A DNA stretch of 29,711 nt from a virus: the IMG/VR virus record IMGVR_UViG_3300031812_000143, positions 1 through 29,711 of that record. The stretch is one strand, 5' to 3'. This document shows positions 1-29,711 of this stretch, in pieces. The notes under the pieces were generated by a model, which made no database searches, was not told the origin of the DNA, and saw nothing but the letters and a program-made list of their open reading frames with translations. Both the position numbers and the translations under genes were made by a program. Within the stretch, counting starts at the first letter, position 1, and every line of letters starts with the position of its first letter.

Positions 1-267
1 TACCTATTAACTTCTGGTCATGATTTGGACGTTTGTGCGTTGGTTTATCCATTTATATCGCACGGCATATTATTGAACAATATTAATGATTATGATTCTT
101 TGTTGTCACCGCAGAGCAGTGATTATATAAGTTATTTATTGAAAAAACCCGGAGAAAACTACGAAAAAAAGGATTTAGATTATTTATCACAGTTTAGTAT
201 GCGTTTTATAGGCGATATTCATCGTTTTGATTTGTTAGTACGTCGTGTGGTGGGCAAGAACTTGTAG
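1..267 (+). CDS. C-terminal part of an unknown protein (cut by window edge)
   Basis: The frame is open from the first base and ends with TAG at 265-267, so this is the last 88 codons of a gene that starts outside the window. The TTG at 25 is only an internal codon and should not be taken as a start. The peptide is mixed polar and hydrophobic with aromatic residues (for example VYPFISHGILLNN) and no motif I recognise. The next gene is the prohead protease candidate; 93 bases separate them, holding a promoter-like box at 349. In many phages the gene before the protease codes for a portal or head protein, but nothing seen here supports that for this fragment. Function unknown. Confidence 0.75.
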   Translation, partial: YLLTSGHDLDVCALVYPFISHGILLNNINDYDSLLSPQSSDYISYLLKKPGENYEKKDLDYLSQFSMRFIGDIHRFDLLVRRVVGKNL

Positions 268-348
268 CTTTCTTTAACACTATGTAGAAAAGAAGTGCTA
301 ACTGCGCGAGAACACGCTTGGCATCCACGTAATATTGTGTTCTTGTTA

Positions 349-356
349 GTATATTT
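349..356 (+). promoter_or_regulatory. Late-promoter-like box GTATATTT, 4 nt before a start codon
   Basis: GTATATTT is followed by the spacer TCTC and then ATG at 361. The same box with the same 4-nt spacing occurs before the starts at 1389, 10349 (minus) and 10383 (CTATATTT). It resembles the Bacteroidota -7 element TAnnTTTG without the final G. If it is a -7/-10 element, transcription would begin at about the ATG. It lies inside the longer GTG-start reading of the next gene, which argues for the ATG start. Confidence 0.55.
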
Positions 357-360
357 TCTC

Positions 361-876
361 ATGGAGATAAAGGCCAGAATTTTGCCTATCGAGCAGAAAG
401 CATCAGATGGAAGTATATTTCCGCGTAAGGTATTAATAGACTACTTGGAATCCGATACCTACAAGCATCGGATTGCAACTAGAACATGTCTTGGGAGTAT
501 AACACACGGTAATAGAGATCAGAAAACAAACAAGTATAGTTTAGTACCTGCCGTTGATCAGATGCTTTTAAACATGATGATTACGCATTATGTATCTAAG
601 ATGTTTATAGAGGGAGACTGGCTATGTGGTATGCTCGTGCTATTACCTGTTGAACCCTTCGAGAGTACACATATCGGTGATTGGATCAAAATGATACGGG
701 GATTAGTCATGTCGGGTATTGAACTACCTGTTTCAGCTGTAGTAGTCGGTGAATGGCAAAAAGATGTTTGCACTAAGATATACGACATCCCAGGCGTTGA
801 TTTTACACTAGACCCAGGTTTCAAAAAAGCTGGACTAGTACTTAGACCAGATAAGACGTTTAGTAGAAAGAGATAA
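361..876 (+). CDS. Prohead maturation protease candidate (T4 gp21-like)
   Basis: Probably the serine protease that cleaves scaffold and capsid proteins during head maturation. Seen: after an N-terminal strand (MEIKARILPIE) comes DGSIFPRKVL, like the N-G-R-x-Y-P segment of gp21-type proteases. Then GSITHG (His49) fits the catalytic histidine region (GELdHP in relatives), ITHYVSKMFIEGDWLCG fits the conserved 'vSH.I..lw.eG..v.G' strand pair, and SGIELPVSAVV (Ser125) fits the serine motif G-x-S-S. The length of 171 aa is close to a bare protease domain. A GTG start at 295 would add 22 residues. I prefer the ATG at 361 because it follows the box at 349-356 and leaves the domain complete. The stop overlaps the next start by one base (TAATG). 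The family match is by eye; the His/Ser pair is the main support. Confidence 0.5.
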   Translation: MEIKARILPIEQKASDGSIFPRKVLIDYLESDTYKHRIATRTCLGSITHGNRDQKTNKYSLVPAVDQMLLNMMITHYVSKMFIEGDWLCGMLVLLPVEPFESTHIGDWIKMIRGLVMSGIELPVSAVVVGEWQKDVCTKIYDIPGVDFTLDPGFKKAGLVLRPDKTFSRKR

Positions 877-1370
877 TGTTCAGAAAAAACAATGTTAGAC
901 GTAACCGTGCAATACCATATTACATAAAGCTCAGGGGAGACGAATTTAGAATCGTACAACCAGAAAATGGGCATATCCAGCCATTAATAGTAAGAACTCT
1001 GAATAATAGTAATTACCCAGACAATCTACTTGAGGCGAGTATTATTTACGAGCCAATATACGATAACATAGATATAGACCATAACGACACAGTATTTTGG
1101 AATGTGAGACAGGTAAATATAAATATCATGGATATCTGTGAGGTAAGTAGTAGTACTGTAATTAATGTAACAACACCTGACGATGGTGGTGGAGGCGGTG
1201 GAGGCGGCGGCGGCGGCGGAGGTGGAGGAGGCGGCGGCGGCGGCGGTGGGGGAGGTACAGGGGATTACATGATGTGTTACGACGCCGACAAAGATGGTGT
1301 TCCGCCAACTGACCAAATCGGTGGTGGCAACTCTGGCGGAGGCCGTGAGCCAAAACGCAGGTACGAATAA
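876..1370 (+). CDS. Polyglycine protein with a calcium-loop-like C-terminus; probable virion or tail protein
   Basis: 164 aa. Residues 1-103 are a polar domain of unknown fold (MFRKNNVRRNRAIPYYIKLRG start). Next is an unbroken run of 24 glycines encoded at 1185-1256, then TGDYMMCYDADKDGVPPTD, where DADKDG spaces its acidic residues like a thrombospondin type-3 or EF-hand calcium loop, and finally a basic tail ending KRRYE. The Gly codons mix GGT, GGA, GGC and GGG, so the run is not a simple slipped triplet. Long Gly tracts are known in phage adhesins and minor tail proteins, where they can pack as polyglycine-II helices or act as flexible linkers. The gene overlaps the protease stop by one base and should share its transcript. 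A tail-tip or linker role is inferred, not shown. Confidence 0.7.
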   Translation: MFRKNNVRRNRAIPYYIKLRGDEFRIVQPENGHIQPLIVRTLNNSNYPDNLLEASIIYEPIYDNIDIDHNDTVFWNVRQVNINIMDICEVSSSTVINVTTPDDGGGGGGGGGGGGGGGGGGGGGGGGTGDYMMCYDADKDGVPPTDQIGGGNSGGGREPKRRYE

Positions 1371-1376
1371 ATATAA

Positions 1377-1384
1377 GTATATTT
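1377..1384 (+). promoter_or_regulatory. Late-promoter-like box GTATATTT before the 292-aa gene
   Basis: GTATATTT, spacer CCAT, then ATG at 1389: the same box and 4-nt spacing as at 349-356. It lies in the 18-nt gap after the polyglycine gene, in AT-rich DNA (ATAAATATAA precedes it). Confidence 0.55.
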
Positions 1385-1388
1385 CCAT

Positions 1389-2267
1389 ATGACTAATATT
1401 CCTAATAGAGCGATAGCAGAACATTTATCTAAAATGAGCTACTGTGTCAGCCTCAGTCCTGTGGCTACTGTTCAATTCCCAAACAGGATCTCATATGCTA
1501 ACTACCCATTTGTTAATAATCAGAAGCCACCAGGGGCTATACTAAACTTTTTGTTGTTATTCAGACACCTGAACAATGGAGAAGATAATACAGGAAACGA
1601 TACAGAAAATACTTGTTGTCGTGCAGGGTTTGACCAAAATGACATAATAGTTAATAATAAGATCAGGTATATAATTAGCAACGTAAAGGATATAGATCAA
1701 AGGCTAAGTTACGATTTCAAATACGATTTGATACGATATAATACTATATATAACATGACACAAGAAGATTTTGCAGTCGGTACTTACATATTTATTCCCG
1801 AATCTTATGTTTGGTATCTGAGTACTGAGCATCCTAATCGCACTGGGATGATAGTGAAGTTGCAGGCTCGTACCGATAGTGGTAGTGGGAGGCCATTGCA
1901 TAGTATTATAGGCACAAACGCCTTACCTAACCACATGTTAGTACTGGCTTGTATTGCCCTTCAATCTGGTTATTCCCAGTCGCTTGAAACTGTGAATGGT
2001 AATAACATTGAAATAGTTGACTTAGCATATATGCCTATACTATGCAGTGTTGATGAACAAATTATTAAAGACGTCATGTATAGTCATGGCTTTGTTTTGG
2101 AGTTTAGTTTGCCAATAGAGTTTGAGGTAAGGGATGTAGATCGAGTTAGAGTAATTAGTTACGACCGTGTACTTTTAGGGAATGCTTACTTTGCATCTAG
2201 TGGTGGGCCTGTTGCAAACTATATTGTACAGCCGTATCGTACTATTAGGTTTTTGAACGGGGCGTAG
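1389..2267 (+). CDS. Unknown 292-aa protein, possibly structural
   Basis: I do not recognise this protein. It starts at the ATG 4 nt after the box at 1377-1384. There is no signal peptide, membrane segment or catalytic motif. The sequence looks like a beta-rich globular protein, with hydrophobic strands such as TGMIVKLQAR, HMLVLACIAL and FVLEFSLPIEFEV between polar turns. Two adjacent cysteines (TCCRAGF) sit near residue 77. The C-terminus (ANYIVQPYRTIRFLNG) resembles the final strand of many virion proteins. Its position after the protease and polyglycine genes, under a late-type box, suggests a head or tail component, by inference only. Confidence 0.7.
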   Translation: MTNIPNRAIAEHLSKMSYCVSLSPVATVQFPNRISYANYPFVNNQKPPGAILNFLLLFRHLNNGEDNTGNDTENTCCRAGFDQNDIIVNNKIRYIISNVKDIDQRLSYDFKYDLIRYNTIYNMTQEDFAVGTYIFIPESYVWYLSTEHPNRTGMIVKLQARTDSGSGRPLHSIIGTNALPNHMLVLACIALQSGYSQSLETVNGNNIEIVDLAYMPILCSVDEQIIKDVMYSHGFVLEFSLPIEFEVRDVDRVRVISYDRVLLGNAYFASSGGPVANYIVQPYRTIRFLNGA

Positions 2268-2270
2268 AGT

Positions 2271-2333
2271 ATGACGGCACGTTGGCCAATTTTCTATACC
2301 TTGCGACTGCGGGTGAGTATACAGGTACCATGA
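2271..2333 (+). other. Possible 20-codon leader ORF overlapping the helicase start
   Basis: An ATG at 2271, three bases after the previous stop, opens 20 codons (MTARWPIFYTLRLRVSIQVP) and ends at TGA 2331-2333. That TGA overlaps the ATG at 2330 in an ATGA junction. Such junctions couple translation elsewhere in this window (5700, 25055, 26833), so this short frame may deliver ribosomes to the helicase. An ORF of 20 codons can easily arise by chance. Confidence 0.3.
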
Positions 2334-4147
2334 GCAGCCTAGATACATCTAAGGCCGACCTACTTCGGCAGGCCTTCTCGAAAATACCTGTAAAAGCAGT
2401 CAACTATTATCAAAACAAACCTTTGTATCTTACAGTAACTGTACAAGATAACATATGCGCTATAAGGCTTCCATATGTACATAATGCTAATACACAAGAT
2501 TTTATCGTTATAAAGGATGCTCTTAAGAAATATAGTTTTAAGTATAATCCTGCGCCTGATAATATTTGGCGTGGGGACAAGCGGCAGTTTGCCCTTTTTG
2601 CGTCGCAGTACTTTGAGTACCTAAGCATAGAAGCTCGCATCATAGCATACGAGTTAGGTGCAAAGAATAGGTATATAGACGCTATCAACGAAAAACTGCA
2701 ACAACTAGAAACGAATGCAAACGAAAGTTTAGATATACCCATCCCCGATAGTATAGCTAAGTCAGTCAGTAAGGATATTGAAATGGTTAAGGGTTTGATA
2801 CCTAGTCTGCGAGATTATCAGGTAGAGGGTGTGAGGCATATTCTGTTAGCTTATAACAATGGGAAGAAAGGATTTCTGTTATGCGACGAACAAGGACTAG
2901 GTAAAACAGTACAAACTATTGCATTCCTGCTAGCAACATATCGTAAGGGTATGACGGTCGTCATAATGGCGCCGGACGTAATGATTCAAGAATGGTACGA
3001 TAGAATTGTAGAGTTTGACATACAGCGTTTTTTATTGACAAGAGTAACTTTAAAAAATCCGTTACCGCAAAGGATAAATATTATCAATTACGCTTCTCTT
3101 ACAGCTAAGAGTAAGCTGCCTTCTCTTTTGAATCTACAACCAGACATTATAGTATTTGATGAAATACAGAATTTAAAAAGTCTAAAATCCAAGCGTGTTA
3201 AGAATGTAATGCCATTAGCCAGTAAGGCTAGATTTATTCTAGGTCTTACTGGGACGCTTGTTAAGAATAGGCCAGTAGAGGCTTACAATATATTACGCTT
3301 GCTTGATATGTTGCCCAATGGAATAAAAGATGTAGTAAAGTTTATAAAGAATTTTGAAGGTGAGACAGCGGCGTACTATTATAGGACAGGTAATCATTCT
3401 CGTTATTATCGTACGATAGAAGCCGAGAAAGCAGCCAGCCTTATAACTTATGTAAAGAGTACGCAGCAATACATAAGGCGATTAAAGAAGGAAGTGTTAT
3501 CCGAGTTACCTGCTAAGAGTCGTATCTTTGTTAACATAGATATTGCTAATCCATCGGATACTCATCTTATGGAAGCTATTAGTGAGGAAGCTAAGATTAA
3601 GAGTATGTTGGAAGCTAACCTTAAACTACCAAGAGACATCGCTTTGCGTATTTCTACCTATCGTCGCCTTATAGGCATTGAAAAAGCTCGTTGGGTTGTC
3701 AGCTATATACTAAATAAGTTTGATGGTAAAAATAAGTTTATTGTTTATGCCCATCATAACGAAGTTATAGATTATATTAAGATGAAGTTGTCAGAGGCAT
3801 GGTCTGATTATGAGATTTATGTTATTGATGGGCGGGTTTCTAGGGCTGAGAGAGCTAGGGCGGTCGCTGCTTTTCAATCTAGCGCGGCCGAGAAAGCCAT
3901 TATCATCGCTTCATTAGCTGTAGCCTCGGAGGGACTGACCCTAACCGCTACCGACGAAATAGTATTTGCAGAAACAGATTGGGTGCCAGCAACTATGCTA
4001 CAAGCCGAAGACCGAATTCACCGTTTCTCACAAAAATCCAATAAATGTACCTACCACTACATAATAGCTATTGGAACATTAGATCAATACATATATAATG
4101 TTATTAGACAAAAGGAACGCTACCTAAAATACATAAATACTCAATAA
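2330..4147 (+). CDS. SNF2-family DNA helicase/translocase
   Basis: An ATP-driven superfamily 2 motor that moves along double-stranded DNA. Numbering is from the ATG at 2330 (605 aa). An N-terminal domain of about 160 residues is followed by the Q-like segment LRDYQVEGV, Walker A DEQGLGKT (186-193), the motif II position VFDEIQ (DEIQ at 277-280, where most SNF2 proteins have DEAH), motif III GLTGT (305-309), and a helicase C domain with EGLTLTATDEIVF and motif VI QAEDRIHRFSQ (from 558). A TTG start at 2282 would add 16 residues. ATG 2330 is preferred because it forms an ATGA junction with the short upstream frame. The next gene follows after one base. Phage SNF2 proteins have been proposed to act in replication, recombination or transcription; the partner is unknown here. 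Confidence 0.92.
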   Translation: MSSLDTSKADLLRQAFSKIPVKAVNYYQNKPLYLTVTVQDNICAIRLPYVHNANTQDFIVIKDALKKYSFKYNPAPDNIWRGDKRQFALFASQYFEYLSIEARIIAYELGAKNRYIDAINEKLQQLETNANESLDIPIPDSIAKSVSKDIEMVKGLIPSLRDYQVEGVRHILLAYNNGKKGFLLCDEQGLGKTVQTIAFLLATYRKGMTVVIMAPDVMIQEWYDRIVEFDIQRFLLTRVTLKNPLPQRINIINYASLTAKSKLPSLLNLQPDIIVFDEIQNLKSLKSKRVKNVMPLASKARFILGLTGTLVKNRPVEAYNILRLLDMLPNGIKDVVKFIKNFEGETAAYYYRTGNHSRYYRTIEAEKAASLITYVKSTQQYIRRLKKEVLSELPAKSRIFVNIDIANPSDTHLMEAISEEAKIKSMLEANLKLPRDIALRISTYRRLIGIEKARWVVSYILNKFDGKNKFIVYAHHNEVIDYIKMKLSEAWSDYEIYVIDGRVSRAERARAVAAFQSSAAEKAIIIASLAVASEGLTLTATDEIVFAETDWVPATMLQAEDRIHRFSQKSNKCTYHYIIAIGTLDQYIYNVIRQKERYLKYINTQ

Positions 4148-4148
4148 T

Positions 4149-4952
4149 ATGATTACACAATTGGGATATAAAGTTATATTGTATAAAAATCTCAGTATTG
4201 ATAAGCCTATAAAAACTAACTTACTCGTAAAAGAAAACATAAAAACATTATTGGACATACACAAAAACTTTAGTTATTACGATTTAGTAAATGTGTTTGG
4301 GATTTTGAATGAGAGATGGTCGCCTCAAGTTAGGAATCAGGTTTCGGAAAGATACTTAGACTTAGGTATAATAGAGCAAAAAAATGATAAAATTAGACTC
4401 ACACATCATGCACTCAAGATTGGTATAGAATACCTAATAATATACGGAATAGTAAGAACCTGTACTGATACCACACTAAATACCTATATAGAAAATCAAA
4501 TAAGCAAGAGCGTTGGGAGAGCAAGTAGTCTAAATAAAACAGCTATGGTGCAATTTTTAAATCTCATGGGTCTAACATACGATGAGTCTTATGAATACGA
4601 TTTTTATTTAGATTTGATAGCTAACATTGTTAATTCTCTACATACTCCATATCGTCCATTAGCGAGTAAAATGAGATTAGGTAATAATCAGCTAGTAGAG
4701 GCGTTGTATTTGTATAACCGTCTGCGATTTTGGGTATCGAGTAAAGATATAAAGACTGAACTGATCACACAGCTGTTATTAAACGGTATGTTAGATTATA
4801 AGCATAGTAATGGATTAGACTTATTTCGGCTCAATAGTTCAGGGCAAGCATTTGTCACGCACAAATACGCTCTGAAAATCCATAACATAGTTTATGGAAG
4901 ACAAAAAGTAGAAGTACCTACATTCTTTGTTTATGACTATGTGTTACTTTAA
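4149..4952 (+). CDS. Unknown 267-aa protein, possible winged-helix region
   Basis: Not recognised. It follows the helicase stop by one base, so it is co-transcribed with it. The sequence is mostly helical and polar. Residues ~35-85 (NIKTLLDIHKNFSYYDLVNVFG...RYLDLGIIEQKNDKIRLT) read like a helix-helix-helix-wing unit: two helices, then a ..LG-I-E...-K-I-R-LT hairpin typical of winged-helix folds. A second, similar pattern may follow near residues 195-235 (SKDIKTELITQLLLNGML...GLDLFRLNSSG). A DNA- or protein-binding accessory to the helicase is possible but unproven. No catalytic residues are evident. Confidence 0.75.
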   Translation: MITQLGYKVILYKNLSIDKPIKTNLLVKENIKTLLDIHKNFSYYDLVNVFGILNERWSPQVRNQVSERYLDLGIIEQKNDKIRLTHHALKIGIEYLIIYGIVRTCTDTTLNTYIENQISKSVGRASSLNKTAMVQFLNLMGLTYDESYEYDFYLDLIANIVNSLHTPYRPLASKMRLGNNQLVEALYLYNRLRFWVSSKDIKTELITQLLLNGMLDYKHSNGLDLFRLNSSGQAFVTHKYALKIHNIVYGRQKVEVPTFFVYDYVLL

Positions 4953-4961
4953 TGAATATTA

Positions 4962-4969
4962 GTATATTT
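4962..4969 (+). promoter_or_regulatory. Late-promoter-like box GTATATTT before the 242-aa gene
   Basis: GTATATTT lies in the 22-nt gap between two plus-strand genes and 5 nt before ATG 4975. The ATG at 4970 touches the box but is in another frame that does not give the long protein. Confidence 0.5.
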
Positions 4970-4974
4970 ATGGC

Positions 4975-5703
4975 ATGCCAGGGTATCTCTTCTACTATCA
5001 TAGACAGACTCCAATCATTAACCTGCCAAACTTACATGAGATTTTAAATAATTCTGGTAATCCCAGCATTGTTTCGTACGAACGGGTTACGGATTTTGGT
5101 ATTGTCCCGTTTTTGTTTGTTGAGGGACTGCCAGCTAATCCACATTATGACCTTGCGGCAAAGGTCAGAGAACATCTAAAAAAACAAAATGTAGAATCAG
5201 GAAAGATAAAAGTTATAACCTACCAAAGGGATGAACTATATCAATACAGCCAGTCCCGTATCCCTTGGCATTATATAGGACCTAAACTTGTAAAACAAAA
5301 AATAAATATAGAGCAAATAAACAAGAGGATCGACAAGATTACTTTAGACAAAGCAGAGGTGGTCTTTTTAGAAAGTAGTAAAGCGGGGAAAGAACTATTA
5401 GGGCATCTAACGGGAAAAGACGCGGACGCAGTGGAGATGCTGAAATTCTTCTTAGATAGAACATCTCAGAAACTAAAAATGGAGGTGCCAATAAAAGACT
5501 ACGACTTACTTTATGATATGCTGTACGACGTATACGAATACTATATATGGCATGGTGTAAGAAGTGAAATAGATAACTTCCATACTCTGATAGAAAACTT
5601 TTATCGTTACTACTTACTGAATAAACTACCCAAAGTTGTAGGATTATACTGGTTAGACACCTATTACGATCCAAGCACGCTAGTAACCCAAATCCAACTA
5701 TGA
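4975..5703 (+). CDS. Unknown 242-aa protein
   Basis: Not recognised. It starts 5 nt after a late-type box. The N-terminal ~85 residues alternate strands and turns (MPGYLFYYHRQTPIINLPNL; FGIVPFLFVEG), then basic helical segments follow (KLVKQKINIEQINKRIDKITLDKAEVVF). The C-terminal third is strongly aromatic and acidic (KDYDLLYDMLYDVYEYYIW). No signal peptide or membrane helix. The TGA stop overlaps the next ATG (ATGA at 5700-5703), so the two products are probably made together and may interact. The promoter box suggests late expression and a morphogenesis role, by inference. Confidence 0.75.
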   Translation: MPGYLFYYHRQTPIINLPNLHEILNNSGNPSIVSYERVTDFGIVPFLFVEGLPANPHYDLAAKVREHLKKQNVESGKIKVITYQRDELYQYSQSRIPWHYIGPKLVKQKINIEQINKRIDKITLDKAEVVFLESSKAGKELLGHLTGKDADAVEMLKFFLDRTSQKLKMEVPIKDYDLLYDMLYDVYEYYIWHGVRSEIDNFHTLIENFYRYYLLNKLPKVVGLYWLDTYYDPSTLVTQIQL

Positions 5704-6365
5704 CGGTGCTGAAAACGGAAGAACTCTTCGTAAAATTCGTAGACTCAGATAGTTTCATCATACCATACCGTCTAAAGGATTTAGGCCAGCTGCTCAAGTC
5801 CAAACAGAATATAACAACAAAGTTTGCAAACTCTCTGAATACAGACATGTATAACTTCTTGAACAACTACTTTGATTTAGAGTATGCTGATCAGGTTACA
5901 GTCGAACAGGTAACTAGAAAGTTACATGGTTACAAAACTGGTGTATATTATATTTTTATGACTTTCTTCGTGAGTTACTATTATCGCTCTTATTATAATA
6001 TCCCGCATGCTTCTGTATTCTTGAAATATAACATTGGATTGGAAGAAGCACTTATGTTTTGGCCTAATATAGTCTGCAAAACAGTAGATATCAGAAAAAA
6101 TATAGTAAATGCTCTCGAGACTAATCAGCTAATAAGTACTATAAGAAAAGTAGATTACTATCTTATCAAAGAAGTAGACGAACTTCTAGGTGTCAGGAAG
6201 TTACTTGGAGTCGGCAGTCAAGAGGTACTTAACAAGATAGCTAAGTACGATCAAGCACTCGCAATAGCCTTCGTAACTCAATCACTGGCTCATAAAATAC
6301 TATTGGACATGGATAAAAAAATAGATACTTTAATAGGTTTAGATGTCTATAAAAATATAGAATAG
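5700..6365 (+). CDS. Unknown 221-aa protein
   Basis: Not recognised. It begins at the ATG of an ATGA overlap with the preceding gene. Mostly helical, with a central aromatic hydrophobic patch (GVYYIFMTFFVSYYYRSYYN) that is too tyrosine-rich and interrupted to be a confident membrane segment. The C-terminal half is a regular Leu/Ile/Lys helix pattern. It ends five bases before the convergent stop of the 490-aa gene (6371), and I see no intrinsic terminator between them, so the transcripts probably run into each other. Confidence 0.75.
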   Translation: MTVLKTEELFVKFVDSDSFIIPYRLKDLGQLLKSKQNITTKFANSLNTDMYNFLNNYFDLEYADQVTVEQVTRKLHGYKTGVYYIFMTFFVSYYYRSYYNIPHASVFLKYNIGLEEALMFWPNIVCKTVDIRKNIVNALETNQLISTIRKVDYYLIKEVDELLGVRKLLGVGSQEVLNKIAKYDQALAIAFVTQSLAHKILLDMDKKIDTLIGLDVYKNIE

Positions 6366-6370
6366 CGCTA

Positions 6371-7843
6371 TCAGCTGTCAAAAAACCTTTGTTCTTTCTG
6401 AAGTATTGTATTATATAAATTACCTATGGATTTGAATTTATCGTCTATATAGTTAGTCACTATATTTATCCTTTTCTTCAATGCATTAACTTTTGTAGCA
6501 AATCTTTGGTCACTAGTTGCGTAATTTTGGTATCTATCTATAATTTTCTCGTGAGTTCTTAACAAAAAGCGCACTTTGCAAAAGTTCCACACCATTTGTA
6601 ATGGGTTTTCATAATCTCTATAATTTGAACGGTCAACTATTCTCTTCATTTCTATAATATCTCTAATACCTAGTTTCAAGAATTCAAAGAAAGACTTTTC
6701 GCCTAACTCGTCGGTGAAAGGTTTTATGAATTTTTTATAGAATAGGTTGTCTCTATCACTTTGTATATTATTGAGTTTTTTTAGAGCTTCATCTATGGTT
6801 TTATTGTCGTGTTTACTATTTGGTTTTTCCATAGCTAAATATAGTAAAAGCATGTAGAACGCAGTTGGAACGTGCAGTACAGCGTACCAGCCTTCTTTAA
6901 ATATCTGTTGTGTTTGAGCGTCTATTTGTAATTTCAGCGCTTTGCATGCGCATTCTGGGCGCAGGGTGTATCCGTTATTAGCATAACCACTCCCTCTTAC
7001 TACACCTGAAAAACCACCATATAACGAGTGCCGCCATAAATGAAAAGAATAAGCCGAGTACCTATAGTCACCTAATAGTGAATCGTAGTAGCTACTAATA
7101 GTATCGTAACTTACACCAGAATTTGAAACTGTCGGGTAATAACTAATAGATATGATTATGTAGTCAGCTATATCGAGGTTGAAGACACTTTTATAGATTC
7201 CGCGTTGGTAGTTGAAATACGATGCTATGCCGAACTGAGTGCCAGAATGGAGTTTATCAATAAATAGTTCTTTTGACATATTCAATATAAGTTGATTACG
7301 ATGTGGGACGTTACCAGCATCTGCAAAAAGGCATTGCTCCCCAGCTTCATTACGTAAAATAAGCAGAACAGAAAATAAAAGATGCGGCTTTGAAAAAACA
7401 TAGTCTATGATATTGCGGATATTGGTTAATTCCGTAATACTATTTGGGGGATTAGATGATTCGAGACCCTCCATCAATATATTCGTAATAGAGTTTTGAG
7501 AGTCGTGGCTCGCAACAAGCCTATTATTGCGTATAAGCTCCTCTGCAACAGCTCCATAACCATTACCATACTTAATTGTCTCACCACCCGATTTAGCCGT
7601 CGTCAAATCGGGTCTAGGGAAAAAGTCAGCTCTCGGTGCTAAAAATATCTCATCAATACCTTTAATTAAAGCAGATGAATCAGAAGATTTTTTAAGGCAT
7701 AATTTAGCATTCATATGTAATAATAGCTCCCCATACATTATGGTAAAAATTTTAGAGCTACATGCATTATTCTCCGCAAGAGACACTGTGTAATTTGTGA
7801 CCGAGGAATTCCCATTACTAATAGCAATATTCTGTAATATCAT
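6371..7843 (-). CDS. Unknown 490-aa protein after TerL; N-terminal half resembles a degenerate PP2C/SpoIIE-type fold
   Basis: Not firmly recognised. It lies 5 bases downstream of terL, where many phages keep a portal, but I see no portal features. By eye, residues ~70-236 follow the order of SpoIIE/RsbU-type PP2C phosphatases. APRADFFPRPD fits the first metal strand, YGNGYGAVAEELI fits 'GDvsGHG.pAAl', a helical stretch leads to LLFSVLLILRNEAG, then LFADAGNVPHRN fits 'yanAGHpPpl', TQFGIASYF fits 'glpLGi', and LDIADYIIISISYY fits 'L.pGD.lllySDG'. The key acidic residues are missing (KYGNG instead of GD-GHG; SISYY instead of SDG), so it would be inactive if related. The C-terminal half is helical, with a charged end that may form a coiled coil. 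The resemblance could be coincidence. Confidence 0.7.
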   Translation of the reverse strand: MILQNIAISNGNSSVTNYTVSLAENNACSSKIFTIMYGELLLHMNAKLCLKKSSDSSALIKGIDEIFLAPRADFFPRPDLTTAKSGGETIKYGNGYGAVAEELIRNNRLVASHDSQNSITNILMEGLESSNPPNSITELTNIRNIIDYVFSKPHLLFSVLLILRNEAGEQCLFADAGNVPHRNQLILNMSKELFIDKLHSGTQFGIASYFNYQRGIYKSVFNLDIADYIIISISYYPTVSNSGVSYDTISSYYDSLLGDYRYSAYSFHLWRHSLYGGFSGVVRGSGYANNGYTLRPECACKALKLQIDAQTQQIFKEGWYAVLHVPTAFYMLLLYLAMEKPNSKHDNKTIDEALKKLNNIQSDRDNLFYKKFIKPFTDELGEKSFFEFLKLGIRDIIEMKRIVDRSNYRDYENPLQMVWNFCKVRFLLRTHEKIIDRYQNYATSDQRFATKVNALKKRINIVTNYIDDKFKSIGNLYNTILQKEQRFFDS

Positions 7844-7848
7844 AGTAG

Positions 7849-9543
7849 CTAACTCATTTTGAAAACAAAATCGGTAGGTTTGGTATATCCTGCTAAGTTC
7901 ATTTGACGATATAGTTTGTGTTTATAATTCTGTATTTCCTCAGTTATTATTGAATTTACGGCCTTACCTTTAGCCACTAAATCCAATAAAACATAATGAA
8001 CAGAGGCTACAGCATCAGCTATGTCTTTGGAGGAATTAGGAGAATGATCTATTTTGGGTTTGAAACTAGCCCCTACGATTTTATAACGCAAATTAGAAAG
8101 CTCGTCTATCAAAAGTTGATTTCTAGTTATGTTTATTGTTCTATCTATGATAGCTTTCTTTAAGCTAAAATATATACTTGGGTTTTGATCTACAGATATT
8201 GTTTGAGTTTTGATTCTAGTCTTTATAGTGATATCTTGAAGTAGTTTGTAGGATTGGTATGTATCGGAAGTTACAATTGATATTTGCCTTTGCTTAGCTA
8301 TTTGTGTTATTAAGCCCTCTATGAGATGCATAGGTATGTCGTCGCCTTCGTTGTGGATACCGAAAGCTACGGGGATATAGATAGTGTTCTCGTCATACCA
8401 GTAACCTATGGCTATACCAGTGTTGTCCCCACGTATAGATGTGTCTATATGTACAGCTAGTGCTCTATCAATGGGTAACGCTGATAGTATAGGTTCCAGT
8501 ATAGTATCCATTTGCATGATACTTACCAAATCGTTAGTAACACGTGGGAGGTTCATAACTGTGCTAACCATCTCGCGTGTGAAAAGCGAGTTTGGAGGCC
8601 TTACGCTAACACCAGCTAACGATATCAACGCCTCGTAGATATTAGTGTTAAACTCTTTCTCAAACTCTTTGGGCACCTCTATGATACGTTCAGGTTCGTA
8701 CTTGCTTAATTCCTCGGGTGACACATCCTCCTTATCACCTATTATCTTAGGCTCTCCTAAAATACCGCCTGTATAGACCCAAATAGCACCTTTCTTAAAG
8801 AACAGCCCTGTATGTGCTTTGGCTTCCCACTGCGACATACGAACTGCATAAAAATCTTCAGCTCTGTGCCCTAAAAAATCTACAACACTACCCTCGTAAG
8901 ATGCAGAAGTGTCTATAATAATATTACCTAAATAGTCCTTAGCGGCTAAAAATCTGGATTTGAAACGATTATAAGCTTGCTCTAATTTAAACCTTATGAC
9001 TCCCTCGTTGACAAAGTTAGCTTCCGAAAAAACATAAAAAATCACATCACCACCTATGGAAGAATTGCTCTTAGAACCATCAGCTTGAAAATCTATCGGA
9101 ATTGGCTTCAAATCTTTTTCTAATCTTAGCTCTCTAAGCTCTTGAAATAAATCATGATTCTCAAATATTTCCTTAACATACTCTAAAAACTCAATACGAG
9201 ATTTTTCTATCTTTACATGGAAGAAAACAAATTGAATAGGCTTTGTTATGAATAAGTTAAATGCTTTCAAATCTTTTAGACAGAGTATCTTATGAGCAGT
9301 GTATAACGCTGCGATTTTTGAAACAGTAGACTTACCAGTCCCGATAGCACCAGTTAGAAGGATATAATTATGAGCCGTGTGTATCGGGTCGGGGAAAAGT
9401 TCGTGTAAGTGTCTCATCCATGCCGGATAGATAGAACCTTCTAAACCCAGACGAGCTACAAACTCGTCTATTGTAAGTGGCATGTTAAAGAAACCAGCTC
9501 TCTTAGCCTCCTCAACTAGTGCTGTGTCAAAAAGCATACCCAC
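7849..9543 (-). CDS. terL: Terminase large subunit (DNA packaging ATPase and nuclease)
   Basis: Motor that pumps DNA into the prohead and cuts it to length. 564 aa. The ATPase domain has Walker A GAIGTGKS (65-72) after the strand NYILLT, a Walker B-like VIFYVFSEA (167-175) and a coupling-type motif IIIDTSASYEGS (208-219). The RNase H-like nuclease domain has HIDTSIRGDNTG (Asp367), SIVTSDTYQS (Asp427) and SSKDIADAV (Asp507/Asp510), the usual three-acid set. The Walker B segment has Ser where most terminases have Asp before the catalytic Glu174. It overlaps the upstream HTH gene by 17 nt, and the 490-aa gene follows 5 nt downstream. Expression is expected from the box at 10354-10361. Confidence 0.93.
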   Translation of the reverse strand: MGMLFDTALVEEAKRAGFFNMPLTIDEFVARLGLEGSIYPAWMRHLHELFPDPIHTAHNYILLTGAIGTGKSTVSKIAALYTAHKILCLKDLKAFNLFITKPIQFVFFHVKIEKSRIEFLEYVKEIFENHDLFQELRELRLEKDLKPIPIDFQADGSKSNSSIGGDVIFYVFSEANFVNEGVIRFKLEQAYNRFKSRFLAAKDYLGNIIIDTSASYEGSVVDFLGHRAEDFYAVRMSQWEAKAHTGLFFKKGAIWVYTGGILGEPKIIGDKEDVSPEELSKYEPERIIEVPKEFEKEFNTNIYEALISLAGVSVRPPNSLFTREMVSTVMNLPRVTNDLVSIMQMDTILEPILSALPIDRALAVHIDTSIRGDNTGIAIGYWYDENTIYIPVAFGIHNEGDDIPMHLIEGLITQIAKQRQISIVTSDTYQSYKLLQDITIKTRIKTQTISVDQNPSIYFSLKKAIIDRTINITRNQLLIDELSNLRYKIVGASFKPKIDHSPNSSKDIADAVASVHYVLLDLVAKGKAVNSIITEEIQNYKHKLYRQMNLAGYTKPTDFVFKMS

Positions 9544-9736
9544 TCTGCTCTAACGATGTAACAAACGCTTTGATATGATGTACGATGTCCCTTCTAATAA
9601 ATATAGTGCTCCCCTCACGATAATGAGGTATACTATATAACTTAATAACTGCATCTATTTTATAAACAGGTATACTTAACATTCTAGATGCCTCGTAATT
9701 AGTGATGTACTTAGGTTCTGGTTGTATAATGTCCAT
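9527..9736 (-). CDS. Small helix-turn-helix protein; possible small terminase subunit
   Basis: 69 aa. NYEASRMLSIPVYKIDAVIKLYSIPHYREGSTIFIRRD reads as an excisionase/MerR-like helix-turn-helix: an 'T..EAs..L.ip...i...i....ip....g....i...d' pattern ending in the wing and a final helix. These domains bind DNA. The gene sits between the tail tube gene (one-base gap) and terL (17-nt overlap), the classical place for a small terminase subunit that recognises the packaging site. An alternative is a small regulator. The overlap with terL implies coupled translation. The fold call is fair; the terminase role is inferred from position. Confidence 0.7.
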   Translation of the reverse strand: MDIIQPEPKYITNYEASRMLSIPVYKIDAVIKLYSIPHYREGSTIFIRRDIVHHIKAFVTSLEQSGYAF

Positions 9737-9737
9737 A

Positions 9738-10349
9738 TTAGAAAGTGAATGCAGGTACTACGTTGAGGAGCGTTTTGTCGTGATGTTCGTAACCAAAACT
9801 TAACGTTACTGTTTCTCTTGCCCCAGAAGGCTCCGTCGGAGTATCGTAGTTGTAATCATAGTTCATAAACAATAAAGTATAAAAATCTAGTCTCTTGACA
9901 GGTTTACGACTAGAATTGAGAAAATAAACTTGAAAAACGGGAATCATAACGTCCTCCTTTCTAAGCTGGAACTTATATCTATTGGCACCACCCGCACTCA
10001 TAAAGGATAATGCCATAGCATAAATGGTCTGATCTTCAAAGTCAATCAGCTCCCACGTTACAGTCCCATCACTTTCATAACCACCATACTGCTTGATATG
10101 GATACCACGAATATTAACATCGACACTACCAACTAAATCTTTTTTGACTTCTAGGGAAAGTGTTTTCATTCTATGCTTTATAACATCTAGACCGGGCCAA
10201 TATACAGCCCTCGGTTTTACAGGGATGTCAATGTCCCACATGTGTTGCCATAAAAACTCTTTGCCACCGCCCGAAAGCTTAGGATACTCAACGAAACCCA
10301 AATAACCCTGTGTAACCCCAAGCTGTGCGAAATCAACAAAGTTGGCCAT
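9738..10349 (-). CDS. Tail tube protein candidate (T4 gp19-like fold)
   Basis: 203 aa from the ATG at 10349 (MANFVDFAQ). An upstream in-frame codon at 10364 is less likely because the late-type box at 10354-10361 lies between the two and is 4 nt from ATG 10349. The beta-rich sequence follows the gp19/Hcp tube pattern. A central block RMKTLSLEVKKDLVGSVDVN is followed by WELIDFEDQTIYAMALSF and a basic strand KFQLRKEDVMIPVFQVYFL, then a C-terminal ETVTLSFGYEHHDKT, where tube proteins end with a 'v.i.fs.Dy'-type strand. A Tyr/Asp loop (NYDYNYDTPTEPSG) precedes the last strand. Its place next to the terminase genes fits a virion protein. The fold is judged by eye only. Confidence 0.55.
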   Translation of the reverse strand: MANFVDFAQLGVTQGYLGFVEYPKLSGGGKEFLWQHMWDIDIPVKPRAVYWPGLDVIKHRMKTLSLEVKKDLVGSVDVNIRGIHIKQYGGYESDGTVTWELIDFEDQTIYAMALSFMSAGGANRYKFQLRKEDVMIPVFQVYFLNSSRKPVKRLDFYTLLFMNYDYNYDTPTEPSGARETVTLSFGYEHHDKTLLNVVPAFTF

Positions 10350-10353
10350 ATAT

Positions 10354-10361
10354 AAATATAC
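10354..10361 (-). promoter_or_regulatory. Late-promoter-like box GTATATTT, minus strand, before the tail tube gene
   Basis: Read on the minus strand this is GTATATTT, spacer ATAT, then ATG at 10349. It would drive tail tube, HTH, terL and the 490-aa gene. It lies 9 bp from the oppositely oriented box at 10371-10378. Confidence 0.6.
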
Positions 10362-10370
10362 CAACTACTG

Positions 10371-10378
10371 CTATATTT
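10371..10378 (+). promoter_or_regulatory. Late-promoter-like box CTATATTT, plus strand, before the 113-aa gene
   Basis: CTATATTT, spacer TATC, then ATG at 10383. Same spacing as the other boxes with C in place of the first G. It forms a divergent pair with 10354-10361; both genes' starts fit within 34 bp. Confidence 0.55.
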
Positions 10379-10382
10379 TATC

Positions 10383-10724
10383 ATGCGGGCATGTTTCGAC
10401 AAATTTACAATTATGAAGGAGATTATAGACCTATACAATCTTTGTGTTAATTTATTTGATTATTTAGAGCGTGGTAAGGGACGATATTACATGATGTCGT
10501 TTGCCGGTCATTTAGAGGATGTCGTAGGCCTATACTACAAGTGGCCGGTAAAAAACGTTGCTCAAATATGGGTCAAAAGTGCCATAAATATGCATAGTGA
10601 CGATACAATCAACAAATTCGGCATTCTATTAAATGAAGCAATAAACGGCGACTGTACTAAAAGCGACCCGATTCTACAAAACATACTATGTCAAATCAGC
10701 GGACTGCTCAACTCCTGCAGTTGA
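10383..10724 (+). CDS. Unknown 113-aa protein linked to structured element copy 1
   Basis: Not recognised. It is the only plus-strand gene inside the long minus-strand block. Its start at 10383 is fixed by a late-type box 4 nt upstream; ATG 10413 is a weaker alternative. It is helical and polar, with an aromatic patch (GRYYMMSFAGHLEDVVGLYYKW) and three cysteines in the last ~25 residues. The last codons (GLLNSCS and stop) lie inside the 129-nt structured element: the stop codon is part of the 3' arm of its first hairpin. Gene and element are therefore probably on one transcript, with ribosomes reaching the hairpin as they terminate. Confidence 0.65.
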   Translation: MRACFDKFTIMKEIIDLYNLCVNLFDYLERGKGRYYMMSFAGHLEDVVGLYYKWPVKNVAQIWVKSAINMHSDDTINKFGILLNEAINGDCTKSDPILQNILCQISGLLNSCS

Positions 10725-10830
10725 GCTTCCTGCTTCGTCGCAGGATGGCTTTTTAGGTAGCTCGCAGGGGCTACGTTCATCCACCAGAGCCTGCTCCACA
10801 GGCTTCACTTCGGGTCGTCCTAACCCTAGA
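10702..10830 (+). ncRNA. Structured RNA candidate, copy 1 (unassigned family)
   Basis: A 129-nt element also found at 28122-28250 (about four-fifths identical by hand alignment, with two compensating one-base indels). Hairpins: I, GCTCAACT 10706-10713 with AGTTGAGC 10719-10726 (8 bp, loop CCTGC). II, TCCTGC 10728-10733 with GCAGGA 10740-10745 (6 bp). III, GTAGCTC 10757-10763 with GGGCTAC 10768-10774 (7 bp with one T-G pair, loop GCAG). GGATG 10743-10747 can pair with CATCC 10778-10782 to enclose III, in competition with II. A fourth, AGCCTG/CAGGCT, lies near 10788-10804. It overlaps the end of the 113-aa gene. It is not a tRNA and has no U-tract after a stem. Orientation is assumed from the adjacent plus-strand gene. 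Confidence 0.5.
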
Positions 10831-10920
10831 GGCTTGGTTCTCGCCTACACAAGATACTATCGAAATATACAAAATTGCATTCAAGTAGTGCATTAAGTAT
10901 CCATAATATAGAACATGCAA
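10831..10920. other. Gap between structured element copy 1 and the end of the primase gene
   Basis: AT-rich tail with no gene. It holds a minus-strand GTATATTT at 10863-10870 that is not followed by a start codon; transcription from it would run antisense through the structured element. No intrinsic terminator is evident between the convergent genes. Confidence 0.4.
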
Positions 10921-12297
10921 TCAATCGGATTGACCAAGATTTAAGCTATTTACTATTAGTTCAACGAGCATATCAACTATTACTTCTTCTTCTTTATCTG
11001 TCCTCATGTTTTGTAACATATTGTACCTTTCTCTTTCATCTATCACATCTACTATATAGGCTAATGCTAGCTTAAGCGTCGGAGTAGTAAGTGCTTCTAA
11101 TATTTTATTTATACTCGAAATTTCTTTATTGTCCATGGGTTTTTTCTTGATAGCCTCGTAAATGCTTTTGTTATATAAGTACCTTATATCACTATCCTTT
11201 ATACCATTGATTACCTTTTTTATCCACTGCTTATACTGTGCTTCGGAATCGATAGACTTATACGTTCTAGTATATATATGTGTGGTTATTAGTTGTTTTT
11301 TATGTTTTATCGTTTCTTTATCGTAAACTCCTGCTTTTATAGCTTCATCTACGTCCTTATAAGGTGTGTGTAATAGTAAATACACGATCTTGTTTTGAAG
11401 CATGAAGTACTGTGCCGCTTTTAATGAAGCCCTATACCCAGAACGATCGGTGTCTAAAGCTAGATTTATTACATTATACTTATTCAGTTTAGAAAACTTT
11501 TTACCAGTAATATTCAACCCTAATAATGAAACTACATTTGTGATACCTATGCCATAAAGTGCGATAGCGTCAAAGATACCCTCAGTTACATAAATCTCAG
11601 TGTTCTGATCATAAGGGTTATAGTTATAAACAACATCAACTAGTGATTTATTAGGCTCTGCGGAGTATATATACTTATAGTCCGAATTATTGCTAAGGCT
11701 TCGGAACATAAAGGTTATAACTTTATTGTTTTCTATAATAGGAAGTACAATAAAGCTATTTTCATTAGCCTTAGGGAAGCGCATTTGTTTAATTCTTTGC
11801 TCGCCGTAAAGGTTGACGAGTTCTTTATACATCTGTGAATTCCATACGCCAATCATGAACTTGTTTATAATATTAGTTATATTATCTTGTTTTAGAAAGG
11901 AAAATCTTTCTTGGAGATATTGGAAACCGACGGACTCGGTATTTTTGAGTAACGCCTTAGAGAGATAAATGGCTATCTGCCGCTTGAAGTATAACGGGTC
12001 TCTCTTAGTCTTACCATCTTGGTCAGTCGGGATATTATATCTAGCGCATAAGATTTTAGCAGCGTCTGAGTATGAGACTTGTTCCATTAGAGCCACAAAC
12101 TTGATAACATCGCCACCATGCCCAGAGGAAAAACATTTGAATATATTTTTATCGGGTAGTACAAAAAAAGATGGTTTGGTTTCTTTTTTAAATGGCGATA
12201 AACTTCTATATTGACGGCCTACTTTTTTAAGAACAATACCATAAGACTGTACAACATCGACTATTGAGATGACATTCCGCAACTTTTCAAAATCCAT
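10921..12297 (-). CDS. DnaG-like primase with a degenerate zinc finger
   Basis: Makes RNA primers at the replication fork. 458 aa. The N-terminal domain follows the CHC2 pattern (YRSLSPFKKETKPSFFVLP, then FKCFSSGHGGDVIKF), but the ligand positions are Ser34 for Cys, Lys37 for His and Ser58 for the last Cys, leaving only Cys55. It probably does not hold zinc in the usual way. The TOPRIM core has IYVTEGIFDAIALY (Glu239) and NLALDTDRSGYRA (Asp282, Asp284), the metal-binding set. The C-terminal ~130 residues are helical, charged and not recognised; there is no helicase domain. It starts two bases after the giant gene's stop, so it should depend on that very long transcript or on an internal promoter not seen here. 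Confidence 0.88.
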   Translation of the reverse strand: MDFEKLRNVISIVDVVQSYGIVLKKVGRQYRSLSPFKKETKPSFFVLPDKNIFKCFSSGHGGDVIKFVALMEQVSYSDAAKILCARYNIPTDQDGKTKRDPLYFKRQIAIYLSKALLKNTESVGFQYLQERFSFLKQDNITNIINKFMIGVWNSQMYKELVNLYGEQRIKQMRFPKANENSFIVLPIIENNKVITFMFRSLSNNSDYKYIYSAEPNKSLVDVVYNYNPYDQNTEIYVTEGIFDAIALYGIGITNVVSLLGLNITGKKFSKLNKYNVINLALDTDRSGYRASLKAAQYFMLQNKIVYLLLHTPYKDVDEAIKAGVYDKETIKHKKQLITTHIYTRTYKSIDSEAQYKQWIKKVINGIKDSDIRYLYNKSIYEAIKKKPMDNKEISSINKILEALTTPTLKLALAYIVDVIDERERYNMLQNMRTDKEEEVIVDMLVELIVNSLNLGQSD

Positions 12298-12299
12298 TT

Positions 12300-15200
12300 T
12301 TAGATATCAACTTTCACGAATCCGTCGTCAACACCTGAGGGCGGATTTTGTGCGATAGCTTTCATATAGCTCGAAGCGATATTCGCGAAAATGCCGCCAT
12401 TACTAAACGCATACTCTGCTTGATGGTGGTAGTCTATGTCGTGTTTATTCCTCACCATAGCCGGAAATGCATGTTGTGCAAAACAGCTGTTTTGGAGCAG
12501 ACGTTCATAGCTATACGTATGAGGCAATTGTATTGATGTATCAGTCGAAAAAGATAGATGCTTCTGGTATGGCCTAATGGTAATGTCTTGGTGTTGATTC
12601 CTGTTTATTGTACCATCACTACTATTTAAAGCTGTATAGAGTTTAAGGCCTATCTCTATTGTATAAGACATAGGTGGAGCGCTATATGTTACTTCCGGTA
12701 CAGGATTACCAAGAAACTTGTAAATGTTATCAGACCTACCAAATATGATGAAGTTAGGGTGAGGCAATGGATGTCCTTCGTATAAGCTATTATCGTTTTC
12801 TCTATACAGGAACATGTTACCTAAGAAATAATCCGCTATCGTGGCTTCGTAATGTAATCCGTGAGAAGTTACCATGTGGTTGTTACTTACGGGGACTCCG
12901 TATTCGTAGGTCAGTTCGTCGCCTGTTCTCGTGAGAGGCGCTGTGTTCAAACCGCATTGAATACTCCAAAGACGCGTCATTGAGGGCTCCGCCTCCACAA
13001 GATGGTAAAAGTTGGCAACAGAAGCGCCAGTTCCCTGCTTGATGATAGCTTGGTCGTATCCACCATACGGTCTATTCATAACGTTAGAACCAGTACGGTA
13101 ACCCTGAGGGATTTGAGTTTCTGGCGGATAACTTACACCACCAGTGTCACTATTCATGTAGTAAAATTGTACTGTACGAGACGGATCGCCTAAATGATCA
13201 AAACTATATAACTCATTAACCCATTCTCTTTCACCAGAGGCATTTCGCACATAACGTTGGGGATTATCCATGTATATAGCGTCTGCACTAACAAATAACG
13301 GCATATTAAGTGTTGTTTCATTAGAGACAGGTTCATTACCACTCAATTGGTCAATCGGGTAAAGTCTGGGTCTAATGAAAACACGACCAGTATCTAAGTA
13401 GAGCGGGTCATACATGTAATGCGAAAGTGTATTCGCCCGTAAAACAGGTTGCTTAATACTTAACTGCTCCATACTTCCATAATCTCTCGCTGTCTTGAAC
13501 ATAGATGCATGCGAGCGTGCGGTACTATTTTGCATGGTAACACCAAAAACCCAAGAAAACCAGAAATAATCTATGCGATGGGTAAAGTTCCATATATTAT
13601 ACCCTCTTGTGTTGTAAGCCATATTAAATGCTATAGGTTGTAACCCAGCCTGCGACAAACCTAATATTATAGATGTGCCTAATTGCTCAGATTTGTCGGT
13701 TTCGCCAGCTTTATCTACATAGCTAATCTGACTAAACGCATCTACTGCTATGCATATGTCACTACCGCTGTACCTTCTCCACATAGAGTAATCTAATGCA
13801 AATAGCGGCGGAAAACTTAAGTTCAGCCAGTCGTATGTAATATCACCAGAAGGAGACATTCTAACCTTAATTATCATTTCTTTCGGAAAGCGGAATAACA
13901 TATTAATATCATCGCCCAAAAGTTTGACCGCACTCATGCTGTAAGAGTATACGTCTATAAGAAACTTATTTATAGGCCAGTAAGCTAACCAATCAAAAAC
14001 GGAAAATGGAGCAGTATTGCGAATCAACAGATCAGCATAATTCATATTATACTCAAACCTTCCAAAGCCGTTGAATTCCAAGTAAAATAGATTATTGTTA
14101 GGAATATTGTAACTAAATCTGAAACTAGCATTAGGCGATGTGTTGTAAAATAAATCAAGAGTAAAACTCTTTTTGTACATATCATTAAGTGGTGTTTGCA
14201 TTCTGTTGCTAACTATAACATTATCAAACTCTATGTTATACATGCTGTTAGTGAATATTGAGTTAGCAATATCTATATCTGATCGTAAAGTTCTATGACT
14301 AGTAGTATTATCAAAAATTGTGCTTTCACCTTTATGCTGAAATATGGGCTGTGGTTCTATATCGCTTGCAAATATAGCAGTCCTATATAACGATAGACGC
14401 CGTGTCGATAGGCTAGTGTTGAAAGTATAAAATACTGGCACATAAGTAGCTTCTGGTATGAGTATTCTGGGTTGTACTCTTGCACTATCTATCGATGCGG
14501 GCGGGACGCTATGATTGATGATATAATTATCACTGTTGAGCAGGAAGTATAATCCTCCAAGCCATTCGTAGGGAGACACTGAACCACTATAAGTACCGTT
14601 AGACACAAAAATACCATAAAACGGAGAACTGGATTCACGGAGAGTATAAGCATGATCAATTATGTTATATGTAGTTGTAAATATCAAATCTCTCTTAGTC
14701 CAGTATAGGCTTTCAGGTTGTGTAATATTGTTAAAGAACAAATCATAATAAGGGTCATTCATATTACCATCAGTAGTCTGTCCATTATTTGAGCCGTCAT
14801 TAAATACATCTATGGCTGTAACCACTCCACCATTCCCAGATGAGTTAACTAACCGATCATATTTTTCATAATCATACAATGTTTGAGTGTTTAATCTGTA
14901 CAGGTCGTAATATTTTGGTTCTAATAAGGCTTTAATAGTATAGTAATGATGTGGAGAGATCAGGAATCTTTTAATGTTCATATTCTCAACTCTCATATTT
15001 ACTTCTGTATGTTGCATGTGCGGCCAGTAGTTATTATACGTCACAGTATCATTCAAGTCATGTAACAGCTCCATATCGAATCTCATTTCATGAACAACTT
15101 TATTATTGTAGGCTGAAGAACCTAACACGTGAGACAGGTACAACATAGTATGAGTAGGGTTACCGTACATACTCAAAAAGAAAGTTTGAGGGTTATGTAG

Positions 15201-18200
15201 CTGCATAATATCCATGGCATATCCTGGTAAGGTACGATAGACATAGCGGCGTATTTCTTGCGTCCTTGTAAGCATGGGCAACGTGTTGGTGTACATTGTC
15301 ATGTGATTTAGCCAACGGCGTGGCACAGGCAAATGCTGCGCACCAGTACCAGTACCGTTAAACCAATATCCGATGTCCCACTCGTGATACGACCATTTAT
15401 CGTAGCCTAACCCACTAGCCTCAATAACAGCACCAATAGGAAAAGAAAAAGTCAATTCCAAATAGGATACATCCCAATAAGTACTGTTATCAAGGCTAAT
15501 TCTATACTGTTGATAATCTGTTTCCGAATTACCCGTAATAACAAGATCTCCTAAAATCCCAGCATCTATAACAGCTCGTTGCCATATTAAACGCGTAAGA
15601 AAACTAAAAATACGATCGGGGTAAATCTCACTATTAGCTTCAGTATGAGAAATGTGTCGTGGGCTAACATTGCCTAAAGCACCGTACGGAACATAAGCAA
15701 GATAATCACTCATATACAATGACGCACAGCTTAAAGCTTCTTTTTGATATATAGATAGTGGATCTATGATTATGGGTTTAGGATATATAGTTAGTACATC
15801 TATCAAGTACGGATTTCTTGCCCAGAATATAACTCTTTCCTCACGCTTTATACTAGTGATTGTATGAAACAGTGATTTAGGTGATTGAACGTACTTAGCT
15901 GTTTCCAACTGATTGTTTGTGCCCCTAATTGTATTTGCTACATTTACTTGTACTTCGCGACTGCTATTGATCGGCATACTGCCTGCAGAGGCAAAGTTAG
16001 TAGTTTCTCTAGCGGGTAGATGGTATTCTCCGAAGTGACGATCAGTATATTGGGAATAGTTTCTTGCTCCGACTGCCCCAGCGGGGCCCACACTATACGC
16101 ATGCGTAGCATTATAACCCAAAGGCATCACACCTACACTCACCCTAAGTCCATCCACCATCGGCATCCTAACACGATACCTATATCGTTTAGCCCTCTTG
16201 TAAAACTGAGACAGAACCTTATAATCATTATATACGAAGTAAATGTTAGCCTTATTGGCTAGTTCAGACCTAATGTAATAAGGATTACCTACAAAAAATA
16301 ATGCTTTTGCTGAAACACTCTGATTAAGCATAAGATTGAATTCCAGATGAGTACTTGGAATATAAATACCTTCATTAGGTAATGGTACATAGGAACGATA
16401 GTGATAAGATTGTAGTAGCAAGTCTTCATAAATAAGTCTACTAGTTATGTAAAAGTAGTTACGAATGTTAGCGCCAGATCTTGAAAGTGCACTATTAGAA
16501 AAAATCCCGAAAGCAGAAGACAACGGCCTCTTGATTATATCACGTTCCAAAATCATTTTCGTACTAGCATACGAAGCACTTATATTATAATAGTCAACTG
16601 TATAAATATTACTCATATTGCTTATATTGCTAATATTACTAAGCGTGTTAGGCGAATATTTGAGTATATTTAGAAAGTCTGTTGTAACTTTTGTGTTCTG
16701 ATCTTTCGGATGACCAAGTACACCTATTCTGTCTAAGTGGTAGCTTGTATGTTCTTCATTTTGCGCGTGGAAATAAAATATCATCATGTCGTACGCAGCT
16801 GTATCTGTTCCATAATAGTTGTAAAGCTTTCGTAACACCAGCTCCGATGTCTTAAGATTTGGGCTAGTCCCAGCTAAGAAATTCATCGCGCCCGCCATGG
16901 CTAAAGCAGAACGATTATTCTCTAAAAAACTTCTTAATTCAGTGTCTTCACTAGCAGCAGCAACATCATAGTATGCGTGCCTATAAATACCACTCAGATC
17001 ATAGGTAGAATAATCAATAGCGTCACTTTCCAGATACGACAACATAGCTGATTGACTCATAGCCCTATTCCCTCTTACATCCACATTTGTACTTAAATTC
17101 AAGGGGGTATGGTTGAAATCGTATTGCCCGTCAATATAAATACTATATATTGGCATACCTCTGTTCTTGTAACCCAAAGATGTAAGTGGATATCTATACA
17201 ATGTTTTAGAATATCGTATAATATCAGGAGAGAATTTTTCTGTTATAGATTTCTTGTTATACTCTATCATTAAATCGGCGAAGGGATAAAATAACTTTAC
17301 GTAAGGTATACCGTATGACACAAGCGGATAAAACTTTTGAGTACCTATATACACTAAGTTCAGCTTGGCCGTAGACGTATAGAATGGTTCGTATTGATGT
17401 TCCACTTTCGACGGATCTAAAACTTGTTCATTAGTTAAGAACACAGGATATGATACAAAATAATATAACTCAGTAGGTATAAAATGTTTAAGTGCTAGCT
17501 CTTGGTTAAAGTGTACTTTTCTGAATAAACGTTCAATTGAATTACCGTCATTGTAATAGTAGTACAATGGTATGTTAGACAGCATATACTGTTGTAAGTA
17601 GAATGACCCGCCTAATGGTGTACCATAAGGTGGTGTGTCAAAGCAGATATGGTTGTTAGTATATAACAACTGGCTTGATGCCCAACGGCCATAGCTTGTC
17701 CTTCTTAGCTGAATATTTTGCACCCTAAAACTATTATATGGAAGATTATAACTCTTACGAATACCATGAACAGCAAATAAGGGTATGGCAGGTTGGTAAT
17801 TACTAATAAGCATATTATATATAAAACCCTGAGGTATCTCAACTAATGCCGAAGTCTTCAGAGACATCGTATTAAACACACTACCAGTATTTAACATAGT
17901 AGAACGATATACATCACTAATAACTGAAAATCGTGTAGTGTTAGTACTATTAGGGAATCTTCTTGTATATTTATTCAGCCTCAATGACTTATTAACAGGA
18001 ATGTCGCCATACGGTCTTTCGTAAGCGATAAAATCTTTATATGGATTTACTACACGACCATAACTATAACCGTACTCGGAGTTAACGCTGAATTTAATTT
18101 GTGATTGGGTAGGTGTAAAATTAGAGGTTGAGCCAGTAATATTATCAATAAAATCTTGGTTATTGAACCAGAAAGCCATTCTTGGCGATATAATATGTTG

Positions 18201-21200
18201 ACTGTTAGTATATCGCATCCAGTATCCATATCCCGTAAATGGTGAGAAGGCTGCCCGCTGAGCATTCAAATGCATGAGATTCTCAGCATAACGCCCAATA
18301 TATGGCCAATACCATGGCTTGATATTACAATCAAAGAAAAAAATACTATCATCAGATCTTTTGTAATAAGATTCAGCTTGCACATTAGCACCTATTAAAT
18401 CATAAGGCCAAGCAAAAAGATTACCTATACGATAAAAGACATCGTAATCATCCTCAAAAGACTTTGGAGGCACAACATACACTAATCGCTTCATCATGGA
18501 CTGATTACTAGACCAACGAATGCCTACAGAAGTAACCAATGGATCATTATTATACTCTGCTGTCATATAACCTGTTCTATCAGTATTGAACTGGGAATTC
18601 AAAGTGTTTTGTATGTTGACGGACGGAGTTATCACATTGTAATAGAAATATGCCTGATTACTTCCATAAAAGCGTCCCAAACTACCAGCAATTCTACTCC
18701 ACTTAGGAACATGACCTAAGCTAAAATCATAAAATATATTGTAAAAACCTTTATCATACACATTATTACTATCACTAGAATGCAGAGTAGATGTCGGATA
18801 TATCCTATATCTTGGAATTTCATCTTTCACAAAAACCATCTTGGTAACTATCGGCAATCTAAAGCTAAACAAACGCGTAACTATATCTTTACCAGGGAAT
18901 AAAAACCTTTGATTTGGATTTTGCAAACTTATATCTTCAGCTCTAAATCTATAAAGTGAGTTGCTTATTGTGTTAGTAGTTATGTCGGTGGGCCAGTTAC
19001 TATCGTAATAAGATGATGGCAGATATAAATTATTCGGTGTATAGTCGTCCGAATAGTATACAGTCTTAGGAGTACCACCGAAGTAGTTGTTATATATAGT
19101 GAAGTCTAAGAATGGCGCAAAGGTATTTAGAGATAAAGCAGATATCGTAAATTTATGTAGTTTTACATAATCATCTAACTTGATACCATCTTGTGTAAAA
19201 TTTACAGTCGACTTATTAGTTATCCTATATCTACCATATCTATCAATATTTGTCAGCTCTACTCTGTAAAAATAGACCTCTTCAAAACCTTCATATAGGG
19301 TACTCACATTTTGTAGTAGCCCCTGTCTAGGTTCAGCGTCTAATCCTGCTGACCACTTGTTCCACGCGTAGTCTGTAATGAAACCAACGTACTCCATATG
19401 CCAAAACCCAGAAAAAGGATTAGGCCCAACATTGATAACATTTTGGCTACTTACTATATTATCATTTTCATCAACCCTTACAAAGCGTGTCGGATTATCA
19501 TTTAGAACATCTGCATCGGCTCGTTCATTAGTTAAGTTATCCATAAACATGAACAGAACGTTTTTAGGATTGTAAGGATTATCATATACTATCATAGGCT
19601 CGTCAAATCTTTCGGTCTCATGGAGCATGACATTGCCTAGGTCTTTGTTTCCATATATACTAAGTCCACCAGTTGCGCTGACGTCACGCGTATTGGCATC
19701 GCTTCTACCGTACCGCAATGCGTCACTAAATTGACTATACTGAAGTGTCTGGGCTGGCAAATCTATCTCAAAGATAAGCCTTTGATAATATTGCGAGAAC
19801 TCGTCTGGATCAGCCGCTCTCGGCAAGTTATAAACCACACTAGTACCAACTAAGTCATTGTATCTGTTTGATATTAAACTTATATGTTCAGCCTTTTTGA
19901 TGGTTGGTATCTTATTGGTAGTGTTTATTCTGTCATTAGAAAGATAGTTTATATCTGGCATCATTGTTATGTAGTCTCTTTGCCTTTTTAGTATATTCGA
20001 GTTATCTATTACGCCATAAGATATAGGATGTTCTGTAACAAGACTTATCTTGCCTTTATATTTATTGACTCGGAACTCTTTACCCACAGCTCTATTGAAA
20101 ACGTCTTCCGTTTTAAACTTCACGTAGACAGCCTCACTCCAACCAAAGGCCGTAGTCTCGTAATTATAATCATCTGGTACTATAATCTCAACATCCTGTT
20201 CGTCTTTATCATATGGATAAGTTGTTCTATCGCAGAAATCCAACTCGTCTCTAACTACCCGATAAATATCCCCAAAGCAATTTATAACAGTGGCTTCATT
20301 AACGATATAGTAAGCACTACCAGCACTAACACCGTCTTCAATAGGATGCAAATAGTCTGTGGTAATATAGTTTTGGCCGATAGCCGAGTTGTTGCTAACT
20401 AAATCGGCCAAAACATTACCACTCACTATGTCTTCAAATTTTTCTAAGTTACTACGTTGTGAAGTCGGAGGTATATTAAATTGAGGACTTACTAAGTCAA
20501 TCAAATTGTGTCTTATTCTACTCATGCCTTTTAGTGTTCTAGGCACAATTGGTTCTATAAATTGAGTTTTTGTGCGCAAATAAACTTTATTATTATGATA
20601 AACAGCCACAAAATCATTATTCAAACTCTCAGCTAAGATTTCATCATTTACTTTGTAAAGTCTAATAACTACAACAAAAGTTTTTGTGTTTCTATAATCC
20701 AAAACGTGATATGGTTTTCTTCCTGAGTAATTTTTTTCCTCGTATTGTATTATCCCAGAGAAGTAATAGGCTGGGTTAGGAGTTACACGGCTAGGATAGT
20801 AGTAAGCCATAATTGGTCTGGGCCACATTCTGGGATGCGAGAACGCCCAAGCTTGCGGCTGACGCACTTCACCAGTGGAAAAAGTTGGGAATAATAGATT
20901 ATGAAAGTTCCATGTACCTATAAGTTCGTAATTTTGATATATGGTGTTATAAAAATTGTTGCCATTAAAACTCGCGTTAAGAGGTACAGGATTTGGGTTA
21001 TTAGTGGAAGGTAAAACATTAGAGTTCATAAGACGACGAATATAGTCTCTATTACTCTCGTGTACCATAACATATGCTCCGAGCGGGTTATAAGTTATAT
21101 ACATAGGTGTTAACAGATCAGTCTGATAGTAACTGCTTTTAATTACTATATCATCATATATCTTATAATAAGCCATATGCCGCTTCGCGACATCGTTGTT

Positions 21201-24200
21201 GATGTTATTCCCTTCTGCCAATTCAACACACATGCTTAGCAATGGCCTAACTCTTACATTAGGGAAAAATATCCTATTTGTCAAGGCTATGGTACGCAAC
21301 ACACTATAGGCAAAAAATCTTCTTTGAACGTCAAATTCAGCACATTCGGCAATTCGTTCACATTCAGGTTTTTCTGTTGAAAATGTACTGACGTAAGATG
21401 TCCACCTAAAAATGTTATAATTAGGCATATAATAGCTTCTAAAATCATCAAAACTGTTCCATAGCTTATCACCATTATTGTACATAGTATTGTTATAAGT
21501 AATCATAAGATTAGTCAATCCATTCATCGTTATAACGTAGCCCATTGTCTTTACTGATAGGGTAGTTTGTGTTAGTTTGTCTATTAGTACATGATTTCTT
21601 ACCTCGGAACTTATGAACACAGAACCCGCGTCAATGTAAAAGGGATTAAAATCTGAGCCTAAAAGTGGATTATTAGGATGAACTAAAAATCTAGCGTATC
21701 CAGAAGTTGCGTTTAGGTTGCTGGGAGGGATTCTTAAGTATCTAATTGTTCTTTGCTCGTATTCACCACTATCATTACTATTTAGAAAGTCCTTAATATG
21801 TATTAGTTTACCGATGCGTTCTATGGCTGTAAAGCTGCCACCGACATCTACAAAAAAGTAACCCAAAAAACTATTATAATAGCCATAATTTCTCAAATTT
21901 ACAATTTCGTCATCCGTAGTACTGTTAGGATTGTTTATATAGTACTTTTTTACGTTTTCTACCATTTCAGGAACGTTATCGTTAGGACGTATATCACGAT
22001 AAGTATTGAAAGCTTTAAAATGAGGTTTTATATCAAATCTTGGTAATATGGTATTGACATCTCTATATGGATACAATGGTAAGTAAGGTGCAAAAAACTC
22101 GTAACGCGATACTGTATAAACAGCATCAAGTGAATTACTTGTAAATTTGTGAGTACTTATACTTCTAATAGGACCAGGTAGCTTCATGTTATATCCATAA
22201 TCTGGAGGCACAATATATAAATAAGTAAGTTCGGCGTTTTGCGTATTCATTTCAGTATCGGGCATATGATTAGATACACGACCATGCTGCCAATATCCGT
22301 TTCTATCGGTTAATACAACAAAAAACAATGGTAATAAATGGTTATATGTCATAAGTGGTAATCTGTATGTGCTTAGATTTATATTACCTAACAATAAATT
22401 CATGTCAGGCACTGGATGTATGTCGTTATGGAAATAAGCGAAACGGTACTCGTAACCTAATCCGTATCTACTGGATGCCGCACCAAATTCCGGAGCATAA
22501 GAAAGCATACTATCAAAAGACTGCCAACACCAGGGTATGCTCGGTGATGCATCTGGATAATCAGGCACGGCTAACGTATAACTCATCAGGGCTAAAGCTA
22601 TCGCCCGATGTTGGAAAAACTTCTCACTATCTGTATTACCCACGTAGTTACTATTTATAGACCCACTATAAATATTCATACGCCGTAACCTTCTAGGCAA
22701 CTCAAAAGCTGTATCATTATTATCTACTTTACCCATTACTCTTACAGGTGTATTAGTAATACCGAAGGGTTGGATAAAAGTAAACACACGTCGCAAACGT
22801 CTGTCTATACTATTATCATCCGATGGCATATTTGAGATAGTAAATCCTAACTCGTGAGCGACACCTGGATCTATTTGCTTTCTAAAATATACATTACTCC
22901 ATAATAGTCCTCTAATATTAGTAGGCGAAGTAGCAAATAAATAATTATCTCTTATCCGATTTTCATTTATGAAGGCTGTATAAGTGTCCGGGTAGTTAAC
23001 CCAATTACAGAAGTTGGTAAGTATAAAGTTACTCGTCCTATTATTTATAAGTTCTCTACCAAAAAACGAATTAGACATTGCATTTATTAATTGTATTGTA
23101 TTATTCATATTTTGTACTGCTCTTATTGCCATAAACGCCATTTGTCTATTGAACGGTGGGAGCATAGTATGGTAATCAGAAAGCGCTGTAAAATAAGCGT
23201 AAGTCATTGTTGTGGTAGAGAACCCACTAGCTGGATTAATGTGATAATAGCTATTAGCCTGAGTGTAAGCTTTCAAGATTGTATTGTCCCTACGTTCGTT
23301 TTCCTGTATCCCAAAAGGTATTCTAAAATGGAAGTTATACTGCCTAGGTGTTAAACTATATCTACTAAATGTCGCCGGTTTTAATAGTATGGAAGTACCA
23401 CTATTACTAGTGAAACAATACGAATCTATTAGATAAATAGGGTAAAACTCTTGATACATTGGCATAAGGCCAGTGGGGATTGTTCTAGTCTTATGGCTTA
23501 TGAAATCTTTATCGCTTATATTGAGTTTGTTTTCCATATATGTTTTACGGCTGCTTAATCCAAATTCAACGGCATCCTGAGAACCATAAAAGTGCATCAT
23601 TGCCGCAGAAGCATAACCAGAAACGATATAATCAGAAGTATAATACGGCGTGAAATAAGTTCCATAACGATACTTAGAACCAGGCTTATACCTCAATGAC
23701 ATGCCGTAACTGAAAGAACCACCAAAACCAGCATGCTTAAAAGTTGAAATACCATCCTGGCCAGAAATAGAAAACACATATTCAAAAAAGTCGTAATTAG
23801 AATCTATATGACTTACACCAGACCAAGTAGAACCATTATAATACATAGGATAAAAATATCCATACGTCTTCATATTCTGGAAAGCGTTATGATTTACTAA
23901 TCGATTACTATATATGTGTCCAGAATTATCATGATTAAAACTAAAAGCATTGTTATGATTGTCTAAATCAAAAGATTCATAATAGAAGACTGTAGGAACA
24001 TAGAAATACGGATACATATATCTTTTATAGCTACCATTTGACATAGTTTCTGTTTTCGTAGGCATGCTGCTGTATAACAAATCCATAAAAACTCTGCGAT
24101 AATTATCATTATTGACTGAACCAAATGGTATATGTTCCGCTGCCCTAAGAATCTTGACTCTTGTAACACTATAGTCATAAAATGTTATATTGTCTAAAAT

Positions 24201-25055
24201 ACCCTCCTTAATCAACTTGTGGTATGCAAAATTTCTTTTACTAGAATCTGGTATAAAAGGCATATTTATCCCATCGGAAGACTTTACATGTTTTGTTCTT
24301 GTATTGCCTAAGTAACTATTTATAGACAAGTTATCTGTAAACCAATAACTATTAGCACTTAACCCGTATGTGTTGATTTCGTTTGTATTAAAGTAATGGT
24401 CGGGTTCGCTGGATGAGTAATCAAAAACGTAGTACTCATATCGGTTTGTTAAATCATAACTATGCAGAAAAGCATCAAGAGCATTAGCTCTATCAGGGCC
24501 AACGTTATAAGTATCAACTACCAGCTTTTGACGCCATATGGAAAATTCATAGGTTTTAAAATCATCGGCCAATTGAATGTAACTATAACTCCTATTAAAT
24601 CTATTGGAATACTTACCCTTTATTACCAAAAACGCATTATTTAATTGCGCCGTAACAAGCTTACCAGAATTAATATACCTACTCAAGTCAATGCACAGGT
24701 ATTTGCCATCAGATAGCAACCTAAGCTGCTCGACAGTGGGGTTATTAGAATGTACTGCACCATGACTTCTTTTTAGTGCCCCGTCTTTTTTTCTATTAAT
24801 GTAGTCATTGACGAGAGACTTCACCTTGCCAACTAACTCTACTATGTTAGCGTCAAACTGATCTGAAAAATCGTTACTTGCGTTTACACCAGTGCCATCG
24901 TACTTGCGATTTTTCAAGCGGTTCCATAACAACAATATCTGTTGTGTAGATACAAATGATAAAGGTGCTAAAAGGAATAAATCATGCGGCTCGATACACA
25001 ATAATAATAATGACAATAATATGAAAGACTGAATTGTTTCAAGTATTTTTATCAT
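12300..25055 (-). CDS. Giant 4251-aa protein of unknown function with an N-terminal membrane hairpin
   Basis: One uninterrupted frame of 12.75 kb, 43% of the window. Residues ~8-46 hold two hydrophobic stretches (FILLSLLLLC; LFLLAPLSFV...ILLLW) separated by EPHD and followed by the basic NRLKNRK, so the N-terminus is probably membrane-inserted. The remaining ~4200 residues are rich in Tyr, Asn, Ser, Pro and Arg and look beta-rich, without long coiled coils, low-complexity blocks or a known motif. Weakly similar segments recur, such as NPFYIDAGSVFIS (near 21640) and DPLYLDTGRVFIR (near 13400), hinting at diverged repeats. It starts in an ATGA overlap with the spanin, and primase follows after two bases. 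There is no RNA polymerase DxDGD motif and no tape-measure-like helical repeat. A surface fibre, a decoration protein or an envelope-spanning protein are all possible. Confidence 0.85.
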   Translation of the reverse strand: MIKILETIQSFILLSLLLLCIEPHDLFLLAPLSFVSTQQILLLWNRLKNRKYDGTGVNASNDFSDQFDANIVELVGKVKSLVNDYINRKKDGALKRSHGAVHSNNPTVEQLRLLSDGKYLCIDLSRYINSGKLVTAQLNNAFLVIKGKYSNRFNRSYSYIQLADDFKTYEFSIWRQKLVVDTYNVGPDRANALDAFLHSYDLTNRYEYYVFDYSSSEPDHYFNTNEINTYGLSANSYWFTDNLSINSYLGNTRTKHVKSSDGINMPFIPDSSKRNFAYHKLIKEGILDNITFYDYSVTRVKILRAAEHIPFGSVNNDNYRRVFMDLLYSSMPTKTETMSNGSYKRYMYPYFYVPTVFYYESFDLDNHNNAFSFNHDNSGHIYSNRLVNHNAFQNMKTYGYFYPMYYNGSTWSGVSHIDSNYDFFEYVFSISGQDGISTFKHAGFGGSFSYGMSLRYKPGSKYRYGTYFTPYYTSDYIVSGYASAAMMHFYGSQDAVEFGLSSRKTYMENKLNISDKDFISHKTRTIPTGLMPMYQEFYPIYLIDSYCFTSNSGTSILLKPATFSRYSLTPRQYNFHFRIPFGIQENERRDNTILKAYTQANSYYHINPASGFSTTTMTYAYFTALSDYHTMLPPFNRQMAFMAIRAVQNMNNTIQLINAMSNSFFGRELINNRTSNFILTNFCNWVNYPDTYTAFINENRIRDNYLFATSPTNIRGLLWSNVYFRKQIDPGVAHELGFTISNMPSDDNSIDRRLRRVFTFIQPFGITNTPVRVMGKVDNNDTAFELPRRLRRMNIYSGSINSNYVGNTDSEKFFQHRAIALALMSYTLAVPDYPDASPSIPWCWQSFDSMLSYAPEFGAASSRYGLGYEYRFAYFHNDIHPVPDMNLLLGNINLSTYRLPLMTYNHLLPLFFVVLTDRNGYWQHGRVSNHMPDTEMNTQNAELTYLYIVPPDYGYNMKLPGPIRSISTHKFTSNSLDAVYTVSRYEFFAPYLPLYPYRDVNTILPRFDIKPHFKAFNTYRDIRPNDNVPEMVENVKKYYINNPNSTTDDEIVNLRNYGYYNSFLGYFFVDVGGSFTAIERIGKLIHIKDFLNSNDSGEYEQRTIRYLRIPPSNLNATSGYARFLVHPNNPLLGSDFNPFYIDAGSVFISSEVRNHVLIDKLTQTTLSVKTMGYVITMNGLTNLMITYNNTMYNNGDKLWNSFDDFRSYYMPNYNIFRWTSYVSTFSTEKPECERIAECAEFDVQRRFFAYSVLRTIALTNRIFFPNVRVRPLLSMCVELAEGNNINNDVAKRHMAYYKIYDDIVIKSSYYQTDLLTPMYITYNPLGAYVMVHESNRDYIRRLMNSNVLPSTNNPNPVPLNASFNGNNFYNTIYQNYELIGTWNFHNLLFPTFSTGEVRQPQAWAFSHPRMWPRPIMAYYYPSRVTPNPAYYFSGIIQYEEKNYSGRKPYHVLDYRNTKTFVVVIRLYKVNDEILAESLNNDFVAVYHNNKVYLRTKTQFIEPIVPRTLKGMSRIRHNLIDLVSPQFNIPPTSQRSNLEKFEDIVSGNVLADLVSNNSAIGQNYITTDYLHPIEDGVSAGSAYYIVNEATVINCFGDIYRVVRDELDFCDRTTYPYDKDEQDVEIIVPDDYNYETTAFGWSEAVYVKFKTEDVFNRAVGKEFRVNKYKGKISLVTEHPISYGVIDNSNILKRQRDYITMMPDINYLSNDRINTTNKIPTIKKAEHISLISNRYNDLVGTSVVYNLPRAADPDEFSQYYQRLIFEIDLPAQTLQYSQFSDALRYGRSDANTRDVSATGGLSIYGNKDLGNVMLHETERFDEPMIVYDNPYNPKNVLFMFMDNLTNERADADVLNDNPTRFVRVDENDNIVSSQNVINVGPNPFSGFWHMEYVGFITDYAWNKWSAGLDAEPRQGLLQNVSTLYEGFEEVYFYRVELTNIDRYGRYRITNKSTVNFTQDGIKLDDYVKLHKFTISALSLNTFAPFLDFTIYNNYFGGTPKTVYYSDDYTPNNLYLPSSYYDSNWPTDITTNTISNSLYRFRAEDISLQNPNQRFLFPGKDIVTRLFSFRLPIVTKMVFVKDEIPRYRIYPTSTLHSSDSNNVYDKGFYNIFYDFSLGHVPKWSRIAGSLGRFYGSNQAYFYYNVITPSVNIQNTLNSQFNTDRTGYMTAEYNNDPLVTSVGIRWSSNQSMMKRLVYVVPPKSFEDDYDVFYRIGNLFAWPYDLIGANVQAESYYKRSDDSIFFFDCNIKPWYWPYIGRYAENLMHLNAQRAAFSPFTGYGYWMRYTNSQHIISPRMAFWFNNQDFIDNITGSTSNFTPTQSQIKFSVNSEYGYSYGRVVNPYKDFIAYERPYGDIPVNKSLRLNKYTRRFPNSTNTTRFSVISDVYRSTMLNTGSVFNTMSLKTSALVEIPQGFIYNMLISNYQPAIPLFAVHGIRKSYNLPYNSFRVQNIQLRRTSYGRWASSQLLYTNNHICFDTPPYGTPLGGSFYLQQYMLSNIPLYYYYNDGNSIERLFRKVHFNQELALKHFIPTELYYFVSYPVFLTNEQVLDPSKVEHQYEPFYTSTAKLNLVYIGTQKFYPLVSYGIPYVKLFYPFADLMIEYNKKSITEKFSPDIIRYSKTLYRYPLTSLGYKNRGMPIYSIYIDGQYDFNHTPLNLSTNVDVRGNRAMSQSAMLSYLESDAIDYSTYDLSGIYRHAYYDVAAASEDTELRSFLENNRSALAMAGAMNFLAGTSPNLKTSELVLRKLYNYYGTDTAAYDMMIFYFHAQNEEHTSYHLDRIGVLGHPKDQNTKVTTDFLNILKYSPNTLSNISNISNMSNIYTVDYYNISASYASTKMILERDIIKRPLSSAFGIFSNSALSRSGANIRNYFYITSRLIYEDLLLQSYHYRSYVPLPNEGIYIPSTHLEFNLMLNQSVSAKALFFVGNPYYIRSELANKANIYFVYNDYKVLSQFYKRAKRYRYRVRMPMVDGLRVSVGVMPLGYNATHAYSVGPAGAVGARNYSQYTDRHFGEYHLPARETTNFASAGSMPINSSREVQVNVANTIRGTNNQLETAKYVQSPKSLFHTITSIKREERVIFWARNPYLIDVLTIYPKPIIIDPLSIYQKEALSCASLYMSDYLAYVPYGALGNVSPRHISHTEANSEIYPDRIFSFLTRLIWQRAVIDAGILGDLVITGNSETDYQQYRISLDNSTYWDVSYLELTFSFPIGAVIEASGLGYDKWSYHEWDIGYWFNGTGTGAQHLPVPRRWLNHMTMYTNTLPMLTRTQEIRRYVYRTLPGYAMDIMQLHNPQTFFLSMYGNPTHTMLYLSHVLGSSAYNNKVVHEMRFDMELLHDLNDTVTYNNYWPHMQHTEVNMRVENMNIKRFLISPHHYYTIKALLEPKYYDLYRLNTQTLYDYEKYDRLVNSSGNGGVVTAIDVFNDGSNNGQTTDGNMNDPYYDLFFNNITQPESLYWTKRDLIFTTTYNIIDHAYTLRESSSPFYGIFVSNGTYSGSVSPYEWLGGLYFLLNSDNYIINHSVPPASIDSARVQPRILIPEATYVPVFYTFNTSLSTRRLSLYRTAIFASDIEPQPIFQHKGESTIFDNTTSHRTLRSDIDIANSIFTNSMYNIEFDNVIVSNRMQTPLNDMYKKSFTLDLFYNTSPNASFRFSYNIPNNNLFYLEFNGFGRFEYNMNYADLLIRNTAPFSVFDWLAYWPINKFLIDVYSYSMSAVKLLGDDINMLFRFPKEMIIKVRMSPSGDITYDWLNLSFPPLFALDYSMWRRYSGSDICIAVDAFSQISYVDKAGETDKSEQLGTSIILGLSQAGLQPIAFNMAYNTRGYNIWNFTHRIDYFWFSWVFGVTMQNSTARSHASMFKTARDYGSMEQLSIKQPVLRANTLSHYMYDPLYLDTGRVFIRPRLYPIDQLSGNEPVSNETTLNMPLFVSADAIYMDNPQRYVRNASGEREWVNELYSFDHLGDPSRTVQFYYMNSDTGGVSYPPETQIPQGYRTGSNVMNRPYGGYDQAIIKQGTGASVANFYHLVEAEPSMTRLWSIQCGLNTAPLTRTGDELTYEYGVPVSNNHMVTSHGLHYEATIADYFLGNMFLYRENDNSLYEGHPLPHPNFIIFGRSDNIYKFLGNPVPEVTYSAPPMSYTIEIGLKLYTALNSSDGTINRNQHQDITIRPYQKHLSFSTDTSIQLPHTYSYERLLQNSCFAQHAFPAMVRNKHDIDYHHQAEYAFSNGGIFANIASSYMKAIAQNPPSGVDDGFVKVDI
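16606..16641. repeat. Four tandem 9-nt repeats inside the giant gene
   Basis: Four units of consensus ATATT(G/A)CT(T/A/C) lie end to end. On the coding (minus) strand they give a short SNI/SNM run (LSNISNISNMSNIY). A small local expansion in an otherwise complex sequence; no function suggested. Confidence 0.8.
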
Positions 25056-25573
25056 AGGTTATTTTTTATATAACTTCTAATACCTCTCATCATGGCAATT
25101 ATAAGAAAGATTATTACGAATACTATGAATGCTATTGTAATGAAATCATCATAAAACTTATTTTTATCAAAAGATTTCTTAGGTTCTGCGTATCTTGTTA
25201 TGTACACTGTTTTTTCTCTTATTATCGTATCTGTAACACAGTCTCCTTTGACGTATACTGTATCGTTCTGTCTAATGATTCTAATCTGCATTCTATCGTT
25301 TTTGATTTGTATTGTATCTGATTTTTTCAACGTGTCTATACGAATTATAGTATCTAATCTTATGCTATCGCGAATTATGGTTAGGGTTTCCGAACTATCG
25401 TATGGTGTTTCTGGTAGCTTATACGTGTTTACTAAGTAACTGTACACGAATTCTGGGCTGGTTAGTTCTGCAGCCTTGCTGATTTTTTTGACTGCTCGTT
25501 TTTCTCCACTGCAGGAAAGTAGTAAGGTTGTCAATAATAAGATAACGGCGGTTTTGATTTTGAATAGCCACAT
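25052..25573 (-). CDS. Unimolecular spanin candidate (lipoprotein with C-terminal membrane helix)
   Basis: 173 aa. The N-terminus is a lipoprotein signal: MWLFKIK, hydrophobic ILLLTTLLLS, then Cys21 in LLSC. Residues ~144-161 (ITIAFIVFVIIFLIIAMM) are a transmembrane helix followed by a basic tail (RGIRSYIKNNL). Between them is a ~115-residue periplasmic part full of short alternating T-D-T-I/V strands (SIRLDTIIRIDTLKKSDT, NDTVYVKGDCVTDTI). An outer-membrane lipid anchor at one end and an inner-membrane helix at the other is the architecture of u-spanins such as phage T1 gp11, which fuse the two membranes at lysis of Gram-negative hosts. No endolysin is visible nearby. The stop overlaps the giant gene's start (ATGA), and a late-type box lies 9 nt upstream. 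Confidence 0.6.
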   Translation of the reverse strand: MWLFKIKTAVILLLTTLLLSCSGEKRAVKKISKAAELTSPEFVYSYLVNTYKLPETPYDSSETLTIIRDSIRLDTIIRIDTLKKSDTIQIKNDRMQIRIIRQNDTVYVKGDCVTDTIIREKTVYITRYAEPKKSFDKNKFYDDFITIAFIVFVIIFLIIAMMRGIRSYIKNNL

Positions 25574-25582
25574 AGTTAGTGT

Positions 25583-25590
25583 AAATATAC
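25583..25590 (-). promoter_or_regulatory. Late-promoter-like box GTATATTT, minus strand, before the spanin-giant operon
   Basis: On the minus strand GTATATTT is followed after 9 nt by ATG at 25573, so the predicted leader is a few bases longer than at the other boxes. It sits in the 48-bp divergent gap between the spanin and sliding clamp genes and is the only box of this type I see for the 14.6-kb stretch down to the primase end. Confidence 0.5.
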
Positions 25591-25621
25591 GAAAAGAAAT
25601 AGTTTCGATGCATGGTGGGAC

Positions 25622-26836
25622 ATGGCATTCACAGTAAGAGCAGGTGACGTCAAGCGTATTATAAAAGCCATTGCACAGAGTGGCGGAGACCGCAGGGCAC
25701 TAATGCCTGATATTCTGCAAAACTACATGAGTATAAGGCAAGATAACGAGACAGCTATTCTGGAAGCACGTACTGGCAACGTATATGTCACCAGCCGTCT
25801 TCCGATATTACCGATACCCAACGGAGGAGACCTACAAGTACTAACACCTAAAAAAGCCCTCAAAGACCTTATCAGTACATATAATGACGACAGTATTCTA
25901 TCATTTAGCCATTTTAAGACATCCGATACGAACGGAATTCATACACAAACAGAACAATACAACGGACAGTTACTGATACAATCTAATGACACATCCAAGT
26001 ATAGTATAAAATGCGGGTTCCCCGAGGAATGGAGTGAATTAAACATAAAAGCAGATGGCGAGTGTATAGAATTTTCTATACCAGCTGCTTTACTTATTTC
26101 TGGCCTACAAAAGGTTGCCTTCGCTACAGCAAAAGAAGACCATAGAGAGAGTCTAAACGGGATCAACTTTAATATCAGCAATAACAAAATCAGGCTTATC
26201 GGAACTGATGCCATCACACTAGCTATGTGTATCATAGACCATATAGATACATCTATACCTAAGTCATTGTCTTTTACATTACCTAACGAAACAGTAGAAA
26301 CTATAAAAAACTTCTTCAACGCTAAGGAGCAAAATCCAATCAAGATAACATTAATGTACGACAAAGACGAACAGCTTAGAATAGTTGGTTTCTCGGACGA
26401 CAAAAATTCTATTTACAGCTATGTCATAAACTATCCGTTCCCTTCTGTAGATGGTATAATAAAACCAGAAAATGAGTATAACATGTTAGTTGTAAATAAA
26501 ACAAAAATCATGGAAGTAATCAAAAGATTTCAAAAAATATCTGATGGTAAAGAACAGTCTTTTAGAATCAATATAAAAAATAATACGATGATGCTGACAC
26601 AAAATTCTTATAGTTTTGGTGAAGGTAGGGAGGTTATAGAGATAGAAAGGTGGTCGGGTGGTGAAATTGAATTAGCATTGTCCGTTAATAGGATTTCTGA
26701 GATACTTAGTAATATTACTGCCGTTGAAGAAATTAGAATTGGAATACAGAACCCTAACCGTCCTATAGCCTTTTTCTACGATGATGAGGATAACCGCTCT
26801 CACGTCCAGATACTTGTAATGCCTGTGATTCAATGA
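25622..26836 (+). CDS. dnaN: DnaN-type DNA polymerase sliding clamp
   Basis: A ring that tethers DNA polymerase to DNA. 404 aa, somewhat longer than bacterial beta clamps (about 370). The second-domain signature is clear: VAFATAKEDHRESLNGINF, then IRLIGTDAITLAM (residues 165-202), matching 'FA.s.de.RP.LnGv.f.....l.lvaTDghRLA'. The end (HVQILVMPVIQ) matches the typical '..yv.MPmrl' finish, where beta clamps bind partner peptides. The N-terminal domain (MAFTVRAGDVKRIIKAIAQ) fits the fold. No late-type box precedes this gene; the weak TAGTTTCG at about 25601 could be a host-type -7 element. The ATG at 25622 is the first in-frame start. It overlaps the next gene (ATGA) and leads a clamp-spike-methyltransferase unit. 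Confidence 0.88.
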   Translation: MAFTVRAGDVKRIIKAIAQSGGDRRALMPDILQNYMSIRQDNETAILEARTGNVYVTSRLPILPIPNGGDLQVLTPKKALKDLISTYNDDSILSFSHFKTSDTNGIHTQTEQYNGQLLIQSNDTSKYSIKCGFPEEWSELNIKADGECIEFSIPAALLISGLQKVAFATAKEDHRESLNGINFNISNNKIRLIGTDAITLAMCIIDHIDTSIPKSLSFTLPNETVETIKNFFNAKEQNPIKITLMYDKDEQLRIVGFSDDKNSIYSYVINYPFPSVDGIIKPENEYNMLVVNKTKIMEVIKRFQKISDGKEQSFRINIKNNTMMLTQNSYSFGEGREVIEIERWSGGEIELALSVNRISEILSNITAVEEIRIGIQNPNRPIAFFYDDEDNRSHVQILVMPVIQ

Positions 26837-27381
26837 GTGTGATGATACTAAAAGGCACTGTGACTTCCATAGTAGATGCTAACAAAAGAATTATAACAGT
26901 TACATCCGACTATGGGCACGGCACATTTACAGGTACACTCTTATTCACCCCGCATAACATAGAAGTAGAAGATAAAGTAATAATTTTAATTCCAGCTAAT
27001 ATCGCTATCACAAACGCCTACTTCATCCCACTATCCGACAAAACAGAACACGGACTGGACAAAATAAAACTACACTTCACGCCAGAAAGTACAATAGATA
27101 TTACAGAAAATGATATAAACATAAAACATAAAGATGCGTTAATCCACATGAATGAAGACGGCATAGAAATGTCTTACAAACAAAATACTTTTATAAAATT
27201 CACAGAAGATAAAGCTGATTACGAGAGTAAGGAGATTAACATAGTAGCTGGACAGAAAATATATGTGCCTGGACTTCCAGATACTAGTAACGCAGAACCT
27301 AAGGGTGGATTTTCCAGAATCCCCTTTTGTCCATTTACGGGAGTTGTTCATACAACCGATACGATGAATAATGTATCATAA
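26833..27381 (+). CDS. Baseplate spike/puncturing protein candidate (OB-fold plus beta-helix)
   Basis: 182 aa. Residues ~5-60 (ILKGTVTSIVDANKRIITV through VEDKVIILIPANIAITNAYFI) look like the OB-fold of gpV/gp5-type spikes: a small barrel around 'G.V..v....g.v.V.l..g', then 'Gd.Vvv....n...a.vl'. Residues ~78-150 are regular short strands (STIDITENDINIKHKDALIH, DGIEMSYKQNTFIKFTED, YESKEINIVAGQKIYV) that would wind as a triple-stranded beta-helix in a trimer. The end (IPFCPFTGVVHTT) could form a tip; it contains Cys and His but I cannot assign metal ligands. Such spikes pierce the outer membrane when a contractile tail fires. It overlaps the clamp stop (ATGA) and touches the methyltransferase start with no gap, an unusual setting for a tail gene. 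Confidence 0.55.
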   Translation: MSVMILKGTVTSIVDANKRIITVTSDYGHGTFTGTLLFTPHNIEVEDKVIILIPANIAITNAYFIPLSDKTEHGLDKIKLHFTPESTIDITENDINIKHKDALIHMNEDGIEMSYKQNTFIKFTEDKADYESKEINIVAGQKIYVPGLPDTSNAEPKGGFSRIPFCPFTGVVHTTDTMNNVS

Positions 27382-28113
27382 ATGGAGAATTTCCTCAATA
27401 GTCTTATTACAGGCGACTGTTTGGAAGTCTTGAGAGAACTACCCGACGACAGCGTAGATGTAGTAATCACCTCTCCACCCTATAATAAACACTACGCTAG
27501 TGGTAAACTAGTTGGACGCATAGATTACGAAGTCCATGAAGACAACATGCCAGAAGAAGAATACGAGAAATGGCAGCTTCAGGTTTTGAAAGAATTATAT
27601 CGAGTAGTCAAAATTGACGGTCACGTTTTCTATAACCATAAAGTAAGGTACTATAAAAAACAGATGTACCATCCTGTTTCGTTTTTAACTAAATCTCCTT
27701 TTATTATCTGGCAAGAGATTGTGTGGGATAGGATGATAGCTGGCAATATTCGAGGATGGCGTTTATACGAGACTGACGAACGAATCTATTGGCTTGTTAA
27801 GCAACCTCCACCCGAACTTCCGCTCAATATAGCCAGCTGGAAGGGAGTTTGGTCTATAAGACCACCAGAAAACAAAACAGAACACCCCGCTCCATTCACA
27901 CCAGAAATAGTCAAGAGACTCTTGACAATATCAGAAGCATTGATACATAGAAGACCTTTGACTATACTAGACCCGTTCGCAGGGATATGTACTATAGGAA
28001 TTGTGGCTAAAGAAAATAACCATAACTATGTATGTATAGATATAAATCCACAATATATAGAAATCGGCAAAAATAGTATAGATCAAACTGTTACGCAACT
28101 AAGGTTGTTCTAA
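27382..28113 (+). CDS. Beta-class DNA methyltransferase (N4-cytosine or N6-adenine)
   Basis: Transfers a methyl group from S-adenosylmethionine to a base amino group. 243 aa. The order of motifs is that of the beta class: an early GDCLEVL (11-17) and catalytic TSPPY (30-34), a target-recognition region in the middle (HKVRYYKKQMYHPVSF through GWRLYETDERIYWLVK), and the SAM-binding DPFAGICTIGIVA (197-209) followed by YVCIDINPQYIEIG near the C-terminus. SPPY is frequent in N4-cytosine enzymes but does not decide between the two. No restriction endonuclease is next to it, so it is an orphan that may protect phage DNA from host restriction. It follows the spike gene with no gap and is followed 8 nt later by structured element copy 2. 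Confidence 0.9.
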   Translation: MENFLNSLITGDCLEVLRELPDDSVDVVITSPPYNKHYASGKLVGRIDYEVHEDNMPEEEYEKWQLQVLKELYRVVKIDGHVFYNHKVRYYKKQMYHPVSFLTKSPFIIWQEIVWDRMIAGNIRGWRLYETDERIYWLVKQPPPELPLNIASWKGVWSIRPPENKTEHPAPFTPEIVKRLLTISEALIHRRPLTILDPFAGICTIGIVAKENNHNYVCIDINPQYIEIGKNSIDQTVTQLRLF

Positions 28114-28121
28114 TTTCGGCA

Positions 28122-28250
28122 GACTGCTCAACCTTTTACAGTTGAGCTTCCTGCTTCGTCACATGATGGCTTTTTAGGTAGCCCATGAGGGCTACGGTCA
28201 TCCACCGGAGACTGCTACACAGACATAGCTTCAGTCATCCCAACCCTACA
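28122..28250 (+). ncRNA. Structured RNA candidate, copy 2 (unassigned family)
   Basis: Second copy of the element at 10702-10830, same length. Hairpin I, GCTCAAC 28126-28132 with GTTGAGC 28141-28147 (7 bp, loop CTTTTACA). Hairpin III, GTAGCCC 28178-28184 with GGGCTAC 28189-28195 (7 bp, loop ATGA); here a C-G pair replaces the T-G pair of copy 1. GATG 28165-28168 can pair with CATC 28199-28202. Hairpin II of copy 1 is not conserved: CCTGC is kept but its partner is ACATG. A distal pairing GACTG/CAGTC near 28209-28236 replaces the fourth stem. It starts 8 nt after the methyltransferase stop. Confidence 0.5.
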
Positions 28251-28365
28251 AGAACTATCTAAAAAAAATAATAATTTAGAAAAGTTTGTCCCTGTATAAT
28301 ATTTTCTTGTATATCATTTCGATATCAGATATCAGCAGAATCAAAGTTAAAAAAGTCCCAGAAAT
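28251..28365. other. AT-rich gap before the 112-aa gene
   Basis: No gene. It contains an A-run (28261-28267) and two adjacent GATATCA copies (28321-28334). TTTG at about 28285 lies some 20 nt before TATATCATTTC, a loose fit to a Bacteroidota-type promoter for the next gene. No firm assignment. Confidence 0.3.
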
Positions 28366-28704
28366 ATGTCCGTTGATGACCTTATAATATGGTTGGAGAG
28401 CAATGTTGAGATCAATAATCGGACGCATATCAAAAATTACTTATCTCTTTTTAGCGACTTGATAGACTTAATTCCTATCGCAGTAAGTGTAGCCAAAAAA
28501 CATTTTCCAGAAGCACATATTGTCGTTGATGTGTATAAAGATCCTGAAATAGAAGATAGTTACATTGTTTTGTACATTAGACTTAGTCAGTATGATGAAT
28601 CATTTATTGAACGGTTAGCAGAAGCAGAAAGTGAAATACTTCCTCTACTTGTTAATAAAAGCGGCTGGATACAATTGACTACTGACTTTTTATATATAAA
28701 ATAA
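28366..28704 (+). CDS. Unknown 112-aa soluble protein
   Basis: Not recognised as a named family. It begins MSVDDLIIWLESN, with helices to about residue 48, then a strand pair (FPEAHIVVDVYKDPEIEDSYIVLYIRL) and a further helix (ESFIERLAEAESEILPLL) ending in a short strand pair. The central FP-A-x-hydrophobic...Y-x-DPE pattern reminds me of small uncharacterised bacterial proteins, but I cannot verify that. No membrane segment or catalytic motif. It stands alone between structured element copy 2 and the GC-richer right end, so it is accessory rather than part of a virion operon. Confidence 0.7.
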   Translation: MSVDDLIIWLESNVEINNRTHIKNYLSLFSDLIDLIPIAVSVAKKHFPEAHIVVDVYKDPEIEDSYIVLYIRLSQYDESFIERLAEAESEILPLLVNKSGWIQLTTDFLYIK

Positions 28705-28763
28705 AAACTTTTGTGTAAATAGACAATCATCTATCTAATTTTCCATGCATCTCACACTTATAT

Positions 28764-28808
28764 TAACTTGCCTTGCGTGTTCGTCGTAATGCTTGGTATG
28801 ACGACGCA
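28764..28808 (+). repeat. 45-bp start-region repeat, copy 1
   Basis: Matches 29535-29579 with two mismatches in 45. It runs from TAACTTGCC through the leader and ends in the codons for MTT of the following gene. Within it CGTCGT and ACGACG flank the start codon and can form a 6-bp stem around the ATG, which could limit translation. TAACTT(T/G)C may be a promoter -7 box (inference). Confidence 0.75.
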
Positions 28809-29442
28809 CAAAGAAAACCGAACCAGAGTTCAAGAAGAACTCCGGTACCTCATCCACGATGAGGGTGTGAATCAAGTTTTAGAAGCTATGATTGAAAAGA
28901 TGAACGAAGTAGGTGACAGCTCCGAGCGTATCAAACAATGGCGCCAGGAAGCACAAGCCTACATCCCCGACGACCCAGAGTACGACGAAAACTACTGGGT
29001 TGCAGCCTACATCCTCTACACTAACATGGAAAACTTCAAAGACCTGTTTGACAGGTTGGACAACATCTACTCGGAGCTTAGCGAACTAGAAAACCAAATA
29101 GAAGAATCAGAACGCGAGCAGGAATATCTGGAAAATAGGATAGAAGACTTACGCTATGAACTGCAATCTTTACGCGAAGAGTACGAAGAAGACGAAGAAG
29201 AAAACGAAGATGAAGAAGATGATTACGACGAGGACGGGGAAAAAGATGAGAGTGATTGGGATGAAGAAGAAGACGAAGCAATATCAGACCTGCGTTACCG
29301 AATTGAAGAGCTTGAAGAAGAGTTGAAAAACGAAAAGGACAACTACGAAGAGGCCTTAGACAAGTTCTACGAGCTAGAAGACGATAAGAAGTATCTTTGG
29401 TGGGAGATAATGGAACGTGCGGAGCAGCTTATAGCATCGTAA
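28798..29442 (+). CDS. Acidic coiled-coil protein, unknown function
   Basis: 214 aa from the ATG at 28798 (MTTHKENR). A TTG at 28768 would add 10 residues but lies inside the duplicated leader; the same leader precedes another ATG-ACG-ACG start at 29569, which fixes this choice. Residues ~1-45 are an amphipathic helical domain shared with the downstream gene. Residues ~85-130 form a heptad-like coiled coil (ELSELENQIEESEREQEYLE). An extremely acidic stretch encoded at about 29176-29277 follows, then a second coiled coil ending in WWEIMERAEQLIAS. Base composition is clearly more GC-rich than the phage genes to the left. It ends before a strong intrinsic terminator. It could be a scaffold-like or histone-chaperone-like acidic protein; I cannot tell. 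Confidence 0.75.
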   Translation: MTTHKENRTRVQEELRYLIHDEGVNQVLEAMIEKMNEVGDSSERIKQWRQEAQAYIPDDPEYDENYWVAAYILYTNMENFKDLFDRLDNIYSELSELENQIEESEREQEYLENRIEDLRYELQSLREEYEEDEEENEDEEDDYDEDGEKDESDWDEEEDEAISDLRYRIEELEEELKNEKDNYEEALDKFYELEDDKKYLWWEIMERAEQLIAS

Positions 29443-29474
29443 CCCAACCTTTACGCGGAGGGTATTATTCACAG

Positions 29475-29498
29475 GCGGGGCAAACGCCCCGCTTTTTT
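29475..29498 (+). terminator. Intrinsic transcription terminator
   Basis: GCGGGGC (29475-29481), loop AAAC, GCCCCGC (29486-29492), then six T residues: a perfect 7-bp GC stem followed by a U-tract, 33 nt after the stop of the acidic coiled-coil gene. It is the only textbook terminator in the window. Confidence 0.9.
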
Positions 29499-29534
29499 GT
29501 TTGCCCTCATTTACCAAATCGCAAGAATAGAAAC

Positions 29535-29579
29535 TAACTTTCCTTGCGTGTTCGTCGTAATGCTTGATATGACGACGCA
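29535..29579 (+). repeat. 45-bp start-region repeat, copy 2
   Basis: Second copy of 28764-28808 (two mismatches), again placed so that its last bases are the codons ATG ACG ACG CA of a gene. It lies 36 bases past the terminator, so it probably carries its own promoter. Confidence 0.75.
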
Positions 29580-29711
29580 AGCGAAAGTCAGCGGAACCGA
29601 ACTCAAAGTTCGGATTGAGAAGGCCCTCACAGAAAAAGGCCTGAAGAAACTGATTACGAATCTGGAAAAGGAGCTGAACGGGGAGCACAGCTTCCTCCCT
29701 CAAGACGTGGA
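29569..29711 (+). CDS. Start of a gene related to the acidic coiled-coil protein (cut by window edge)
   Basis: Open from ATG 29569 to the window end: 47 complete codons, beginning MTTQAKVSGTELKVRIEK. It shares its start region with the gene at 28798 and has a weakly similar N-terminus: EL..(L/I)....G(V/L)..(V/L)....EK.(M/L)N can be aligned without large gaps. The two therefore look like tandem paralogues with a common leader, probably regulated alike. The rest of the protein lies outside the window. Function unknown. Confidence 0.7.
   Translation, partial: MTTQAKVSGTELKVRIEKALTEKGLKKLITNLEKELNGEHSFLPQDV

Follow-up and report, generated by a model that had tools for sequence, protein, structure and literature searches.

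A 4,251-residue protein outside known families, probably a virion component, in a contractile-tailed phage lineage

The Giant Gene and Its Neighbours

The stretch of DNA analysed here, called the window, is the whole IMG/VR virus record IMGVR_UViG_3300031812_000143 (29,711 bases), classed as linear, a class that has no end repeats and often represents a genome fragment. Most of the IMG/VR samples used here are probably hot-spring phototrophic mats; a search of papers found no confirmation of this, and no conclusion depends on it. A preliminary description, made from the letters alone, had pointed to a frame of 4,251 residues at 12300-25055 filling 43% of the window, and this was borne out: an open reading frame with an ATG start runs on the minus strand from 25055 to 12300 and takes up 12,756 of the 29,711 bases. 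Complete, uninterrupted copies of the gene were found on five other contigs (4,176, 4,194, 4,220, 4,225 and 4,260 aa), with the same gene neighbours in the same order, and the products are 73-88% identical over the alignment. The features of the window are the following:

25052..25573, minus strand: lipoprotein-like protein with a lipobox (LLSC) and a C-terminal TM segment, a u-spanin-like anatomy (from sequence features)
12300..25055, minus strand: giant gene, 4,251 aa, outside known families (open reading frame and five relatives)
24924..25046, minus strand: two hydrophobic stretches of the giant, residues 4-44, KD about 2.0 and 1.6, present in the six close relatives and not in the distant homologue (from hydropathy)
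19533..20864, minus strand: segment of the giant, approximately residues 1398-1841, common to a 3,310-aa homologue (i-E 1.4e-6, high composition bias)
15984..16397, minus strand: segment of the giant, residues 2887-3024, common to the same homologue (i-E 8e-15; tblastn 30% identity, E 1e-14)
12345..13022, minus strand: C-terminal region of the giant, residues 4012-4237, where conservation is highest (27-31% identical between giant and distant homologue)
10921..12297, minus strand: DNA primase, directly downstream of the giant (phrog_6444, E 1e-44)
9738..10364, minus strand: probable tail tube protein, 208 aa (weak profile similarity to a tube annotated in a myovirus)
7849..9543, minus strand: terminase large subunit
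6371..7843, minus strand: fast-diverging 490-aa protein next to the terminase, about 47-92% identical among relatives
26833..27381, plus strand: probable baseplate spike (matches VgrG weakly, E 0.066, and has a 489-aa homologue on the distant relative G006)

In the direction of transcription the order is lipoprotein-like protein, giant, primase, tube candidate, a 69-aa HTH protein, terminase and 490-aa protein; the opposite strand carries a DnaN-like clamp, the spike candidate and a methyltransferase. The assignments of the tube, whose match spans the common stretch 'IRGI-hIKQ-G-Y---GTvT', and of the spike are probable. The stop codon of the lipoprotein gene overlaps the start codon of the giant (ATGA) in all six contigs, and in the six giants the N-terminal hydrophobic stretches carry basic flanks; residues 4-44 form a possible membrane-interacting hairpin, which could insert into, or touch, a membrane.

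Several other features were recorded in these contigs. A 94-nt direct repeat (10718-10811 and 28139-28232 of the window, 84% identical) is dispersed in the relatives too, and in the close relative G003 a TnpB-like open reading frame (13304-14605) has a copy at its 3' end; the repeat may be an IS200/IS605-type remnant. The open reading frame at 876-1370 of the window contains an unbroken poly-glycine tract of more than 20 residues and shares 80% identity with its counterpart in one relative and 98% with that in a second. A very acidic coiled protein is encoded at 28768-29442, and there is a paralogous gene family, seen also at 3700, 17012 and 26694 of the relative G005, with a common leader like PCVFVVMLxMTTQAQVSGTELKVRIEKALTEK; this suggests gene duplication with conserved upstream DNA. 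G005 also encodes, at 5440-8160, a 906-aa M16 (insulinase-like) metallopeptidase exceeding the Pfam cut-offs.

Family Searches, Composition and Structure Prediction

The absence of a recognisable domain, already noted in the preliminary description, was confirmed by profile searches with the giant protein, which gave no match in Pfam at E ≤ 1, chance-level best matches in PHROGs (E 0.04-0.1), a best NCBIfam match below the cut-off (E 0.079) and none among PDB sequences at E ≤ 10; a known large family, such as tape measures or RNA polymerases, was thus not matched in any of these collections. Neither half of the protein matched any of 50,697 phage records by tblastn, and scans of GTDB genomes, which were seeded by short peptide patterns and detect mostly close relatives, found no relative of the giant. 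Scans of IMG/VR using the giant alone returned close relatives only; the distant homologue described below was reached via a terminase profile.

The protein is rich in Tyr, Asn and Ser (8.5% each), with Thr at 6.5% and little Lys or Glu. The earlier view of a Tyr/Asn/Pro-rich chain was therefore right for Tyr and Asn, whereas Pro, at 5.2%, is modestly raised and Ser takes its place. That the chain is also beta-rich is an impression based on composition, and a beta-like nature was not shown: the hydrophobicity pattern had neither helical periodicity nor beta alternation, and structure prediction by AlphaFold2 on both ends (residues 1-1100 and 3150-4251, six-sequence alignments), another of the checks that had been proposed, yielded no usable fold (mean pLDDT 26.7 and 25.4). 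Internal repeats were not found, either by profile-profile comparison of the protein or by self-comparison of the DNA.

A Distant Homologue in a Contractile-Tailed Relative

Sequence comparison assigns the window virus to a contractile-tailed phage lineage, because two relatives carry sheath genes and the named phages whose terminases come nearest have annotated sheaths. The window, a genome fragment in which the lack of further tail genes carries no weight, does not include the sheath; the evidence comes from G003, which encodes a 723-aa sheath (phrog_23, E 5.6e-9), and from G006, whose sheath is homologous to it. Escherichia phage IME392, Acinetobacter phage Ab1-TPeters and Thermus phage phiLo are among the phages with the nearest named terminases (27-29% identity), and a sheath is annotated in all three; their whole records gave no match to the two best-conserved segments of the giant.

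G006 (IMGVR_UViG_3300044959_000348, 170,695 bp) came from a scan whose query, a terminase alignment, also contained named myoviruses; the terminase of this contig is 48% identical. A profile of the C-terminal quarter of the giant matched a long open frame on this contig (E 2.6e-14), and the two features of interest are:

G006 165831-155899, minus strand: 3,310-aa homologue of the giant (HMM of the six giants, full-sequence E 1.2e-21)
G006 150918-153458: tail sheath, convergent to the block that holds the giant homologue (phrog_23, E 1.2e-15)

The HMM aligned with the 3,310-aa protein in four collinear segments (model positions 1374-1818, 2430-2563, 2889-2994 and 4007-4187, with i-E of 1.4e-6, 2e-4, 8e-15 and 1e-14, respectively), and the reversed protein gave nothing significant. 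At the N-terminus the similarity is barely detectable (i-E 4e-4, against 0.028 for the reversed control) and a relation there is suggestive only. A forced global alignment gave 23.6% identity, against 21.9-22.7% for reversed and shuffled controls; since this is about one percentage point above the controls, homology is claimed for the ordered HMM segments only. The two proteins are alike in their collinearity, similar composition and common C-terminal region, and the sheath and terminase of the two lineages are homologous too, but the G006 protein, known from this single contig, is about 940 residues shorter and lacks the N-terminal hydrophobic stretches. Its N-terminal 1,950 residues matched none of the 50,697 phages by tblastn.

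The location of the gene also differs. On G006 it sits inside the tail module, near the sheath, in a block (170415-153960) transcribed from the minus strand, whereas in the window it lies between the lipoprotein and primase genes. On G006 the homologues of these two genes are together, about 31 kb away from the giant, and the giant has therefore moved relative to them; since they are apart, the coupling of giant and lipoprotein is either not ancestral or not needed, and we dropped it as a functional clue.

Other large genes lie next to one another on G006 at 137451-148748, where a product of 1,964 aa contains a P-loop-like GTGKT, one of 939 aa an HExxH and one of 849 aa a VWA-like DDSGS; a comparison with Pfam gave no convincing match, and together they may form an ATPase/VWA module for assembly or remodelling within the structural region. 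The ends of the contig form a 295-bp terminal inverted repeat (99.3% identical), which is either a true end of the genome or a fold-back artefact of assembly.

Selection and Divergence

The giant is a real, conserved gene under selection. Its dN/dS was 0.13-0.22 in all pairs (pairwise NG86, six contigs), a range that resembles those of the clamp (0.12-0.22) and the primase (0.09-0.14); the tube candidate had 0.03-0.04, the spike candidate 0.05-0.09 and the terminase 0.07-0.10, the values for these five genes coming from comparisons that involve the window's own copy. The strong selection expected from so long an open frame is thus clearly present as purifying selection, and is not diversifying, but it is looser than on core virion genes such as the tube candidate and the terminase. 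Protein identity among the relatives is 90-98% for the terminase, 91-98% for the tube candidate and 90-94% for the spike candidate, against the 73-88% of the giant.

Between the window and G005, the DNA of the left arm is 92.5% identical as far as the tube gene, and beyond it the giant protein is just 71-73% identical. The dS of the giant is 1.45 in this pair, against 0.69 for the adjacent primase and 0.46 for the lipoprotein; because this is about two to three times the value of its neighbours, the alleles of the giant have had a partly separate history, which suggests allele exchange of the kind that is common at host-recognition loci. Block recombination without a role in host recognition would give a similar pattern. 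The fastest-diverging conserved protein of the window is the 490-aa protein (dN/dS 0.18-0.31), a possible second host-interaction protein.

What the Giant Protein May Be

The preliminary description had proposed a very long fibre, a particle coat or an envelope-spanning conduit. The evidence favours a virion tail part, with nothing positive for a conduit, and between a fibre and another tail component the data do not decide. A structural role is proposed because of two indirect indications, the tail-module position of the G006 homologue and a virion-like composition: when the window and its five close relatives were compared by composition (113 open reading frames, each at least 180 aa long), the three nearest to the giant proved to be the sheath and both copies of a 291-aa protein that matches a baseplate hub weakly (E 0.058), and proteins resembling DNA enzymes or transposases, as well as acidic ones, were among the most distant. 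On this basis we regard the giant as probably a part of the virion. That it is, more narrowly, a tail-associated structural protein, probably an adsorption appendage or an outer baseplate component, is a reading for which we judge the chances about even, and a role in adsorption, which its divergence above that of terminase, tube and spike and the apparent allele exchange would favour, hangs similarly in the balance.

We infer a very large, non-repetitive component of the contractile tail, held to it at least partly by the conserved C-terminal region, with a long body that would reach toward the cell surface. The C-terminal stretch of about 225 residues would be the best candidate for a shared function, for example tail anchoring or folding and oligomerisation, and the rest may be free to vary in length (3,310 against 4,251 residues) and sequence, which would be expected of a body that is exposed and faces the cell. 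A comparison is offered by the long tail fibres of myoviruses, such as T4 gp34 and gp37. The giant resembles them in the tail-module location of its distant homologue, its non-helical composition and its faster divergence than core genes, but it is 3-4 times longer and matches no fibre family. As a textbook fibre it fails on two counts: it has none of the repeats of most fibre shafts, and its strong cross-lineage matches (about 2887-3024 and 4012-4237) lie toward the C-terminus, the opposite of the typical fibre with a conserved N-terminus and a variable tip. Also counted against an appendage were the dN/dS without diversifying selection, the place of the gene outside the tail block in the close relatives, and the N-terminal hydrophobic stretches, which could mean membrane insertion.

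Part of this evidence would serve equally for a virion component that is not an adsorption device, such as an inner baseplate part, a tail sleeve or a head-internal, ejected protein. The tail-module location and the composition, nearest to the sheath and to a possible baseplate-hub protein, are the same; a repeat-free chain suits a multidomain body over a fibre, and the hydrophobic N-terminus could suit an ejected protein. The faster divergence and the apparent allele exchange, however, fit a protein that is exposed better than one that is buried, and the giant is very large for a baseplate subunit, so that we consider this the less probable course, though one to be taken seriously. A non-virion envelope protein acting during infection, membrane-anchored, linked to the lipoprotein by the ATGA overlap and serving lysis, release or superinfection exclusion, would account for the pair of hydrophobic stretches, flanked by basic residues, in the six close relatives and for the overlap with a gene of u-spanin-like anatomy. 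On G006, where the lipoprotein homologue lies beside that of the primase and far from the giant, and the giant has no such stretch, both are missing; since conservation extends to neither the coupling nor the anchor, we find this reading improbable.

Two further possibilities come from the giant tape measures of Thermus phages. That of P23-45 (5,002 aa) is a virion protein that hides an RNA polymerase, with no detectable similarity beyond the DFDGD that marks it (PMC10770324), and that of P74-26 has 5,006 aa; thus the giant, described earlier as far longer than typical tape measures, is indeed very long, but longer ones exist and tape measures can reach about 5,000 aa (PMC10770324). Like the giant, these are single huge proteins that take a large share of the phage genome, yet they are A/E/L-rich and helical and serve as rulers for a very long tail, whereas the giant is Y/N/S-rich and belongs to a contractile-tailed lineage. 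Its size and phage context would suit a tape measure, an identity that the preliminary description had denied, citing the lack of helical repeats. With the P74-26 protein as control this denial stood: the giant is helix-poor (A 4.8, E 3.6 and L 7.8%, against 12.8, 9.9 and 13.5%) and its hydrophobicity autocorrelation at lags 3, 4 and 7 is -0.03, -0.02 and 0.00, against +0.03, +0.07 and +0.07, which largely refutes the identity. Moreover, G006 has a better candidate, a 1,044-aa protein with a coiled coil and a TM segment, whose phrog_18891 tape-measure match is at chance level (E 0.6), and we regard a tape measure as barely credible. An enzyme packaged in the virion, an RNA polymerase or a protease diverged beyond recognition, has the P23-45 precedent and the conserved H, E and D residues of the C-terminal region in its favour. 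The motifs speak against it: HExxH occurs in one of seven giants, and DxDxD in none of the six, with a single unshared D.D.D in the distant homologue, whereas the P74-26 control shows DFDGD at 779; this contradicts a two-barrel RNA polymerase and agrees with the earlier failure to see a polymerase, although the absence of DxDxD is weak alone, as about 0.75 chance matches are expected. We therefore hold a packaged enzyme to be very unlikely.

Returning to the tail-associated virion protein, we tentatively suggest, as an idea more likely wrong than right, that the giants form a new class of non-repetitive virion components (3,300-4,260 residues) confined to a little-sampled contractile-tailed lineage, with a structure absent from known phages, for example a tail sleeve, or an arm of several domains attached through its C-terminus. 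If it is part of the virion, the giant would be among the largest phage structural proteins known to us, outside the described families, and would mark a contractile-tailed lineage, with a terminase about 30% identical to those of named myoviruses, whose tail is unusual. Through its 170.7-kb relative and its conserved C-terminal region, this protein is open to deeper alignments, structure prediction and virion proteomics.
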